A stretch of DNA of 64,000 bases from assembly GCF_030605225.1 (NCBI RefSeq), contig NZ_JAUWAV010000001.1:1-64000 (forward strand), in the 5' to 3' direction. Made by a program: the position numbers and the translations under genes. This document shows, piece after piece, positions 1 to 64,000 of this stretch. Each line of letters starts with the position of its first letter. Within the stretch, counting starts at the first letter, position 1. The DNA comes from Geoalkalibacter sp. (lineage in GTDB: Bacteria > Desulfobacterota > Desulfuromonadia > Desulfuromonadales > Geoalkalibacteraceae). A model generated the notes under the pieces. The model was not told the origin of the DNA. It was given only the letters and a program-made list of their open reading frames with translations, and did not search any database.

Positions 1-113
1 GTTCTGCAGATACGCCCTGTAACAACTCTGGCCCGCCCAGGCCAAGGCTGTTACTGTCGCGACTCCAACCCAGTGTATCCCTTCCATGGATTGTGATACC
101 CCCTTTGCAAGCT

Positions 114-236
114 CTATTGCTGGTTCTTGCAGCATGGCCCACAGAGGATGCAGTCGCCGGAGCTGTGCAGCCAGAGGAAAGCGTCTTCGCCTGCGGCTTC
201 TTTTGCTTCCAGGATTTCTTTCACGGTCGTTGTCAT
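114..236 (-). CDS. Small hypothetical phage protein (40 aa)
   Basis: A 40-residue ORF that starts MTTTVKEI and ends CCKNQQ, with cysteines clustered near the C-terminus (CILCGPCC). The start is chosen because a strong Shine-Dalgarno (GAGAGGAG) lies about 8 bases upstream. A well-formed sigma-70 promoter lies 50 to 75 bases upstream (284-312, minus strand). It is the first gene after the cassette array in the leftward direction. I do not recognise a family; the cysteine cluster could bind metal. Being short, it rests on RBS and promoter rather than homology. Confidence 0.5.
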
Positions 237-283
237 GTTCTTTTCTCCTCTCGGTGGTTTTCGCTGTCATCAGCGTATGATTA

Positions 284-329
284 TTTGTACCACGGGCAAT
301 AAAAGGTGTCAATAGATTTTTTGTACCAC
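284..329 (-). promoter_or_regulatory. Sigma-70 promoter with two operator-like repeats
   Basis: On the minus strand, TTGACA (312-307) and TACAAA (289-284) are separated by exactly 17 bases. Two perfect copies of GTGGTACAAA lie at 329-320 and 293-284, one upstream of the -35 and one covering the -10, 36 bases apart. That arrangement suggests a repressor or activator binding both. The repeat core (TGTACCAC on the plus strand) differs by one base from TGCACCAC in the iterons at 7075-7403. It would drive the leftward gene at 236. Confidence 0.6.
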
Positions 330-363
330 AACAAAATGTTTTTCCCGGAGGCCAAAACCGACC

Positions 364-417
364 AGATAACAACGGCTTGCACCGGATTAGACCCCGGTGA
401 AGCCGCAGCCGTTCGCC
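364..417 (+). other. attC-like site 0 (left boundary of cassette 1)
   Basis: R''-like AGATAAC (364-370) and R'-like GTTCGCC (411-417) flank an imperfect hairpin (CGGCTT/AAGCCG with inner CACCGG/CCGGTG). Its R' is the exact reverse complement of the R'' of site A, so it marks the left edge of cassette 1. It could be a divergent attC or an attI-like primary site. No left-hand partner with GTTATCT is found in the window. Confidence 0.6.
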
Positions 418-418
418 G

Positions 419-646
419 CTAAAAATCAGTCCCGTCATTTTCGACCGAAGGCATCATGCCACGCAGTCGCCGTGCAGATTCGGCCATCACAAGATCGGCG
501 TCACGGTCGAGTTCCGCAGGCACCCTCATGGTAAATTCACTATCCATCCGTCCGCGCCCGGTGGAAACAACGTCTGCCAATTCGTCAAGGCGGGCGGCCA
601 GCACTTCATTCGGAACGTCTGCGCTTTTTCGATACTTTGTGCTCAT
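419..646 (-). CDS. Cassette 1: hypothetical protein (75 aa)
   Basis: A 75-residue acidic protein (MSTKYRKSADVPNEVL ... ENDGTDF) with no recognised domain. The middle (EFTMRVPAELDRDADLVMAE) is compatible with a small helical protein. The ATG is chosen for its Shine-Dalgarno GGAGGCAAGAGAG directly upstream. The stop lies two bases from the R' core of site 0 and the start 27 bases from the R'' of site A, so the gene fills its cassette. It is encoded antisense to the attC direction, co-directional with the phage early genes. Confidence 0.6.
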   Translation of the reverse strand: MSTKYRKSADVPNEVLAARLDELADVVSTGRGRMDSEFTMRVPAELDRDADLVMAESARRLRGMMPSVENDGTDF

Positions 647-672
647 CTCTCTTGCCTCCTGTGGTGAAAAGC

Positions 673-744
673 GGCGAACCAATCAGTCAAGCGGACGCCG
701 GACCGCTGGCGCGGCCGGGTCCGCCGCTTACCTCATCGTTAGAT
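673..744 (+). other. attC site A (closes cassette 1)
   Basis: R'' GGCGAAC (673-679), then AATCAGTCAAGCGG as left box, a GC-rich stem region with GGACC/GGTCC, right box CCGCTT, and R' GTTAGAT (738-744), a perfect GTTRRRY. The site is 72 bp. GGCGAAC is the exact reverse complement of GTTCGCC in site 0, the pairing expected of a circularisable cassette. Confidence 0.8.
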
Positions 745-745
745 T

Positions 746-1432
746 CTAAATCGGCGCAAAGGCATTTAAGGCCAATGCGATCAGCGCGTCTCTGAAATCA
801 ACAGGGGTCGCGTTTGCCTCCCGCTTCCCCAGCGTCGGCTTGTTCCGGTCTTTTCCGCGTTGGTCGTGGAATCCTACCTGGTGCGTTCCGATCGGTCGCT
901 CCCACCGCAATTCAAGCGGTTTCCTTCGTCCCTTGTAATACAGCCATGTGGCCTTATTCGCTCGATGACCATAGGCGCTTTGCCATACCTCGCATACCCA
1001 TCCGATGCCGCTTCGGCTCCACCCTACGCCCGTCGGTCTTACCAACCCGTGCGCTTTCCATGCCCTTGTTTTGGCCGGGTGCTCCAGCACTCCGCCCCAG
1101 CGGTTCACGGCTGCAAGTGCGGCGGAAAAACACCCGCCGTCGTTTCCTGGCCTGTTGTGTTCTCCGCCCCATCGGGCGAAGTTCACGTTTGCCATCGCCC
1201 CCCACAGTTGGCAGGGTGGGTGAGCCACCACCGGCAGTGGTCCAGCGTAATTTCTAGCGTCCCTTTTCTCGTCCCACGGGTCTATTCCGGCCATACCCAC
1301 ATAGCATCCGTCTGGCTGCACAAACAGGGCGGCAACCCTATGGCCTTCGGCCAGCGCCGATTTAAAATCTAACCCATCGATCGAGGCGGACGGGTTACAC
1401 TGTTCTGGTTCTCGAAAAAAGTTCTGCTGCAT
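746..1432 (-). CDS. Cassette 2: phage protein with weak C5-methyltransferase-like features (228 aa)
   Basis: The sequence includes VVAHPPCQLWG, GGVLEHPAKTRAW and YGHRANKATWLYYKG. A Pro-Pro-Cys motif, a following LEHP and a basic ATWLYY segment recall motifs IV, VI and the target-recognition start of cytosine-C5 methyltransferases, but a clear SAM-binding FxGxG is not visible. Treat the assignment as tentative; it could be a degenerate or truncated family member. The start follows a strong GGGAGGAACA. The TAG stop falls one base after the R' of site A. A neighbouring cassette carries a definite DNA methyltransferase, so an anti-restriction role is plausible inference. Confidence 0.6.
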   Translation of the reverse strand: MQQNFFREPEQCNPSASIDGLDFKSALAEGHRVAALFVQPDGCYVGMAGIDPWDEKRDARNYAGPLPVVAHPPCQLWGAMANVNFARWGGEHNRPGNDGGCFSAALAAVNRWGGVLEHPAKTRAWKAHGLVRPTGVGWSRSGIGWVCEVWQSAYGHRANKATWLYYKGRRKPLELRWERPIGTHQVGFHDQRGKDRNKPTLGKREANATPVDFRDALIALALNAFAPI

Positions 1433-1438
1433 TGTTCC

Positions 1439-1471
1439 TCCCAACGCCGCCGCTCATCTCACCCGTTAGAA
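1439..1471 (+). other. attC site B, left half deleted
   Basis: The right half (CCGCCGCT ... CTCA ... GTTAGAA at 1465-1471) closely resembles that of site A (CCGCCGCTTACCTCATCGTTAGAT). It joins directly to the ribosome-binding site of cassette 2 with no left box. The R''-like TCCCAAC (1439-1445) does not match the expected ATCTAAC. The site looks like a deletion derivative that has fused cassettes 2 and 3. Its R' still pairs with the R'' of site C over eight bases (GTTAGAAA). Confidence 0.6.
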
Positions 1472-1477
1472 ATCCTC

Positions 1478-1753
1478 CTACCGTTTTGGGACAGGTGGCG
1501 GCGGTGGTGCTGGAGGCCTTGGCGGCATCCACTCGGAATTTAAGGCATATTCATTTGCTCTTTCCTTTGTTGGTACGCACTTGGCGCAAACATATTTCAA
1601 GTGACCATGCCCGTTGAAAAAAGGACCGCTGAGGAACCTCCAGCCTTTTTCGCGGCGGAATTCTTTATTGCAGGCACAGCAGAGGTGCCAGCGGAACAGG
1701 GAGAAATGCTTAAAAATCCCATGCTCGTATTGTTTGATATGTTGTCGTTTCAT
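1478..1753 (-). CDS. Cassette 3: hypothetical two-CxxC protein (91 aa)
   Basis: A basic 91-residue protein with CCAC at about residues 25-28 and CAKC at about 56-59, spaced as in a small treble-clef or zinc-finger fold, and a proline-rich tail (MPPRPPAPPPPPVPKR). No named family is recognised. The ATG at 1753 lies 13 bases from the R'' of site C and the TAG is six bases from the R' of site B. The polyproline tail may be disordered. A DNA- or protein-binding role is only inferred from the paired cysteines. Confidence 0.6.
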   Translation of the reverse strand: MKRQHIKQYEHGIFKHFSLFRWHLCCACNKEFRREKGWRFLSGPFFNGHGHLKYVCAKCVPTKERANEYALNSEWMPPRPPAPPPPPVPKR

Positions 1754-1766
1754 AGGAGCCTCGGTT

Positions 1767-1824
1767 TTCTAACCAGTTAATCAACCGGATTCGCTACGCT
1801 CTCCGGTTATCTTTATCGTTAAGT
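1767..1824 (+). other. attC site C (closes cassette 3), 58 bp
   Basis: R'' TTCTAAC (1767-1773), left box with TTAATCAACCGGA, a perfect 7-bp inner stem AACCGGA/TCCGGTT (1783-1789 with 1802-1808), and R' GTTAAGT (1818-1824). The length is that of the classic 59-base element. Its R'' extends to TTTCTAAC and matches the R' of site B. Its R' continues as GTTAAGTGTCAC, matching the R'' of site D over 12 bases. Confidence 0.85.
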
Positions 1825-1825
1825 G

Positions 1826-2578
1826 TCACTGCGCCGCCAGCAATAGGCACCCTTGCGATAGGCGCTCTACGATCTTGCGGCAGTATTCCTCTTTCCCCTC
1901 GATCCCAACCGCCCGCAGCCCGAGCTCCCGCGCAACGGCCAGGGTCGTCCCGCTCCCCGCGAAGAAGTCCAGCACGGTCCCGCCAGGGGGTACGCTGTAC
2001 TGCAGCAGCGGGCGGATGATCGCCTCCGGCTTCTGAGTCGGGTGTACGGCGTAGCCGTGGCAGCTCCGGGCGTAGATCACCGACTCCTCGAGGCGCGGCC
2101 CACCGTCTTCCGAGCGGTACACCGCCTCCCCGATGTCGCCCCACTGGGGCGGGCGCTTCTTCCGGCGCACCGTCCGGGCCGTGGCGTCGTTGGTGTAGAT
2201 CGGGCTCTTGTACAGGTCGGCCCAGGCGGTCCCCTTCCGGTAAAAGTGGGCGGCCAGCTCATGCACCCTCCTGAATCGGTCGTTGAACGGGTTCGTGCCG
2301 TTGTGCTTCTGCCAGATGATGTCCTGCGCCATCTGCCAGCCAGCCAGGTCATAACCCTTGTCCATGAACATCCGCAGCGACCCGAAGCACCACATCTGCG
2401 GAGCCACCGTCGCTGCGACTTTCGGCCACCCTTCCGGCCAGCGGTCCCACTCCAGCGAGGTCTCACCATACGGCGGATCGGTCACGATCGCGTCAGCGGT
2501 CAGGCCGAGCGCGGGCACGATCTCCCGCATGTCTCCACGGTACAGGGTAATTTGATCGTCTTCGTAATAAGGCTTCAT
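1826..2578 (-). CDS. Cassette 4: DNA (adenine-N6 or cytosine-N4) methyltransferase, 250 aa
   Basis: Catalytic motif IV DPPYGE lies at about residues 34-39. The SAM-binding motif I appears near the C-terminus as VLDFFAGSGTTLAVA, followed by VGIEG. That order (IV before I) marks a beta-class amino-methyltransferase. HPTQKPEAI just before motif I is also typical. No restriction endonuclease is adjacent, so it is an orphan enzyme; phages often use these for anti-restriction (inference). The target cannot be read from sequence. The TGA stop is one base from the R' of site C and the start 25 bases from the R'' of site D. The RBS is weak compared with the other cassettes. Confidence 0.93.
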   Translation of the reverse strand: MKPYYEDDQITLYRGDMREIVPALGLTADAIVTDPPYGETSLEWDRWPEGWPKVAATVAPQMWCFGSLRMFMDKGYDLAGWQMAQDIIWQKHNGTNPFNDRFRRVHELAAHFYRKGTAWADLYKSPIYTNDATARTVRRKKRPPQWGDIGEAVYRSEDGGPRLEESVIYARSCHGYAVHPTQKPEAIIRPLLQYSVPPGGTVLDFFAGSGTTLAVARELGLRAVGIEGKEEYCRKIVERLSQGCLLLAAQ

Positions 2579-2602
2579 GACTGTCGCTTTCTACCCGGTG
2601 AC

Positions 2603-2673
2603 ACTTAACCAATCAATCCAGCGGACCGGCTGGGGCTGGCTCCCCACCGGTCCGCTGATCTCAGTCGTTAGCC
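2603..2673 (+). other. attC site D (closes cassette 4), 71 bp
   Basis: R'' ACTTAAC (2603-2609), then CAATCAATCC, a perfect 10-bp stem AGCGGACCGG/CCGGTCCGCT (2620-2629 with 2647-2656), and R' GTTAGCC (2667-2673). Upstream of R'' the match to the start of the cassette continues as GTGACACTTAAC, 12 bases in all. The TAA stop of the cassette 5 gene lies inside this R'. Confidence 0.88.
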
Positions 2674-3036
2674 GCCATGAATCACACGCCCTACAGGCTT
2701 GAGTCCATAGAGCTGTTTTGCCGTTGCCGCCTTCACTGCCCGGTCATGGCACAGAATCTTGTTGTGCATCAGCTTCACCAGGGCAGAAACCCGTCCATGC
2801 GCCGCACTTCCGAGTGCGTTATCGCTATCCTCAGCCAAATTAAGCAAATGTTCGGTTGCCTCTCCCATCAGTTCAAAAGCCTGGTTTATTTGCTGGGTGG
2901 CGGTCTCCCATCGCGTAATTGCTCGCTCCATTTTTGTGAGCGCCCATTCCAGCTCTGCCGCCTGGTGCCGCACTTCATCATCCTCGCGGGCCTCTGCCGG
3001 GCCAATGCCTTGTTGTATCAGGTCTGCACGTTCCAT
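2668..3036 (-). CDS. Cassette 5: helical hypothetical protein (122 aa)
   Basis: Highly helical, heptad-like sequence (ELEWALTKMERAITRWETATQQ ... AFELMGEATEHLLNLAEDSD), so probably a coiled-coil or small helical bundle of phage type; no family is recognised. It has a very good Shine-Dalgarno, GGAGGTACTT, before ATG. The stop codon overlaps the R' core of site D and the start is 17 bases from the R'' of site E. Antisense to attC like its neighbours. Confidence 0.65.
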   Translation of the reverse strand: MERADLIQQGIGPAEAREDDEVRHQAAELEWALTKMERAITRWETATQQINQAFELMGEATEHLLNLAEDSDNALGSAAHGRVSALVKLMHNKILCHDRAVKAATAKQLYGLKPVGRVIHGG

Positions 3037-3052
3037 AAGTACCTCCAGCAGC

Positions 3053-3125
3053 GGCTAACAAATAAATCAACTCGGACAGGCATTCCGCTGCGCTCCATGC
3101 CTGCCGGTTATTTCAGCCGTTAGGG
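3053..3125 (+). other. attC site E (closes cassette 5), 73 bp
   Basis: R'' GGCTAAC (3053-3059), AAATAAATCAACTCGG as left box, stem CGG-A-CAGGCAT/ATGCCTG-CCG with an unpaired A, right box GGTTATTTCAG, R' GTTAGGG (3119-3125). The unpaired base in the left arm is a known attC strand-choice signal. R'' extended (GCGGCTAAC) is the reverse complement of GTTAGCCGC at site D. Confidence 0.88.
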
Positions 3126-3160
3126 CGCAGCCCGCAATTGAAGCTGCGCCCCACGTTCGA

Positions 3161-3421
3161 TCAGACAATAGACCAGTCATCTGCCAGCATGTCAGTTTGG
3201 CTCGCCAGCCAACCAACTACGCACTTCCCTTGTGCATCCCTCATGCAGAAGTGAGGGCAGCTTTCAAATGTGGTACTTCCGCTACCATCAACCATCGGCC
3301 CAGATGCGTTTTCGATAACACGCCCTTCACGTAGGAAAATGAACATATTTTTCCCATTCCATCCCTCACGCGCTACCTTGTTTCCTGCTTTCATCGCTTC
3401 AATCGCCTGTCCAAAATTCAT
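3161..3421 (-). CDS. tad2: Cassette 6: DUF2829 / Tad2-family protein (anti-Thoeris), 86 aa
   Basis: The N-terminus (MNFGQAIEAMKAGNKVAREG), followed by WNGKNMFIFL, and the C-terminal WLASQTDMLADDWSIV are the diagnostic blocks of DUF2829. A central HFCMRDAQGK matches the family's ICM-type segment, and length is typical (80-90 residues). Characterised Tad2 proteins sequester the cyclic ADP-ribose signal of Thoeris immunity; that function is by homology and untested here. A good GAGGTAGAAA Shine-Dalgarno precedes ATG. It is the cassette nearest the phage backbone. Confidence 0.88.
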   Translation of the reverse strand: MNFGQAIEAMKAGNKVAREGWNGKNMFIFLREGRVIENASGPMVDGSGSTTFESCPHFCMRDAQGKCVVGWLASQTDMLADDWSIV

Positions 3422-3443
3422 TTTCTACCTCGCTCAAAAAGCG

Positions 3444-3548
3444 CCCTAACAATCAAATCAAGCGGACTGAAAATACGTCTGCAATACCCGTAAAAGTTAG
3501 AGCTAGTTTCGGCTGTACGGCGCAGCCGCTTATCAGTATACGTTATGC
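3444..3548 (+). other. attC site F (closes cassette 6), 105 bp
   Basis: R'' CCCTAAC (3444-3450; GCGCCCTAAC extended matches GTTAGGGCGC at site E), left box AATCAAATCAAGCGG, stem AAGCGG-A-CTG/CAG-CCGCTT with an unpaired A (3460-3469 with 3523-3531), an unusually long terminal loop, and R' GTTATGC (3542-3548). GTTATGC is a common R' in chromosomal integrons. This is the right edge of the array; phage backbone follows. Confidence 0.88.
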
Positions 3549-3559
3549 AGGGGATGACA

Positions 3560-3721
3560 CTATTTCATCTCTTTTGAATCTTCTTTCCCCCATCTTTTCC
3601 CCGCCATCTCTTTTGCCTGCTCACTGGTCAACTTTCGTCGCGACCTGCGGCCTTGGATTCGCGCCGCCTCCTGAAGGACGACGGTTTCAGAGATATCCTT
3701 GCTGCAATGAGGGCACTTCAT
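3560..3721 (-). CDS. Small zinc-ribbon-like protein (53 aa)
   Basis: A short ORF beginning MKCPHCSKDISETVV and ending KEDSKEMK, with one CPHC knuckle and a strongly basic middle (RIQGRRSRRKLT). The ATG overlaps the stop of the upstream 513-residue gene (ATGA) and has GAGGAG 9 bases upstream, so translational coupling supports it. One CxxC pair alone would need dimerisation or a partner to hold zinc. A DNA- or RNA-binding role is inference. Confidence 0.6.
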   Translation of the reverse strand: MKCPHCSKDISETVVLQEAARIQGRRSRRKLTSEQAKEMAGKRWGKEDSKEMK

Positions 3722-5259
3722 TGGGGTGACTCCTCAGCCTTGTGGTTAAATTGTTTGCCGACGTGAAAGATCTCCTCCTGAGAAAGACGCTGGAGATGGT
3801 TGACTGCGGCATTGTAAATAAACAGGTCAAGAGGCCCGGCCACCTGTTTGCGAACAACGTCCCGAAAGATCGCCATGGCGGTGGGCGACAGACCGGAAAT
3901 ACGGATGAGGCGCACGGCCGAACCGTCAAGGGCGTAAAAATGGAGGGTATTCCCTTGGGTTGTCAGGAACTTTTGGACCCGGTTATCCCGGTAGAGCCCG
4001 GCATGAAAAGGAGCATCGAGACAGCCCACCGGGGCGGGGAACTTGAAGACCCAGCAGCACAGGTTCTCCTTTCCCCCCGTGTAAAGGGAATAGCTGGAAA
4101 AACCTTTCTGCAATGCCTTCACTTCCTGCGGGGTCGGCGGGGTGCGGTCTTCGACGGGTGGCGGAGACGCCGTCAGGGCCGCGTCTCGAATGCGCCGGGC
4201 GGCTTCGGAGATCTCCAGGGCGCCTGGACTGACGCCGAACTCGCAGCGCTCGGCGAAGTCAAGCACTTCCTCGAACTGCTCGGCAGGCACGACGACGGAG
4301 GGTTTATCCCACCGGCTGCCGGGAAGTTTGCGGGCGGCATCGTATAGGCGGCGGTTGTCCTCCTGCCAGCGGATTGCAAACCACCCGGCATAAGATCCGG
4401 CGGTGCGCTTCGTCACCCAGCGGGTGACCTCGGGTGGATAGTCTCCGGAGACGGCGGCGGCGCGCACGGCGGGATCGAAGAGGCGGACGATGAAGCCTGC
4501 GGCAAGAAGTCGGTGCCCCGCCTCGGCGGCGCGGTCCTTCGCGGCCCCCGTGGTGACCGATATTCGCCGTCGCCAGCACGACCCGGCCCACTCGTAGCCT
4601 AGCTGCTTTTTGATGATCTTCCAGAAATCGTCCCGCTTTTCCGGGAAGATGACTTCGACGGCATTTTCGAGAGGGCGGATCTCTGCGACGGTTTCGGTGA
4701 GGGGAACTTCGGGGCGGACGGTGGCTTCAGCCTGAGCGTCCAGAGCGGCGGGGATACGGTCTTTACGCTCTTTGGCGACGATCTTGGCGCGCTCCAGAAT
4801 TAAATGCCCGATACGGGTCGTCCGGTTGTCGATCCACCAGTGGGCCGACCTCTCGCTGCGCAGAAGCTCGGCCGCCTCGCGAACGCATGAAAGAGATTCC
4901 TCTATGGAGGCAAAACCATCCTCGACGGCCACTTCATCGGCCCGCCGCCGCCGCTCGTCGTTCAGTGATGCTAGTTTCCCCTCGTAGGATGCGACGGCCT
5001 GGTCGATTTCACCGATCCTTTCGGCGCGGATCGTCTCGGCCCAACCGATCTGTTTTTCGGTGCCGGTTAGGGCTGGGAGACCGGCTTCGGAGTTCGCCGA
5101 TGCTGCGCGGGTGTTCTCATCCTGGCGCTGCCTCTCTTTGCAGGTGTCGCATGTCCAATCCCATTTTTCAAGCTTATACTGACGGTCGCGAGAAGGTCCA
5201 TAGAGTCGGACAGTAGATGTGGCGTTGCAGGCGGGGCATTCGACTTGATATTTTGCCAT
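3718..5259 (-). CDS. Hypothetical protein with N-terminal zinc ribbon (513 aa)
   Basis: An N-terminal four-cysteine ribbon (CPAC at about residue 9, CDTC at about 37) is followed by a charged helical region (IGWAETIRAERIGEIDQAVA), then a globular part with KRDDFWKIIKKQLGYEW and CWRRRISV and a C-terminal domain containing YTGGKENLCCW. I do not recognise a named family. Position in the early leftward operon, coupled to the 53-residue zinc protein, suggests a DNA-transaction role, but no nuclease, ligase or ATPase motif is visible. Start by GGAG upstream of ATG 5259. Confidence 0.75.
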   Translation of the reverse strand: MAKYQVECPACNATSTVRLYGPSRDRQYKLEKWDWTCDTCKERQRQDENTRAASANSEAGLPALTGTEKQIGWAETIRAERIGEIDQAVASYEGKLASLNDERRRRADEVAVEDGFASIEESLSCVREAAELLRSERSAHWWIDNRTTRIGHLILERAKIVAKERKDRIPAALDAQAEATVRPEVPLTETVAEIRPLENAVEVIFPEKRDDFWKIIKKQLGYEWAGSCWRRRISVTTGAAKDRAAEAGHRLLAAGFIVRLFDPAVRAAAVSGDYPPEVTRWVTKRTAGSYAGWFAIRWQEDNRRLYDAARKLPGSRWDKPSVVVPAEQFEEVLDFAERCEFGVSPGALEISEAARRIRDAALTASPPPVEDRTPPTPQEVKALQKGFSSYSLYTGGKENLCCWVFKFPAPVGCLDAPFHAGLYRDNRVQKFLTTQGNTLHFYALDGSAVRLIRISGLSPTAMAIFRDVVRKQVAGPLDLFIYNAAVNHLQRLSQEEIFHVGKQFNHKAEESPQ

Positions 5260-5387
5260 GGGTGTTTCTCCTCTCTTGGGCGGGAGTCGCCGTTAATGTC
5301 TATTTTATATCCCATGCTTAACAGTTATGTAAGTTTTTTTTTAGCGATGCGTTTCTATCCGCAGTAATTCCTTCCTCCCATTGTCCA

Positions 5388-5654
5388 CTAGGTTTCTTGA
5401 ACAATCCTTCGCACCTGCCGTTTCTTGAGACGATACTTAATAGCCAACTCCTCCGTGTTCGCACCGTCAAACTCAACCCGGATGCGCCGGTTGCGCTCGG
5501 TGCGATAAAGCGTCTGCAGATCCGGGAAAGTCAGTCGCAGACCGCCGACCTCTTCGGCGTACACCTGGATGATGACCGGAGCAAGGCGGCCAAATTCGCG
5601 ATGCAACCGGTCATAGAGCTGTGCCAGTATTTCCGCATTGTCTCCGCGGGTCAT
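5388..5654 (-). CDS. Mor-family transcription activator-like protein (88 aa)
   Basis: The C-terminal half (RIRVEFDGANTEELAIKYRL, then KKRQVRRIV) matches the helix-turn-helix block of the Mu Mor/C activator family (I-x-x-E-F-D-G-x-N-x-x-E-L-A-x-K-Y-x-L). An N-terminal dimerisation-like helix precedes it. Mu Mor activates the middle promoter and 88 residues is near family size. The start overlaps the stop of the recombinase gene upstream (ATGA), so the two are translationally coupled. Its target promoter is unknown; the array-exit promoter at 284-312 is one candidate. Confidence 0.8.
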   Translation of the reverse strand: MTRGDNAEILAQLYDRLHREFGRLAPVIIQVYAEEVGGLRLTFPDLQTLYRTERNRRIRVEFDGANTEELAIKYRLKKRQVRRIVQET

Positions 5655-6625
5655 GCGTCCCCCTTTTCGATATCGTTGAACCGCTTATCCGGAATCGCCG
5701 TGCGATGTAAGGTCCGTTCGGAAATCGCCACATACCCCATGGTCGTCTTCGGGTCATCGTGCCCCATCAACGCCGCCAGTTCGAGAATCCCGACATAGTT
5801 GATCGTCTGGCTGCACCGCGGGCATTTGTCGTGCCCGCTGTCGTAGAGATCCGTGGCAAATGTCGAGCGCATTTTGTGGCAAAACACTTCGGCGGAAGGG
5901 ATGCCGACAATGCGCGCATATTTTTTCAGGATTTTCTGGATTCCGCCGGCGCTCAACCGCAGGGGTTCTTTCTGCATCCGGATGAACAGCGCATCGGTGG
6001 GTGTCTGGATGCCACGGCGCAGCACCAACCATTCGCGCAGCGTCGCCGAGGGGTTGCGGCGCAAGGTCAGGGTGCGATGCTTGCCGCCCTTGCCGCTGTA
6101 GATTTTCAGTCGGATATACCCGCCGGTGTCGACCAGGTGCGAGAGGTCCAGGGCCACCAGCTCGGAAACCCGCACGCCCGAGGCGTACAAGGTTTTCAGC
6201 AGCGCCAAGTCGCGCAGTCCTGCGGGGGTGGACAGATCCGGAGCCGAGAACAGCAGCCGCAGCTCTTCGGTGCTGAACTTTTGCGGCAGCGACGGCTGAA
6301 TTTTCGGGGAGGGGATGCCGCGCGTCGGATCCGCCGGGCTGATGCCTTCAGCCTTGGCCCACCGGAAGAAAGAGCGCACGGCTGAAAGCTTGCTGGCGCG
6401 GCTTCGGTTTGAGAGATTACCCATCTCGTAATAAAGCGCCTTCATCCAATCCGCCACCGCCGAGCGCTGCACATCGGCGACCTCGATGCCGATTCCCTGG
6501 TCCAGGTACCAGCGCACAAACGAGCGCAAGGACGCCTCATAGCGGGCCACGCCGCGCGGCTGCTGCCCCTTGAGCACCAGGAGGTAGTCTCTCCATTGGT
6601 GGATAGCCGTCTCAAAATCCATCAT
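5651..6625 (-). CDS. Tyrosine recombinase with CxxC insertion (324 aa)
   Basis: An N-terminal SAM-like core-binding domain (residues about 5-95) precedes the catalytic domain. Visible catalytic positions are R in SGVRVSEL, K in GKGGKHR, HKMR, GH in LMGHDD and Y in TTMGYV. Between HxxR and GH there is an extra segment DSGHDKCPRCSQTINYVG with a CxxC, not usual for XerC/D. It lacks the extra helix that marks integron integrases, so it is not a typical IntI. It is coupled to the Mor-like gene. Start is the first of two adjacent ATGs, behind a G-rich GGGGGGA. Confidence 0.85.
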   Translation of the reverse strand: MMDFETAIHQWRDYLLVLKGQQPRGVARYEASLRSFVRWYLDQGIGIEVADVQRSAVADWMKALYYEMGNLSNRSRASKLSAVRSFFRWAKAEGISPADPTRGIPSPKIQPSLPQKFSTEELRLLFSAPDLSTPAGLRDLALLKTLYASGVRVSELVALDLSHLVDTGGYIRLKIYSGKGGKHRTLTLRRNPSATLREWLVLRRGIQTPTDALFIRMQKEPLRLSAGGIQKILKKYARIVGIPSAEVFCHKMRSTFATDLYDSGHDKCPRCSQTINYVGILELAALMGHDDPKTTMGYVAISERTLHRTAIPDKRFNDIEKGDA

Positions 6626-7402
6626 TCCCCCCGCACCCCCCACTTTTGGAAAATCCTTTTAGAAAATCCCCGCGATATGAGCTAGCCATAGGGGGGCACC
6701 CCGAGCCGACCCGCCAAACCTTTTGTAGGGGGGGAGGGGGTAGAAACCGCCCCGTCCAAAAACCTACCGCACTTTTCTTAATGGAAGATTAACTCAACCC
6801 TTTGATTTTCCGTTGCCTGGAATTGCCACAACCGCACTTTTTAACAGTTTGTGCGGTCCCTGATTTCGCTTTTTTTCGGTCGGAAATCTTTACACTTTTG
6901 TTTTTCACGCGACAAGAGCAGCCATAGGGACTAAGCGAAGCTTGATAAACAGTGAGCCCACGCGAAAAACAAGAGAAAAGAAATCGGTGCAGTAAAGTGT
7001 ATTTTTGGACCCTCACCACAAACACCCCCAAGCAAAAACTTAAGATTTTAGCGACCCCCAAGACATATTTCTGACTGCACCACTGCACCACTTGCCTCCC
7101 AACCCAGTATCCATGCGGGTTCGGGGCGTGGTGCAGTCTAAAAAACGCCCCCACAACTGCACCACAACTGCACCACACTGCACCACAACTGCACCACAAC
7201 TGCACCACGATAAAACTTAGAAAAATTAATAACTTAAGTCAAAAGTGGTGCAGTGGTGCAGTTGTTTTGAAAAATGCGCCTCGCGCGCGCAAAACCTTAA
7301 GTAAGAAGCAAAAACGACCAGATTTTGCCATTTTGCTACCCTGTTCTCAGATTGCCCTAGACAACTGCACCACGGTTATTGAGACTGCACCACGCTGCAC
7401 CA
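6626..7402. other. Non-coding replication/control region
   Basis: This 777-bp interval has no convincing gene. The left part holds G-rich runs (about 6727-6744) and two copies of ACCGCACTTTT near 6767 and 6830. The right part holds the iteron field, with an AT-rich stretch at 7209-7244. A 139-codon minus ORF spans it, but its N-terminus is just translated iterons. Confidence 0.6.
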
Positions 7403-7403
7403 C
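7075..7403. repeat. Iteron-like field: 13 copies of CTGCACCAC
   Basis: Exact 9-mers CTGCACCAC lie on the + strand at 7075, 7083, 7157, 7168, 7178, 7189, 7200, 7365, 7385 and 7395, and reverse-complement copies start at 7128, 7245 and 7253. The run at 7157-7208 has 10-11 bp spacing, one helical turn, so bound proteins would sit on one face. An AT-rich segment (7209-7244) lies between forward and reverse groups and could be an unwinding element. Position beside the primase-ATPase suggests a replication origin (inference). Confidence 0.75.
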
Positions 7404-10400
7404 TACCTCACCAGCGTGTAGCGCATCTTCAGGTAGCGCTGGCCGCGGATCACGCGGAAATAGGGTGCCTTGCCTTCGGTCTCGATGATCTCCCAGCCGC
7501 TCTTGGCCAACAGGCCCCGGTCATTCCTCAACCGCGCGATAAACACCGAGGCCGACTCATAGGGATTTCGCTTGCCGGTCGATTTACAATAGCGGTCGAA
7601 AGCATCAACGATGTGGGCACTCGTGGCCACAAACTCGATGGTCGACTTTGAATAAGTCTCCGCTCGGCAGGCACAGGTGCCGCCGAGCTTCCCGCACTCA
7701 GCACAGACCGTCTCAGGCGTCGTCTTGACCATCTTCAGACTGTATTCCGGATGCTCCAGGACCCACACCTCGTCTTCGTAGTCCGGATCCGGCCCTTTGA
7801 CGACATTCTTTTCCTTCATCAACTTCAAGTGCTCGCGCACCAGGCCATCCAGCAGCTGGATGATGCTGTTGCTGCCCTGTTCCGTTTCCTTCGCCGCCGC
7901 GTTCTGTTCCTCGATCCAGGCCTTGTAAATATCGGTTTCACCCGATTCGACCCCGAACATCACATCTTCCGGTCCCCAGTAAGGGATATACTTCAACATC
8001 TTGGAGAGAATCACCATCAGCAGAGCCAAGTAGGCATTCGTTCTATCTTTTGCGTGCCCTTTATACTGGCGGTTCAGAATCGTCATGAACTCCTTGCGCA
8101 TATCCAGGTTCGACATAACATCTTTCTGGATAAAACGCAGAAGAGCCGACATAATCATGTCGCGCTTTTTTTTGATCTGCTCCAACACTTCCGACTCGTA
8201 AAACGAATCAGAACCGTGAATCCGCCGATCAAAAGGGATCTCAAACGTCCTGCTGATCAATTCAGACAGCGTAAACGGCTCAATCGCCGTGATACACACC
8301 AAGGACCGCGGACTCTCGTCAATCGTTTCCCGATCCGTGCCCCCTTTACGCTTTTCCTTCTGGCCCCTGGTGGCCGCCAGCAGCAGAAACTTCTGCATGC
8401 CGCGCGTCAAATCCTTATGCTCCAGGTTGTCAATGACCAGGATCGGGTTCTGCGCCGCCGACGAAAACGCCGCCGCGCCTGAAGGATCGCTCAACTGATC
8501 ATTACCATAAGTCAACGTCGTGATAAATTTCGCCGCCGTCGACTTCCCCGAACTCGCATACCCTGAAAACTTCATCAAAAACTGGTACGGTGCAAACTCA
8601 GGGCACAACCCCGAAATCAACCACGACAGGATCAAATATTTCTGCTTGCGCTCCACCGCCAGGTTGTCAAAAATCAATTCCTTCAGGGCCGTCATGCCCT
8701 CCTGGATGTCCGTGTCCGGCAAGAAATTCATCGGCATGATCTTCGACGATGACGACAGCAGCACATGGTCATCATTCATGCCGTTCTGGATTTCCTCGAT
8801 CCGATCCCGCGACACCTTCAAAATCGTATTGTTCGGGCCGTTGAGGTTCAGGAATATCGTGTCTCTGACCACATCCGTGTGAATCCACTGGCACCGATCT
8901 ATCCGCCGGCCGCCCAGGTACGCCGTGTGCTTCAACGCGCTCCACATCTGCGCCCCTGGCGCCTTCTCCGGGATCATCCGCGTCAATTTCAGCATCAGCG
9001 CGTTGAACGCCGTCCCGTTCGACACCTCATAGGTCCGATTTTGATAGATCAACCAGACCCGATCCTCCGAATCAAAATAAAAGCGCCCGTGGTGCGCAAA
9101 AAACTTGAAGCAAATCTCTCCCAACACAATTGGATCAGCATCTTTCGGATTCTCAAACCCAACCATGTATTCATGGATCTGATTCATCAGATCCTGGCTG
9201 AAATCAAGCTGCTGCTCGACCGCCTTTGGAGAAAATCCAAGATGCGAAAGCTTTTCCTTGAAAACATCCTGTTGAATTGCCGGCTGACTGCCGATCGCCC
9301 GAAAAACCTTATGGTCCTTCAGATGTTTCAGTTTTTCCTCAAGCGACGGCAGCACCGCCGCGCGCAGAATTTCCCAAGAAACATAGTCCAGAGCTTCCAA
9401 TTGAAGCCTGCGGATTTCCTGCTTGCGATTCCCTTCAAATCTCTTCAGATAAGAGTCAGGGTCATCACCCGGCTTGCCGTAGGCAATAATGCGCACGCTG
9501 ATGTCAGACCCAAGGGCCGCACAGATCTTTCGCACATATTGGTCACCAGCCGCATCGTTATCCACCCACAGATACAAATGCTTTCCGCGACATTTCTTCG
9601 AAAGAGCCTTAATCTGCGCGTCAGAAATCTGCCCGATCATCGCCATGACATAAGAAATTCCGGCATTCAGCACCTGAAGCCGATCATTCTCGCCTTCCAC
9701 GACAATGATTTCGTTGTGCCGATCCAGAACATCCTGGCCGTAAAACACCCAGCGGGTATCGCGGAAATCATTCGGCAACTGATATTTCAGTTTTTCAGCC
9801 GCAGGAATGTCGCGCGGATCCTTCATCGTGAAGTGCAGAACCCGCCCACCGCCGTAATGCGGAAAGATCGCCAATCCCTTGGCGAAAAAATCCAGCAAAC
9901 GCTTCGCCCCCTCGATCTCCTTTTCTTTCACCAGGCCGGATTCAAGAATCTCGCGTTCACCAAACCCCTGTTCGCGCAGATGATCCAACAAACGGCCATC
10001 CGACCAGCCCACCTTTTCGCGCAGCAAGGTCTGTTCTTCATGCCCGCGCCGGTCGACGAAATACTCACGCCCGCCGTTCTGCAGCATGTGGCTGTGGTAG
10101 TAATCCGCCGCCGCCAGGCGGATCTTATCCACCTGGCTCAACCTGGGGGCGCTTTTCGGCTTCTTCTGCTCCAGCTCGATCCCCGCCAACTCGGCGGCCT
10201 TCTTCAAGGCCCCCTCGCGATCCAACTGGAGATATTTTTCAAGGAAAATAAAAACATCCCCTTTTTCCGGGCACTGAAAACACTTGAACGTCCCCTCGTA
10301 ATTCCCTGTCTTCGGAATGGAAAAACAATCCTTCCCATGACAGAAAGGGCACTCTTGCAGATGCCCGGAGCTGCCGATCGTCAGCCCCGTTTGAGCTGTG

Positions 10401-10453
10401 ATCACGTCCCGGATGGAGAGGGCGGATTTGATGCGCTGGAAGTCGTCGTGCAT
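7403..10453 (-). CDS. DNA primase fused to P-loop ATPase/helicase (1016 aa)
   Basis: The N-terminus has a CHC2-type zinc-binding domain (CPFCHGKDCFSI ... FKCFQC, about residues 30-65) as in DnaG. A TOPRIM domain follows, with IIVVEGEND and the acidic WVDNDAAGDQ. The C-terminal half has a Walker A in GYASSGKST and a Walker B-like ILVIDN, fitting a ring or AAA-type ATPase. It probably primes and unwinds element DNA at the adjacent iteron field. ATG 10453 shares one base with the stop of the upstream gene (TAATG); longer in-frame extension is ignored. The stop abuts the last iteron. Confidence 0.88.
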   Translation of the reverse strand: MHDDFQRIKSALSIRDVITAQTGLTIGSSGHLQECPFCHGKDCFSIPKTGNYEGTFKCFQCPEKGDVFIFLEKYLQLDREGALKKAAELAGIELEQKKPKSAPRLSQVDKIRLAAADYYHSHMLQNGGREYFVDRRGHEEQTLLREKVGWSDGRLLDHLREQGFGEREILESGLVKEKEIEGAKRLLDFFAKGLAIFPHYGGGRVLHFTMKDPRDIPAAEKLKYQLPNDFRDTRWVFYGQDVLDRHNEIIVVEGENDRLQVLNAGISYVMAMIGQISDAQIKALSKKCRGKHLYLWVDNDAAGDQYVRKICAALGSDISVRIIAYGKPGDDPDSYLKRFEGNRKQEIRRLQLEALDYVSWEILRAAVLPSLEEKLKHLKDHKVFRAIGSQPAIQQDVFKEKLSHLGFSPKAVEQQLDFSQDLMNQIHEYMVGFENPKDADPIVLGEICFKFFAHHGRFYFDSEDRVWLIYQNRTYEVSNGTAFNALMLKLTRMIPEKAPGAQMWSALKHTAYLGGRRIDRCQWIHTDVVRDTIFLNLNGPNNTILKVSRDRIEEIQNGMNDDHVLLSSSSKIMPMNFLPDTDIQEGMTALKELIFDNLAVERKQKYLILSWLISGLCPEFAPYQFLMKFSGYASSGKSTAAKFITTLTYGNDQLSDPSGAAAFSSAAQNPILVIDNLEHKDLTRGMQKFLLLAATRGQKEKRKGGTDRETIDESPRSLVCITAIEPFTLSELISRTFEIPFDRRIHGSDSFYESEVLEQIKKKRDMIMSALLRFIQKDVMSNLDMRKEFMTILNRQYKGHAKDRTNAYLALLMVILSKMLKYIPYWGPEDVMFGVESGETDIYKAWIEEQNAAAKETEQGSNSIIQLLDGLVREHLKLMKEKNVVKGPDPDYEDEVWVLEHPEYSLKMVKTTPETVCAECGKLGGTCACRAETYSKSTIEFVATSAHIVDAFDRYCKSTGKRNPYESASVFIARLRNDRGLLAKSGWEIIETEGKAPYFRVIRGQRYLKMRYTLVR

Positions 10454-10749
10454 TACAGATTCGCCTTTTCGTTTGCCGCCACATATCTCCGAAAAACTTC
10501 CAGCAAGGCCCTGAAATACTCCAGCACCTGCCGTTTGAATTCCTCGTCGAACACGCCGTTGGCCCACAATTCGTTGACCTGCTCGCCGCTCGCTCGGTAC
10601 TTCCGATACAGTTCGTCGTCCTGCCGCGCCGCCCACTCCAGGGCGGAACCATCCACCCTTCGCAGAGCCGGCGCAAAGCGCTCGGCAAAAACCGCCTGCG
10701 CCTGATCCCCCTTGGCTTTAAAAAACGCCGCGCAGGCCTCGATGCTCAT
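10453..10749 (-). CDS. Hypothetical early phage protein (98 aa)
   Basis: A mostly helical, charged protein (MSIEACAAFFKAKGDQ ... VFRRYVAANEKANL) with no recognised domain. It sits exactly between the SSB-like gene (ATGA overlap) and the primase gene (TAATG overlap), so it is translated as part of the replication operon. A loader or primase accessory is possible from position only. An upstream TTG at 10755 is an alternative start; ATG 10749 is preferred for the overlap. Confidence 0.65.
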   Translation of the reverse strand: MSIEACAAFFKAKGDQAQAVFAERFAPALRRVDGSALEWAARQDDELYRKYRASGEQVNELWANGVFDEEFKRQVLEYFRALLEVFRRYVAANEKANL

Positions 10750-11327
10750 GCGCAAACCCGCAGCTGATCGACATAAGCGCGCACCGGCCCGCCGCTTCCG
10801 CCGTAGTCATCCTCCGGCGTCTCCTGGCGCACGTACCCCTTCACCTCGATCAATTCGCCCGCCCGCGCCTCATCCAGCAACCGCTCCGCAGGGCACCAGA
10901 GCTCGAAGGTTTCCGCCTTAGGCGCCCCGTCGCGAGCCACGGTCAGCAAAAGCCGCTGCCCCAGGCGAACCTTCTGCGCCTGGTCCACCACACCCTTCAA
11001 AATAAACGCCGCGCGCGGCTCGCTGTCGCGCTCCGACCACTCAAACATGGTGAAATTGCTCATTACCTCGTTCTTGTCGTTCCAATACTGGCCAAAATAC
11101 CCGCGCAGCCAAACCTTCATTCCCGGGTTGCCGGACAAGGCATCAAGAAACGGCTCGAACCGTTCCGCATCCCACATGCGACAGTAGGCCTTCACGCCCC
11201 CGCACTTGCGTCCCGCCACCGACACGGCGAACGAAATAAATTCCTTGCCGCCCTGCGATGTCTTTCGTTCGATCTCGTCCACCACTCGGCCAAACACGTT
11301 GCCCGCGTTGAAATGCTTCTCGCTCAT
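10746..11327 (-). CDS. SSB-like OB-fold protein (193 aa)
   Basis: It begins MSEKHFNAGNVFGRVVDEIE, and the sequence reads like two OB-fold modules: residues about 1-105 with KEFISFAVSVAGRK and VWLRGYFGQYWNDKNEVMS, and about 106-193 with RAAFILKGVVDQ and GELIEVKGYVRQE. This resembles phage single-strand DNA-binding proteins, though without the acidic tail of bacterial SSB. Gene order (DUF551, this, small ORF, primase) supports a replication role. Start chosen by GGAGGCGAT before ATG and a 4-bp overlap upstream. Confidence 0.7.
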   Translation of the reverse strand: MSEKHFNAGNVFGRVVDEIERKTSQGGKEFISFAVSVAGRKCGGVKAYCRMWDAERFEPFLDALSGNPGMKVWLRGYFGQYWNDKNEVMSNFTMFEWSERDSEPRAAFILKGVVDQAQKVRLGQRLLLTVARDGAPKAETFELWCPAERLLDEARAGELIEVKGYVRQETPEDDYGGSGGPVRAYVDQLRVCA

Positions 11328-11536
11328 ATCGCCTCCACATAAGCCGCCGGCGGCTCCGGAAGCGGCTGCCAACACACCACGCGATGCTTCAATGGGGCAC
11401 CACAGACGCCCATCCAGCATTCGCCGTCCCAATACGCCGGCCACACCGGCTCATCATCGCCCGGAGAAAACGCCATCACCGTTTCATCCGCGTCCGGCAT
11501 CTCCATGCACACCGGGATCCAACCCCGCGCACCCAT
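11324..11536 (-). CDS. DUF551 family protein (70 aa)
   Basis: The pattern GWIPVCMEMPDADETVMAF, then a WDGECWMG turn, and C-terminal VVCWQPLPEPP matches DUF551, a small phage protein of unknown function with conserved W-I-P-V and P-x-P-P blocks. The ATG shares a base with the stop of the preceding small ORF (TGATG) and has GGGGGTG upstream. Its stop overlaps the SSB-like start. Confidence 0.75.
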   Translation of the reverse strand: MGARGWIPVCMEMPDADETVMAFSPGDDEPVWPAYWDGECWMGVCGAPLKHRVVCWQPLPEPPAAYVEAI

Positions 11537-11700
11537 CAATTCACCCCCTCTGCCGAACACCCATCCACATGCCCCTCGTCGCGCCACTTACCGCAACACC
11601 GGCACACCTGGACAAAATTCACACCGCCAAAGCCGACATCCACCCACACCAGTCGCGACACCAAAGCCCGCAGCGCCTCTGCATCCGCAACGTTCGACAT
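11536..11700 (-). CDS. Small cysteine-containing protein (54 aa)
   Basis: An ORF starting MSNVADAEALRALV with a C-terminal CRCCGKWRDEGHVDGC cluster that could form a small zinc site (C, CC, H, C). It ends in a TGATG overlap with the DUF551 start. The RBS is modest (GAGGCCGGG). No family recognised; support is coupling and the cysteine pattern. Confidence 0.5.
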   Translation of the reverse strand: MSNVADAEALRALVSRLVWVDVGFGGVNFVQVCRCCGKWRDEGHVDGCSAEGVN

Positions 11701-11735
11701 CCCGGCCTCGACCCGACCGCAAATCTATTCAAAGC

Positions 11736-12347
11736 TCATATCGCCCCCACTTTCTCCATGTGCTCCCTGGTCGGAGCGGTATAGATCAACGTCGAATTCA
11801 TGCTCTTATGCCGCAACTGCCGATTGACAAACTGCAACGCCCGCATCCGCTCATCCTCCGACAAATGCCGCGTGTCATGCATGATGCGCTGCGCCTTGGT
11901 GTGCCTCAGCCCATGCGGGGTGATGCGCGACACCCCAGCCTGCGCACACCATTTGTCCACCAAGTCGTTGAAGCTGCGCAGACTCAAGCGCGTTCCCCGA
12001 CGCGAAACAAACAGCGGCGCATCCTCGCCCAGGTCCTCCTTCCACTGCCTCTTGAGGCGCAGAAACCCGCGCAGCAACTCCTGGAGTTCCTGCGCGATGT
12101 GAACCTCGCCCGTCGCGCCCTTCGCCGCGATCCGCTCATCCACCACGATCTTCTCGCGCCCCGCGACATCCCCGACATTCAGCCGCAACGCCTCGACGCG
12201 CCGCAGCCCCGTCAAGCGGCAGAGCTTCAGCAACACGAAATCACGCTCCGCCTGCCGATCCTTCAGCCGCCGGAGAAAAGCCCAAAGCCTTTTCTCCTCG
12301 TCCGCCGTCCAATAATTCGTGCCTGCCTTGGTTTCGATCGACTGCAT
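11736..12347 (-). CDS. Small tyrosine recombinase (203 aa)
   Basis: Catalytic residues are visible as R in LTGLRRVEAL, K (IAAKGAT), HGLRH, H in QLRHKS and Y in TLIYTAPT. The N-terminal core-binding domain is very short, so most of the protein is the catalytic domain. It begins MQSIETKAGTNYWTADEE behind GAAGGAGGCGACC. It lies mid-operon, not at an att site, and differs from the integrase at 15,782. Possible roles are dimer resolution or inversion (inference). Confidence 0.85.
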   Translation of the reverse strand: MQSIETKAGTNYWTADEEKRLWAFLRRLKDRQAERDFVLLKLCRLTGLRRVEALRLNVGDVAGREKIVVDERIAAKGATGEVHIAQELQELLRGFLRLKRQWKEDLGEDAPLFVSRRGTRLSLRSFNDLVDKWCAQAGVSRITPHGLRHTKAQRIMHDTRHLSEDERMRALQFVNRQLRHKSMNSTLIYTAPTREHMEKVGAI

Positions 12348-12441
12348 GGTCGCCTCCTTCCATGAAATCGCCTCTGAAGAGAGCCGGGCAGGCGGCGAGG
12401 CGTCACCGCTCTTCAGGAGCGACCCTAGCCCGGCAAGTCGA

Positions 12442-12636
12442 TTACCTTGAACTTTCTTGAGGGTCAAAAACCCCATCAACTCCACGCCATGTCCTAGGCG
12501 AAAAAAAAGAGCAGTCCGGCAAACCCTCCCCCTTCGCCCACGCCATGACCGTCAACCGATGGTGGAGCGCCGCGTCCGCGCATCGCCGCACGCGGCACAG
12601 CGTGCACAAAACGACGAACTCCGCCGCGGCCAACAT
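12442..12636 (-). CDS. Small hypothetical protein (64 aa)
   Basis: Begins MLAAAEFVVLCTLCRVRRC. The ATG overlaps the stop of the MazG-like gene (TGATG), which is the main support. It has one CTLC pair and a basic stretch. No family recognised and no separate Shine-Dalgarno is obvious, consistent with coupled re-initiation. Confidence 0.45.
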   Translation of the reverse strand: MLAAAEFVVLCTLCRVRRCADAALHHRLTVMAWAKGEGLPDCSFFSPRTWRGVDGVFDPQESSR

Positions 12637-13034
12637 CAGAAGCCCTTACCATGCCGCCAGGGCCGGTGATGATTCATCCGCATCTTCCCCAGCAGCATGC
12701 CCAAAAACTCGTCCGTCCGATCGTTGCCGCCCACGTAGCTGAACACCCGGATACACACATCCGCCAACTCCTCCATGAGTTTCAGGCGATCCGTGACCAG
12801 AGACAAATCCTGATAATTCTCAGCCGATTGACGAAACACCTCAAACTCCCGGCACGCCCGGCGCAACTCCTGCACAAAAATCCGCGTTTCCAGCGGAGCG
12901 TCCAGCAACACATGGTCCAGCGCCTCAGCAACCTCCGTAGCCACCAGCGCCACCTGTGTCGCGGTCTGGCTCAGGTCGAATCCTCTCCCGACCGCTACCA
13001 CTCCGCACTCATCGATCACATCGCGCAAATTCAC
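12636..13034 (-). CDS. MazG-like phage protein (132 aa)
   Basis: An all-helical pattern with LVATEVAEALDHVL near the N-terminus and LMEELADVCIRVFSYVGG later, the two acidic helices (ExxEA and EELADxxI) of the MazG-like NTP pyrophosphohydrolase superfamily. Phage members may adjust nucleotide or alarmone pools. The GTG at 13034 is chosen because it overlaps the stop of the 45-residue ORF (GTGA) with GGAGG upstream; GTG 13037 is an alternative. Distinct from the chromosomal mazG at 51,142. Confidence 0.72.
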   Translation of the reverse strand: MNLRDVIDECGVVAVGRGFDLSQTATQVALVATEVAEALDHVLLDAPLETRIFVQELRRACREFEVFRQSAENYQDLSLVTDRLKLMEELADVCIRVFSYVGGNDRTDEFLGMLLGKMRMNHHRPWRHGKGF

Positions 13035-13168
13035 CACCGGGAAACCTCCGCCACCACAGGGGATTGCCGCATCCGCTCCAGGTCGCGCAACTCCATCTCC
13101 CCGACGATGCCATGCACCAGCAAAAACGCAGCGAAAACCAACCATGCCTTCCAGGCCCCATTTTTCAT
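13031..13168 (-). CDS. Small membrane protein (45 aa)
   Basis: One hydrophobic segment (WKAWLVFAAFLLVHGIVG, residues about 6-23) after a short basic N-terminus, then a charged tail. A strong GGAGGGCGGC precedes ATG, and both ends overlap neighbours by four bases. No family recognised; a small inner-membrane phage protein is likely. Confidence 0.5.
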   Translation of the reverse strand: MKNGAWKAWLVFAAFLLVHGIVGEMELRDLERMRQSPVVAEVSRW

Positions 13169-13347
13169 GCCGCCCTCCGTTGCGCCGCGCCCCGGCGCCA
13201 GTGAATTCCCGCGAAAGATGACGTAGGGTAGGGGCATTCCATCCCCAGCGCCTCAAGCCCCTCCCGAAAATACCGATCCTTCCACCCCTCCACCTGGTAA
13301 CGCACCCGCGTCATTTCCGCTTCCCATAGCCAATCAATCTTCGCCAT
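13165..13347 (-). CDS. Hypothetical phage protein (60 aa)
   Basis: Starts MAKIDWLWEAEMTRVRYQVE and ends with a basic RRGAAQRRAA tail. The stop overlaps the next start (ATGA). The start follows the terminator-like hairpin at 13,359-13,400 within about 12 bases, leaving room only for a weak GGGTGA ribosome site. Function unknown. Confidence 0.45.
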   Translation of the reverse strand: MAKIDWLWEAEMTRVRYQVEGWKDRYFREGLEALGMECPYPTSSFAGIHWRRGAAQRRAA

Positions 13348-13358
13348 CGCGTCACCCG

Positions 13359-13400
13359 AAAAAAAACGCCCCGGGGCCAGGAGGGAAGGAACCCCGGGGC
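13359..13400 (-). terminator. Intrinsic terminator inside the early operon
   Basis: Read leftward, the arms GCCCCGGGG and CCCCGGGGC form a nine-pair GC stem (13,400-13,392 with 13,376-13,368) around a 15-base loop, followed by G and eight T residues (13,366-13,359). This is a textbook rho-independent terminator. It sits between co-directional early genes, so downstream expression would need read-through or antitermination. Confidence 0.75.
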
Positions 13401-13411
13401 AACAACAACCC

Positions 13412-13495
13412 CTAATCCGGAGGATTGATCGAAAAAACGACCAGATACCCAGAGAAAACCAAAGCCCAGAGGAAAGCGACCGCAAGCCACAACAT
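13412..13495 (-). CDS. Possible 27-residue membrane peptide
   Basis: The ORF MLWLAVAFLWALVFSGYLVV followed by FSINPPD is almost all one transmembrane helix. It starts two bases after the stop of the 80-residue gene and ends just before the terminator hairpin. No clear Shine-Dalgarno. It could be a real small membrane peptide or chance. Confidence 0.3.
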   Translation of the reverse strand: MLWLAVAFLWALVFSGYLVVFSINPPD

Positions 13496-13497
13496 GT

Positions 13498-13740
13498 CTA
13501 AAACCCGGCAAACGGGCCGCCGCGCATTTTCGCGCGATCCGCCGCCCAATTCACTTCGCCCGCGAACATCTCCACGGCATGGCGAAAAGTCAGACCTCGC
13601 CCTTTGGCGTCCTCTTCCAGCGCGGTCGCGATTCCCTGCCAGAAAGCCTTCCTGACGACAATCTGGAGATCTCCCTCGATGGCGGCGAACTCCGCCTCCA
13701 TCATGTTTTGCCACTGAGAAATTTTCGCGAGGTCAATCAT
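13498..13740 (-). CDS. Hypothetical phage protein (80 aa)
   Basis: A helical protein (MIDLAKISQWQNMMEAEFAA) with ALEEDAKGRGLTFRHAVEMF in the centre. A strong AGGAGGCGGAA precedes ATG, and the start overlaps the previous stop. No family recognised. Confidence 0.55.
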   Translation of the reverse strand: MIDLAKISQWQNMMEAEFAAIEGDLQIVVRKAFWQGIATALEEDAKGRGLTFRHAVEMFAGEVNWAADRAKMRGGPFAGF

Positions 13741-13934
13741 TTCCGCCTCCTGCCGTCGTTCAACGACTTCAAAACCGCCAAGCGGCCCTTCTTGTCCGCC
13801 GCCGCCAGAATATCGAGACGAGTCGCCGACCGCTCCAACTCCGTCCTTGCCCCCTGAGGCACCCGCCCAAGCCGGTCCAGGACTTCATCCAGCGTTCGTT
13901 CGATGCGCTCCAGGCGCTTCACGACCTCATCCAT
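13737..13934 (-). CDS. Hypothetical helical protein (65 aa)
   Basis: Starts MDEVVKRLERIERTLDEVLD, a short coiled-coil pattern, with a basic C-terminus (KSLNDGRRRK). It overlaps the CII-like gene by eight bases and has GAGGCGA before ATG. Function unknown. Confidence 0.5.
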   Translation of the reverse strand: MDEVVKRLERIERTLDEVLDRLGRVPQGARTELERSATRLDILAAADKKGRLAVLKSLNDGRRRK

Positions 13935-14385
13935 TCGCCTCACGCTCCGCAACCGCCAGAAGCCGCGCCAGCCCGCGATGTAGCGCCGTTCCCGCCGCGC
14001 GAATTCCCGCCAACTCCTCCCCATCCACGCGCCCGTCATTCTCCAGTGCCTGAGAGACCCGCAGCAGCAGCACGCCAAACTTGCGCGTCACCGTGCTGAC
14101 CTCCTTCGCAATCTCCGAGAGAGGGCAATCCGCCGCCGGCAGCTCATACGCCACGCGCCCGCACTGCTCCTCAAAAAAGTCCAGAATCTCAAAATTGCGC
14201 GTCGCCAGTGTCAGCGGAATGATGTGCTTGCGCGCCAGCGCCGGTTCTTCCATGTTCGGGTTGGCGCAGTTGTAGAGCGTAGACTCGGCAATGCCCGCCC
14301 GCGCCGCCAACTGCTTGATCGGCACGCCCGAGCCATGCACCACCGCATAGACCGCCTCGTTGTAAGTTTCAGCTTTCCTTTTCAT
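13927..14385 (-). CDS. Phage regulatory protein, CII/CP76-like (152 aa)
   Basis: The N-terminus (ETYNEAVYAVVHGSGVPIKQ, then LAARAGIAESTLYNCANPN) is a helix-turn-helix of the type found in the phage CII-like CP76 family, with the rest helical. It is the second leftward gene from the switch, where a CII-type lysogeny regulator would be expected. ATG 14385 precedes MKRKAET; the G-rich stretch upstream is a possible RBS. Confidence 0.7.
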   Translation of the reverse strand: MKRKAETYNEAVYAVVHGSGVPIKQLAARAGIAESTLYNCANPNMEEPALARKHIIPLTLATRNFEILDFFEEQCGRVAYELPAADCPLSEIAKEVSTVTRKFGVLLLRVSQALENDGRVDGEELAGIRAAGTALHRGLARLLAVAEREANG

Positions 14386-14448
14386 GGCAAAAAGCCCCCC
14401 CAGTTTCTCATGGCGATCAACCGACAAAGGCCATAATCTGGCACCATG

Positions 14449-14679
14449 TCAGACACAGGATTCCTCAACTTCATCCACCAGCCCCTCCTTCAGGGCCTGA
14501 TGGACAATCGCCATCACCTTGGGGCCATAGCCCCAGGTGATTTGCCCTTTGCGCAAGGCGTAAACCGTCTTGCGCTTGAAGCCGTGCTGCTCGGCCCAGG
14601 CCCAAATCGAGAGCCCGCGCCGCGCCAGGCGCTCATCAAACGCGCCCCAATCCAAGTTTTTTTCTTGAGCGTCCTTCAT
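14449..14679 (-). CDS. Cro-like HTH regulator (76 aa)
   Basis: A 76-residue protein with the HTH-like region LARRGLSIWAWAEQHGFKRK and TVYALRKGQITWG. It is the first gene leftward from the repressor and divergent from it, as for Cro/Ner-type regulators. ATG 14679 has GGCGAT close upstream. It probably binds the intergenic region 14,680-14,823. Confidence 0.65.
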   Translation of the reverse strand: MKDAQEKNLDWGAFDERLARRGLSIWAWAEQHGFKRKTVYALRKGQITWGYGPKVMAIVHQALKEGLVDEVEESCV

Positions 14680-14786
14680 ATCGCCTATATCCTTTACTTT
14701 GGTTCTCAAATGGCCGGTCGACTGCACTCACAATTATCCCAATGGAGGGTTTTATTTGCCGGATATAGACGTTTTATCTCAAAAAA
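14680..14786. promoter_or_regulatory. Divergent control region of the lysogeny switch
   Basis: A 107-bp intergenic region between the divergent Cro-like and CI-like genes; both promoters must lie here. It includes CTCAAATGG near 14,705 and the first CTCAAAAAAATGAGA repeat at its right edge. I could not place a convincing -35/-10 pair in either direction. Confidence 0.55.
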
Positions 14787-14823
14787 ATGAGAAAGTCAAT
14801 GACAGAGGCTCAAAAAAATGAGA
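14778..14823. repeat. Two operator-like repeats over the repressor start
   Basis: CTCAAAAAAATGAGA occurs exactly twice, at 14,778-14,792 and 14,809-14,823, 31 bp (three helical turns) apart. Each copy is an inverted repeat (CTCA/TGAG) around an A-tract. The first contains the repressor ATG and the second lies in codons 8-12, so a bound protein would block its own transcription or translation. Confidence 0.65.
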
Positions 14824-15239
14824 CATCCGAAATTATTTTGAGAATGCGTGAAGCCCTCGCCGCCGAGAGCGACCTCGCGCTTGCGATAAAAATAGGTTCA
14901 AAATCAAAGGGGTTGGTGAGCAATTGGAGGACGAAAGGTCATGTCCCGGATGGGGCCATTGGAAAGGTTTCTCAAATATCTGGGAAATCGTTTCAATACC
15001 TTAAAACAGGCATCGACACGGAAAGATCCTCCAAGGTCGCTGAAGGCATTGAATCGCGGTATGTCGTCTCTGGGGTTGTAAGGAAAATAAGCGAAGACCA
15101 GGAAGAGTTGTTGGCGCACTACGAATCTTTGCCTTCCTGCATGAAGAAGGCACTTCTTTTTGCAGCTAAAGGCATGGTTGATGGAGTAAAAAAACAAAGC
15201 CTAGAAGAGCTGGGAGGACGAGAGGATGGCGATTGTTGA
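14787..15239 (+). CDS. CI-like phage repressor, short form (150 aa)
   Basis: The region ALAAESDLALAIKIGSKSKG followed by LVSNWRTKGHVPDGAI is the N-terminal domain of the phage CI repressor family (HTH with the SNWxxxGxxP signature). There is no LexA-like Ser-Lys peptidase domain, so RecA-stimulated self-cleavage is not expected and induction must work another way. The ATG lies inside an operator-like repeat and lacks a clear Shine-Dalgarno; ATG 14799 is an alternative start with GAGAAAG upstream. Divergent from the Cro-like gene. Confidence 0.75.
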   Translation: MRKSMTEAQKNETSEIILRMREALAAESDLALAIKIGSKSKGLVSNWRTKGHVPDGAIGKVSQISGKSFQYLKTGIDTERSSKVAEGIESRYVVSGVVRKISEDQEELLAHYESLPSCMKKALLFAAKGMVDGVKKQSLEELGGREDGDC

Positions 15240-15780
15240 ATGTGATATTTGTGGTGGGAAATATTCAGATAAAGCCGGAGAATGTCCTCTCTGCAAAAAT
15301 AACAAAAAAAAGATTTTCTCAAAATATAGAGATCAAAGAACAAAAATAGTCATTGCGGTTATGGCTGTTGTTTCAATGTTTTATTTTTCGTCTGAGGTAG
15401 TGAAAAAATATATATTCACAAGCAAAAAGTCAGAAATAAAGCAAAAATTAATTTCAGCACAAAAAGATATTTTGGTAGAAAAAAACAATCAAAAAACCTA
15501 TTTTTTTAGGAAGGGAGAAACTTTCGAAATAAAAGCTAGTTATAGATTTGGATGTAAAAATACATCCGTCTACAACCAAGCGAAAGAGTATGCATTAAAT
15601 GATGACTACAAGGCCTTTGCGAATTTTCTAGAAAAGAATATAAGAAGAAAAGAATGTATTTTTTTCACTGAAAGCTCTTTTGCGTACATTACCGACACAT
15701 CATTTTTATCTTCTTTGGTAAAGATAAGGGAAAAAGGGACGCTTGAAGAATATTGGACATCATATGGGTCGCTAAAATAA
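15226..15780 (+). CDS. AT-rich zinc-ribbon/membrane protein of unknown function (184 aa)
   Basis: The N-terminus has a zinc ribbon (CDICGGKY ... CPLC, residues 6-25), a lysine-rich stretch, then one membrane helix (IVIAVMAVVSMFYF, about 41-54), then about 125 residues with scattered cysteines (FGCKNTS, RRKECIF). Its codons are very A/T-rich (AAA, TTT, ATA), sharply unlike the GC-rich neighbours, so it is probably a recent import. It sits between repressor and integrase, a usual place for lysogenic-conversion cargo. It overlaps the repressor 3' end; GGGAGG lies upstream of the ATG. Confidence 0.75.
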   Translation: MAIVECDICGGKYSDKAGECPLCKNNKKKIFSKYRDQRTKIVIAVMAVVSMFYFSSEVVKKYIFTSKKSEIKQKLISAQKDILVEKNNQKTYFFRKGETFEIKASYRFGCKNTSVYNQAKEYALNDDYKAFANFLEKNIRRKECIFFTESSFAYITDTSFLSSLVKIREKGTLEEYWTSYGSLK

Positions 15781-15781
15781 C

Positions 15782-16888
15782 GTGGCTGTCCGTCCAAAAA
15801 AAGACAAGCACGGGCGCATCATCCCCGGCGAATGGGTCATCGACGTTCGACTCGAAGGGTACAAGGGGCCGCGCGAGCGTTTGCCGTTTGTCGGCACCGA
15901 AGCCGAAGCCCGCGAAATCGAAATGGCCTTGCGGCTCAAGCACCGTCCCCGTGTCGCCGATCTCACCGCGCCGACCGTCCTCGATGCGCTCCCAGAATTC
16001 CTGCGCGACTACAGCAATCACGTCACCAAAGGCACCCTGGGCGACTTCCATTGGGCGTGGAAGCAGCTCGAACCCCTCTTTGCCCAAGCCCGGCTGGCCA
16101 ACATAACGCCGGAACTGGTCGAGGCCTACAAAGCCAAGCGCCTTGCCGACGGCGTGAAAAAGCGCACCATCAACCGCGAGCTTTCCTACCTGGCCGCTAT
16201 TCTGCGCTGGGCTGAAGAGCAACGGATCATTCCCCCCATGCAATACCGGGTCAAGCGCTTCCCCAAAAAGCAAACCATCAGCCCGGTCCCCATCGTGCAT
16301 TCTCCCGAAGAAATCCAGGCCGTCCTCGACCAGCTCAACCCCAAGATCCGCGCCATAGCCCTGCTTCTCTATGATGCAGGCCTGCGCCGCGCCGAAGCCA
16401 CCACTCTGACCGGCGCACAAGTCGATCTCCCCATGGGCATCATCCGTGTCGTCGGCAAGGGCGGCAAAGAACGCATCGTGCCCATCCTCACCGAGCGCCT
16501 GCGCCACGAACTCGCCGAACGCATCGACCAGGTGGGCCGCGGCTACCTCTTCATCAATCCGGCCACCGAACAGCCCTACAAAGAAATTCGCGTCAGCCTG
16601 CGCAACGCCGCCGCCCGCGCCGGTGTCGACAAACGCATCTACCACCACCTGCTGCGCCACAACCATGGAACCCACGCCGCAATGGCCGAAGTCGATCCAC
16701 GCGCCGTGCAAAAAATGATGGGGCACAGCAACCTCAGCACCACCGAACTCTACACCCACCTCGCCGCCGACTTCATCAAAAGCCAGGGCAAAAAATTCGC
16801 CAGCTTCATCAAGCAACCCTCGGCAAAGCCCCCACAGACCAAAACCGTGGACAGAATTACGAAGAAAAAAAACACTGAAAACGAATAG
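15782..16888 (+). CDS. int: Tyrosine integrase of the element (368 aa)
   Basis: An arm-binding N-terminal region (about 1-60), a core-binding domain (about 65-160), and a catalytic domain with R in AGLRRAEA, K in GKGGKER, HHLLRH, GH in MMGHSN and Y in TTELYTHL. It starts at GTG one base after the stop of the AT-rich gene, so it may be co-transcribed with the repressor. It ends 20 to 40 bp from the tRNA-Leu fragment, so it most likely catalyses integration there. Confidence 0.93.
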   Translation: MAVRPKKDKHGRIIPGEWVIDVRLEGYKGPRERLPFVGTEAEAREIEMALRLKHRPRVADLTAPTVLDALPEFLRDYSNHVTKGTLGDFHWAWKQLEPLFAQARLANITPELVEAYKAKRLADGVKKRTINRELSYLAAILRWAEEQRIIPPMQYRVKRFPKKQTISPVPIVHSPEEIQAVLDQLNPKIRAIALLLYDAGLRRAEATTLTGAQVDLPMGIIRVVGKGGKERIVPILTERLRHELAERIDQVGRGYLFINPATEQPYKEIRVSLRNAAARAGVDKRIYHHLLRHNHGTHAAMAEVDPRAVQKMMGHSNLSTTELYTHLAADFIKSQGKKFASFIKQPSAKPPQTKTVDRITKKKNTENE

Positions 16889-16906
16889 TTGCGCGCCGCT
16901 TTCTAA

Positions 16907-16962
16907 ATTCAGGGTCTAGTGGCCGTAGGGCCGTGGGAGTTCGAGTCTCCCCTTCGGCACCA
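16907..16962 (+). other. attR: 3' fragment of tRNA-Leu (CAG)
   Basis: The sequence from the anticodon loop (TTCAGGG) through a long variable arm (GGCC GTA GGGCC), T-arm (GGGAG TTCGAGT CTCCC), acceptor strand CTTCGGC and ACCA is a tRNA-Leu 3' portion. Upstream bases do not form a D-arm or 5' acceptor, so the gene is incomplete here. This is the expected signature of integration into a tRNA 3' end; the whole tRNA should be at the left junction. Confidence 0.88.
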
Positions 16963-16972
16963 CCAAAACATG

Positions 16973-17010
16973 AAAAGGGTCGAAAATCTTAAAGGTTTTC
17001 GACCCTTTTT
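16973..17010 (+). terminator. Intrinsic terminator (native tRNA-Leu terminator)
   Basis: AAAAGGGTCGAAAA and GGTTTTCGACCCTTTTT form a long stem followed by T residues, about 10 bp past the tRNA CCA. It probably ended the original tRNA-Leu transcript before the element inserted, and may also serve the integrase or cheD. Confidence 0.8.
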
Positions 17011-17031
17011 CGTCCCTTTTTTGTCTTTTGT

Positions 17032-17616
17032 TCATTCCCACAACTCGTCCGTTCCCGCTTCCCGCCGCTTTCTTTTTTCCAGTGAGGCCAGCAGTTGTCG
17101 CTCGCGACGGGCGATCTCCGGCTCGGAGGTTTTACGAATGCGGCGCACCAGTACCGAAAAATCCTTCTGCGCAAAATAGATCACGCGGCCATGAATGCCG
17201 CCGAGATCCTCGGCCATGAGGGGAATTTTTTCGTTGAGCAGAAATTCGCGGACGAATCGGCAGTTGAGTTCACCGACGCCGGGGCCGGTGGATTTGGGGG
17301 CGATGATGGTGGCGCCGCCGAATACCTTGGCGCGCAAGTGCCGGCGTTGGGCGCCGAGTTTAAGCATGTCGTTGATGAGCAACTCCATGGCATGCACGCC
17401 GTAGCGTCCCGATTCGCTGAGTAGCAAGGGCAGGGTGCTCAGGCTGCGGGTGCCGCAGAGCAGAAAGTGATTCATGCCGATGATGCGCTTGACCGGATCG
17501 TAGAGACAGGCCGCCACGCAGGAGCCAAGCAGGGTCGAAAGCACGATGGCGTCGGCGCTGGCCCGATATTCGCCGGGCAGGATGGAGATGAGAGGCGTTG
17601 GAAGGGAGTCGGGCAT
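17032..17616 (-). CDS. cheD: Chemoreceptor glutamine deamidase CheD (194 aa)
   Basis: STLLGSCVAACLYD carries the catalytic Cys33, GMNHFLL the catalytic His50, and KVFGGAT is the conserved strand of the CheD fold. CheD deamidates glutamines in chemoreceptors and can interact with CheC. The C-terminus has a charged extension (RRERQLLASLEKRKRRE). It stands alone beside the element, far from the che operon at 34-43 kb. The start has GGAG upstream. Confidence 0.93.
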   Translation of the reverse strand: MPDSLPTPLISILPGEYRASADAIVLSTLLGSCVAACLYDPVKRIIGMNHFLLCGTRSLSTLPLLLSESGRYGVHAMELLINDMLKLGAQRRHLRAKVFGGATIIAPKSTGPGVGELNCRFVREFLLNEKIPLMAEDLGGIHGRVIYFAQKDFSVLVRRIRKTSEPEIARRERQLLASLEKRKRREAGTDELWE

Positions 17617-17744
17617 AGGGCTCCAGATGGATCCTTCTCCGGAACCGGTCGCCGGAGACTTGTCAAATTATGACTACATCAGTCGGTCTTGGCAAGGCGT
17701 TAAAATAATTGCCCATCCCTTGGTCTTCTGCTAGGCTTGCCGCC

Positions 17745-18425
17745 ATGGAAAATCGCATAGCCATCAAAAAGTGTCCCTTGTTTGCCGGCGTGACGGATCA
17801 GGATCTCGACCGTTTGGAAGAAGTTTGCCGGCGTCGTGAGTTGTCCAAGGGCGAAGTGCTTTTTTCCCAGGGTGAGCCGGCGGTTGGTTTTTACGTGGTC
17901 ACCGACGGAAAAATCAAGATTTACAAGCTTTCGCCCGACGGCAAGGAGCGCATCCTGCACATCGTCCACGGGGGTGAAAGCTTTGCCGAGGCCGCCATTT
18001 TCGCCGACGGGCTCTATCCCGCATTTGCCGAGTCCGTCAGCCCGGCGGCGGTGCTGTTTTTTCCCAAGAGGGAATTCCTCAATCTGCTCAAGGATCACTC
18101 CCAGATTCCCATCAACATGATCGCCGGTCTGTCGCGTTTTCTGCGCCAGTTCGCCAGTCAAATCGAAGATCTCACCTTCAAGGACGTGCCCGCGCGCCTC
18201 GCCCGCTATCTCGTGGAGCTGGCCGGCGATGAAGCCGATACCATCCAGTTGCCCATTTCCAAAAGCCAGCTCGCTTCGCGCCTTGGCACGGTGAGTGAAA
18301 CCCTGTCGCGCACCCTGCGCAAACTCTCCGATGATGATCTGATTCGCGTGCGGGGCAAGGACATCGACATCCTTGATCGCGACCGCCTGGAAGACCTCGC
18401 CGAAAGTACCCGCGAATCCTTCTGA
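17745..18425 (+). CDS. Crp/Fnr-family transcription regulator (226 aa)
   Basis: An N-terminal cyclic-nucleotide-binding fold (CPLFAGVTDQDLDRLEE, then LFSQGEPAVGFYVV and GGESFAEAAIF) and a C-terminal winged HTH (LPISKSQLASRLGTVSETLS). There is no N-terminal cysteine cluster for an Fe-S centre as in FNR, so it may resemble HcpR/DNR-type sensors. The palindrome-like TTGTCA-N5-TGACTA at 17,660-17,676 could be autoregulatory. The next gene has an FNR-type box. Start at MENRIAIKK. Confidence 0.88.
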   Translation: MENRIAIKKCPLFAGVTDQDLDRLEEVCRRRELSKGEVLFSQGEPAVGFYVVTDGKIKIYKLSPDGKERILHIVHGGESFAEAAIFADGLYPAFAESVSPAAVLFFPKREFLNLLKDHSQIPINMIAGLSRFLRQFASQIEDLTFKDVPARLARYLVELAGDEADTIQLPISKSQLASRLGTVSETLSRTLRKLSDDDLIRVRGKDIDILDRDRLEDLAESTRESF

Positions 18426-18488
18426 TCCTGGTTTTTCCCCTGTTCTGATCCTGCAAACCCACGTTCTCGCTCTTTTTCGAATCGACAT

Positions 18489-18502
18489 TTGATCTGCGTC
18501 AA
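18489..18502 (+). promoter_or_regulatory. FNR/DNR-type binding box
   Basis: TTGAT-CTGC-GTCAA fits the TTGAT-N4-ATCAA consensus with one mismatch. It lies 35 bp before the ATG of the YgbA-like gene and just after the Crp/Fnr-family gene, so that regulator is the likely ligand. Confidence 0.65.
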
Positions 18503-18536
18503 GGCTTCTCCCGCCTGATTGCCGTAGTCTCATCCC

Positions 18537-18911
18537 ATGAACTCGACAACTTCCATCGCCACACTTGATGCAAAAGAAGCTAAGGACCTGCGGGTTCTGG
18601 TGCAATTTACCGCCGTGTATTGCCGCGTGCATCATGCGGAACCGCGCGCGCCTCTGAGCGTCGGGGCTGAATGGCGCGGGTCGATCGATCTTTCGAGATT
18701 TGAGTTGTGCGACAGTTGTCGCGAATTTCTCGACTATGCCATCGAGCGGCGTCTGCGCTGTCCTCTGGATCCCAAACCGATCTGCAAGCATTGCCGGATT
18801 CACTGCTATCGCCCCGGCCATCGCGAAAAAGTGCGAGAGATCATGCGTTTTTCGGGCAAGTATCTTCTCAAGCGCGGCCGCCTGGATCTGCTCTGGCACT
18901 ACTATTTTTGA
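18537..18911 (+). CDS. YgbA-like, nitrous-oxide-stimulated-promoter family protein (124 aa)
   Basis: Conserved cysteines and signature CRVHH, LCDSCREFLDYAIERRL, RCPLDPKPICKHCRIHC, YRPGHREKVREIMRFSG identify the nitrous-oxide-stimulated-promoter/YgbA family, known to be NO-responsive in enterobacteria. The biochemical role is poorly known; the cysteines suggest a metal or Fe-S site. An FNR-type box lies 35 bp upstream, and the regulator gene and ferredoxin gene flank it. Confidence 0.85.
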   Translation: MNSTTSIATLDAKEAKDLRVLVQFTAVYCRVHHAEPRAPLSVGAEWRGSIDLSRFELCDSCREFLDYAIERRLRCPLDPKPICKHCRIHCYRPGHREKVREIMRFSGKYLLKRGRLDLLWHYYF

Positions 18912-18926
18912 CAAAGGAGAACGCTG

Positions 18927-19067
18927 ATGATCTGGAACCTGCTGATCGCCGCCTTGATTTTGGCTTGGACCCTGGTTTTCCTGACGGCGTTTTGTCCCCT
19001 GCGCGCCGCGCGTCGTCGACAGGAGGCCGAGCTGCTGTCGGCTCCGGATGAAAACGGGGAATATTGA
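18927..19067 (+). CDS. Small single-pass membrane protein (46 aa)
   Basis: MIWNLLIAALILAWTLVFL is a membrane helix, followed by FCPLRAARRRQEAE and an acidic tail; positive residues follow the helix. A strong AAGGAGAACGCTG precedes ATG. It lies between the YgbA-like and ferredoxin genes with little spacing, so it is probably in the same transcript. No family recognised. Confidence 0.6.
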   Translation: MIWNLLIAALILAWTLVFLTAFCPLRAARRRQEAELLSAPDENGEY

Positions 19068-19162
19068 CGCCGGTCAAGGCCTTGCCGCGCAGCATACGGC
19101 AAGCTGTGTTCACTATGGAAACGCAGCGGTTCACCCGCGCAACCCCTTGGGAGATGACCACC

Positions 19163-19894
19163 ATGATTCGTGAAATCGTCAAAATCGACGAAGACAAGTG
19201 TGACGGCTGCGGGCTGTGCGTGCCGGCCTGCGCCGAAGGGGCGATCCAGATCGTCGACGGCAAGGCGCGGCTCATCGCCGACAATCTGTGCGACGGTTTG
19301 GGCGCCTGCCTGGGAGACTGCCCGCGTGACGCCATCACCATTGTGAAGCGCGAAGCCGCTGAGTTTGATGAGGAGGCGGTGGAGCAGCACCTCAGGCAAG
19401 CGGCGCAGTCCACGGCCCCGACCGCGCCTGCTCGCCACCACGCCCAGAGCGGTGGTTGTCCGTCCGCGCGCCTTATGGAATTTACCCGCAAGGAACCGAC
19501 GGCGGCCGACGAAGCACCGGGCAAGCGTGAATCGCAGCTGCGTCAATGGCCCATCCAGATGCATCTGGTGCCGCCCAGCGCGCCCTTTTTCAAGGATGCC
19601 GAATTGGTGCTGGCGGCCGATTGCGCGCCCTTTGCCTATGCCGATTTTCACCAGGACATTCTCAAGGGCAAGGCTCTGGCCATCGGCTGCCCCAAGCTAG
19701 ACGACGGGCGTGCCTATCTCGAAAAGCTTACGGCCATCCTGCGCCAGAACAACATTCGCGGCCTCACCGTGGTGCACATGGAGGTGCCTTGCTGCTCGGG
19801 CTTGCTTATGATCGCCCGCCAGGCCATTGCCGACAGCGGCAAGGATGTGCCGTTGACCACCATCAAAGTGGGGATCCGGGGCGATTGTAAATAG
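19163..19894 (+). CDS. 4Fe-4S ferredoxin-domain protein (243 aa)
   Basis: CDGCGLCVPAC and a second partial cluster (CDGLGACLGDCPRDA) give two 4Fe-4S motifs at residues about 11-60, then a linker, then a C-terminal domain with IGCPKLDD and EVPCCSGL. This domain order is found in anaerobes near hybrid-cluster protein (Hcp) and Hcp regulators. It could deliver electrons in nitrosative-stress reduction (inference). ATG 19163 is preferred for GGGAG nine bases upstream; earlier in-frame starts lack one. Confidence 0.8.
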   Translation: MIREIVKIDEDKCDGCGLCVPACAEGAIQIVDGKARLIADNLCDGLGACLGDCPRDAITIVKREAAEFDEEAVEQHLRQAAQSTAPTAPARHHAQSGGCPSARLMEFTRKEPTAADEAPGKRESQLRQWPIQMHLVPPSAPFFKDAELVLAADCAPFAYADFHQDILKGKALAIGCPKLDDGRAYLEKLTAILRQNNIRGLTVVHMEVPCCSGLLMIARQAIADSGKDVPLTTIKVGIRGDCK

Positions 19895-19943
19895 TCGGGG
19901 TGAGGTTTGCAGCCTTGTGGGATGGAGAATCCCTGGACGTTGA

Positions 19944-19969
19944 GGGCGGAGCTATGCATAGCTTCGCCC
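19944..19969. repeat. 26-bp palindrome
   Basis: GGGCGGAGCTATG followed directly by CATAGCTTCGCCC is a near-perfect inverted repeat with essentially no loop, about 50 bp after the ferredoxin gene. It is not followed by a T-tract, so it is either a weak terminator or a dimeric protein site. Confidence 0.55.
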
Positions 19970-19998
19970 TTCGTCGTTGCGTCTCATTTCGCGACGGC

Positions 19999-20027
19999 TT
20001 GACATTTGGCAAGTAGAACGATATTTG
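19999..20027 (+). promoter_or_regulatory. Sigma-70 promoter before the YkgJ-like gene
   Basis: TTGACA (19,999-20,004), a 17-bp spacer and TATTTG (20,022-20,027) precede a long AT-rich leader (20,020-20,140) and the gene at 20,178. The -10 is only fair. Confidence 0.5.
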
Positions 20028-20177
20028 TTTTATTGTTATTCCTGTTTTTATTGAAAAAAATTACACGATAAAATAAAAAATAACTTTTATTGATTTAATT
20101 GTAGAACATTTTTATACAAAATTGGTCTGGTTTCTGCTCTTGGGGGGGCTGTCGCACACCGAAAAAGGAGGCCGGTC

Positions 20178-20576
20178 ATGATGATCGAAGTTTTGTGCCG
20201 TCTTTGGGACAGAATCCACTCCGGTAAGCAGCCGCATTCAAGGGGGTGCCGATCTTGTGGACATTGCTGTGATCTTTACGGCGGCTACCTGCATGCGTCG
20301 GACGCCGACCTGAAACGCTGGCGTCAATTGGGGCGCGATGATCTTCTGGCCCTGGTCAATGAAATGGGATGGATCTGGATTGACCCCGAGAAGCGCAGGC
20401 GCGGCGACCCCTGTCCGTTTCTGCAGCGGATCAGTCCCGATGAGGCGCGCTGTGCGATTCATGCGATCAAACCCGATATGTGCCGCGACTACCCCTCCCT
20501 TGATCATGGTCGCCACTGCGTGCGCGGCATTTATATTCCCCGCCAAACATCGCCCAAGGATCCGACCCTTCATTGA
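20178..20576 (+). CDS. YkgJ-family cysteine-cluster protein (132 aa)
   Basis: CRSCGHCC near residue 24, CPFLQ, CAIHAIKPDMCRDYPS and a final HCVRG reproduce the zinc/iron-chelating cluster pattern of the YkgJ (CxxCxxCC) family, whose function is not settled. GGAGGCCGGTC precedes ATG. Its AT-rich leader with its own promoter suggests monocistronic expression. Confidence 0.8.
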   Translation: MMIEVLCRLWDRIHSGKQPHSRGCRSCGHCCDLYGGYLHASDADLKRWRQLGRDDLLALVNEMGWIWIDPEKRRRGDPCPFLQRISPDEARCAIHAIKPDMCRDYPSLDHGRHCVRGIYIPRQTSPKDPTLH

Positions 20577-20742
20577 GTCGCCGCCGCCGCGGACCCTGTT
20601 CCTCCAAATTCCATGCGGCCCATCTTTCTCGGTGCGCATCCGATTGCGCCCGCCACCGGGTTCTCCAGCCCCCGCATTCACAGCAAAATCCTTTGACCTT
20701 CGTAGGCGCTGCACCTAAAATATTGATTTTGTCGAAGTTCTT

Positions 20743-20757
20743 TGGCACAGGGTCTGC
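20743..20757 (+). promoter_or_regulatory. Sigma-54 (RpoN) -24/-12 promoter
   Basis: TGGCAC-N5-CTGC matches the consensus TGGCAC-N5-TTGC with one mismatch; GG (20,744-20,745) and GC (20,756-20,757) are 12 bp apart as required. It lies about 75 bp before the membrane-fusion protein gene. An enhancer-binding activator would be needed and none is encoded next to it. Confidence 0.65.
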
Positions 20758-20830
20758 ACTGTGCTTAGCGCAGAGCGTGCCTTAACGTCCCTGGTTGCCG
20801 ATCCCTTTTTCATCGAAAGTTGAGAAGATT

Positions 20831-21901
20831 GTGAAGCAAGAAGCATTTTTTTCATTTTGCGCGGCGATACTGCTGGCGGCGGTTCTGGGATTGTCCGGTT
20901 GCGGGAGCGACAGCACCGCGCAGACGGAGATCAAGGATACGACACCGCAAAAGGTTGTCTCCGTCACCCTGGAAACTCTCGATTCCGTCGATCTGGCGGA
21001 AACTTTCACCCTGCCGGCGACGCTGGAGGCCTGGGAAGATTTGACCCTGGCCGCCGAGATTGCGGGGCCGGTGCGTTTCATCGGCCCGCGCGAAGGCGAT
21101 CGCGTGGCCAAGGGCCAGGTCATTCTGCGCATCGACTCCGAGGCCCGGCAGGCCGATCTGGCGCGGGCCAAGGCCGAATTCGAGGTGCAGCAGAGCCATC
21201 TCAATCGCATGATCCGCCTGCGCGACGAGCAGATCGTCAGTCCGCAGGAGTACGAGGATGCCCGCCGCAATTTCGAAGTGGCGCGCTCCGCTCTGCGCAG
21301 TGCCGAGGTGGCGCTGAGCAAAAGCGAACTGCGCAGCCCGGTGGCCGGGATCGTTGATCGCCTGTTGGTGGATCGCGGCGAGTTTGTCGCGGAAGGCACG
21401 CCGGTGGCCGAGGTGGTTCAGGTGGATCGCCTGCAGGCGATCGTCGAGGTGCCGGAAAAAGACGTGCATTTTCTGCGGATCGATCAGGATGTGGATGTGA
21501 TGCCCGCGCGTATTTTGGGCGATGCCGGCGAGCTGATGCGCGGCAAGCTGTTCTATCTGGCGTTTAAGGCCGATCCGGTGACGCGCACCTATCGCGCCAA
21601 GGTTTCTGTCAATAATGCCGATGGGCAACTGCGGCCGGGGATGATTTTGCGCGTGCGCTTTTTGCGGCAAGAGTTTCGCCAGGTTCTGGCCGTGCCGCTG
21701 TATGCCGTCATGGAGCGCGGCGGCGGCACCCTGGCTTTCGTCGAGGACAACGGCGTCGCCCGGGCGCGCCCGGTGGTGACCGGCAGTATCATCGGGGATC
21801 GGGTCATCATTCTGCAGGGCCTGGAGGTAGGCGAAAAGCTGATCGTGCGCGGGCAGCAACTGCTCGAAGACGGCACGGCGGTGGTGACGGGGAGCAACTG
21901 A
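20831..21901 (+). CDS. RND efflux periplasmic adaptor lipoprotein (356 aa)
   Basis: Signal peptide with lipobox (LLAAVLGLSGC), then the lipoyl-like half (IAGPVRFIGPREGDRVAKGQ), a coiled-coil hairpin (ADLARAKAEFEVQQSHLNRM), the second half (SPVAGIVDRLLVDRGEFV) and a beta-barrel domain with LRPGMILRVRF, in the HlyD/AcrA order. GTG 20831 puts the signal peptide at the N-terminus; an upstream TTG would add 12 residues before it. It overlaps the transporter start by one base. The outer-membrane channel is not nearby. Confidence 0.9.
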   Translation: MKQEAFFSFCAAILLAAVLGLSGCGSDSTAQTEIKDTTPQKVVSVTLETLDSVDLAETFTLPATLEAWEDLTLAAEIAGPVRFIGPREGDRVAKGQVILRIDSEARQADLARAKAEFEVQQSHLNRMIRLRDEQIVSPQEYEDARRNFEVARSALRSAEVALSKSELRSPVAGIVDRLLVDRGEFVAEGTPVAEVVQVDRLQAIVEVPEKDVHFLRIDQDVDVMPARILGDAGELMRGKLFYLAFKADPVTRTYRAKVSVNNADGQLRPGMILRVRFLRQEFRQVLAVPLYAVMERGGGTLAFVEDNGVARARPVVTGSIIGDRVIILQGLEVGEKLIVRGQQLLEDGTAVVTGSN

Positions 21902-24900
21902 TGCTGCTGTCCAATGCCGCAATCAGTCACCGCGCCACCGTTTTTACCCTGATGGTGATCGCCCTGGTGGCGGGAATCTACAGCTACCTGGTGCTGCCCA
22001 GGGAATCGGCGCCCGATATCACCATCCCGGTGGTGCTGATCCTGACCAACCACGAGGGGGTGGCGCCCGAGGATATTGAAACCCTCATCACCCTGCCGCT
22101 GGAACGCAAGCTCAAGGGGCTCAAGAACGTGGAGAAAATGCGTTCGGTGAGCGCCGAGGGCTCCTCCATGATCACCATCGAGTTCACCCCCGATGTGGAC
22201 ATCGACAACGCCATCCAGTGGGTGCGTGACAAGGTGGATCAGGCCAAGGGCGATTTGCCCGACGACCTGGAAAACGATCCGTCCGTTCTGGAAATCAACA
22301 TCTCTGAATTCCCCATTCTGATGATTGCCGTGTCCGGTTCCGTCGGCGAAGTGGTGCTGAAAAAAGTCGCCGAGCGCCTGGAGGACTACATCGAAGAGAT
22401 TCCCGGAGTGCTTGATGTGGTCATCACCGGGGGACGCGAGCGGCAGATCCGCGTGGAATTCGACCCCGACCGCCTGGCGGCCTATCGCTTGTCCTTCGTC
22501 GAGATCATGGCGGCCATCCAGCGCGAAAACGTCAACATCCCCGGCGGCAGCATCGATATCGGCCAGGGCAAGTATCTGTTGCGCATTCCCGGCGAGTTCA
22601 CCGACCCCGCCCAGATCGACAATCTGGTGCTGGTGGTGCGCCAGGGGCGGCCCATCTATTTCAAGGATGTCGCCAACATCGTCGATACCTTTGAAGATCC
22701 CCTGAGCCATGCGCGCCTCAACGGGGACACCAGCGTCACCCTGGCGGTGAAGAAACGCACCGGCGAAAACATCATCGCCGTGGCCGATCAGGTCTTCGCC
22801 CTGCTCGAGCAGGCGCGCCCGCAATTGCCCCCAGGCGTGGAACTTTCGGTGACGCTCAATCAGTCCAAGGATATCCGGCGCATGGTGGCCGAACTGGAGA
22901 ACAGCATCCTCACCGGCCTGATTCTGGTGGTGACGGTGCTGTTTTTGTTTCTCGGGCTGCGCAATTCCCTGTTCGTCGCCCTGGCCATCCCCTTTTCCAT
23001 GCTGTTTTCCTTTGCCATTCTGCACGCCCTGGGCATTACCCTCAACATGGTGGTGCTGTTCAGCCTGATTCTGGCCCTGGGCATGCTGGTCGACAATGCC
23101 ATCGTCATCGTCGAGAACATCTATCGTCACATGCAGGAGGGAAAAGATCGGGTGCGCGCGGCGCGCGAGGCGGTAAGCGAGGTGGGCTGGCCGGTCATCA
23201 CCTCGACCCTGACCACCCTGTGCGCCTTTTCGCCCATGCTGTTCTGGCCGGGGATCATGGGCGAGTTCATGAAATACCTGCCGCTCACCCTGATCATCAC
23301 CCTGAGCGCCTCGCTGTTCGTCGCTCTGGTCATCAATCCGGCCGTGTGCGCAAGTTTTCTGCGCCTGGGCAAAGCGCGTCAGGAACGGACCCAAGCGCCC
23401 TTGATTCTGCGTCTGTATCAGGGGCTGCTGGAATGGTCGCTTAAGCGACGGGTGCTGGTGCTTTTTGGCGCGGGCGGTTTTCTCATCGCCGTGGCGGTGC
23501 TCTACGCTTTTCTGGAGCACGGCGTCGAGTTGTTTCCCGATATCGAACCCAACCGCGCCTTCGTCGAAATCAGCGCCCCGGAGGGCACTAATCTCGCCAC
23601 CTCCGATCTGCTGGCGCGGGCGGTTGAAGCGGTGGCCCTTGAAGAGCCGGATCTGCGCTTCGTGATTTCCGAGATCGGAGTGTCGGCAAGCGCCGATATG
23701 GGCGGCGATAGCGGCGGACAAAGCAATCAGAGCAAGATTTCCCTGGATTTCATCGAGCGGCAGGAGCGTCGCGAACATGCCGGCGAGGTGCTGGCGCGCA
23801 TCCGCGCGGCGGTCGGCTCGCTGGCGGGCGCCGAAATCAAGGTGGAGAAGCACAAGGAAGGCCCGCCCACGGGGCCGCCGGTGAGCATCGAGGTGAGCGG
23901 CGAACAGGTGGAAACCCTGGCCCTGATCGCCCAGCAGATCAAGGAGCGCATCAAGGACGTGCGCGGGCTGGTCGATCTCAAGGATGATTTCGTGCGCGCC
24001 AAGCCGGAAATCCGCATCCAGGTGGATCGTGAAAAATCAAGCCTGTTGGGGCTTTCCACCGCCGACATTTCGCGCACGGTAAAGGCTGCGGTGAGCGGCA
24101 CCAAGCTTGGCGTCTATCGCGAAGGCAAGGAGGAGTACGACATCGTCGCGCGTCTGCCCGAGGAGCGCCGCCAGTCTCTTGCCGATGTGGCCAATTTGCT
24201 GATTCCGACCCTGGAGGGCGATCCCGTGCCCATCAGCAGTCTGGCGCGCATCGAGATGGGGACGGGGTTCGGCTCGATTCGTCGTCTCAACCAAAAGCGC
24301 GTGGTCACCATCACCGGCAACACCTTCGAGCGCAACAGCAACGAGGTGCTTCAGGAAATCCAGGGCCGGCTGGCCGGGCTCGAACTGCCGGCGGGTTATC
24401 GCATCGCTTTCAGCGGCGAGCAGGAAGAGCAGCAGAAGGCGGTCGCATTTTTGAGCAAGGCGTTTGTCTCGGCGATTTTTCTAATTACTTTGGTGCTGGT
24501 GACCCAGTTCAATTCCCTGCGCCAGGCCGGCATCGTCATGACGTCGGTGATTCTGTCGCTCTCAGGCGTTTTTTTGGGATTGAGCATCACCGGCATGGCC
24601 TTCGGCGTGATCATGACGGGCATCGGCGTCATTTCCCTGGCCGGGGTGGTGGTCAACAACGCCATCGTGCTCATCGACTACATCAATCAATTGCGGCGCG
24701 ACGGCATGAGCCTGGAGGACGCGCTGGTGCGCGCCGGGGTCGTGCGCTTTCGGCCCGTGCTGCTGACCGCGGTCACCACCATTCTGGGTCTCTTGCCCAT
24801 GGCCATGGGGTTCAGCTTTGATTTTCGCACCTGGGCCTTTGAGATCGGCGGCGAGTCGGCGGAGTGGTGGGGACCCATGGCGGTGGCGGTGATCTACGGC

Positions 24901-25041
24901 CTGGCGGTGGCGACGCTTCTGACCCTGGTGGTGGTGCCGGTGCTCTACTCTCTGTCGCAGACCGCCACGCCGCAGGCGCTGTTCCAAGGGCTGCGGCGCA
25001 GGCTGGGAGGTTCTGCAAGCGATCGCAAGGCTTCGTCCTAA
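21901..25041 (+). CDS. RND-family efflux transporter (1046 aa)
   Basis: Full-length HAE1-type RND pump: first transmembrane helix then LPRESAPDITIPVV, porter-domain segments (GVAPEDIETLITLPLERKLK), a cluster of transmembrane helices with LALGMLVDNAIVIVENIYR (TM4 acidic residues), and the second half with ISLAGVVVNNAIVLIDYINQ and GLLPMAMGF. It works with the preceding adaptor in the inner membrane. The substrate cannot be inferred. The 3' end overlaps the convergent TatD-radical SAM gene by four bases. Confidence 0.95.
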   Translation: MLLSNAAISHRATVFTLMVIALVAGIYSYLVLPRESAPDITIPVVLILTNHEGVAPEDIETLITLPLERKLKGLKNVEKMRSVSAEGSSMITIEFTPDVDIDNAIQWVRDKVDQAKGDLPDDLENDPSVLEINISEFPILMIAVSGSVGEVVLKKVAERLEDYIEEIPGVLDVVITGGRERQIRVEFDPDRLAAYRLSFVEIMAAIQRENVNIPGGSIDIGQGKYLLRIPGEFTDPAQIDNLVLVVRQGRPIYFKDVANIVDTFEDPLSHARLNGDTSVTLAVKKRTGENIIAVADQVFALLEQARPQLPPGVELSVTLNQSKDIRRMVAELENSILTGLILVVTVLFLFLGLRNSLFVALAIPFSMLFSFAILHALGITLNMVVLFSLILALGMLVDNAIVIVENIYRHMQEGKDRVRAAREAVSEVGWPVITSTLTTLCAFSPMLFWPGIMGEFMKYLPLTLIITLSASLFVALVINPAVCASFLRLGKARQERTQAPLILRLYQGLLEWSLKRRVLVLFGAGGFLIAVAVLYAFLEHGVELFPDIEPNRAFVEISAPEGTNLATSDLLARAVEAVALEEPDLRFVISEIGVSASADMGGDSGGQSNQSKISLDFIERQERREHAGEVLARIRAAVGSLAGAEIKVEKHKEGPPTGPPVSIEVSGEQVETLALIAQQIKERIKDVRGLVDLKDDFVRAKPEIRIQVDREKSSLLGLSTADISRTVKAAVSGTKLGVYREGKEEYDIVARLPEERRQSLADVANLLIPTLEGDPVPISSLARIEMGTGFGSIRRLNQKRVVTITGNTFERNSNEVLQEIQGRLAGLELPAGYRIAFSGEQEEQQKAVAFLSKAFVSAIFLITLVLVTQFNSLRQAGIVMTSVILSLSGVFLGLSITGMAFGVIMTGIGVISLAGVVVNNAIVLIDYINQLRRDGMSLEDALVRAGVVRFRPVLLTAVTTILGLLPMAMGFSFDFRTWAFEIGGESAEWWGPMAVAVIYGLAVATLLTLVVVPVLYSLSQTATPQALFQGLRRRLGGSASDRKASS

Positions 25042-26423
25042 CCCACCTCGTTGTATTCCCGCGCGCGAAAGGTCGCGCCCAGATCCTCGGCCAAACGGCG
25101 GCAGGCCTCGATGTCGAGGCCCGGCACTGTGACGGCGCTGGCGACGACCTCGGGAATGGCGCGCGCGGCTTCACGAATGAACGCCATGACACCCTCGAAG
25201 GCTTTTTCCCCGAATTGGGAACGGCACAGCCGCTGATAGGTGGCGGCGTCGGCCGCGTTGAGCGACACGGAAAGACAATCCACCAGCCCGACCAACTCCG
25301 GTACGATGTTGCGGCCATGGACCAGATTGGCTTGTCCGTCGGTGTTGATGCGCACCTTGCAGCCCCTCTGCTTGAGCCAGGCGGCGACCTCCTTGATGAG
25401 GGCCAGGCGCAGCAGCGGTTCGCCGTAGCCGCAGAACACCACTTCATCATAAGAACGCGGATCGCCGATGGCGGCGATGACCTCGGCGGCGTCGGGTTCG
25501 TGGTCGAGCTTGAGGCGATGTCCCTTGACGGTGAAGTCGCTGAACTTGGCGCAAAAAGAACAGGCGTTGGTGCAGCGGTTGGTGATGTTGAGATAGAGGC
25601 TGTTGCGGATGGCGTAGGCGATGCGCGTCGATTGCTCGGCCTGGCCGATGCCGAACAGGGTGTGGGCGTTGAGGGTGGTGATGCGCGCCACGTCTTCGAG
25701 GGACAACCCCTTGATCTCGGCGACCTTTTCCGCGGTCATGCGCACATAGGCCGGCTCGTTGCGCTTGCCGCGCAGGGGTTGGGGCGCCAGATAGGGGCAG
25801 TCGGTTTCCAGCAGCAGCCGCTCCATGGGCACGCTGCGCGCCACCTCGCGCAGCTCCTCGTTTTTGGGGTAGGTGAGGGTGGCGGGGAAGCTGATGTAAA
25901 AACCCATCTCCAGGCAGGCGCGCGCCATGGCGACATCTCCGGAAAAACAGTGGATGACGCCGCCCACTTCGGAGGCGCGCTCCTCGCGCAGAATGGCGAG
26001 GATATCCTCGTGGGCATCGCGGTCGTGAACGATGAGGGGCCGCGCCGCTTCTCGCGCCAGGCGGATTTGGCGGCGAAAGGCCAGACGCTGGGCATCGCGC
26101 GGCGCGCGGTCGCGGTAGTAATCAAGGCCGGTTTCGCCGACGGCGACCACCTTGGGGGCGCCAAGCATCTCGCGCAACTCTTTCACGCCAGCGTCGTCGG
26201 CCTGCAGGGCATCGTGAGGATGAATGCCGACGGCGGCATAGACCGCCTCAAACCGTTGCGCCAAGGCGATGCTCTGGCGAGAACTGGCCAGATCGCAGCC
26301 GACGGTGAGAATGGTCCGCACGCCGTTGTCCCGCGCCCGCGCGACGACCTGGTCGAGATCCTCGGCGAAGGGACGGTTGTCGAGATGAGCGTGGGTATCG
26401 ATGAGGGGGGATTGCAGGGACAT
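25038..26423 (-). CDS. TatD-family metal-dependent hydrolase fused to radical SAM domain (461 aa)
   Basis: Residues 1-255 are a TatD nuclease-type hydrolase (LIDTHAHLD, AVGETGLDYYRD, IVHDRDAHEDI, VIHCFSG, LLETDCPYLAP). Residues about 265-461 are a radical SAM domain with CTNACSFCAKF (CxxxCxxC) and VFCGYGEPLL. TatD-associated radical SAM proteins exist as separate or fused genes; here one chain. Its chemistry is unknown. Downstream of metG with a hairpin between; GGAG precedes ATG. Confidence 0.92.
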   Translation of the reverse strand: MSLQSPLIDTHAHLDNRPFAEDLDQVVARARDNGVRTILTVGCDLASSRQSIALAQRFEAVYAAVGIHPHDALQADDAGVKELREMLGAPKVVAVGETGLDYYRDRAPRDAQRLAFRRQIRLAREAARPLIVHDRDAHEDILAILREERASEVGGVIHCFSGDVAMARACLEMGFYISFPATLTYPKNEELREVARSVPMERLLLETDCPYLAPQPLRGKRNEPAYVRMTAEKVAEIKGLSLEDVARITTLNAHTLFGIGQAEQSTRIAYAIRNSLYLNITNRCTNACSFCAKFSDFTVKGHRLKLDHEPDAAEVIAAIGDPRSYDEVVFCGYGEPLLRLALIKEVAAWLKQRGCKVRINTDGQANLVHGRNIVPELVGLVDCLSVSLNAADAATYQRLCRSQFGEKAFEGVMAFIREAARAIPEVVASAVTVPGLDIEACRRLAEDLGATFRAREYNEVG

Positions 26424-26443
26424 TTCGGACTCCGCAAAAGCAA

Positions 26444-26461
26444 GGGGCGCTGCCGCGCCCC
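26444..26461 (-). terminator. GC hairpin between metG and tatD-rSAM
   Basis: GGGGCGC-N4-GCGCCCC forms a seven-pair stem. Read leftward it is followed only by TTGCTTTTG, so it would be a partial terminator or processing site reducing tatD-rSAM expression relative to metG. Confidence 0.4.
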
Positions 26462-26497
26462 TTTGGTCTTTGGTGGTGATTGAGCTTGCGAGTGATT

Positions 26498-28030
26498 TTA
26501 CTCGGTTTCGATGCGTGGGAACAAAGGTTCGGCTTTCAGGATCTGGCTGCCCGGTTTGAGGCCGCCCCAGTTTTCATGCCCGGCAAAGCTCAGATCTTCG
26601 TCGCCGCAGCCCAGAATCGTCATGATTTTTCGCGCGGTGTCCGGCATGAAGGGGTTGACCAGCAGGGCAATGAGGCGCGTGCCTTCCAGAAGGTTGTACA
26701 TGACGGTGCCCAGGCGCCCGACTTGCGCCGGATCCTTGGCCAGCGCCCAGGGTGCGGTGTCGTCGATGTATTTGTTGGCGGCGCCGATCAACTCCCAAAT
26801 CGCCTGCAGGGCCTTGTTGAAGGCCATTTCGTTCATCTGGGCGTCGACGATCTGGATCGCTGCGGGAAAGCGCGCGGTGAAGGCGCTGTCCACCTCGGTC
26901 TGGACCTCGGCTGCGGGCAGTGCGCCGCGGAAATACTTGGTGGCCATGGCGGTGGAACGGCTCACCAGGTTGCCGAGATCGTTGGCCAGATCCGAATTGA
27001 TGCGATGCACCAGGGCGGCATGACTGAAGTCGCCGTCAAGTCCGAAGGGGACTTCGCGCATGAGAAAATAGCGGATGGCATCCACGCCGTACTTGTCGAC
27101 CAGCATGTTGGGTTCGACCACGTTCATCAGGCTCTTGCTCATTTTCTGGCCTTCCACGGTCCACCAGCCATGGGCGAAGACTTTCTTCGGCAGGGGGATG
27201 CCCGCCGCGAGCAGGAAGGTCGGCCAGTAGACGGTGTGGAAACGCAGGATGTCCTTGCCGATGACATGGGCGTCGACGGGCCAGAAGGTGGCGAAGTGGC
27301 CCTGGGGATCATCGGGATAGCCCAGGGCGGTGATGTAGTTGGTGAGGGCGTCGAACCACACGTAGATGACATGCTTTTCGTCGCCCGGCACGGGGATGCC
27401 CCAGGAAAAGGAGGTGCGCGAGATGGAGAGATCACGCAGTCCCTCGCGCACGAAACTCAGGATTTCGTTGCGGCGGGTCTTGGGCTGGATGAAGTCGGGG
27501 TTGGCCTCGATGTGATCGAGCAGGGCCTGCTGGTACTTGCTCATGCGGAAGAAATAGGACTCTTCCTTGAGTTTTTCCGTGGGGCGCCCGCAGTCCGGAC
27601 ACTTGCCGTCGAGCAGTTGCGTTTCCGTCCAGAATGTTTCGCAGGGGGTGCAGTACCAGTCCTCGTAGGCGCCGAGATAGATGTCGCCGTTGGCCTGGAT
27701 TTTCTCGAAGAGACGCCGTACCCCTTTTTTGTGGCGTTCCTGGGTGGTGCGGATGAAGTCGGTGTGGGAGATGTTGAGCCGCTCCCACAGCGCCTGAAAG
27801 CGTTTGACCACCCGGTCGGCCAGTTCCAGGGGCGTTTCGCCCTTGGCCTGCGCGGCTTTTTCGACTTTCTGGCCATGTTCGTCGGTGCCGGTGAGAAAAA
27901 AAACCTCATGGCCGCGCGCCCTTTTATAGCGGGCCATGATGTCGCAGGCCAGGGTCGTGTAGGCATGCCCGATATGGGGAACGTCGTTGACGTAGTAAAT
28001 GGGTGTGGTGATGTAGAACGGCTGTGGCAT
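26498..28030 (-). CDS. metG: Methionyl-tRNA synthetase, short form (510 aa)
   Basis: HIGH as PHIGHAYTT at about residue 19, a zinc knuckle (CTPCETFW ... CPDCGRP at about 127-147), and KMSKS as GQKMSKSLMN near residue 298. It lacks the C-terminal tRNA-binding (Arc1p-like) extension, so it is the short cytoplasmic form. It lies just downstream of the RicT gene, as often in this lineage. Confidence 0.96.
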   Translation of the reverse strand: MPQPFYITTPIYYVNDVPHIGHAYTTLACDIMARYKRARGHEVFFLTGTDEHGQKVEKAAQAKGETPLELADRVVKRFQALWERLNISHTDFIRTTQERHKKGVRRLFEKIQANGDIYLGAYEDWYCTPCETFWTETQLLDGKCPDCGRPTEKLKEESYFFRMSKYQQALLDHIEANPDFIQPKTRRNEILSFVREGLRDLSISRTSFSWGIPVPGDEKHVIYVWFDALTNYITALGYPDDPQGHFATFWPVDAHVIGKDILRFHTVYWPTFLLAAGIPLPKKVFAHGWWTVEGQKMSKSLMNVVEPNMLVDKYGVDAIRYFLMREVPFGLDGDFSHAALVHRINSDLANDLGNLVSRSTAMATKYFRGALPAAEVQTEVDSAFTARFPAAIQIVDAQMNEMAFNKALQAIWELIGAANKYIDDTAPWALAKDPAQVGRLGTVMYNLLEGTRLIALLVNPFMPDTARKIMTILGCGDEDLSFAGHENWGGLKPGSQILKAEPLFPRIETE

Positions 28031-28042
28031 GAGCGTCTCCCC

Positions 28043-29161
28043 TTACTGGTCTTTTTTGCGTGGCCGCCGACGGGGTCGGCGTTTGCGTTCGCCGCCCGGC
28101 GCCGCGGGGGCCTGTTCGGCGGGCGTATCCTTGCCCTGCTCGCGGCGTTCCCCGACCGCAGGGCGGGTTTCCTTGGCCGCGGGCGTTGTCTTGGCTTCAG
28201 CGCCATCCCCCTCGCCGGAGCCTTTTCTCTTGTTGCGCGAGCGACCGCGCGAGCGTTTGCGTGGGACTTTGTCCTCGTCTTTCGCCGTCTCGGGGGCGGG
28301 CGCGGGGCGCCGCGTTTCCGCCTCGGGTTTCTCGGCGCGGGTTTTTTCCGGGGCGGCGGGCAGTTCGCCCCGTTCAATATCCTGCGCGCTGAGCACCGCC
28401 TCGCTGCCCGTTTCGAGCTTGACCTTGACCTTGCCGGTGAAGATGTCTTGGCTCAGAACCATGGCCTCGAGTTCGCCGACCTTGATGATCTTTCCGACCT
28501 TGGGCAGGCAACGCTTGAGATGGCAGTAGGTTTCGTATTCATAGCCCAGGCAGCACAGCAGCCGTCCGCACTGCCCGGAAATCTTGCTGGGATTGAGGGC
28601 CAGACCCTGCTCCTTGGCCATTTTCACCGATACCGGGTTGAATTCACGCAAGAAGGTGCAGCAGCAGAGTTCCCGGCCGCAGACACCGAGGCCGCCGACG
28701 AGCTTGGCTTCATCGCGCACGCCGATCTGCCGCATTTCGATGCGGGTGTGAAAATACTGGGCCAGATCCTTGACCAGATCGCGAAAATCGATGCGGCCGT
28801 CGGCGGTGAAGTAGAAAACAATCTTGGAGCCGTCGAAGAGGTATTCGGCCTGCACCAGTTTCATATCGAGCTTGCGCTCTTCGATGCGCGTCTGGCAGAA
28901 ACGCAGGGCCTCCTTTTCCCGGGCCGCGTAACGATCGGCCATCTCAAGATCTTCGGCGGAGGCCTTGCGTAGAACCTTTTTCAGACCCTCGCCCTGTTCC
29001 TCGGGCAAGATTTCGCGCGGGGGAAGGACGACTCTTCCCAGGGCGCGCCCGCGTTCGGTTTCGACCACGACCCTGTCCGCGGCCTTGAGTTCCAGATCGC
29101 CGGCATCAAAATCGTAGATTTTGCCGGCATCGCGAAATTTAATGGCTGTAATACGAATCAT
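28043..29161 (-). CDS. ricT: RicT/PSP1-domain protein (372 aa)
   Basis: The PSP1 domain (about 60-210) has VQAEYLFDGSKIVFYFTADG and the cysteine block GVCGRELCCCTFL plus GQCGRLLCCLGYEY, typical of RicT (YaaT), which with RicA/RicF holds Fe-S clusters and supports RNase Y-type RNA processing in Firmicutes. A long basic, low-complexity tail (from about residue 275; RKRSRGRSRNKRKG, RRPRRRPRKK) looks like an RNA-binding tail. Downstream of holB. Confidence 0.9.
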   Translation of the reverse strand: MIRITAIKFRDAGKIYDFDAGDLELKAADRVVVETERGRALGRVVLPPREILPEEQGEGLKKVLRKASAEDLEMADRYAAREKEALRFCQTRIEERKLDMKLVQAEYLFDGSKIVFYFTADGRIDFRDLVKDLAQYFHTRIEMRQIGVRDEAKLVGGLGVCGRELCCCTFLREFNPVSVKMAKEQGLALNPSKISGQCGRLLCCLGYEYETYCHLKRCLPKVGKIIKVGELEAMVLSQDIFTGKVKVKLETGSEAVLSAQDIERGELPAAPEKTRAEKPEAETRRPAPAPETAKDEDKVPRKRSRGRSRNKRKGSGEGDGAEAKTTPAAKETRPAVGERREQGKDTPAEQAPAAPGGERKRRPRRRPRKKDQ

Positions 29162-29203
29162 GAATGCGATGTCAAATCCTTGTTGGTTAGATTTTCGACC
29201 TGT

Positions 29204-30172
29204 TTAGGCGCAAAGCTGCAACAACAGATGATCCATGGCCAGTTGGCGGTTGACGTTACGATTCAAATGGCGGTGCGCGGTCTGGATCGCATCCAACTTG
29301 GCCAGGACCGAGGAGATGGTTTCCCGTGCCGCGACGCGGCGGATTTTTTCAAGCAGGTCGATGTTGACCAGATCGTCCTCGGGACGTCCGTGCAGGCTCA
29401 GCAGCACATCGCGATAAAAGGCTTCGAGAATTTCGAGAAATTCCGGCAACCGCTCCTTGTCCTCGGCAAGGCTCAGGGACAAATCAAAGAGCGGCAGCAC
29501 GCTGCCGGGCGACAAGGCCGTCACCTGTCGCAGAAAGTCGCGGCGGGTGACGAGAAACAAATCGCGGTCCCGTCCCAGGGCCTTACGGAAACTGCCCTCG
29601 GACAAAGCGGCGAGCAGATGTCCCGCGGTCTCATCGATTTCCAGGCGGCGCACCAGATCCTGCTTGAGCAACTGCGCGGGAAGCCGGCTGAAAGGCAGGG
29701 GCTGGCAACGCGAGCGAATCGTCGGCAACACTTGCTCGGGATGAGCGCTGAGCAGAATGAACAGCGCCTCGCCAGAGGGTTCCTCCAGCGTCTTGAGCAA
29801 GGCATTGGCGGCGGCGGTCTGCATTTTCTCCGGGTGCTCGATCAGACACACCTTGCGCGGCGCTTCCAGGGGCCGGTAGGAGAATTCTCGCTGAATGCCG
29901 CGCACCTGCTCGATTTTGATGCTTGCGCCATCGGGTTCAAGCAGGTGCAGGTCGGGATGGTTGAAATGATCGACCTTGCGGCAGGCCACGCAGGTGCCGC
30001 AGCCCCCCTGCGGACAAAAAAGCGCGCGAACCAGCGCCAGAGCCATGAGGCGCTTGCCGACCCCTTCGGGGCCGGTGAACAGATAGGCATGAGCCAGTCG
30101 TCCCGAGGCGAGCACGCGCCGCAGGATGTCTTTTTGCCGTTCGTGTCCGAGAATCTGCGAGAAAATCATCAT
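29204..30172 (-). CDS. holB: DNA polymerase III delta-prime subunit (322 aa)
   Basis: Starts MMIFSQILGHERQKDILRRV. P-loop FTGPEGVGKRLMA, a zinc module (CPQGGCGTCVACRK) and sensor region (NALLKTLEEPSGEALFIL) identify the clamp-loader delta-prime subunit. The Walker lysine is kept, though delta-prime is usually catalytically inert. Overlaps the tmk stop by four bases. Confidence 0.93.
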   Translation of the reverse strand: MMIFSQILGHERQKDILRRVLASGRLAHAYLFTGPEGVGKRLMALALVRALFCPQGGCGTCVACRKVDHFNHPDLHLLEPDGASIKIEQVRGIQREFSYRPLEAPRKVCLIEHPEKMQTAAANALLKTLEEPSGEALFILLSAHPEQVLPTIRSRCQPLPFSRLPAQLLKQDLVRRLEIDETAGHLLAALSEGSFRKALGRDRDLFLVTRRDFLRQVTALSPGSVLPLFDLSLSLAEDKERLPEFLEILEAFYRDVLLSLHGRPEDDLVNIDLLEKIRRVAARETISSVLAKLDAIQTAHRHLNRNVNRQLAMDHLLLQLCA

Positions 30173-30816
30173 CCGCCGCCCTGTCCAAGGCGTTGTTCGA
30201 CCACGGTGACGACCTCGGCAAAGACCTGCTCGGGATCGGCATCGGCATGAATCAGCCGGAAACGCTCGGGTTCCTGCCCGGCCAGGGTCAGATAGCCAAG
30301 GCGAATGCGCTCGTGAAATTGTCGGGATTCCTGCTCGAAACGATCTTCAGCGGGGCCGCTCGTGCCGGCGATGCGCTTGAGCGCCCGCCGCAGCCCGACC
30401 TCGACGGGCAGATCGAAGAGCAGGGTGAGGTCGGGAACGGTTGTGCCGCGCGCCAGGGTGTTCAGGTTCTCAATCTGGGCCAGGGACAAACCGCGGCCGA
30501 ACCCCTGGTAGGCGAGGGTGGCATCGGTAAAGCGATCGCAGAGCACGATCCGGCCCTTCGCCAGAGCCGGTCGGATGACTTCCTCGACATGCTGGGCGCG
30601 TGCCGCTGCATACAATAACAGTTCCGCGGCGGAAACCAGCGAAGTGTTCGCGGCATCGAGAAGAATGGCGCGGATGGCATCGGCGATAGGGCAGCCGCCC
30701 GGTTCGCGGGTCTGCACCACCTCGAGGCCGCGGGCGCGCAAATGTGCGGCGAGGCGGCTGATCTGGGTGGTTTTGCCCGAACCCTCGATGCCTTCGAAGG
30801 TGATAAAGAATGACAT
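30169..30816 (-). CDS. tmk: Thymidylate kinase (215 aa)
   Basis: P-loop ITFEGIEGSGKTTQ at the N-terminus, the DR motif (LCDRFTDATLAYQG), REPGGCPIAD and the LID region (ALKRIAGTSGPAEDRFEQE) identify TMP kinase, making dTDP. MSFFITF (30816) is chosen for family length; an ATG at 30834 is possible. Confidence 0.93.
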   Translation of the reverse strand: MSFFITFEGIEGSGKTTQISRLAAHLRARGLEVVQTREPGGCPIADAIRAILLDAANTSLVSAAELLLYAAARAQHVEEVIRPALAKGRIVLCDRFTDATLAYQGFGRGLSLAQIENLNTLARGTTVPDLTLLFDLPVEVGLRRALKRIAGTSGPAEDRFEQESRQFHERIRLGYLTLAGQEPERFRLIHADADPEQVFAEVVTVVEQRLGQGGG

Positions 30817-30991
30817 AGGCGCCGCAACTTCCATAAAACCTGAATAGTAATGGATTGAAACCGTGGGAATCAAGGAAAAACCCAGGCCTGCGCGCATTCA
30901 TCCGGCGGAACGGGCTGTACTCGCCGCGGCGATTCTGCTACCCTCGAAAATTCTCGGAAGATTTCTCGGCGACCTGCCGCAAAAGAGGCTT

Positions 30992-31735
30992 ATGAACGAA
31001 GGCACCAGGAGCGAGGGGCTTGAATCACTGCTCGGCTATAGGTTTTGCGCGCCCAGCCGGCTTGAGATCGCCCTGACCCACAAATCTTTTGCCAACGAAT
31101 ATCCGGGCGCGGGGTCCCAGCACAACGAGCGGCTCGAATTTCTCGGCGATACGGTTCTCAACCTGGTGGTCAGCCAGTATCTGTTCGAAAACCTGGCCGA
31201 GCTGAGTGAGGGCGAGATGAGCCGCATTCGCGCCGAGGTGGTCAGCGAACGCAACCTGGCCGAAGTCGGACGGCGCCTCAAACTGGGGGATCATCTGCGG
31301 TTGGGGCGCGGCGAACTGCTCAGCGGCGGCCGCGAGAAGGCAAGTTTGTTGGCCAATACCCTGGAAGCCCTGCTCGGGGCCGTTTTTCTGGACGGCGGAT
31401 TTGACGCCGCCCGCCGCATTACCCTCGGCTTGCTCGTCGCGGATATTCTCCGCAGTGCCCGGCACAAGGCGGGCATCGATGCCAAGACCCGGCTGCAGGA
31501 GTATTATCAGGGACGTTTCGGCCGCCCGCCGGTCTATCAGCTGGTTGGCGCGAGCGGGCCCGATCACGAGCGTTTGTACCGCGCCGAGGTGTTGTTTGAC
31601 GGTCAGGTGATCGGCCGCGGGGAAGGCAGCAGCAAGAAAGGCGCCGAACAGGCCGCCGCCGCCGCCGCCCTCGAAATCCTGGCTCAACCGAAGTTGCCGA
31701 AGAACGAAAGCGATGAGAGGTCTCCCCATCCATGA
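30992..31735 (+). CDS. rnc: Ribonuclease III (247 aa)
   Basis: The signature NERLEFLGDTVL at about residue 42, the catalytic acidic site near TLEALLGAVFLDGG, and a C-terminal double-stranded-RNA-binding domain (DAKTRLQEYYQG ... GEGSSKKGAEQAAAAAALE). It cleaves dsRNA in rRNA and mRNA processing. Start at MNEGTRSEG with AGAGG upstream. Overlaps era by four bases. Confidence 0.95.
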   Translation: MNEGTRSEGLESLLGYRFCAPSRLEIALTHKSFANEYPGAGSQHNERLEFLGDTVLNLVVSQYLFENLAELSEGEMSRIRAEVVSERNLAEVGRRLKLGDHLRLGRGELLSGGREKASLLANTLEALLGAVFLDGGFDAARRITLGLLVADILRSARHKAGIDAKTRLQEYYQGRFGRPPVYQLVGASGPDHERLYRAEVLFDGQVIGRGEGSSKKGAEQAAAAAALEILAQPKLPKNESDERSPHP

Positions 31736-32643
31736 CCAGCAGTATTGCGACTGAAGAAGAAATTTTGCGCTCCGGCTTCGTGGGCATCATCGGTCGACCC
31801 AATGTCGGCAAGTCGACGTTGCTCAACCGCGTGCTCGGCCAGAAAATTTCCATCACCTCCAACAAGCCCCAGACCACCCGCAATCGCATCCTCGGCATCT
31901 GCAATCGCCCCGGCGAGCAGATCCTGTTTCTCGATACACCGGGAATCCATCGGGCGCACGGCCCCTTGCACCGCTACATGGTCGAGCAGGCCCTGAGCAC
32001 CTGCGGCGGCGTCGACCTGGTGCTTTATCTGGTCGAGGCGCCCCTCGGGCCCCTGCGCGGCGCGGACGAGGTGCTCGAACGGGTGGCGGCCTGCGGGCGG
32101 CCGCTGTTTTTGGTGATCAACAAGATCGATCAGGTGCCCCGGCCGCGGCTTCTGGAAATCATCGAATCCTACCGGCGCCATGATTTTGCCGAGACGGTGC
32201 CGGTGTCGGCGCTGACCGGCGAAGGGGTGGACGGGCTGCTCAACACCATCGGCCGCTACCTGCCCGAGGGGCCGCGTTACTATCCGGCCGATCAGCTCAC
32301 CGACCTGCCCGAGCGCTTCATCGTCGCCGAATTCATCCGCGAAAAGGTCATGCGTCGCACGCGCGAGGAAATTCCCTACGGCTGCGCGGTGGCCGTGGAA
32401 ACCTTCACTGAAAAGCCCGAGCAGAACCTGGTGGTGATTCAGGCGGTGATTCATGTCGAGCGCGAAGCGCACAAGCGCATCGTCATCGGCAACAAGGGAC
32501 AAATGCTGCGCACCATCGGCAGTGAAGCGCGCCGGTCCATCGAGGCGTTGCTCGGGACACGCGTGTTTCTCGAGCTTTTTGTGCGCGTGCAGAAGGATTG
32601 GACGCGTTCGGAACGCCTGGTGCGCGATCTCGGCTATGAATAG
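31732..32643 (+). CDS. era: GTPase Era (303 aa)
   Basis: G1 [13 protein letters not shown]2 region ITSNKPQTTRNR, G3 DTPGIHR, G4 NKID and a C-terminal KH domain (HKRIVIGNKGQMLRTIG). Era binds the 3' end of 16S rRNA in 30S assembly. It follows rnc with overlapping ATGA, a widely conserved pair. Confidence 0.96.
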   Translation: MTSSIATEEEILRSGFVGIIGRPNVGKSTLLNRVLGQKISITSNKPQTTRNRILGICNRPGEQILFLDTPGIHRAHGPLHRYMVEQALSTCGGVDLVLYLVEAPLGPLRGADEVLERVAACGRPLFLVINKIDQVPRPRLLEIIESYRRHDFAETVPVSALTGEGVDGLLNTIGRYLPEGPRYYPADQLTDLPERFIVAEFIREKVMRRTREEIPYGCAVAVETFTEKPEQNLVVIQAVIHVEREAHKRIVIGNKGQMLRTIGSEARRSIEALLGTRVFLELFVRVQKDWTRSERLVRDLGYE

Positions 32644-32696
32644 GATCGGCGCATCATCGCGTCGAGGATCCAAAGATCAAGTGAAGGATATTTCCC

Positions 32697-34010
32697 ATGG
32701 CAGTCGTTGCGATCGTCGGTCGACCCAATGTCGGCAAATCAACCCTGTTCAACCGCATTCTCGGTCGGCGCAAAGCCATCGTCGAGGATTTTCCCGGTGT
32801 CACCCGCGACCGCAACTACGCGGAGGTGACCCGTTTTGAGCGCCCTTTCACCCTCATCGACACCGGCGGCTTCGAGCCTGAATCCCAGGAGCGGCTCCTG
32901 CAGCAGATGCGCGAGCAGTCGCAGCTGGCCATGGAAGAGGCTGATGTCATCCTGTTTGTTCTCGATGTGCAGCAGGGCCTGACCCCTTCCGATGAAGAAG
33001 TGGCGGCCATGCTGCGGCGGGTGGACAAGCCGGTGCTCTACGTGGTCAACAAAGTCGATGGCGATCGACAGGAACAGACCTCCGGCGATTTCTACGGCCT
33101 GGGCGTCGAGGAGCTTTTCACGGTGTCCGCCGAGCATGGCCGGGGCATCCATGAGTTGGTCGCCGCCGTGCTCGAGCGTCTGCCCGAGAGCGGCAAGCGC
33201 GTCGCCGGCGACGAGGTGACGCGCATCGCGGTGATCGGACGGCCCAACGTGGGCAAATCCAGCCTGGTCAACCGCCTGCTCGGTTTTGAGCGCATGGTGG
33301 CCAATCCCGTCGCCGGGACCACCCGCGACAGCGTCGACACGCCCTTTGTCTATCATCGCAAGCCCTATCTGCTCATCGACACGGCCGGCATCCGGCGCAA
33401 GGGCAAGGTCAGCCAGAAAATCGAGAAATTCAGCGTGGTCAACGCCCTCAAGGCCATCGAGCGCGCCGACATCGTTTTGATGGTGGTCGATGCCGTGGAA
33501 GGGGTGACCGAGCAGGACCTGAACGTCGCCGGCTATGCCCATGAACAAGGACGGGCGCTCATTCTGGTGGTCAACAAATGGGATGCCATCGACAAGGATA
33601 ATCAGACCCTGGGCCGCTATGTCGAGCAGATTCGCGTCAACTTCAAATTCATTCCCTACGCCCCCATCGTTTTTGTCTCAGCGCTGACCGGTCAGCGGGT
33701 TTCCAAGATCATGGGCGAAGTGGAAACCGTGGCGGCCGAATACAGCCGTCAGGTCGGCACCGGTGAGCTCAACAAGGCCCTGGAGCGTGCCGTCACCGCT
33801 CATCCGCCCGCCATTTTTCAGGGCAAGCGCCTGAAAATCTTCTATGCGACCCAGGTTGGAACGCGTCCGCCGTCCTTTGTCGTCTTTGTCAACAAGGCCG
33901 AGGGGATCCATTTCTCTTACGAGCGTTATCTCGTGAACCAGATCCGCGAAGCCTTTGGCTTCAAGGGTACGCCGATCCGCTTGTTTTTCCGCGACCGCGA
34001 ACGCAAGTAG
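32697..34010 (+). CDS. der: GTPase Der/EngA (437 aa)
   Basis: Two tandem G domains, each with a P-loop ([12 protein letters not shown] near 8; [12 protein letters not shown] near 182), DTGG/DTAG switches and NKVD/NKWD, then a KH-like C-terminal domain ([20 protein letters not shown]). Needed for 50S assembly. It follows era by about 50 bp, probably one operon. Confidence 0.96.
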
Positions 34011-34301
34011 CCTTGTTCCTTCCGAAAAAAACCTTTACAGCACGACAAACCTTCGATATATTAAGCAGAATTCATTCATGATTCGTCATGTTTTCGGCTC
34101 GATTTTTTGTGCGGCAAACGGAATGTTTTGACAATCATTTCCGGTCGCTGGGACCGCTCTGGCGGTCTGCGCTTTTGCTGATAGACTAGCTGAGTGATTG
34201 CAGGTGGCGCGGTGGATTCCGCGCTGTCCGGGTGCGGTATCCGCCGTCGGGTCAACGGCCGCGTCGATGCTGGGGTTTCGTGACAAGGAGTGGAGCGAGG
34301 C

Positions 34302-34670
34302 GTGTCGAAAAAAATTCTCATCACCGAAGATTCTCCCACCATGCGCGCGATGATCTGCGCGACGCTCGAAGCTTTCGGCGATTTCGAGATCGTCGAGGCG
34401 CCCAACGGCTTCGAGGCCCTGCGCGTCCTTCCTCGTGAGAAATTCGATCTGGTGATCACCGATATCAACATGCCGGATATCAACGGGCTGGAGTTGGTGA
34501 GCTTCATCAAGCGCAACGATCAGTACAAGGCCATTCCGCTGATCATCGTCAGCACCGAGGGCAGCGAACGCGATCGGGAAAAAGGCCTGAAACTGGGAGC
34601 CGATGCTTACCTGGTCAAGCCGTTCGCGCCCGAGGCCCTGCAGGCCCTCGTCCAGAAGTTTCTGTCCTAG
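34302..34670 (+). CDS. cheY: CheY-like response regulator (122 aa)
   Basis: Single receiver domain: acidic pair ED (ILITEDSP), phosphoacceptor D in LVITDINMPD, T/S in IVSTEGSE and K in YLVKPFAP. First gene of the che operon. GTG 34302 has AAGGAG upstream. Output is protein-protein (motor or kinase). Confidence 0.9.
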   Translation: MSKKILITEDSPTMRAMICATLEAFGDFEIVEAPNGFEALRVLPREKFDLVITDINMPDINGLELVSFIKRNDQYKAIPLIIVSTEGSERDREKGLKLGADAYLVKPFAPEALQALVQKFLS

Positions 34671-34680
34671 GGAGGCTCTT

Positions 34681-36744
34681 TTGGCGGACAAATCCACGCA
34701 GGCGCTCAAGGAATTTCTGGGTGAGGCCGAGGATATCCTGGAAAGCCTCAGCTCCGATTTGATGGAATTGGCCGAGGCGGGCGTCGGCGGTGATGCCGAT
34801 CCCGATCTGCTCAACAGTATTTTTCGCGGTGCCCATTCCCTCAAGGGGCTTTCGGGAATGTTCGGATTTGTCGATATCTCCGATCTGTCCCACCAAATGG
34901 AGAGCGTGCTCGACAGCCTGCGCCTGGGTAAGGTGCCCCTGGATCAGACCCTGATCGAGGTGCTGTTCGAGGCCCTGGAAATTCTCGGTCGTTTGGTCCA
35001 CGGCAAGAGCGAATCCGCGGATTTCACGGTCGATGTCGGCCCGGTCGTGAAAAACCTCGAAGGCGTGCTGAGCGGGGGAGGCGAGCGGGAGGGGCAAGAT
35101 CCCTTCGCCGGCCTGGACATCGAGCGATCGGTGCTCGACGTTCTCACGGAATATGAAGAGCACCGGTTGCTGGAAAATCTCAAGAAGGGCCGCAATCTCT
35201 TTCGCGTCCTGACCTGTTTCAAGCTGACCACCTTCGATACCGACCTGGGCGAGATCACCGAGATTCTCAAAAAAGACGGAGAGGTGATCAGCACCCTGCC
35301 CAGCGCCGACAGCGAGATGGATGACGCCATCGCCTTCCAGATTCTCGTCGGATCCGCCCTTGGCCTCGACGACATGGCGGCGCTGCTTGACCGTGAAGGC
35401 GTGCGGGTCGAGGCCATCGGACAGAAAAAAACCAAGGGCGCCGCCCCTCAGGTTTCCAAACCCGTTTCTTCTTCCGTCGCCAAGGCCAATCCAATCCCTG
35501 CCGACATCCCCGGAAAAACCTCCGACGGCGGCTCTTCCATGCGCTCCATCAGTCGCATGGTTCGGGTGGACATCGACAAACTCGACGTGCTCATGAATAT
35601 CGTCGGCGAGTTGGTCATCGCCAAGGGAACCATCGCCGAATTGTCGGATCGGCTCAGGGCCGACGGGCATGGTCTCGCCGGTGAACTGATCAAGGCGACC
35701 CGCATTCTCGAGCGACGCCTGGCGGAGTTGCAGAAAGGTGTCATGGAGGTGCGCATGGTGCCCATCAGTCAGCTTTTCGACAAGATGGCGCGGGTCGTGC
35801 GGCGCATGGCAGGCGATGTCGGCAAGAAAATCAATCTTGAAATCCGCGGCGCCGAAACCGAGTTGGACAAGCTGATCACCGAGGATCTCTCCGATCCGCT
35901 GCTGCATATTATCCGCAATGCCATCGATCACGGCATCGAAACGCCCGATGAGCGGATCGCCGCCGGCAAGTCCGAAATCGGACAGGTTGGTCTGCGCGCC
36001 ATGCAGAAGGGCAACCACGTGGTCATCGAAATCCGCGACGACGGCCGCGGCATCGCCGCGGAAAAGGTCCGCAAAAAGGCCGTGGAGAGGGGGCTTATCG
36101 ACGAAAACGCGGAACTGAGTCAGGAAGAGATCTTCGATCTGATTTTTCTGCCAGGGTTTTCCACCGCCGACAAGGTGAGTGAGCTTTCCGGGCGAGGCGT
36201 GGGCATGGATGTGGTCAAGAACAACATCGCCGCGCTCTCGGGCATGATCGATATCGCCAGCCGTCCCGGCGAGGGAACGACCCTGACCATCACCCTGCCC
36301 ATCACCCTGGCCATCATCAAGGCGCTCATCATCCGCGTGCAGGACAAGGAATTCGCCATCCCCATCACCTCGGTCATGGAAACCCTGATGGTGGAGCGCG
36401 GTGCGGTGCGCACCATCGAAGGGCGCGAGGTCATCGAGTTGCGCGAAAGCACTTTGCCCCTACTGCGCCTCTCGCGCATTTTTCAATTGCCGCCGATGCC
36501 GGGCGAAGGTTCGCGGCCCTGCTTCGTGGTGGTCGCGGGCATGGCCGACAAGCGCCTCGGCCTGGTGGTCGATGAGCTTCTCGGCCAGCAGGATGTGGTG
36601 ATCAAGCCCCTGGGCAATATCCTGTCTTTCGTGCGGGGATTTGCCGGGGCCGCCGAGATGGGCAACCGCAAGACCATTCTGGTGCTGGACGTGGGCAGTC
36701 TGATGAGTGAATCCCTGCGCGGAGAGTTGTCGGCTCATGTATGA
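34681..36744 (+). CDS. cheA: Chemotaxis histidine kinase CheA (687 aa)
   Basis: HPt domain with phospho-His in FRGAHSLKG, a linker region, dimerisation helix (RVDIDKLDVLMNIVGELVIA), kinase domain (HIIRNAIDHGIET, DDGRGIAAEKV, GRGVGMDVV) and a C-terminal CheW-like regulatory domain. TTG 34681 is the likely start behind GGAGGCTCTT. It autophosphorylates and feeds the CheY, and CheB, proteins in this operon. Overlaps the next gene by 8 bases. Confidence 0.95.
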   Translation: MADKSTQALKEFLGEAEDILESLSSDLMELAEAGVGGDADPDLLNSIFRGAHSLKGLSGMFGFVDISDLSHQMESVLDSLRLGKVPLDQTLIEVLFEALEILGRLVHGKSESADFTVDVGPVVKNLEGVLSGGGEREGQDPFAGLDIERSVLDVLTEYEEHRLLENLKKGRNLFRVLTCFKLTTFDTDLGEITEILKKDGEVISTLPSADSEMDDAIAFQILVGSALGLDDMAALLDREGVRVEAIGQKKTKGAAPQVSKPVSSSVAKANPIPADIPGKTSDGGSSMRSISRMVRVDIDKLDVLMNIVGELVIAKGTIAELSDRLRADGHGLAGELIKATRILERRLAELQKGVMEVRMVPISQLFDKMARVVRRMAGDVGKKINLEIRGAETELDKLITEDLSDPLLHIIRNAIDHGIETPDERIAAGKSEIGQVGLRAMQKGNHVVIEIRDDGRGIAAEKVRKKAVERGLIDENAELSQEEIFDLIFLPGFSTADKVSELSGRGVGMDVVKNNIAALSGMIDIASRPGEGTTLTITLPITLAIIKALIIRVQDKEFAIPITSVMETLMVERGAVRTIEGREVIELRESTLPLLRLSRIFQLPPMPGEGSRPCFVVVAGMADKRLGLVVDELLGQQDVVIKPLGNILSFVRGFAGAAEMGNRKTILVLDVGSLMSESLRGELSAHV

Positions 36745-37543
36745 GGGCTTTTTCGGTTTTCGCGAAAAACCCTTCAGCAAGACGCCCGATCCGCGTTTTC
36801 TGTATCTGAGCCGCTCGCACCGCGAGGCTCTGGCGCGCATGCTGTTCGCCGTCGAGGAGCGCGATCTCGCCCTGTTGACCGGCGGCATCGGCTGCGGCAA
36901 GACCACCATCTCGCGGGCACTGATGGATCAGCTCGACGGCGCGTTCAAGGTGATCCTGCTCATCAATCCGCGTCTGACGCCGCTGGAGTTTCTGCGCACC
37001 CTGGCGCGGCACCTGGGGGAAGAGGAGCCCTCGAGTTTCAAGACCGACCTGCTGGAGCAGATCGGGACAAAGCTCTACGCCTTGTTTCAACAGGGGATCT
37101 GTCCGGTGCTGGTCATCGACGAGGCGCAATTGGTGCCGCACAAGGAAACCTTTGATGAAATCCGGCTGCTGACCAATTTTCAGCTCGATGACCGCAATCT
37201 GCTCAGCGTGATTCTCATGGGCCAACCCGAGCTGCGGCAAAGATTGGCGCATCGCGTCTATGAGCCCTTGCGTCAGCGCATCGGCATGCAGTTCGAGCTC
37301 AAGAGCCTGAGTCGCGAGGAAACGGAGCAGTATCTGGATTTTCGCCTGCAGGTCGCCGGAGGGCAGCCGGGGTTGTTTCTGCCGCCGGCGGTGGATCGCA
37401 TCCACAATTTCGCGCAAGGGGTGCCGCGCCGCATCAATCATGCCGCCTCCCTCGCGCTGATTGAAGGATTTGGTCGCAATGCCCGCCGAATCGATGGCGC
37501 CATCGTCGATGCCGTGATGGATGAGCTGCAACTTTTTCACTGA
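36737..37543 (+). CDS. ExeA/GspA-like AAA ATPase in the che operon (268 aa)
   Basis: Starts MYEGFFGFREKPFSKTPDPR, a hallmark of the ExeA/GspA/MshM family. Walker A is TGGIGCGKTTISR, Walker B VLVIDEAQLV, and the R-finger region follows (LRQRIGMQFELKSLS). There is no peptidoglycan-binding C-terminal domain. Family members assist secretion or pilus assembly. Its position between cheA and cheW suggests a specialised role with this pathway, which I infer only from context. Confidence 0.88.
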   Translation: MYEGFFGFREKPFSKTPDPRFLYLSRSHREALARMLFAVEERDLALLTGGIGCGKTTISRALMDQLDGAFKVILLINPRLTPLEFLRTLARHLGEEEPSSFKTDLLEQIGTKLYALFQQGICPVLVIDEAQLVPHKETFDEIRLLTNFQLDDRNLLSVILMGQPELRQRLAHRVYEPLRQRIGMQFELKSLSREETEQYLDFRLQVAGGQPGLFLPPAVDRIHNFAQGVPRRINHAASLALIEGFGRNARRIDGAIVDAVMDELQLFH

Positions 37544-37564
37544 TTTCTCAACAGGTTGAAGCCG

Positions 37565-38287
37565 ATGATCGATCTCGCCGAGATTCGCAGGAAAGCACGC
37601 CAGGAAAAAACCGGATCGTCCGCGGAGGTGGCCGGGCCGCAACCCACTTCAGCGCCCGCGATGCGCAATGCGGTGCAAGGAGCTCCCAGGGTCATTGAGC
37701 CCGCATCGCCTCAGGCGGTTGCACCGGCGTCGGGTGCCGGCGAGCCCTGCGAGGCGCTTGAGCGTTTGTTCTCCGCCGAGAACAGCCTGCAAGTCGTTAA
37801 TGAAGAGATATACTTTCAAGGCCTAACGGGCAGCAAGCTGCAGGAAACGGAAAAGCGTCGCGAGTGGTTGACCTTTTGCCTGGGCAACGAGGTCTACGCG
37901 CTGGATATCAATGGGGTGGCCGAAATCATCAAGCCCCGCGACATGACGGAGATTCCACGGGTACCGGAATTTCTGCTGGGCATCATCAGTCTGCGCGGCT
38001 TGATCATTCCCGTTTTTGATCTCAAGCGCCGTTTGCGTCTGGGAGCCGCCGTGGAAACCGCCACCTCCCGCATCATCGTCTGTCAGAACAAGGATTTGAC
38101 CGCCGGTCTGCTCGTCGATAGCATTACCCAGGTGGTGCGTATCGCCGAACGCAACATCGAACCGCCGCCGACCATGATGCCCGATCTCGATGTCGACCTG
38201 GTCGAGGGCGTCGGCCGCCACCAGGGCAGTTTTCTTATTTTGCTGAATCTCGATGGAATTCTCCGTGCAGGGGTCACTGTCAGGTAG
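37565..38287 (+). CDS. cheW: CheW-like adaptor with N-terminal extension (240 aa)
   Basis: Residues about 95-240 are a CheW domain (WLTFCLGNEVYALDINGVAE, VPEFLLGIISLRGLIIPVFD). The first 90 residues are Pro/Ala-rich and probably disordered. ATG 37565 is chosen; TTG 37556 is an alternative. One of two CheW proteins in the operon. Confidence 0.9.
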   Translation: MIDLAEIRRKARQEKTGSSAEVAGPQPTSAPAMRNAVQGAPRVIEPASPQAVAPASGAGEPCEALERLFSAENSLQVVNEEIYFQGLTGSKLQETEKRREWLTFCLGNEVYALDINGVAEIIKPRDMTEIPRVPEFLLGIISLRGLIIPVFDLKRRLRLGAAVETATSRIIVCQNKDLTAGLLVDSITQVVRIAERNIEPPPTMMPDLDVDLVEGVGRHQGSFLILLNLDGILRAGVTVR

Positions 38288-38303
38288 GGAAAGGAGCGCT
38301 TGC

Positions 38304-38675
38304 GTGTCCAAGAAAAAAATCCTGATCGTGGAAGATGAAGAAAGTCTTCTCAAACTTGAAAGTATTCTTCTGACCTCCAAGGGGTTTGAAGTTCGGGGGG
38401 TGGCCAACGGTCGCGCGGCCATCACCGGTTTGCAGGACGATATGCCGGATCTGGTGCTGCTCGACATCATGCTGCCCGAAATGGACGGCTTCGAGGTCTG
38501 TCGCCACATCAAGCAGAACCCGCTGACGCGGCATATTCCGGTCATCATGCTGACCGCCAAGAAAACCCGCGAGGATATGGAGCGGGGTCGCGAGGTGGGG
38601 GCCGACTGCTACATCACCAAGCCCTTCAAATCGGCCATGGTGATCGAAACCATTCAGAGGTATCTGGCCAAATGA
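38304..38675 (+). CDS. Second CheY-like response regulator (123 aa)
   Basis: Receiver domain with VEDEES acidic pair, D in VLLDIMLPEMDG, T in IMLTAKK and K in YITKPFKS. GTG 38304 follows AAGGAG at good spacing. Overlaps the next CheW gene by four bases. Closer to PleD/Spo0F-type receivers than to the first CheY here. Confidence 0.9.
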   Translation: MSKKKILIVEDEESLLKLESILLTSKGFEVRGVANGRAAITGLQDDMPDLVLLDIMLPEMDGFEVCRHIKQNPLTRHIPVIMLTAKKTREDMERGREVGADCYITKPFKSAMVIETIQRYLAK

Positions 38676-39193
38676 TGCAGGTCTCTGGAGGTGTCCCGCG
38701 ACCCGGCGCCAAACAGGAAGGGGCGCGCCGAGAGGCCCAGTTGGCCTGTTTTCGCCTCGGCTCCGAATTTTACGCCCTCGACATCATGAAGATCCGCGAG
38801 ATCATCAAGCCGCAGAAGTTGACTCCGGTGCCGCGCGCGCCCTCTTTTGTCGAAGGGGTCATCAATCTGCGCGGCGCGGTCATTCCCGTGGTCGACATGC
38901 GACGTCGTTTCGGCCTGCCCGTTGACCCACATCAGCAGAAAAGCCGCATCATCATCTGTTCTCTCTCGGAAAAGATCATCGGCCTCATGGTCGACGAGGT
39001 CACTGAAGTGAGAAATTTCACGCGGGAGGAAGTTCAGCCCCCGCCTCATTTCATGCAAAGCGCCGCGACGGATTTCATGATCGGGGTGTGCCGGGTGCGC
39101 GGTGAGCTTCTGATCATTCTCGATGTGGAAAAGATTCTGACCAGCGATGAAAAGATCGATTTCGCGACGCTGCAACTCAGCAAGTCCTCCTGA
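38672..39193 (+). CDS. cheW: CheW adaptor (173 aa)
   Basis: Standard CheW fold (ACFRLGSEFYALDIMKIREI, FVEGVINLRGAVIPVVDMR, GVCRVRGELLIILDVEKIL). Couples receptors to CheA. Starts at an ATGATG overlapping the preceding stop. Confidence 0.93.
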   Translation: MMQVSGGVPRPGAKQEGARREAQLACFRLGSEFYALDIMKIREIIKPQKLTPVPRAPSFVEGVINLRGAVIPVVDMRRRFGLPVDPHQQKSRIIICSLSEKIIGLMVDEVTEVRNFTREEVQPPPHFMQSAATDFMIGVCRVRGELLIILDVEKILTSDEKIDFATLQLSKSS

Positions 39194-39275
39194 ACCTTCG
39201 ATGGACGCCCTGAAGCTTCTCTGAATATCCGTGTTTTGCAAAACCGGGAAATCGGCAAGGAAAGGTTTTCGCGCA

Positions 39276-41300
39276 GTGCAGAGTGATTTCATGGAAACGC
39301 AACTCAGATCCTCCAACGAGGAAGAGCGTATCGAGGCCTTGCGGCGCATCCGTCAGCAGGATCTGCCCCTGTCCATGGCCGCCCTCGGCCAGGCCCTGGG
39401 CGATCCCAGTTGGCGCGTGCGCAAGGAGGCCGTGGCCTGTTTTCTCGCCGGAGCCCATCGCCGCTGGGCGGCCGAGGACGCCATCGCCTTGTTGCATTCC
39501 GAGGACAATGCCGGGCTGCGCAATGCCGCCATGGAGGCCTTGGTCGGTTTGGGACCCTCGGCGGTTCCCGCGCTCAAGGCCGAGATGTCCTGCGCGGATG
39601 TGGATGTGCGAAAATTCGTTCTGGATATCCTTGGAGAAATCGGGGATGAGGTATCCATCGGAACCCTGGTGGACGCCTTGCGCGACCCGGATATCAACGT
39701 CGCCACCGCGGCGGTGGAAAATCTCGGCAAACTAAGAGCGCGCGAGGCCATCCCCGCGCTTCTCGCCGCCATGGAAAAAAATGATTTCAGTTGGCGCTTC
39801 ACCCTGCTTGAAGCCCTGGCCCAGATCGGCGAACGCATTGCGCTGGCTCCCTTGGCGGCATTTCGGCAGGATCGGCTGTTGCGCAAGGCGCTCTTTGACT
39901 GCCTGGGCAGCGTCGGTGACCGCGACGCCATCGCCCTGCTCGTCGAAGGGCTCGGGGATGATATGCGCAAATGCCGGGAGGCGGCCGCCCTGGCCCTGGT
40001 GCGTTTGGCCGAGAACTTCGGCGCCGAGGTGCGCGACGGTCTTTCGCGCCAGGCCCAGACGACCCTGGCCACCACCGTCGCCGATCTTCTCCAAAGCCGT
40101 GACCGCAGCGTTCAGGAATCCGCCGTGCGCATTCTCGGCTGGATCGGCGACAGCTCCGCCGCGCAGCGTCTTCTGCCGATGCTGGCGGATGAAGCCTTCG
40201 GCGCGCGAGTCTATGAGGCCCTGATGGGCATGGGTTCCGAGGTGGTCTGTGATCTGGTCAAGCACAACCTGGGACAGAATCCGGAACTCGATGCCTATCT
40301 GGTCTATCTGGCCGGGGAAAGCCGGTGCCTCGACCTTGGTGCGCAGCTGGCTTGCGGCCTGAAATCCGCGGATGTGCAGATGCGGCTGGTCACGGCGCGC
40401 ACTCTGGGAAAGATCGGCGGCGTCGAGGTGGTCGAGGCGCTGCTCGATGCTCTGGACGATGGGTTTGAAGAGGTGCGCGATGCCGCCGCCAACGCCTTGG
40501 CCGCCATCGGCCGGAAAGACCCCACGCGGGTCCTGGGCAAGATCGCGCCCCTGGTGGAAGCCACGCGCGATGTCGTGCGCGGTTCCGCGGTGAAAGTTCT
40601 CGGGGAGATCGGCGATGTCTCCAGTCGCCCCTATCTCTCCATGGCCTTCAAGGATGCCTCGCCCGCCGTGCGCCAGGCCGCGGTTCGGGCTCTGGCGAGT
40701 TGTGGCGGCGACGACATGGTTGCCGATCTGAAGCTGGCGCTGACCGATGAGAATTCCGAGGTGCGCGCCCTGGCGGCGGAAAATCTCGGCATGGCGCGGG
40801 ACGCGGACGTGGTTGACATTCTTGGTCTGGCCCTGGGCGACGAGGATATCTGGGTGCGCACCCATGCGGTTCGCTCCCTGAGCCGCATCGGCGGCGAGCG
40901 CGCCCGCGCGCTGTTGCACGGCGCGGTTCAGGATCCCGTGGGTCTGGTGGCGATCGCCGCTCTGGAGGCCCTGGTCGAGGTCGATCCGCGACAGGCGCAA
41001 GACGCGTTGCTGGAGGCCCTCGATCATCCCGACGAAGAGGTGGTGAAGACGGCTTTGCAATGCCTGGGACGCCTGGAGGCCGGTGCATGGGTGCCGCGCG
41101 TTGCGAGCAAAATGATCAATCATCCGCAATGGGGGGTGCGCCTGGCGCTGACCTCCATGCTCCAGAGCCAGGACAGCCCGGAGGTGCTTTCGCTGCTCGA
41201 AGCACGCCTGAGCATCGAAGGCGATGAGCTTGTGCGGCAGGCCCTCGAGGCCTTGCTGTCGCGATCAGCCGGCAGCAAAAACAAGGGGATGGGACGTTGA
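39276..41300 (+). CDS. HEAT-repeat protein in the che operon (674 aa)
   Basis: Nearly the whole chain is tandem HEAT repeats of about 31 residues (for example DPSWRVRKEAVACFLAGAH, VDVRKFVLDILGEIGDE, DSEVRALAAENLG-type units), about 18 to 20 copies. There is no catalytic motif, so it is a scaffold. GTG 39276 with AAGGAAAGG upstream is my start; ATG 39291 is possible. Its stop overlaps the cheR start (TGATG). It probably organises the adjacent che proteins, inference by operon position. Confidence 0.88.
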   Translation: MQSDFMETQLRSSNEEERIEALRRIRQQDLPLSMAALGQALGDPSWRVRKEAVACFLAGAHRRWAAEDAIALLHSEDNAGLRNAAMEALVGLGPSAVPALKAEMSCADVDVRKFVLDILGEIGDEVSIGTLVDALRDPDINVATAAVENLGKLRAREAIPALLAAMEKNDFSWRFTLLEALAQIGERIALAPLAAFRQDRLLRKALFDCLGSVGDRDAIALLVEGLGDDMRKCREAAALALVRLAENFGAEVRDGLSRQAQTTLATTVADLLQSRDRSVQESAVRILGWIGDSSAAQRLLPMLADEAFGARVYEALMGMGSEVVCDLVKHNLGQNPELDAYLVYLAGESRCLDLGAQLACGLKSADVQMRLVTARTLGKIGGVEVVEALLDALDDGFEEVRDAAANALAAIGRKDPTRVLGKIAPLVEATRDVVRGSAVKVLGEIGDVSSRPYLSMAFKDASPAVRQAAVRALASCGGDDMVADLKLALTDENSEVRALAAENLGMARDADVVDILGLALGDEDIWVRTHAVRSLSRIGGERARALLHGAVQDPVGLVAIAALEALVEVDPRQAQDALLEALDHPDEEVVKTALQCLGRLEAGAWVPRVASKMINHPQWGVRLALTSMLQSQDSPEVLSLLEARLSIEGDELVRQALEALLSRSAGSKNKGMGR

Positions 41301-42184
41301 TGTTTAATTTCACTCCCGATATTCCCATGACCAACGAGGAGTTCCGCCTGATGCGGGAACTCATCTACCAGCACTGCGGTCTTCATTTTTCCGAAGACAA
41401 CAAATATCTGCTGGAAAAGCGGCTGAGCAAGCAGGTGCGGCTGCATAATTTCAAGAATTTCAAGGATTATTACTATCTGCTGCGTTACAGCAAGACGCGC
41501 GATCAGGAATTGGCCCAGGCCGTTGACCTGCTGACGACCAATGAAACCTATTTTTTTCGCGAGGAAAGCCAACTACGCACCTTCATCAAGGAGATCGTTC
41601 CGGAAATCAAGGCGCGCCGGGAAAAGGAAGGCAGCCGCAAGCTGCGCGTGTGGAGCGCCGGCTGTTCCACCGGAGAAGAGCCCTACACTCTCGCCATGCT
41701 TCTTCTGCAGTGCCCCGAACTCTGCGGCTGGCAGCTTGAGATCATCGGCACCGACATCAGTCAGCGCGTGCTGCAGGTGGCGCGCAAGGGCGTTTACGGA
41801 TCCTCATCCTTTCGCGCCACGGACGCCAAATACATCCGCCAGTATTTTGAGGAAGTGGAAGGGAAATACCGCATCGTCGACGATGTCAGGCGCATGGTCA
41901 GCATCAGCCATCTCAATCTCTTCGAGGATGCCCGAGTGGCGTTGCTCGGGCAGATGGATGCCATCTTCTGCCGCAACGTCATCATCTATTTCGACCTCGA
42001 GGCCAAGAAGAAGGTCGTGGAGAACTTTTTCCAGCGCCTGCATCCCGAAGGGTTTCTGTTGCTCGGGCATTCCGAATCCCTCATCAACATCAGCACGCGC
42101 TTCGCCTTGCGGCATTTCACCCATGACATGGTGTACCAGCGCCCCGCAAAACCCGGTGAAGAAGAAGGCAGGGTGAGCCCATGA
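41300..42184 (+). CDS. cheR: Chemotaxis methyltransferase CheR (294 aa)
   Basis: N-terminal helical domain (EFRLMRELIYQHCGLHF), TNETYFFRE, SAM-binding motif VWSAGCSTGEEPYTLA, then EIIGTDISQRVL and IFCRNVIIYFD. Methylates chemoreceptor glutamates. ATG 41300 overlaps the HEAT-protein stop. Confidence 0.95.
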   Translation: MFNFTPDIPMTNEEFRLMRELIYQHCGLHFSEDNKYLLEKRLSKQVRLHNFKNFKDYYYLLRYSKTRDQELAQAVDLLTTNETYFFREESQLRTFIKEIVPEIKARREKEGSRKLRVWSAGCSTGEEPYTLAMLLLQCPELCGWQLEIIGTDISQRVLQVARKGVYGSSSFRATDAKYIRQYFEEVEGKYRIVDDVRRMVSISHLNLFEDARVALLGQMDAIFCRNVIIYFDLEAKKKVVENFFQRLHPEGFLLLGHSESLINISTRFALRHFTHDMVYQRPAKPGEEEGRVSP

Positions 42185-43254
42185 TCCATGCGGTGCCGAT
42201 CCGAATCCTGGTCGTTGATGATTCGGCCTACAATCGCAGAACCATCACCCGCATTCTCGAGGAGATTCCCGGGGTGAGCGTGGTCGGCTATGCCGTCAAC
42301 GGCGAGGAGGGCTTGCGCAAGGTGGCCGACCTCAAACCCGATCTGATCACCCTTGATCTGGAAATGCCGCGCATCGACGGGTTCACTTTTCTGCGCATCG
42401 TCATGCAGAAGCAGCCGACGCCCATCATCGTGGTGTCTTCGCGCGCCGAGGGCGAAAATGTGTTCAAGGCGCTGGAATTGGGCGCCGTGGATTTTGTCGC
42501 CAAGCCTACGGCGCGCAGCGACGATCAGTTGTTCAACATTCGTGAGGATCTGGTGCGCAAGGTGCTGTTCTGCGCGCGCACCGATATGGGAAAGATCGTG
42601 CGTCGCACGGTCGCGGCATCCGGTTCGCGCGCTGCTCAACGCGCTGTCTTGCCGCGAACCTCGGACTTGCCCGCCTTGGGTCCGGCCCGTCTGGTGGTGA
42701 TCGGCGCCTCCACGGGCGGGCCGCCCGCCGTGCAGAACATCCTGAGCGCCATCAAGGCCGATGTGCCCTTGATGTTTGCCGTCTCCCAGCACATGCCCGC
42801 CGGTTTCACCCGCGCCTTCGCCGAACGCCTCAACAAGTTTTGTGAACTTGAGGTCCTGGAAGCCCGCACCGGAGACAAGATGCAGCCGGGGCGGGTTCTG
42901 GTCGCGCCTGGCGGCCATAATCTCATCTTTCGTCGCCGGGGAGGGGAAATTCTCGCCCAGGTCGTGGACCCCGGGCCGGGACAAATCTATCTGCCGTCGG
43001 TGGATGCCATGTTCACCTCGGCGGCGGAACTCGGCAATGTGTCCTTGATCGGTGTGGTGCTGACCGGCATGGGCAACGACGGCGCCGAAGGGGTGCGCAA
43101 AATCAAGCAGGTCGGCGGGCAGGTGATCGCCGAGGACGAGGAATCCTGCGTGGTGTTCGGCATGCCCAAGGAAGCCATCGCCACCGGCAAGGTCGACAGC
43201 GTGCTGCCCTTGGACGGGATCGGCGCCGAAGTGTTGCGCCGCGGTTTGGCCTGA
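42181..43254 (+). CDS. cheB: Chemotaxis methylesterase CheB (357 aa)
   Basis: N-terminal receiver (LVVDDSAYNRR, LITLDLEMPRIDG with phospho-Asp59) and C-terminal methylesterase with GASTGGPPAVQ (catalytic Ser), QHMPAGFT (His) and GMGNDGAEG (Asp). It opposes CheR. Last gene of the operon. Confidence 0.95.
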   Translation: MIHAVPIRILVVDDSAYNRRTITRILEEIPGVSVVGYAVNGEEGLRKVADLKPDLITLDLEMPRIDGFTFLRIVMQKQPTPIIVVSSRAEGENVFKALELGAVDFVAKPTARSDDQLFNIREDLVRKVLFCARTDMGKIVRRTVAASGSRAAQRAVLPRTSDLPALGPARLVVIGASTGGPPAVQNILSAIKADVPLMFAVSQHMPAGFTRAFAERLNKFCELEVLEARTGDKMQPGRVLVAPGGHNLIFRRRGGEILAQVVDPGPGQIYLPSVDAMFTSAAELGNVSLIGVVLTGMGNDGAEGVRKIKQVGGQVIAEDEESCVVFGMPKEAIATGKVDSVLPLDGIGAEVLRRGLA

Positions 43255-43320
43255 GCGATTCCCAGCCCCTATCTTGTCGAAGTCCCATTTACTTTTCCGC
43301 ACCCCATCCCAATCGTATTC

Positions 43321-43350
43321 TTGACAAGTGGTGGCGCACTTGGGTTTAAT
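43321..43350 (+). promoter_or_regulatory. Sigma-70 promoter for infA
   Basis: TTGACA (43,321-43,326), an 18-bp spacer and TTTAAT (43,345-43,350), about 85 bp before the infA start. Confidence 0.6.
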
Positions 43351-43433
43351 AGGTCGAATTTTTTCCGGTCTGTTCCGCATGGCGTCCTCATTCCCGCAAG
43401 GGATCAAAACATTGCATGAAAAGGGAGGTTCTC

Positions 43434-43652
43434 TTGGCCAAGGAAGAAGCCATTGAAGTCGAAGGCAAGGTCATCGAGCCTTTGCCCAACGCCATGTTCC
43501 GGGTTGAACTGGATAACGGACATGTGATTCTAGCCCATATTTCGGGCAAGATGAGAAAATACTATATCCGCATCCTGCCCGGCGACCGGGTGACGGTTGA
43601 GCTTTCTCCCTATGATCTGACCCGGGGCCGTATCACCTATCGGGAAAAATAA
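43434..43652 (+). CDS. infA: Translation initiation factor IF-1 (72 aa)
   Basis: Reads [20 protein letters not shown] then [20 protein letters not shown], colinear with bacterial IF-1 (S1-type OB fold) at the usual 72 residues. Start is TTG 43434 behind GGGAGGTTCTC. Preceded by its own promoter. Confidence 0.95.
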
Positions 43653-43756
43653 GAAGAGCCGCCGTCGGCGCGGATCGGCGCCGCGCGCGGCTTGACTGCG
43701 CGCCGGCGGCACGGCGGTGCCGATCTCCTGAACTCCTTGCTTCACTCGTTGTCCAT

Positions 43757-43782
43757 ACCGGCGCCTGCCGGTTTTCCTTTTT
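43757..43782 (+). terminator. Intrinsic terminator between infA and leuS
   Basis: ACCGGC-N4-GCCGGT stem followed by TTTTCCTTTTT. Separates infA from the leuS operon; it ends about 30 bases before leuS. Confidence 0.7.
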
Positions 43783-43812
43783 CTGAGACCGGAAATGATC
43801 CGTGGAGGACTT

Positions 43813-46368
43813 ATGCAGGAACGCTACAATCCAGGCGCCATCGAGGCCAAATGGCAAAGTCTCTGGCAGCAGGGCAAGGTTTTCAAGGTCAAGGAAGATC
43901 CGCGACGTCCCAAATATTACGTTCTGGAAATGTTTCCCTATCCGTCGGGCCGCATCCACATGGGCCATGTGCGAAACTATTCCATCGGCGATGTGGTTGC
44001 GCGCTTCAAGCGGATGCAGGGCTTCAACGTGCTGCATCCCATGGGTTGGGACGCCTTCGGCATGCCCGCGGAAAACGCCGCCATTCAGCACGGCATCCAT
44101 CCCGCCGGCTGGACCCGGCAGAACATCGACAACATGCGCGGCCAGCTCAAGAAAATGGGATTGGCCTACGATTGGGACCGTGAATTCGCCACCTGCGATG
44201 TCGAATACTATCGCTGGGAGCAGCTGATTTTTCTCGACATGCTCGAGCGCGGTCTGGCCTACAAGAAAAATTCCGCGGTGAACTGGTGTCCCCAATGCCG
44301 GACGGTTCTGGCCAACGAGCAGGTGGAGGATGGCTGCTGCTGGCGCTGCGACAGCAGCGTGACGCCCAAGGATCTCGAACAGTGGTTTTTCAAGATCACC
44401 GATTACGCCGAGGAACTGCTTGATTGGACCGAGCGCCTGCCCGGCTGGCCCGAGCGGGTGTTGACCATGCAGCGCAACTGGATCGGGCGCAGCACCGGTT
44501 GCGAAATCAACTTCGCCGTCAAGAACTCTCAGACCTTCATCCGGGTCTTCACCACCCGCCCCGATACGCTTTTCGGCGCCACCTTCATGAGTCTGGCGCC
44601 CGAGCACCCTCTGGCGCTCTCTTTGACCACCGCCGAGCGCCGCGCCGAGGTCGAGGCATTTATCGAGACAGTACGGCGTCAGGACCGGGTCCAGCGCTCC
44701 GGCGATGACTTCGTCAAGGAAGGGGTGTTTACCGGGTCTTATTGCCTCAATCCCGTTACCGGTCGGGACATGCCCATCTATCTCGCCAATTTCGTGCTGA
44801 TGGAGTACGGCACCGGCGCGGTCATGGCCGTGCCGACCCATGACCAGCGCGATTTTGAATTCGCCGGTAAATATGGCCTGCCCCTGGTTGTGGTCATTCA
44901 GCCCGAAGGCCGGATTCTCGACCCGGCGACCATGGATGCCGCCTGGGTGGGAGAGGGTGTGCTGGTCAATTCCGGAGAGTTCGACGGCCTGGGCAATGAA
45001 GCGGCCAAGGAGAAAATCGCCGATTTTCTCGAAGCCCGCGGCCTTGGCAAGAAGACCGTCAATTATCGCCTGCGCGACTGGGGTGTGTCCCGCCAGCGCT
45101 ACTGGGGCACGCCCATCCCCATCATTTACTGCGCGGATTGCGGCGCGGTGCCCGTGCCGCGCGCCGATCTGCCGGTGGTTCTGCCGACCGATGTCGCCTT
45201 CAGCGGCGAAGGCGGCAGTCCCCTCGCGACCAGCGAGGCGTTTCTGACGGCGAACTGTCCGCGCTGCGGCAAGCCCGGGCGGCGCGAAACCGACACCTTC
45301 GACACCTTCGTCGAAAGCTCCTGGTATTTCCTGCGCTACGCCTGCCCCGAGCATGTCACGGCGCCCCTTGATCGCCAGGCCGCCGAATACTGGCTGCCCG
45401 TCGATCAATACATCGGCGGCATCGAACATGCCGTCATGCATCTGCTCTATGCGCGGTTTTTCACCAAGGTGCTGCGCGATCTGGGCATGATCGATCTCGA
45501 CGAGCCCTTTCAGAATCTTCTCACCCAGGGCATGGTGTGCATGGAAACCCAGTCCTGCGAGGAGCACGGCTGGCTCTATCCCGAGGAGGTCGTGGACGGC
45601 AAGTGCGTAAAATGCGGCCGCGCGGCGCTGGTCGGGCGCAATGAGAAGATGAGCAAATCAAAGAAGAACGTCATCGATCCCGATGCGCTGATTTCGCGCT
45701 ACGGCGCCGACACGGCGCGTCTGTTCATTCTTTTCGCCGCGCCTCCCGAAAAGGATCTCGAATGGAGCGACCAGGCGGTGGAGGGCTGCTACCGTTTTCT
45801 CAACCGTGTCTGGCGTGCCGTTTACGACAACCTGGAGCGCGTTCGCGGTGCCGGTTCTCCTGAACTTGTGGAGGGTGCCGCGCGAGATTTGCGCCGGATC
45901 ACTCATCGCACCATCCGCAAGGTGACCGAGGACATCGATGGTCGTTTTCAATTCAACACGGCCATCGCCGCAGTGATGGAGTTGATCAACGCCGTCTACG
46001 CCTTCGAGGACAAGGATCGCTATCCCGGGGTGCTGCGCGAAGCCCTGGAATCGGCGGTGCGGCTTCTGGCGCCCTTCGTGCCGCATGTCTGCGAGGAACT
46101 CTGGTGCGCCCTGGGCCATATCGGCGGCATCGAGTCCCAAGGTTGGCCTCAGTGGGATGAGGCGGCCCTGGTTCAGGAGGAAATCACCGTGGTTGTCCAG
46201 GTCAACGGCAAGGTGCGCGGCAAGATCAGTGTCGCGGCGAGCGCCGCGGAGGACGAGGTGCGGCGCCTGGCCCTGGAGAATGCCAATGTCAGTCGGGCCC
46301 TTGAGGGCTTGAGCCTGCGCAAGGTGATCGTGATCCCCGGGCGGCTGGTCAACGTGGTGGCGGGCTGA
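43813..46368 (+). CDS. leuS: Leucyl-tRNA synthetase (851 aa)
   Basis: HIGH motif as [12 protein letters not shown], zinc-finger [18 protein letters not shown]1 editing domain with [13 protein letters not shown] and [21 protein letters not shown] as [13 protein letters not shown], and anticodon-binding C-terminus. Bacterial length. ATG 43813 has GGAGGACTT upstream; six extra codons upstream are not needed. Confidence 0.97.
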
Positions 46369-46369
46369 G

Positions 46370-46876
46370 ATGCTGCGCCTGCTGGTGTTGGGGCTGGTCC
46401 TGCTGATGAGCGGCTGCGGCTATCATCCCCTGGGGCGCGGCGGATCTTTGCCCGAGGGAGTGGAGAGCGTCCATATCGCGTTGTTTACCAATCGCTCCCT
46501 CGAGCCGTTTCTCGAAGACCATCTCACCCGCGATGTCATCGAGGAGTTCTCTCGCCGCGAGGGGTTGCGGGTGGTGGAAGATCCCACGGCCGCCGATGCC
46601 CGTCTGGAAGGAGAGATCCTCGCCTTTCGCGCCGAGGCGCTCTCTTACGACCCCAATGACCGCATCGGCCAGTTTCGCGCCACGCTGACCATTGCCGCCG
46701 TCCTGCGGCGCAGCGACTCCGGTCTGGTGCTGTGGAAAGGACAGCTCTCCTGGGCGGAAAAATATCCCATCGCAACCGACAAAAGCGTGCAGGAAGACAA
46801 CGAACAGGCCGCGATCCGGGTCATCAGCCGTCGGCTGGCGGAAAATCTCTACTTTCGCCTTCATGACCATTTCTGA
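46370..46876 (+). CDS. lptE: LPS-assembly lipoprotein LptE (168 aa)
   Basis: Signal peptide with lipobox LMSGCGYH, then an alpha/beta fold (SVHIALFTNRSLEPFLEDHL) matching LptE (RlpB), the plug partner of LptD. It follows leuS by one base and precedes holA, the classical leuS-lptE-holA order. Confidence 0.88.
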   Translation: MLRLLVLGLVLLMSGCGYHPLGRGGSLPEGVESVHIALFTNRSLEPFLEDHLTRDVIEEFSRREGLRVVEDPTAADARLEGEILAFRAEALSYDPNDRIGQFRATLTIAAVLRRSDSGLVLWKGQLSWAEKYPIATDKSVQEDNEQAAIRVISRRLAENLYFRLHDHF

Positions 46877-46887
46877 CGGGAGACGTG

Positions 46888-47904
46888 GTGAAATCGGGTG
46901 AACTCCAGCGTGCGCTAGAGACGGGGCGCATTCCTTCCCTGCTTTTTCTCTACGGCGAGGAGCGCTTTCTGCTCGAGCGCGCCTATCAGGACGTGCTGGC
47001 GAAGGTGGTCGATGCCGCCGCCCGCGATTTCAACCTGGAGGTTTTCACGGGCCGGGAGGCGACGGCGGAAAAAGTACTCGATGTCTGCCGCACCTTGCCG
47101 GTGTTCGCGCCGCGGAGACTGGTGGTGGTCAAGGACGCTCATCTGCTCACCGCCAACGACCTGGCCGGTTTTCTTCCGTACCTGAACCATCCGGTCCCCG
47201 AGACGGTTCTGCTCTTTATCGGACGCACCATCGACGGGCGCCTCGGCTTTTTCCGCGAGTTCAAAAAAAAGGGCACCCTGGTCGAATTCAAGCCGCTCTA
47301 CGACAACCAGATTCCCGGGTTTGTCAAGGAGCAGGCTCGGCTTGAAGGCAAAAGCTTCACGGAGGATGGATTGGCGTTGTTCTGCCGGCGCCAGGGGACC
47401 GATCTCGGTGAAATTCAGGCCGAGTTGCTCAAACTTGCGACCTATGTGGGTACGCGGGTATTGATCGATGTCGAGGATGTGCGCCAGGTCGTCAGCGATT
47501 CGCGCGCGGAAAGCGTCTTTGACCTGGTCAATGCCATCGGTCAGCGTCGAGCCGCCGAGGCCTTGAGGCTACTGACGCGAATGTTGGAGGACGGTGAGCC
47601 GCCGCTGCGGATTCTCACCATGGTGGTGCGTCATTTCCGCCAGCTGTGGCAGACCGCGGAACTACAGCGCTTGGGCGCGGAGCGCGGAGAAATGGCGCGT
47701 CGCTTGCGCATCAATCCCTATTTTCTCGACGGATTGATCGCTCAGGCGCGCCGTTTTGAAAGCCTTGAATTCAGACGGGCGCTGGCGGCATGCCTTGAGG
47801 TTGACCTGGCCCTCAAATCGAGCGGTGGGCATCCCGAGGCATATATGGAGAGGCTGGTGCTTGATCTGGCGCGTGGTGGCGAGATAAACAAAAAGGGGCG
47901 CTAG
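46888..47904 (+). CDS. holA: DNA polymerase III delta subunit (338 aa)
   Basis: Reads SLLFLYGEERFLLERAYQDV, then LVVVKDAHLLTANDLAGFLP and LLKLATYVG ... SRAESVFDLVNAIGQRRAAE, the domain order of the clamp-loader delta subunit. GTG 46888 is preferred over GTG 46885 for spacing from GGGAG. Confidence 0.92.
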   Translation: MKSGELQRALETGRIPSLLFLYGEERFLLERAYQDVLAKVVDAAARDFNLEVFTGREATAEKVLDVCRTLPVFAPRRLVVVKDAHLLTANDLAGFLPYLNHPVPETVLLFIGRTIDGRLGFFREFKKKGTLVEFKPLYDNQIPGFVKEQARLEGKSFTEDGLALFCRRQGTDLGEIQAELLKLATYVGTRVLIDVEDVRQVVSDSRAESVFDLVNAIGQRRAAEALRLLTRMLEDGEPPLRILTMVVRHFRQLWQTAELQRLGAERGEMARRLRINPYFLDGLIAQARRFESLEFRRALAACLEVDLALKSSGGHPEAYMERLVLDLARGGEINKKGR

Positions 47905-47916
47905 GGCCCCTTTTGC
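47888..47916. terminator. Bidirectional intrinsic terminator between holA and rpsT
   Basis: AAAAAGGGGC and GGCCCCTTTT flank a short loop; A- and T-tracts on both sides let it work for both convergent genes. Confidence 0.8.
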
Positions 47917-47938
47917 GTGTGCCGGAATGAGCGCAGGC

Positions 47939-48202
47939 TCAGCCGAGGGTGTTGACCAGTTTAGCCAGGCGAGCGATTTTTCGGCTGGCCGTCGCCTTAT
48001 GGATGACACCTTTGCTGGCGGATTTGTCGATGTAAGGAACGGCGCGCTCAAGAGCCGCCTTGGCCGCGGCGGCATCGCCGGCGGTGGCCGCTTCGCGAAC
48101 CTGCTTGACCAGGGTGCGCATGGTGGAGCGGATGTGGCGGTTGCGGGCCGCGCGTTTTTCGTTTTGCTTGTTTCTCTTGAGAGCCGATTTGTGATTAGCC
48201 AA
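47939..48202 (-). CDS. rpsT: 30S ribosomal protein S20 (87 aa)
   Basis: [20 protein letters not shown] then helical S20 core ([16 protein letters not shown]) and [18 protein letters not shown]. The initiator is TTG behind GGAGGACACACT; a UUG start is also used by E. coli rpsT, where it ties to autoregulation. Confidence 0.96.
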
Positions 48203-48257
48203 AGTGTGTCCTCCGTGATCGTTGGGTAAGTCCGTTCGCTTGTGCGCGACGTTGCAG

Positions 48258-48286
48258 TGTTTATCACCAAGCCTCGTACCAGTCAA
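48258..48286 (-). promoter_or_regulatory. Sigma-70 promoter for rpsT
   Basis: On the minus strand TTGACT (48,286-48,281), 17-bp spacer and TAAACA (48,263-48,258), about 55 bp before the start codon. Confidence 0.55.
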
Positions 48287-48407
48287 GTTAGAAATATTTT
48301 ATTTTAAATCCTAAGCTACTGAAAAACATTGAAAACCTGGCGTCAGAGATGGGATTAATAAAAAATAATCCCAAAGAAGCCGATTTTTCACAGGGATATC
48401 GCGGTAG

Positions 48408-49997
48408 ATGTCGGAAAAACACAGCATAACTCGGGCCACCGGCATCCTTGGGGCGGCGACCCTGCTCAGCCGCATCACCGGTCTGCTTCGCGACGTGGTC
48501 ATCGGTCGCATGTTTGGGGCAGGTTTTGCCACCGATGCCTTTTTCATGGCGTTCACCCTGCCCAATCTCCTGCGTCGCTTTTTTGCCGAAGGGTCGCTGA
48601 CGGCGGCCTTCGTACCGACCTATTCAGAACTTTACCATCGTGAAGGGCGCGACGAAGCCATCCGCGTCGGCAATATTTGCTTTACCCTGTTGTTCGTGGT
48701 GATGGCCGTGGTCGTGCTTTTGGGCGTTCTGGCCTCGCCTTGGCTGGTGCGGGCCATCGGTTACGGCTTTGGCGATACGCAAGGCAAATTGCTGCTCACC
48801 GATCTCCTCAACCGCATCATGTTTCCCTATCTGTTCTTCGTCAGCCTGCTGGCGCTGCTCACCGGCAGTCTCAACGTCCTCGGGCATTATTTTCTGCCGG
48901 CGCTCTCCCCGGTCATGCTCAATCTGGCCATGGTGGCCTGCGCCGTGTTTCTGAGCCCCTTTTTTCATCCACCCATTCTGGCCCTGGCTTTGGGAGTGCT
49001 TCTCGGCGGGGCGTTGCAATTGCTGATGCAGTGGCCGATTCTGAGGCGCTACGGGATCGTTCCGCATCCCGATTTTCACTGGCGACACCCTGCGGTGCGC
49101 CGCATCGCTCGCTTGATGCTGCCGGGTCTGGTTGGAGTCGCCATCTATCAGATCAACGTGGTGGTGGGTCGCCTGCTGGCCTCATTTTTAGAGGAAGGCA
49201 GCGTGTCCTACCTCTATTACGGGCAGCGCCTATTTGAATTTCCCCAGGGCGTGTTCATCGTGTCCCTGGCGCAAGCGGTGCTGCCGGCCATGAGTCGACA
49301 GGCCGCGGCGGGCGATGCCGCGGGGCTCAAGGATTCCCTGGATTTTTCCCTGCGCCTGATCGCCGTGGCGACCCTGCCGGCGGCCTTGGGCCTCATGCTG
49401 TGCGCGCTGCCGATTTTCAGCCTGTTTTTCTTGAGCGCGGCCTTTGATTACGAAGCGGTGCGGCAGACGGCCCTTGCCCTGATCGCTTACGCGCCGGGCT
49501 TGTTTTTCCTGGGAATCGCGCGGGTCATCGTACCGACCTTCTATGCATTGCAGGACACCCGCACACCGGTCTGGATATCCTTTTGGACGCTGTTGCTCAA
49601 TGCCGGATTGGGCGTGCTGCTTATGCAATTTTTCGGGCATGTCGGCCTGGCCCTGGCCTTGACCCTGGCGACGTTCGGCAATTGCCTGCTGTTGATCTGG
49701 GCCTTGCGGCGCAAACTGGGGCGCTTGGGGCTGCGCGGCCTTGCGGGATGCTGTCTGCGCCTGGTGCCGCCCCTGCTGGTCATGGCCGCGGTGGTCGTGC
49801 CTCTGCTGGGTCTTGCCGATTGGCGATCGATGGGAACGTCCGCCGCGTTTCATAAAGCCGGTGTCCTGATGCTTGCCGTTGGTGCCGGGGCTCTGGTCTA
49901 CGGTTGGGGTAGTCTGCTGTGCGGTGTGCGAGAGGTGCGCGACGGTTGGAATCTGGTGCGGCGAAAACTCACAAGAAGGGGGCGTCATGCATCCTAG
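48408..49997 (+). CDS. murJ: Lipid II flippase MurJ (529 aa)
   Basis: About 14 transmembrane helices with the MATE/MVF signature near the start (GILGAATLLSRITGLLRDVV, FMAFTLPNLLRRFFAEGSL, AFVPTYSEL), the essential Arg/Asp cavity region and IARVIVPTFYALQDTRTPV. Moves lipid II across the inner membrane. Confidence 0.95.
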   Translation: MSEKHSITRATGILGAATLLSRITGLLRDVVIGRMFGAGFATDAFFMAFTLPNLLRRFFAEGSLTAAFVPTYSELYHREGRDEAIRVGNICFTLLFVVMAVVVLLGVLASPWLVRAIGYGFGDTQGKLLLTDLLNRIMFPYLFFVSLLALLTGSLNVLGHYFLPALSPVMLNLAMVACAVFLSPFFHPPILALALGVLLGGALQLLMQWPILRRYGIVPHPDFHWRHPAVRRIARLMLPGLVGVAIYQINVVVGRLLASFLEEGSVSYLYYGQRLFEFPQGVFIVSLAQAVLPAMSRQAAAGDAAGLKDSLDFSLRLIAVATLPAALGLMLCALPIFSLFFLSAAFDYEAVRQTALALIAYAPGLFFLGIARVIVPTFYALQDTRTPVWISFWTLLLNAGLGVLLMQFFGHVGLALALTLATFGNCLLLIWALRRKLGRLGLRGLAGCCLRLVPPLLVMAAVVVPLLGLADWRSMGTSAAFHKAGVLMLAVGAGALVYGWGSLLCGVREVRDGWNLVRRKLTRRGRHAS

Positions 49998-50538
49998 GCG
50001 AGGATCCCAGGAATTGTCCTATCGCGTTTTTTCCACGCCCATCGGCCGGCTTGGCCTGGTCGGCGGCGACCTGGGTTTGGTCGAGGTGGTGATCAGGGCC
50101 ACGGATGCCGAGGTGCGCGCCGAGATCGGGAAACGCTTTCCCGGCGCGCGTGAACAGGCCATTCCATGTCTGGTCCGCGCCCAGGGGCAGTTGGAAGAGT
50201 ATTTTGCCGGTCGCCGAACCCGATTCGACCTCCCGCTCGATCGTCGCGGGTGGAGCGACTTTCGGCGCCAGGTTTTGCAGCACCTTCAGGAATTGCCCTT
50301 TGCGACCGTTACGACCTACAAAGAACTGGCCCGTCGCGCCGGCAGTCCCGGTGCGGCGCGCGCCGTGGGCTCCGTCATGGCGAGCAACCCCTTTGCGATC
50401 ATCCTGCCTTGCCATCGGGTGCTGGGCAGCGACGGACAATTGCGGGGCTATTCGGGCGGAGAGGGACCAGCGACCAAGGCCTGGCTGCTTGAGTTTGAGA
50501 GATGTCGGCGCGCCGAGACCGAGAATGCGCCTCAATAG
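49987..50538 (+). CDS. ogt: Methylated-DNA-protein-cysteine S-methyltransferase (183 aa)
   Basis: Active-site PCHRV within NPFAIILPCHRVLGSDG, HTH YKELARRAGSPGAARAVG, and the family N-terminal domain. Repairs O6-alkylguanine. ATG 49987 overlaps murJ by 11 bases. Confidence 0.93.
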   Translation: MHPRRGSQELSYRVFSTPIGRLGLVGGDLGLVEVVIRATDAEVRAEIGKRFPGAREQAIPCLVRAQGQLEEYFAGRRTRFDLPLDRRGWSDFRRQVLQHLQELPFATVTTYKELARRAGSPGAARAVGSVMASNPFAIILPCHRVLGSDGQLRGYSGGEGPATKAWLLEFERCRRAETENAPQ

Positions 50539-50924
50539 CGATGGATTTTGAGGTTGCCGCGGTCGATCTGCTGTTGCAGCCAGCGGCGCAGCATGGTTTT
50601 GAGCGCCTGGCGGCTCAGCGGCACGAGCAGGCAAAAGCCGATGAGATCGGTGCAGAAGCCGGGTGTGAGCAGCAGCAGTCCTCCGGCCAGAACCATCGCG
50701 CCATCCAGCAAGGATTCCGCGGGCAACTGGCCCTGGGCGGTTTGCTGCTGGATGCGGCGGATGATGTCGAATCCCTGGGTGCGCGCAAGGTAGGCGCCGG
50801 CGATTCCCGTGAGAAGGATCAGCGCAATGGTCGGGGAAACACCAAGCTGCTGTCCGACCTTGAGGAGGACGTAAATTTCGAGGACCGGGATCAGGGTAAA
50901 AATCAGCAATAATCTTATGAACAT
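50532..50924 (-). CDS. fxsA: FxsA-family membrane protein (130 aa)
   Basis: N-terminal LLLIFTLIPVLEIYVLLKVG, then TIALILLTGIAGAYLARTQG and LLLLTPGFCTDLIGFCLLVP match the FxsA family, with two to three membrane helices. In E. coli FxsA relieves exclusion of phage T7 by F. It overlaps ogt by seven bases convergently. Confidence 0.9.
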   Translation of the reverse strand: MFIRLLLIFTLIPVLEIYVLLKVGQQLGVSPTIALILLTGIAGAYLARTQGFDIIRRIQQQTAQGQLPAESLLDGAMVLAGGLLLLTPGFCTDLIGFCLLVPLSRQALKTMLRRWLQQQIDRGNLKIHRY

Positions 50925-51090
50925 TTATCGACTCCCGACGCCGTGCGGCGGTCAGCCCGGCCAAGAACCCTTGGACGGATGTACGCAAAAAAATTCCCAG
51001 CCATGTAACTACTTGAAAAAATAAAGAATTTTGTCTGGTCAAAAAACGATCAGAAGGTTGCCTGTCCGGCGGTTTCGTGGTTCGCAACGG

Positions 51091-51136
51091 TTTTCCACAT
51101 ACGGTCCAACAGTTTGTCCACAGAAAGTGTGGAAAA
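51091..51136. repeat. DnaA-box-like triplet / inverted repeat
   Basis: TTTTCCACA (51,091-51,099), TTGTCCACA (51,114-51,122) and TGTGGAAAA (51,128-51,136) lie within 46 bp. The first and third fit a relaxed DnaA box (TTWTNCACA). TCCACA/TGTGGA can also pair as a short hairpin after the mazG stop. Confidence 0.4.
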
Positions 51137-51141
51137 CGGCC

Positions 51142-51837
51142 CTAACTATCGTCGCCGCCGATTTTTTTCACCGCCGGGGGCATCTCTTGCCGCTGGAGAA
51201 ACCGGCGCAGCGCCTGTTCACTATCGATCCCGTAACGCTTGCCCAGGGAGACCAGGCAAGCGAGGGCCGCGGTCAGCCGCTCCTCGCGTCCCTGCTGGGA
51301 TTGGCGGGAAAACTCGCCGAGAATGGTGTCGAGGGTCCGGGGCAGGTGCTTTTCCTCATCGTCGGTTAGAGGTTCGAGAAGTTTACCGGCGCGCGCCAGC
51401 GCCGGCAGATGCAGGGGCGCCCCGGCGCCAGAGGCCGGGCGGGAATCTTGGGTTTTTTCAAAGTTTTTGATGCTTTCCCATTGACGGTTGAGTTCGTCCA
51501 TGTCGGCGAAGGGGGTGCCCGCGAAAACATGAGGATGGCGGCGGATGAGCTTGTCGGTGATTGCGCGGGCCACATCCTCTATGGTGAAGAGTTCCTGCTC
51601 GGCGAAAATCTGGGCCAGAAAAACCACCTGCAGCAGCAGATCACCCAGTTCTTCGCAGATGGCCCGGGGGTGCGCCTGGTCGAGGGCTTCGAGAACTTCG
51701 TAGGTCTCCTCAAGCAGATAGGGCTGAAGGCTCCGCGCGGTCTGTTCGCGATCCCAGGGACATCCCTCGGGGGAGCGCAGTCGCCGCATCAGGTCGACGA
51801 GATCCAGCAGGGCGGAGGAGTTTTGGCTTTGCGGCAT
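51142..51837 (-). CDS. mazG: Nucleoside triphosphate pyrophosphohydrolase MazG (231 aa)
   Basis: MRRLRSPEGCPWDREQTARS and LLEETYEVLEALD ... ICEELGDLLLQVVFLAQI give the ExxE and ExxD metal helices of the MazG domain; the tandem C-terminal part is present but shorter than in E. coli. Hydrolyses non-canonical NTPs. Confidence 0.92.
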   Translation of the reverse strand: MPQSQNSSALLDLVDLMRRLRSPEGCPWDREQTARSLQPYLLEETYEVLEALDQAHPRAICEELGDLLLQVVFLAQIFAEQELFTIEDVARAITDKLIRRHPHVFAGTPFADMDELNRQWESIKNFEKTQDSRPASGAGAPLHLPALARAGKLLEPLTDDEEKHLPRTLDTILGEFSRQSQQGREERLTAALACLVSLGKRYGIDSEQALRRFLQRQEMPPAVKKIGGDDS

Positions 51838-52030
51838 TTATCAGTATCCTTGGCATCGCGTGAAAAATTATTCTTCTAAACCATTCGGGTCCCTCAAGGC
51901 AAGGAATGGTTGTTCCCGTCGCCCTGCCTCTGGGTCTTGGTTTGTCCTTGAATTATCCCTTGCAAATAAGGTCGGAATGGGCTAATAGATGACGACTTGC
52001 GGCCCCCTGGATCTCGTCGGGATTTATTCC

Positions 52031-52058
52031 TTGACAAAAAAGGGGGCCTCCCTATACT
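52031..52058 (+). promoter_or_regulatory. Sigma-70 promoter of the DUF177-rpmF-plsX-fab operon
   Basis: Consensus TTGACA (52,031-52,036), 16-bp spacer, TATACT (52,053-52,058). It fixes the first gene start downstream of about 52,065 and rules out the long N-terminal extension. Confidence 0.8.
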
Positions 52059-52089
52059 AACCGTTTTCAACTTTGCGAACGGTGTACTT

Positions 52090-52635
52090 TTGCGTTTTTA
52101 CGTTGAAAAGCTCAAGGAAAAGGACGTCGTTCTGGAGTTCTCCGAGGCCGTAGAGAATTTTCCGGCCCTCAATGCTCTGACGCAAAGCGGTGAGTGCCGC
52201 TTCAGTGGTCCCGTTTCCGGAACGTTGCGCGCTTATCTGGCCAACAGCTTTGTGGAGGTCGAGGGTCAGGTGGCGGCGCGGGTGGTTCAGGCGTGCAGTC
52301 GCTGTCTCAAGGACATCGAGGCTCCCCTGAGGGCGTCTTTTGCTCTGACTTTCAGTTCCGGCTTGCCGCCCATCGAGGGAGGAGAGGATTCGGAGGTCGA
52401 GCTTTCCGCCGAGGACATGGGTTTGATACCCTTCGAGGGTGACGAAATTGATTTGCGCGACGCCGTGCAGGAGCAGGTGATCATGGAATTGCCTGTACGA
52501 CCCCTGTGCGATGAGTCCTGCAGGGGGCTTTGCGCGCAGTGTGGCGCCAATCGCAATGAAACGGAATGCGGGTGCGGCGCCCCGGTTTTCAACAACAAGT
52601 TTGCCGCCTTGAAGGGTTTCAAGGCGCAAAAATAG
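52090..52635 (+). CDS. YceD/DUF177 family protein (181 aa)
   Basis: Beta-rich N-terminus, then VVQACSRCLKDIEAPL and the C-terminal PLCDESCRGLCAQCGANRNE metal-type cysteine block of YceD/DUF177, a protein almost always just before rpmF and implicated in 23S rRNA metabolism. Start at TTG 52090 (MRFYVEKLKEK) because the promoter excludes earlier codons. Confidence 0.88.
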   Translation: MRFYVEKLKEKDVVLEFSEAVENFPALNALTQSGECRFSGPVSGTLRAYLANSFVEVEGQVAARVVQACSRCLKDIEAPLRASFALTFSSGLPPIEGGEDSEVELSAEDMGLIPFEGDEIDLRDAVQEQVIMELPVRPLCDESCRGLCAQCGANRNETECGCGAPVFNNKFAALKGFKAQK

Positions 52636-52711
52636 CACGTCCAGGGAACGATCCGGCTCGTCCGGTGGTTTGTCGATTTAGACCAGATCTGCTTTCAGGA
52701 GAAAACCAGCC

Positions 52712-52894
52712 ATGGCAGTACCCAAGAAGAAAACCTCCAAGTCCAAAAGAGATATGCGCCGTGCCCATGATGCCTTGAGTGCTCCCGGACTCTCGGTTTG
52801 TCCTCAATGCAAGGAACCCAAGCAGCCCCATCGTGTCTGCGCCAGTTGCGGAACCTACAAGGGCCGCGAAATTCTCCCTTCCGAAGAACTCTAA
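52712..52894 (+). CDS. rpmF: 50S ribosomal protein L32 (60 aa)
   Basis: [20 protein letters not shown] with zinc pairs CPQC and CASC is the zinc-binding form of L32. CAGGAG upstream of ATG. Classical order DUF177-rpmF-plsX. Confidence 0.97.
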
Positions 52895-52906
52895 GAGGGG
52901 GATTGG

Positions 52907-53980
52907 TTGAGCCAGTCCGCAGTCATCGCCGTTGATGCCATGGGGGGCGATCATGCCCCCCGGGTTGAAATCGAGGCGGCCGTCCTGGCCGCCCGCCGCT
53001 GGAATATTGAAATCATCCTGGTCGGTGATGAGGCACGGATCGGCGAGGAGTTGAAGAAGCACGACACCGCCGGGCTGCCCTTGCGCATTCATCATGCAAG
53101 CCAGGTAGTGGGCATGCATGACTCGGCTTCCGATGCCGTGCGCAAGAAGAAGGATTCCTCGATCCGGGTGGCCTTCAATCTGGTCAAGGAGGGTGCCGCC
53201 CAGGCCGTCGTCAGCGCCGGTAATTCGGGCGCGACCATGGCCGCCGGGATGTTTGTCCTCAAGCGGGTCAAGGGGATAGACCGGCCGGCCATCGCCACCA
53301 TCATGCCCAATCTGCGCGATCAGACCCTGGTTCTCGATGTCGGCGGCAATGTCGATTGCAAGCCTCTGCATCTGGCTCAGTTCGCCGCCATGGGCGATGT
53401 TTATGCGCGGCACATCCTGGGCAAGGCCGATCCCAAGGTTGGCTTGCTCTCCAACGGGGAAGAAGAGAAGAAGGGCACGGACCTGACCCGGGAAACCCAC
53501 CGCTTGCTCAAGAACTCGCGCTTCAATTATGTGGGCTACGTCGAGGGTCGCGACATCTTCAACGGCAAGGTCGACGTGGTGGTGTGCGACGGGTTTGTCG
53601 GCAACGTGGTGTTGAAGGTATCCGAAGGCGTCGCCGATGCGATGACTACCTTGCTGCGTCGCGAATTCGAGGGACGCTTCTGGGCGAAGCTGGGATTTCT
53701 GCTGGCCCGTCCCGCGTTTCGCGCTTTCAAAAAGAAGATCGATTACGCGGAATACGGCGGCGCTCCTTTGCTGGGCATCGAGGGGGTAGGAATGATCTGC
53801 CACGGGGGCTCGAGTGCCCAGGCGGTCATGAATGCCATCCGCATGGCGAGGGATTACGCGGCGCGGGACATCAACCGCCAACTGACCGCTCATCTGGAAA
53901 AAATCGGCGAGCCCACCGAGGCGCAATCGGCCGCCGCCGACGAAAATGGCGGCGGGGAATCGCGCCAAATAACGGCTTGA
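52907..53980 (+). CDS. plsX: Phosphate acyltransferase PlsX (357 aa)
   Basis: [16 protein letters not shown] at the N-terminus, [24 protein letters not shown] and [17 protein letters not shown] are PlsX signatures; it makes acyl-phosphate from acyl-ACP. TTG start 52907 with AGAGGGGG upstream. Confidence 0.95.
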
Positions 53981-53995
53981 CAGGGAGAGCTTGAA

Positions 53996-54976
53996 GTGAA
54001 AAGAGCACGAATTGTCGGCACCGGGTCTTATGTTCCCGAGGCGGTTCTCACCAACCGCGACCTCGAACAGCGCATTGAAACCACCGATGAGTGGATCGTC
54101 AGCCGCACCGGCATTCGCGAACGGCGCATCGCCGCGGATCATGAGTGCACGTCGGATCTTGCCGCTCGTGCGGCACGCGCGGCTCTGGATATGGCCGGGG
54201 TCAGCGCCGAGGAGATTGAACTCATCGTGGTCGGAACCATCACGGGCGATTTTCCCTGGCCGGCGACCGCCTGCCTGGTGCAGGAAAAAATCGGGGCGAA
54301 ACGCGCCTTTGCCTTTGATGTGTCCGCAGCCTGCAGCGGCTTTGTTTATGCTCTGGACGCCGCGGTGAAACAGATTCAATGTGGGGCGGTCGGCAAGGCC
54401 CTGGTCATTGGCGCGGAAATTCTCAGTCGCATCGTTGATTGGCAAGATCGAAATACCTGTGTTCTGTTCGGAGACGGGGCCGGTGCCGTGGTTCTTTGCG
54501 CCGAAGAGGGAGAGCGCGGCGTCCTCTCCACCCATCTGCATTCGGACGGCAGTTATTGGGAGTTGCTTTATCAGGCCGGTTTCGGCGCGCGCAATCCTGC
54601 CACCGCCCAGGGACTCGACGCCCGTTTGCCGTTTTTGAAAATGCAGGGCAACGAGGTTTTTAAGGTTGCCGTACGGATGCTGACCGAGGTCGCGCAGGAA
54701 GCTCTGGCGCATAACGGTCTGCGGACCGAGGATGTGGACCTGTTCATTCCGCATCAGGCCAACCGCCGTATCCTCGAAGCGGTCGCCAAGCGCTTGCATC
54801 TAAGTGATGAGCAGGTCTTCATCAACGTTGACTTTTACGGCAACACCTCCGGGGCATCCATCCCCATCGCCCTTGACGAGGTGAATCGCGCGGGCCGCCT
54901 CAAGGCGGGCGACCTTGTGCTGTTTGATGCTTTCGGCGGTGGTTTTACCTGGGCTTCGGCCCTGGTGCGCTGGTAG
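53996..54976 (+). CDS. fabH: 3-oxoacyl-ACP synthase III FabH (326 aa)
   Basis: Active-site Cys in FDVSAACSGF, His in FIPHQANRRI and Asn in DFYGNTSGAS. Condenses acyl-CoA with malonyl-ACP to start fatty-acid synthesis. GTG start with GGGAG upstream. Confidence 0.95.
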   Translation: MKRARIVGTGSYVPEAVLTNRDLEQRIETTDEWIVSRTGIRERRIAADHECTSDLAARAARAALDMAGVSAEEIELIVVGTITGDFPWPATACLVQEKIGAKRAFAFDVSAACSGFVYALDAAVKQIQCGAVGKALVIGAEILSRIVDWQDRNTCVLFGDGAGAVVLCAEEGERGVLSTHLHSDGSYWELLYQAGFGARNPATAQGLDARLPFLKMQGNEVFKVAVRMLTEVAQEALAHNGLRTEDVDLFIPHQANRRILEAVAKRLHLSDEQVFINVDFYGNTSGASIPIALDEVNRAGRLKAGDLVLFDAFGGGFTWASALVRW

Positions 54977-55007
54977 AGTGATCTCATTGACGGAGCGGGC
55001 AGGGCTT

Positions 55008-55922
55008 ATGCTTTCCTTTATCTTTCCTGGACAGGGCTCACAGTACGCCGGTATGGGCAAGGATCTCGCGGACCAATTTGCCGTCGCGCGCCGCACCTTT
55101 GAAGAGGCGGATGAGGCTTTGGGGTTTGCCTTGTCGCGCCTTTGCTTTGAAGGCCCCGAAGACGATCTGAAGCTGACCGAAAACACCCAGCCAGCCATTC
55201 TGGCCACCAGTATCGCAGCCCTGCGGGTTCTGCGGCAGGAGCGCGACCTGACGCCTGCTTTTGTCGCAGGTCATTCCCTGGGTGAGTTTTCCGCCTTGGT
55301 GTGCGCCGGGGGACTTGACTTCGCCGACGCTTTGCGCACCGTGCGTCTGCGCGGTCAGTTCATGCAGCAGGCGGTCCCCGTGGGAGTTGGTGCCATGGCC
55401 GCCATCATCGGTCTCGATGCGCCCGATGTCGAAAGTGTCTGTGCGTCTGCCTGTGGCGCGGAGATCGTGTCTCCCGCCAATTTCAACAGTCCCGGCCAGG
55501 TGGTGATCGCCGGGCACGCCGGTGCTGTTGAGCGGGCCATCGAACTGGCCAGGGAAAAGGGCGCCAAGCGTGCCTTGCCCTTGCCGGTCAGCGCGCCTTT
55601 TCATTGTCCGCTGATGGTTCCGGCCGGCGAACGTCTCGCCGGGGTCCTGGCGGCGCTCAGCTATGGTGATTTGCAGGTGCCGGTGGTGACCAATGTGGAA
55701 GCCCGCGCCAATTCGCGCAGCGAACGTATCGCGGAACTTCTGGTGGCGCAGGTGAGCGCGCCCGTGCGTTGGCAGGAATCCGTCGAATACATGGCGGCCC
55801 AGGGTGTGACGCGCTTTATTGAGATCGGCCCGGGGAAGGTGTTGGCCGGCCTGGTGAAACGCATCGCCAAGAGCGTCGAGGTCGGCAATCTTGAGGACAG
55901 CGCCGGTTTGCACAAAATCTAG
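55008..55922 (+). CDS. fabD: Malonyl-CoA:ACP transacylase FabD (304 aa)
   Basis: LSFIFPGQGSQYAGMGKDLA, GHSLGEFSAL with the catalytic Ser, and SAPFHCPLM with the catalytic His. ATG 55008 fits family length. Confidence 0.95.
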   Translation: MLSFIFPGQGSQYAGMGKDLADQFAVARRTFEEADEALGFALSRLCFEGPEDDLKLTENTQPAILATSIAALRVLRQERDLTPAFVAGHSLGEFSALVCAGGLDFADALRTVRLRGQFMQQAVPVGVGAMAAIIGLDAPDVESVCASACGAEIVSPANFNSPGQVVIAGHAGAVERAIELAREKGAKRALPLPVSAPFHCPLMVPAGERLAGVLAALSYGDLQVPVVTNVEARANSRSERIAELLVAQVSAPVRWQESVEYMAAQGVTRFIEIGPGKVLAGLVKRIAKSVEVGNLEDSAGLHKI

Positions 55923-55931
55923 GAGGTGCTT

Positions 55932-56669
55932 GTGTTCAAGGATAGAGTTGCGGTCGTCACGGGAGCTTCGCGGGGCATAGGGCGTGAAATCGCCTTGCAA
56001 TTCGCCGCCGCCGGCGCCAAGGTGGTGCTGAGCGCGCGCAGCGCTTCGGCCGTCGAGAGTCTGGCCCGCGAAATTCAGGATGCGGGAGGCCAGGCCATCG
56101 CCGTTGTGGGCGATGTCGCGCTGAGCGCCGATGTCGAAGAACTTTTTCGTCAAGCAGCGGAAACTTTTCAGAGGGTTGATATACTCGTCAACAATGCCGG
56201 GATCACCCGAGACGGCTTGCTGCTGCGCATGAAGGATGAAGACTGGGATGCCGTCCTCGACACCAATCTCAAGGGCGCTTTTCTTTGCACGCGCGCCGCT
56301 GCCAAGCTGATGAGCAAGCAGAAATATGGGCGCATCGTCAATATTTCCTCCGTCGTCGGCGAAATGGGTAACCCCGGCCAGGCCAACTATTGCGCCAGCA
56401 AGGCAGGTATGATTGGTCTGACCAAATCGGTGGCGCGGGAGTTGGCTCGTCGTAACGTCACGGTCAATGCCGTCACGCCCGGCTTCATCGTGACGGATAT
56501 GACGGAAAGCCTTCCGGAAAAGACCAAGGAAGAGCTCAGTGCCCAGATACCCCTGGGGCGCCTGGGCGAAGCGGCCGAAGTGGCTCGAGCCGTGCTGTTT
56601 TTGAGCTCCGAGCAGGCGGCCTACATCACCGGGCAGGTGCTTGGCGTCAACGGCGGCATGTACATGTAA
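55932..56669 (+). CDS. fabG: 3-oxoacyl-ACP reductase FabG (245 aa)
   Basis: Rossmann TGASRGIGREIA, NNAG, Ser in NISSVVG and YCASK catalytic motif, C-terminal GQVLGVNGGMYM. GTG 55932 follows AGGAGGTGCTT; GTG 55926 is less well spaced. Confidence 0.95.
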   Translation: MFKDRVAVVTGASRGIGREIALQFAAAGAKVVLSARSASAVESLAREIQDAGGQAIAVVGDVALSADVEELFRQAAETFQRVDILVNNAGITRDGLLLRMKDEDWDAVLDTNLKGAFLCTRAAAKLMSKQKYGRIVNISSVVGEMGNPGQANYCASKAGMIGLTKSVARELARRNVTVNAVTPGFIVTDMTESLPEKTKEELSAQIPLGRLGEAAEVARAVLFLSSEQAAYITGQVLGVNGGMYM

Positions 56670-56729
56670 GACAACCTTTTCGAGCGATCAAACGATCGAC
56701 TGGACACATAGACCAAGGAGGATACACAC

Positions 56730-56963
56730 ATGGCTTCTGTTGAAGAAAGAGTAAAGCAGATCGTTGCCGAGCAGTTGGGCGTTGACGAGGATCAGGTGAC
56801 TTCCGAAGCTTCCTTCATGGAAGATCTCGGCGCCGACTCCCTGGATACGGTGGAACTGGTCATGGCTCTGGAAGAAGAGTTCGACATCGAGATTTCCGAT
56901 GAGGACGCTGAAAAAATCCAGACCGTGCAGGATGCCATCGATTATATCAGCGAGCACTCCTGA
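56730..56963 (+). CDS. acpP: Acyl carrier protein (77 aa)
   Basis: The prosthetic-group serine is in [18 protein letters not shown]; acidic throughout, typical length. AAGGAGGATACACAC precedes ATG. Followed by a strong terminator. Confidence 0.97.
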
Positions 56964-56977
56964 GACCTGAGGGATTG

Positions 56978-57016
56978 ACGTGCGGGAAAGGGGGAAAATC
57001 CCTCTTTCCCGCACGT
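56978..57016 (+). terminator. Intrinsic terminator after acpP
   Basis: ACGTGCGGGAAAG and CTTTCCCGCACGT form a long stem, followed by TTCCTGTTTT. It probably sets acpP apart from fabF transcription. Confidence 0.75.
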
Positions 57017-57117
57017 TTCCTGTTTTGCCACTTGATCCTTTTTTTATCGAAAAACAGGGTCTTGCGCAAAGTTGTTCAGATCCGACATTAAGTTTCGCAC
57101 GGAGGACCTCCATAACC

Positions 57118-58350
57118 ATGCGCAGAGTTGTCGTCACCGGTCTCGGCATCGTCTCCCCTCTTGGCACCGGCATTGAAAAAAACTGGCAGGCCTTGACCCA
57201 GGGCCGTTCAGGCATCGACCGCATCACCCGTTTCGATGCCGGTGATCTGCCGACCCAGATTGCCGGAGAGGTTACGGATTTCAATCCGGAGGATTACATC
57301 GAGAAAAAAGAGATCAAGAAAATGGATCTCTTCATTCAGTATGCCCTGGGCGCTGCCGATATGGCGCTCAAGGACTCCGGACTGGAGATCACCGAAGCCA
57401 ATGCCGAACGCGTAGGTGTGCTGGTCGGTGCGGGTTTGGGTGGTTTGCCCACCATCGAGAAATATCACCAGGCCATGATTGAGGGCGGGTACCGCAAGAT
57501 CACGCCGTTTTTCATTCCCATGCTCATCATCAATCTGGCGCCAGGTCACATTTCCATTCGCTACGGCGCCAAGGGGCCCAATCTTTCATCGGTTTCCGCC
57601 TGCGCCACCGGCACGCACTCCATCGGCGACGCCTATCACATGATCGCGCGCGGGGATGCCGATGCCATGTTCGCCGGCGGGACCGAATCGACCATCACAC
57701 CGTTGGGAATCGCCGGTTTCAACGTGATGAAGGCCTTGTCGACCCGCAACGAGGATCCGGCCGCCGCCAGCCGTCCCTTCGAGAAAAACCGCGACGGATT
57801 CATCATGGCCGAAGGGGCCGGCATCGTCATCCTCGAGGAGTATGAGAGCGCCCGTCGGCGTGGGGCGAAAATTTATGCCGAGGTCTGCGGTTATGGCCTG
57901 ACCGGCGATGCCTACCATCTGACCGCGCCCGCGCCCGAGGGCGAAGGCGCGGCGCGTTGCATGCGCATGGCGTTGCGCGGCGCCGGGATCAATCCCGAGC
58001 AGGTCGACTACATCAATGCGCACGGCACCTCGACCCCCTTCAATGATTATTACGAAACCCTGGCCATCAAATCGGTCTTGGGATCTCATGCCTCCAAGGT
58101 GATGGTCAGTTCCACCAAGAGCATGACGGGCCATGCCCTGGGCGCCGCCGGCGGCTTGGAAGCGGTGTTTACGCTGCTGGCCATGGAGCGCGGAGCGGTA
58201 CCGCCCACCATCAACTATCAGGAACCCGATCCCGAGTGCGATCTTGATTACGTGCCCAACGAGGCGCGCTCGGCCGATATTCGCGTGGCGCTGAGCAATT
58301 CCTTCGGTTTTGGCGGAACCAACGCCACCCTGCTTTTCAAAAAAGTCTGA
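57118..58350 (+). CDS. fabF: 3-oxoacyl-ACP synthase II FabF (410 aa)
   Basis: [15 protein letters not shown], active Cys in [14 protein letters not shown], His in [13 protein letters not shown] and [12 protein letters not shown]. Elongation condensing enzyme. ATG 57118 chosen; the upstream in-frame extension would cover the terminator. Confidence 0.96.
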
Positions 58351-58372
58351 GACCAGGGGGGGGAGCGTTTCA

Positions 58373-58837
58373 ATGGCGTCGAGCATCGTCATCGGCAGCG
58401 ACCATGGGGGTCTTGCGCTAAAGGATGCGGTCAGGAACTTTTTGCGGGAACGCGGCGTCGAGGCGCGGGATTTCGGCACCAACAACGAGGAGTCCGTCGA
58501 CTATCCCGATTTCGGCGAAAAGGTTGCCCGCGCCGTGTCCGGGGATGCCGAAACGCTCGGAATTCTTATTTGCGGCACGGGGATCGGCATGTCGATCGTC
58601 GCCAATAAATTTCCCGGGGTGCGGGCCGCGCTGGTGACCGACGAGTTCATGGCGCGCATGGCCAAGGAACACAACAACGCAAACATTATCGTGCTTGGCG
58701 GTCGGGTTGTGACGCCCGCGCAGGCCTGCGCCATGGTTGCGGCCTGGCTGGATGCGACGTACGAGGGAGGTCGTCACCAGCAGCGCCTGGACAAGATCGC
58801 CCGCATTGAACGCGAGGTCGCCGTCCCGCGATCCTGA
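58373..58837 (+). CDS. rpiB: Ribose-5-phosphate isomerase B (154 aa)
   Basis: IVIGSDHGGLALKD, TNNEESVDYPDF and GILICGTGIGMSIVANK are the RpiB/LacAB family signatures. Interconverts ribose- and ribulose-5-phosphate. G-rich Shine-Dalgarno upstream. Confidence 0.94.
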   Translation: MASSIVIGSDHGGLALKDAVRNFLRERGVEARDFGTNNEESVDYPDFGEKVARAVSGDAETLGILICGTGIGMSIVANKFPGVRAALVTDEFMARMAKEHNNANIIVLGGRVVTPAQACAMVAAWLDATYEGGRHQQRLDKIARIEREVAVPRS

Positions 58838-58860
58838 GACAGCCAAGGGTCCGATTTGCG

Positions 58861-58883
58861 CGGGCAGGCCACACGCCTGCCCG
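58861..58883 (+). terminator. Hairpin between rpiB and glyA
   Basis: CGGGCAGGC-N5-GCCTGCCCG makes a nine-pair GC stem, followed by TTCGCTTTC, a poor T-tract; a weak terminator or RNA-processing hairpin. Confidence 0.45.
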
Positions 58884-58933
58884 TTCGCTTTCAAGACAGT
58901 TTCAACCCAAAGATCACAACGGAGATCCCATTC

Positions 58934-60184
58934 ATGTCGCAGACGCTTGCCCAGTTCGATCCCGAAATCGCCCAGACCATCCAGGCCGAAACCCGCCGTC
59001 AGGAATTCAGTCTTGAATTGATCGCTTCCGAAAACTTCGTCAGTGAAAAGGTTCTGGAGGCCCAGGGCTCGGTTCTGACCAACAAGTATGCCGAAGGTTA
59101 TCCCGCGAAGCGCTATTACGGCGGCTGCGAATTCGTCGATCGGGCCGAGCAGCTTGCCATCGATCGCGCCTGCGCCCTGTTCGGCGCCGAGCATGCCAAC
59201 GTGCAGCCGCACTCGGGTTCCCAGGCCAACATGGCGGTGTATTTCGCCACCTGTGAACCCGGCGACACGATCCTCGGCATGAATCTCGCTCACGGCGGCC
59301 ATCTCACTCATGGCTCACCGGTGAATTTTTCCGGTAAGCTGTTTAATGTGGTTCCCTACGGCGTGCGCCCGGAGACCGGACGCATCGACTATGACGAAGT
59401 GGCTCGACTGGCTCGTGAGCATCGCCCCAAGCTGATCGTGGTGGGTGCCAGCGCTTATCCGCGGACCCTTGATTTTCCAGCCTTCCGCCGCATTGCCGAT
59501 GAAGTCGGCGCTCCGGTGATGGTGGATATGGCGCACATCGCCGGATTGGTAGCGGCCGGCGTCCATCCGAGCCCCGTTCCTCATGCCGAATTCGTCACGA
59601 CCACCACGCACAAGACTTTGCGCGGGCCGCGCGGCGGCATGATTCTGTGTCGTGAAGAGTTTGCCAAGAAACTCAACAGCAATATCTTCCCCGGCATTCA
59701 GGGCGGGCCGCTGATGCACGTCATCGCCGCCAAGGCGGTGGCGCTCAAGGAGGCCCAATCACCGGAATTCAAAGCCTATGCCGAGCAGGTGGTGAAGAAC
59801 GCTCAAGCCTTGGCTCAGGCCCTGCTGGAGAAAGGCTTCAAGCTGGTCTCGGGCGGCACGGACAACCATCTGATGCTGGTTGACTTTTCCGGCACCGATC
59901 TGACCGGCAAGCTGGCCGAGGAGACCCTCGAAAAGGCCGGCATCACCGTCAACAAAAATGCCGTGCCTTTTGATACCCGCTCGCCCTTTGTCACCAGCGG
60001 CATTCGCATCGGCACCCCCGCGACCACCACCCGCGGCTTGCGCGAAGAGCAGATGCGCCAGATCGCCGGTTGGATCGCCCGTGCGCTCGAGTCGGTCGGC
60101 GACGCTCAGGCCCTGGAGACGATTCGCGGTGAAGTGCAGGAGCTTTGCCGCCAGTTTCCCCTGTACGCCCATCGACTGGTCTGA
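58934..60184 (+). CDS. glyA: Serine hydroxymethyltransferase (416 aa)
   Basis: [29 protein letters not shown], and PLP lysine in [15 protein letters not shown]. Makes glycine and 5,10-methylene-THF. ATG 58934 at MSQTLAQFD. Confidence 0.96.
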
Positions 60185-60194
60185 TCGGTTGTTT

Positions 60195-60674
60195 ATGGAG
60201 CAGCGCCCCAGCTGGCCTGAGTATTTCATGGACATCACCCGCCTGGTGGCCAAGCGATCAACCTGCTTGCGTCGCCGGGTCGGGGCCGTGATCGTCAAGG
60301 ACAAGAACATTCTGGCGACGGGCTACAACGGCACCCCTTCGGGCATTACCCATTGTTCGGAGGCGGGTTGTCTGCGCCAGCGACTGCAGGTCCCCTCGGG
60401 CGAGCGACATGAACTTTGCCGGGGGCTGCATGCCGAACAGAACGCCATCATTCAGGCCGCCAAGCATGGCATCAATATCGCCGGCGGCACCCTCTACTGC
60501 ACCAACACGCCCTGCATCATCTGCACGAAAATGATCATCAACGCCGGCTTGACCCAGGTGATTTACGCCGAAGGCTATCCCGATGCGTTGTCCCTGGAAA
60601 TGCTGGCCGAGGCGGGCATCCGGGTGTCGGCCTTTCATCAGCTGTCCTGCGCCGACCGGGAGCCTTCGCCATGA
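60195..60674 (+). CDS. dCMP/cytidine deaminase-family zinc enzyme (159 aa)
   Basis: Zinc site HAEQNAIIQ and [13 protein letters not shown] plus [12 protein letters not shown] match dCMP deaminase (ComEB type). It would feed dUMP/dTTP synthesis. Start at [11 protein letters not shown]. Overlaps nrdR by four bases. Confidence 0.9.
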
Positions 60675-61144
60675 AGTGTCCGTTCTGCGCCTTTGCCGAT
60701 ACCAAGGTCATCGATTCGCGTCTCGGCAAGGAAGGCAACAACATCCGCCGGCGCCGTGAGTGCATCCAGTGTGAGCGACGCTTCACCACTTATGAGCGGG
60801 TCGAGGAAATTTTGCCGTTGGTGGTCAAGAAGGACGGAAGACGCGAAGCCTTTGATCGGATGAAGATCATCGCCGGCATGCAGAAGGCCTGCGAGAAGCG
60901 TCCGGTGTCCATCGAAACCATTGAAAAGGTCGTCGATCAATTGGAGCGACAACTGCAGGAAAGCGGAGAAAAGGAAATCATCGCCAGTCGTATCGGCGAA
61001 GCGGTGATGGACGCCCTGCATCATATCGACGAGGTGGCCTATGTGCGCTTCGCCTCCGTCTATCGGCAGTTCAAGGATATCAACGAATTCATGGATGAGC
61101 TCAAGGATCTGCTGGCGCGCGGCAATGCCCGAGCGGAAGACTGA
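60671..61144 (+). CDS. nrdR: Transcriptional repressor NrdR (157 aa)
   Basis: Zinc ribbon [15 protein letters not shown] ... [13 protein letters not shown] and ATP-cone ([17 protein letters not shown]). Represses ribonucleotide reductase genes. Commonly upstream of ribD. Confidence 0.95.
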
Positions 61145-61244
61145 AGCCCCGCGCGGTGCACTCCCTTTCTCGGCCGCAATTCCCTGCTTGGTGATCGCCT
61201 CTTCCTCATCCTGTTTCCGCACCGTTTTCTAGGATTGACGATCC

Positions 61245-62360
61245 ATGTCCCTGGCGACGCCTGAACACTATATGTCTCGCGCCCTGGATCTCGCGCGGAT
61301 GGGCGAGGGTCGCACGCGGCCCAATCCTCCTGTCGGCGCGCTGGTGGTGCGTGCCGAAGAGATTGTCGGGGAAGGATTTCATGCGCGGGCCGGTGAAGCC
61401 CATGCGGAAATCCATGCTCTGCGCCAGGCGGGAGAGCGGGCCCGCGGCGCCGATCTCTTCGTCACCTTGGAGCCCTGCTCGCATCAGGGGCGTACTGGCC
61501 CCTGCGCCGATGCGGTCATCGCCGCGGGCATCCGCCGGGTTTTCGTCGGCTGCGCCGATCCCAACCCGCAGGTGGCCGGACGCGGCCTGGAGCGGCTGCG
61601 CCGCGCGGGCATCGAGGTGGTGGAGGAGGTGCTGGGCGCGGAATGTCGCTGGCTGATCGGCCCTTTCGCCCGTCATATCGTCACCGGCTTGCCCCTGGTC
61701 ACGCTCAAGGCTGCCCTCAGTCTCGACGGACGCACCGCCACGGCGCTGGGAGATTCCCAGTGGATCAGCAATGAAGCCAGCCGCGCCCATGTTCATGAGG
61801 TGCGCAATCGGGTCGATGCGATTCTGGTCGGCGTCGGCACGGTGGAGCGCGACGATCCCAGCCTGACCACCCGCTTGCCGCACGGGGGCAGGGATGCGGT
61901 GCGCGTGGTGGTCGACAGTCGTCTGCGTCTTTCTGAGCAGGCCAGATTGCTGCATCTTGATTCTTCGGCGCCGACGGTGATCGCCACCACCCAGCAGGCA
62001 TCCTACGGCAAGATCCGCCGGTTGCGTGAAGCGGGGGCGCGCGTGCTGGTGCTTCCCGAACGCGAAGGACGGGTTGATCCGGCGGCGCTGTTGGCCGCGC
62101 TGGGCGGCATGGACCTGCAGCATGTGCTGCTCGAAGGAGGGGCGACGCTTAGCGGCACCTGTCTCCGTGAGCGCCTGATTGATCGGGTGATGCTCTTTAT
62201 CGCTCCGCGCCTGATCGGCGGCGACGGCAAAGGTCTCTTCGACGGGGCGGGCGCGCAACGTCTTGCCGAAGCGGCGCGGGTCGTCCATCCGCGCCTTCGG
62301 CACTTCGGCGAGGATCTGCTCTATGAGGGAGAGGTGGTCTATGTTCACGGGACTGATTGA
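61245..62360 (+). CDS. ribD: Bifunctional riboflavin deaminase/reductase RibD (371 aa)
   Basis: N-terminal deaminase ([29 protein letters not shown]) and C-terminal reductase ([31 protein letters not shown]). No FMN riboswitch is recognisable in the 100 bp upstream. Overlaps ribE by 20 bases. Confidence 0.95.
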
Positions 62361-62991
62361 AGGACTGGGAATCCTGCGCGACCTTCGCCGCGGCGGCGAT
62401 AGTTGCTGCCTGACGCTCGACGCCGGCGGATCCCTGGGCGACTTTGTTCTGGGCGAAAGCATCGCCGTCAACGGGGTATGCCTCACGGTTACGTCCTTCG
62501 GCAAGAATTTTTTTCAGGCCGATGTGTCGCCGAGCACTCTGGAATCCACCACCCTTGGACGCCTGGCGCCGGGTTCGGCGGTGAATCTTGAGCGAGCGCT
62601 GCGCCTCGGTGATCGCCTGGGCGGGCATCTGGTCACCGGGCACGTGGATGGGGTGGGGGTGATCATTGAGCGGCGTCGCAGTGGCAATGCCGAGTTGTTC
62701 AGCATCAGACCGCCGGCTCCACTGATGCGCTATCTCGTCGCCAAAGGCTCCGTGGCCGTGGACGGCATCAGTTTGACGGTCAATTCCGTGGCCGCGTACA
62801 GCTTTTCCTTGACCATCATTCCTCACAGCCTCGGCCGGACCAACCTGCAATTTCTCAAGGTCGGTGATCAGGTCAACCTGGAAACGGACATCCTCGGCAA
62901 ATATGTCGAACGGCTGCTCGCCAGCGCTCGTCCCGATGCCGGCGGCGGTGCCGTCGACCTTGAATTCCTTGCTAAAAACGGCTATCTGTGA
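62341..62991 (+). CDS. ribE: Riboflavin synthase alpha chain (216 aa)
   Basis: [15 protein letters not shown] and two lumazine-binding repeats ([42 protein letters not shown]). The ATG lies inside the ribD end, so coupled translation is likely. Confidence 0.95.
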
Positions 62992-63025
62992 CATAGTTTC
63001 GGGCTTTGAAAGGATGCTCATCGCC

Positions 63026-64000
63026 ATGCCTATCGCCAGAATCGAAGAAGCGCTCAAGGATATTCGCGCCGGGAAAATGGTCATTCTGGTCGATGACGAA
63101 GACCGGGAGAACGAGGGAGATCTGACCATGGCGGCGGAAATGGTCACCCCTGAAGCCATCAATTTCATGGCCCGCGAGGGTCGCGGTCTCATCTGTCTGT
63201 CCTTGACCGAAGCGCGCGCCGATTTTCTCGATCTGCCGTTGATGGTGCGCGACAACAGCAGTTCCTTCGGTACCGCGTTTACCGTTTCCATTGAAGCGCG
63301 CAAGGGTGTGACCACCGGCATCAGCGCCGCGGATCGGGCGCATACCATCAAGGTGGCCATCGCCGATGAGAGCACCGCGCTCGATCTGGCGCGCCCGGGC
63401 CATGTGTTTCCCTTGCGCGCCAAAAAAGGCGGCGTCCTGGTGCGTGCCGGACAGACCGAGGGATCGGTGGATCTTGCCCGCCTGGCCGGTCTGAAGCCTG
63501 CCGGCGTCATCTGCGAAATCATGAACGACGACGGCACCATGGCGCGAATGCCGGATCTGAGGAAATTCGCCGCCCGTCACGATCTGAAAATCGTGTCGAT
63601 CGCCGATCTGGTGGCTTACCGCATGCGCAAGGAATGTCTGGTGCGCCGTGCCGCGGAAACGCTTCTGCCGACCCCATTCGGTGGGGAATTCCGGGCCATC
63701 ATTTATGAAAACGAGGTCGATCAGGCCCAGCACGTCGCCCTGGTCAAGGGGGAGATTGCTTGCGAGACGCCGGTGCTGGTGCGCGTGCATTCCGAATGCC
63801 TGACCGGCGATGTGTTCGGCTCCCTGCGCTGCGATTGCGGCGACCAGTTGCACAGCGCGATGGAGCAGATCGACCGGGTCGGAAGCGGAGTGGTGTTGTA
63901 CATGCGCCAGGAAGGCCGCGGTATCGGGCTCATCAACAAGATCAAGGCTTATGCCCTGCAGGACCAGGGTCATGATACGGTCGAGGCCAACGAGGTGCTC
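63026..64000 (+). CDS. ribBA: Bifunctional DHBP synthase / GTP cyclohydrolase II (partial, runs off the window)
   Basis: N-terminal DHBP synthase ([20 protein letters not shown]) and C-terminal GTP cyclohydrolase II ([40 protein letters not shown]). 325 codons are visible, in frame to the last base, with no stop. [10 protein letters not shown] (63026) is preferred over ATG 63014, whose RBS would be too close. Confidence 0.95.

What the first reader, a model, noticed from the sequence alone, without database searches (positions are those of the whole stretch)
364..3548. Integron-type gene cassette array, without integrase, inside a prophage-like element
Sites at 364, 673, 1767, 2603, 3053 and 3444 have attC architecture: RYYYAAC, left box, stem with unpaired base, right box, GTTRRRY. 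The R' opening each cassette is the reverse complement of the R'' closing it: GTTCGCC, GTTAGAAA, GTTAAGTGTCAC, GTTAGCCGC and GTTAGGGCGC, matches of 7, 8, 12, 9 and 10 bases. Cassette excision and insertion at R' predicts this and ordinary hairpins do not. Cassettes are usually found in chromosomal or plasmid integrons, so an array inside a phage early region, with phage-type genes, is unusual.
Basis: partly seen in the sequence, partly recalled or inferred. Interest (0 to 1): 0.92.

Follow-up and report, generated by a model that had tools for sequence, protein, structure and literature searches.

The report
Prophage integron cassettes with reversed genes
A bacterial virus hidden in this genome carries a row of swappable gene cassettes like those that spread antibiotic resistance, but each gene points backwards in its cassette so that it follows the virus's own genes; many other viral arrays show the same reversal, which suggests that viruses trade anti-defence genes with a borrowed bacterial tool.

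Summary
Window 363-3549 has seven attC sites (one, 1366-1472, was missed; one, 363-418, is weak) bounding six cassettes; all score on the + strand with a model built from other genomes, and opening and closing R boxes pair best in the true order (1 of 720). The array lies in a ~43.8 kb prophage (31-bp repeats, tRNA-Leu) without integron integrase; the host has an intI-linked array elsewhere. Cassette 5 recurs at 96.8-99.6% DNA identity in four other viral contigs, identity ending at the cassette borders.

Dereplicated IMG/VR cassettes: 81 antisense, 8 sense, 57 undecided; bacterial genomes found with one of the same patterns: 7, 89, 113. Viral arrays fetched through their own intI: 23, 1, 15. 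Cargo includes DNA methyltransferases, Lar anti-restriction and, in the window, Tad2.

Phage attC clusters are published (PMC9892861); I found no report of this reversal. Mobility, expression and function are inferred, not tested.

The parts
363..418 (+). attC-like site 0, weak; at the end of the array where intI lies in intI-bearing phage arrays; R' GTT at 411
   Evidence: R2 16.8 bits, E 0.057; its R' pairs over 10 bases with the R'' of site 1
672..745 (+). attC site 1
   Evidence: R2 43.4 bits
   Evidence: R2 60.6 bits; R1 37.9 bits
1766..1825 (+). attC site 3
   Evidence: R2 45.0 bits
2602..2674 (+). attC site 4
   Evidence: R2 50.3 bits
3052..3126 (+). attC site 5
   Evidence: R2 57.6 bits
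3443..3549 (+). attC site 6
   Evidence: R2 66.7 bits
419..682 (-). cassette 1 (about 411-737): 87-aa ORF without known relative
   Evidence: ORF; no Pfam or PHROG match, none among fetched loci
746..1444 (-). cassette 2 (about 738-1464): phrog_12600 protein, function unknown
   Evidence: E 7.8e-66; 75-76% identical in L030, L064, L347
1478..1753 (-). cassette 3 (about 1465-1817): 91-aa ORF with weak relatives only
   Evidence: phrog_19515 E 0.009; 34% in L123, E 1e-9
1826..2578 (-). cassette 4 (about 1818-2666): N6/N4 DNA methyltransferase
   Evidence: PF01555 E 2e-33; phrog_67 E 1.9e-47
2668..3036 (-). cassette 5 (about 2667-3118): protein of unknown function; the cassette recurs in other viral contigs
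   Evidence: 95-100% protein identity over at least 121 of 122 residues in five viral loci; blastn borders; junction letters
3161..3421 (-). cassette 6 (about 3119-3541): Tad2-like anti-defence protein
   Evidence: PF11195 Tad2-like, 97.9 bits, cut-off 25, E 4.8e-28
3718..5259 (-). phage gene next to the array (phrog_16123 match)
   Evidence: 52% relative in L272
5388..5654 (-). Mor-like transcription activator
   Evidence: PF08765 E 1.6e-12
5651..6643 (-). phage tyrosine recombinase, not an integron integrase
   Evidence: PF00589 E 1.6e-22; TIGR02249 only 24.7 and 20 bits, cut-off 265
7403..10636 (-). phage primase
   Evidence: CHC2 zinc finger and Toprim domains; 53-70% identical in L289, L323, L280, L341, L331
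11736..12485 (-). second phage tyrosine recombinase
   Evidence: PF00589 E 2.1e-19
15782..16888 (+). tyrosine integrase next to the prophage att site
   Evidence: PF00589 E 2e-28; TIGR02249 pieces of 49.2 and 46.2 bits, below cut-off
16932..16962 (+). prophage att repeat; the other copy ends the tRNA-Leu on contig C36
   Evidence: 31-bp exact repeat; tRNA-Leu at L052 12945-13031

Best explanation
A phage-borne integron cassette array (attC sites without intI, a CALIN) in a tRNA-Leu prophage, one of a wider set of phage arrays whose cassette genes run antisense to attC and in the direction of the phage genes. Shown by sequence: attC sites and their polarity, paired cassette borders, no integron integrase over the cut-off in the genome except on C35, a cassette shared between viral contigs with exact borders, variable content at this locus in related phages, and reversed genes in most decided viral cassettes, including those of arrays with their own intI. 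Inferred: cassettes move by IntI acting on the folded attC bottom strand, supplied here by the host integron or a co-infecting phage, and in related phages by their own intI; the cassette genes are read from the phage operon, which is why they must point with it; the cargo (methyltransferase and Tad2 here, Lar and more methyltransferases in other arrays) is an exchangeable counter-defence kit. A reversed cassette that lands in a host integron would point away from the cassette promoter and should be silent there.
For: R2 polarity; R'/R'' pairing 1 of 720; cassette 5 identity from 2664-2667 to 3122-3126 in L142, L143 (same contig as L040), L144, L145, different letters outside and different neighbouring cassettes in the window, L142, L143, L145; in the cassette-5 loci 16 of 16 attC matches are antisense to that gene. 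Att repeat and tRNA-Leu; portal and tape-measure matches on C36. Host intI with three attC sites. Orientation, dereplicated: IMG/VR 81 A, 8 S, 57 undecided; bacterial genomes 7 A, 89 S, 113 undecided; Fisher p 4e-34 on decided ones. Viral intI-linked 23 A, 1 S, 15 undecided against chromosomal intI-linked 3 A, 29 S, 19 undecided, p 2e-11. Without the coding score: 126 antisense ORFs match 78 PHROG and 23 Pfam families, 102 sense ORFs of the same cassette set 4 and 1. In 80 intI-bearing viral loci 76 of 78 attC matches lie on the strand opposite intI. Flanking genes: 100 of 152 viral flank sides are at least 80% antisense to attC, 28 at most 20%, 24 between.
Against: No recombination or expression was measured. 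The coding score leaves 57 of 146 dereplicated viral cassettes undecided and decides only 2 of 6 in the window. By longest ORF the viral excess is weaker: 68 A, 35 S, 61 undecided (window 5 A, 1 undecided); with no margin 128 A, 24 S (window 4 A, 1 S). Cassette 1 has no relative and cassette 3 only weak ones. Some viral arrays have sense cassettes (L054, L111, the L099 group and others). Viral loci were picked by exact patterns that see one attC type. Site 0 is weak. L146 shares only one border of cassette 5. TJE1, a published phage, has its one detected site in sense.
Confidence: 0.85

Rival explanations
1. A decayed piece of the host's own chromosomal integron was captured by the prophage and is inert.
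For: The host has an intI-linked array; captured host integrons are reported in Vibrio phages (PMC9892861). This array has no intI and one weak end site.
Against: The two bounded host cassettes carry sense genes by longest ORF, the prophage cassettes antisense ones. Cassette 5 is shared with other viral contigs; R box pairs are intact.
Confidence: 0.06
2. The hairpins are RNA elements of the phage operon (terminators, processing sites) that merely look like attC.
For: Each hairpin precedes a gene on the phage transcript; PMC9892861 cites that attC sites may act as weak terminators.
Against: Predicts neither the R'/R'' pairing across each gene, nor cassette borders inside CGTTA, nor intI beside such arrays in related phages. 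Both roles could coexist.
Confidence: 0.03
3. Same array, but the reversal is historical lock-in of one lineage, without functional meaning.
For: Cassettes are shared between viral contigs, so a pool of one polarity could persist by descent.
Against: Viral intI do not form one clade: 8 label changes, at least 5 forced, while intI-linked viral cassettes are 23 A to 1 S. One array type with sense genes, the L099 group, has sense flanks too, which fits co-orientation with phage genes. The tree's chromosomal set is only 12 rows, one of them (L050) phage-like.
Confidence: 0.3
4. The reversal serves recombination: with genes antisense, the attC bottom strand is the non-template strand and is exposed during phage transcription, so cassette exchange is coupled to phage gene expression.
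For: Follows from the geometry seen and from the known bottom-strand preference of IntI (abstracts and text in PMC9892861).
Against: Not tested; the arrays with sense genes and sense flanks (L099 group) do not fit it.
Confidence: 0.2

Closest known systems
CALINs and integrons in phage genomes (Qi et al. 2023, PMC9892861; parts 1-4 of 7 and a term search read, supplements not seen)
   Same: attC clusters without intI in phages, several with DNA methyltransferases; 5 of 6 tested phage attC sites recombined with attI1 by IntI1; the authors suggest cassettes help against restriction.
   Different: 17 CALINs and 4 phages with intI in 10,705 genomes; TJE1 and PH101 cassettes are called typical, P12002L attC sites divergent. 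With R1, four PH101 matches (E 5e-5 to 0.19) and three MW202573 matches (E 0.012 to 0.064) lie opposite to the annotated genes around them; the one TJE1 match is sense; the best P12002L match (E 0.13) is opposite. The words reverse and opposite do not occur in its main text.
Chromosomal integrons of this bacterial order (own C35; G005, G008, G037, G051)
   Same: Same type of attC, found by the same model.
   Different: Genes mostly sense to attC, with intI in cis.
Treponema integrons (PMC3607928, passages read)
   Same: intI and cassette genes point the same way.
   Different: There the paper describes intI transcribed toward the cassettes; in the phage arrays intI and attC keep the usual opposite polarity (76 of 78) and the genes are turned instead.
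Single reversed cassettes in chromosomal integrons (symE/sRNA-Xcc1 in Xanthomonas, PMC12444791, passages read)
   Same: Cassette genes pointing against the array and not under Pc.
   Different: Exceptions in a sense array, not the prevailing state.
Integrons as stores of anti-phage genes (Science and Nature Microbiology 2025, seen only as references in PMC12444791)
   Same: Integron cassettes in the phage-host arms race.
   Different: Those carry bacterial defence; here phages carry counter-defence.

Membership tests
CALIN (attC cluster lacking integrase; definition from PMC9892861) | At least two attC sites, neighbours within 3 kb | tested here: met
   Seven sites in 3.2 kb, six above 43 bits; my model, not IntegronFinder or HattCI
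CALIN (attC cluster lacking integrase; definition from PMC9892861) | No integron integrase linked | tested here: met
   Only one match over the TIGR02249 cut-off in the genome, on C35
Complete integron | intI and attI in cis | tested here: not met
   No intI in the prophage; attI was not searched for by a model
Canonical integron gene cassette | R' and R'' of a cassette complementary, border at G|TTRRRY | tested here: met
Canonical integron gene cassette | Gene in sense to attC | tested here: not met
   Six ORFs antisense; three with family matches on that strand and one conserved in other viral contigs
Mobile cassette | Same cassette in different contexts | tested here: met
   Cassette 5 in four other viral contigs with both borders
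Mobile cassette | Recombination by IntI | not testable with these tools
   Needs an excision or insertion assay
Temperate prophage | att repeats, integrase and structural genes | tested here: met
   31-bp repeat at tRNA-Leu, integrase, portal and tape measure; the two contigs were linked by a 141-base overlap only; terminase not confirmed
Thoeris anti-defence protein Tad2 | Tad2-like domain | tested here: met
   PF11195 97.9 bits, cut-off 25, whole length
Thoeris anti-defence protein Tad2 | Sequesters the Thoeris signal | not testable with these tools
   Needs an infection or binding assay

The most novel reading that the evidence does not exclude
Phages keep a cassette economy of their own on integron machinery: a pool of counter-defence cassettes with genes reversed relative to attC, expressed only when built into a phage operon and silent in a host integron, so that one kind of recombinase serves two gene pools kept apart by gene polarity. 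Host integrons may even store phage cassettes unread: an antisense cassette in an attC array of G008 (about 13 kb from its intI) is 65.6% identical over 90 residues to a phage cassette in L142. Exchange may also be coupled to phage transcription.
Probability: 0.5. Interest if true: 0.92.

Novelty: new variant of a known kind. Interest (0 to 1): 0.86.

Why it matters
Integrons are known as bacterial stores of resistance genes and, recently, of phage-defence genes. If phages use the same recombination system in mirror image to swap methyltransferases, Lar and Tad2, the arms race runs through one kind of enzyme on both sides, and gene polarity inside a cassette tells which side it serves. That is directly testable, gives a simple rule for finding counter-defence genes among unknown phage ORFs, and means that annotation which assumes sense genes would misread phage arrays.

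Tried and rejected
Relatives by the flanking gene 3718-5259: none in IMG/VR by peptide patterns, three weak phage records, none in 57 other genomes of the order; a 52% relative turned up later in L272. Rfam has no match in the array; its one match in the window is int-alpA. R1 finds no site in the Rctr41k stretch fetched (13,633 of 41,271 bases) nor in the last part of PH101; R1 sees one attC type, so this says little. The window phage's terminase was not confirmed: no Pfam match for L013:15758-17569 and 17569-18450, and one PHROG of unknown function for the latter; they are presumed from their place before the portal. A single origin of viral intI was not supported. Counts (viral 109 A, 10 S, 45 undecided of 164) were replaced by those after retraining on more loci (91 A, 10 S, 63 undecided of 164; dereplicated 81, 8, 57). 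L050 was counted as chromosomal but is phage-like; without it the chromosomal count is 29 S, 2 A. Of the 7 antisense cassettes in bacterial genomes, L222 (two) lies by terminase and portal genes and L201 (two) by Erf- and Gam-like genes, L168 looks like a transposase by eye, L158 and L153 are unexplained. For the hallmark test 81 of the 86 ORFs listed were given, from 47 of 80 loci. Longest-ORF and no-margin calls are weaker and are told in the report.
Full report
THE SITES. The window is the start of contig C1 of a 3.71 Mb, 89-contig genome. For a model without window sites I built R2 from 67 matches (one counted twice) in six loci of five other genomes; they had been found with R1, but their polarity agrees with the neighbouring intI in all 67. 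One of these loci, L050, later proved phage-like. R2 finds seven sites in the window, all on +, and nothing else in 104 kb; site 0 at 363-418 is weak. The opening R' of each cassette pairs with the R'' that closes it over 10, 8, 8, 12, 9 and 10 bases; no other of the 720 pairings reaches the sum.

THE GENES. Between the sites lie six ORFs on the - strand. Three have family matches on that strand: phrog_12600 (cassette 2), N6/N4 DNA methyltransferase (cassette 4), Tad2-like (cassette 6). The cassette 5 protein is 95-100% identical over at least 121 of 122 residues in five viral loci. Cassette 1 rests on the ORF alone, cassette 3 on weak matches. So the genes run against their attC sites.

THE PROPHAGE. 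The last 141 bases of contig C36 are the first 141 of C1, as expected of contigs that adjoin in an assembly graph. A 31-bp repeat lies at C36 18273, at the 3' end of tRNA-Leu, and at window 16932-16962. The element between is about 43.8 kb, with portal, minor head, minor tail and tape-measure matches on C36 and primase, Mor-like activator and three tyrosine recombinases on C1. None of these recombinases reaches the integron-integrase cut-off. On the phage strand the array follows the Mor-like gene and the gene 3718-5259 and precedes the presumed packaging genes and the portal.

THE HOST INTEGRON. C35 carries intI (404.8 bits) with three attC sites before the contig ends; by longest ORF the two bounded cassettes carry sense genes (the coding score decides one of the two). 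One encodes a CAP12/TIR-type effector. IntI over the cut-off occurs in 25 of 58 genomes searched, own included.

CASSETTE MOVEMENT. A DNA search with window 2200-3600 shows a block from 2664-2667 to 3122-3126, that is cassette 5, in L142 (99.6%), L143 (98.7%; L040 is the same contig), L144 (98.7%) and L145 (96.8%); identity stops at both borders and the next letters differ in each. L146 shares one border only; L147 and L148 hold fragments. The neighbouring cassettes differ between the window, L142, L143 and L145. In these loci 16 of 16 attC matches are antisense to the gene. Cassette 2 has relatives of 75-76% in L030 and L347, directly beside an attC, and in L064, 320 bp from one.

RELATED PHAGES. 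Six intI-bearing viral loci (L280, L289, L290, L323, L331, L341) share genes with the window phage: primase 53-70%, presumed terminase 50-83%, tyrosine recombinase 5651-6643 53-63%, Mor 58-72%, not every gene in every locus. They were found through intI, so this says nothing on how common intI is in the family. Between the Mor-like gene and the next conserved gene there are 67 bp and no site in L341, one attC in L289, two attC sites, cassette genes and intI in L290, two genes without a detected site in L331, and genes on the other strand in L280, where the stretch ends; the more distant L125 and L139, alike in this stretch, hold two sites (one weak) and two antisense genes between them. This is gain and loss at one locus.

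ORIENTATION. I scanned IMG/VR with three exact attC patterns and added the cassette-5 loci; R1 gave the sites. A codon score trained on long ORFs of the fetched loci called each cassette. Dereplicated: 81 antisense, 8 sense, 57 undecided of 146 cassettes; 71 loci had a bounded cassette. One of the patterns in GTDB genomes: 7, 89, 113 of 209; 52 of 80 loci. Fisher p 4e-34 on the decided ones; by locus majority 52 antisense to 8 sense (11 tied or undecided) against 3 to 36 (13). Other criteria, not dereplicated, agree in direction: longest ORF 68 A, 35 S, 61 undecided against 8, 169, 35; no margin 128 to 24 against 40 to 148. Homology, which does not use my score to find families: 126 antisense ORFs match 78 PHROG and 23 Pfam families, 102 sense ORFs of the same cassette set 4 and 1. 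Genes beside the arrays: of 152 viral flank sides 100 are at least 80% antisense to attC, 28 at most 20%, 24 between; of 89 bacterial sides 13, 43 and 33.

PHAGE INTEGRASES. Six attC-found viral loci carry an IntI-like gene above 150 bits. A scan from these and the host's fetched 80 loci; 76 of 78 attC matches lie opposite to intI, as in usual integrons, yet the cassettes are 23 antisense, 1 sense, 15 undecided (dereplicated; 20 loci had a bounded cassette), and coding on the intI strand has a median of 0.95. Of 81 large ORFs from 47 of these loci 15 match one terminase family and 10 one portal family, so many are phages. In a tree with 12 sequences labelled chromosomal (L050 among them) the 76 viral ones need 8 label changes, at least 5 forced; one clade of 13 is all viral. 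So intI entered or left phages several times.

PUBLISHED PHAGES. Four PH101 matches (E 5e-5 to 0.19) and three MW202573 matches (E 0.012 to 0.064) lie opposite to the annotated genes; the one TJE1 match is sense; the best P12002L match (E 0.13) is opposite (gene tables).

MECHANISM. Shown: sites, polarity, borders, sharing, locus variation. Established knowledge (recalled, and PMC9892861): IntI acts best on the folded bottom strand of attC and inserts circular cassettes in one orientation. Inference: cassette genes are read by the phage operon, so selection favours genes that point with it; where array polarity opposes transcription this means antisense genes. The bottom strand is then the non-template strand and, in phages with intI, new cassettes would join the promoter-far end next to intI, the reverse of the usual order of expression. 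The cargo fits counter-defence: N6/N4 methyltransferases in 8, MT-A70 in 3, Lar in 3, C5 methyltransferase in 1 and Tad2 in 1 of 126 ORFs, the window's included.

LITERATURE. Nine answered searches on integrons with phage, orientation, antisense, CALIN, viral genomes, anti-defence and Tad2 brought one paper on phage integrons as such (PMC9892861; parts 1-4 of 7 read, and a term search). In what I read it does not report reversed genes or a cassette shared between phages. The library holds open papers only; listings were judged by title and abstract start; absence there is not proof.

Noticed in passing
L011 (C35:36101-46099) 8612-9370: A sense cassette of the host integron encodes a CAP12/Pycsar-type TIR effector (PF10137, E 5.3e-37), a defence gene, in the genome whose prophage array carries a Tad2-like anti-defence gene.
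   Followed up: partly
window 12370-12435 (-): int-alpA RNA (RF02996), 36.5 bits against a gathering score of 35.8, beside the tyrosine recombinase 11736-12485.
   Followed up: no
G000 C43:33068-33775 and C35:26-214: Pieces of a tyrosine recombinase at the end of C43 and the start of C35 (65 and 98 bits to TIGR02249, below cut-off), perhaps one gene split by a contig break.
   Followed up: no
L054, L111, L099/L118/L120/L121/L126: Viral arrays with sense cassettes; in L118, L121 and L126 all and in L099 and L120 the measured flanks are sense as well.
   Followed up: partly
L271-L283: Thirteen viral IntI sequences form one clade (support 100/100) on a long branch without chromosomal members.
   Followed up: partly
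L050 (G023:C3:188000-198000) and L222 (Methylobacter MAG): Antisense cassettes in bacterial genomes next to terminase or portal genes; in L050 intI is followed by a terminase: likely prophage arrays.
   Followed up: yes
KX853513.1 4680-5678 (L353): Virus Rctr41k encodes an IntI-like protein annotated xerD in a one-strand gene row; R1 found no attC in the stretch fetched.
   Followed up: partly
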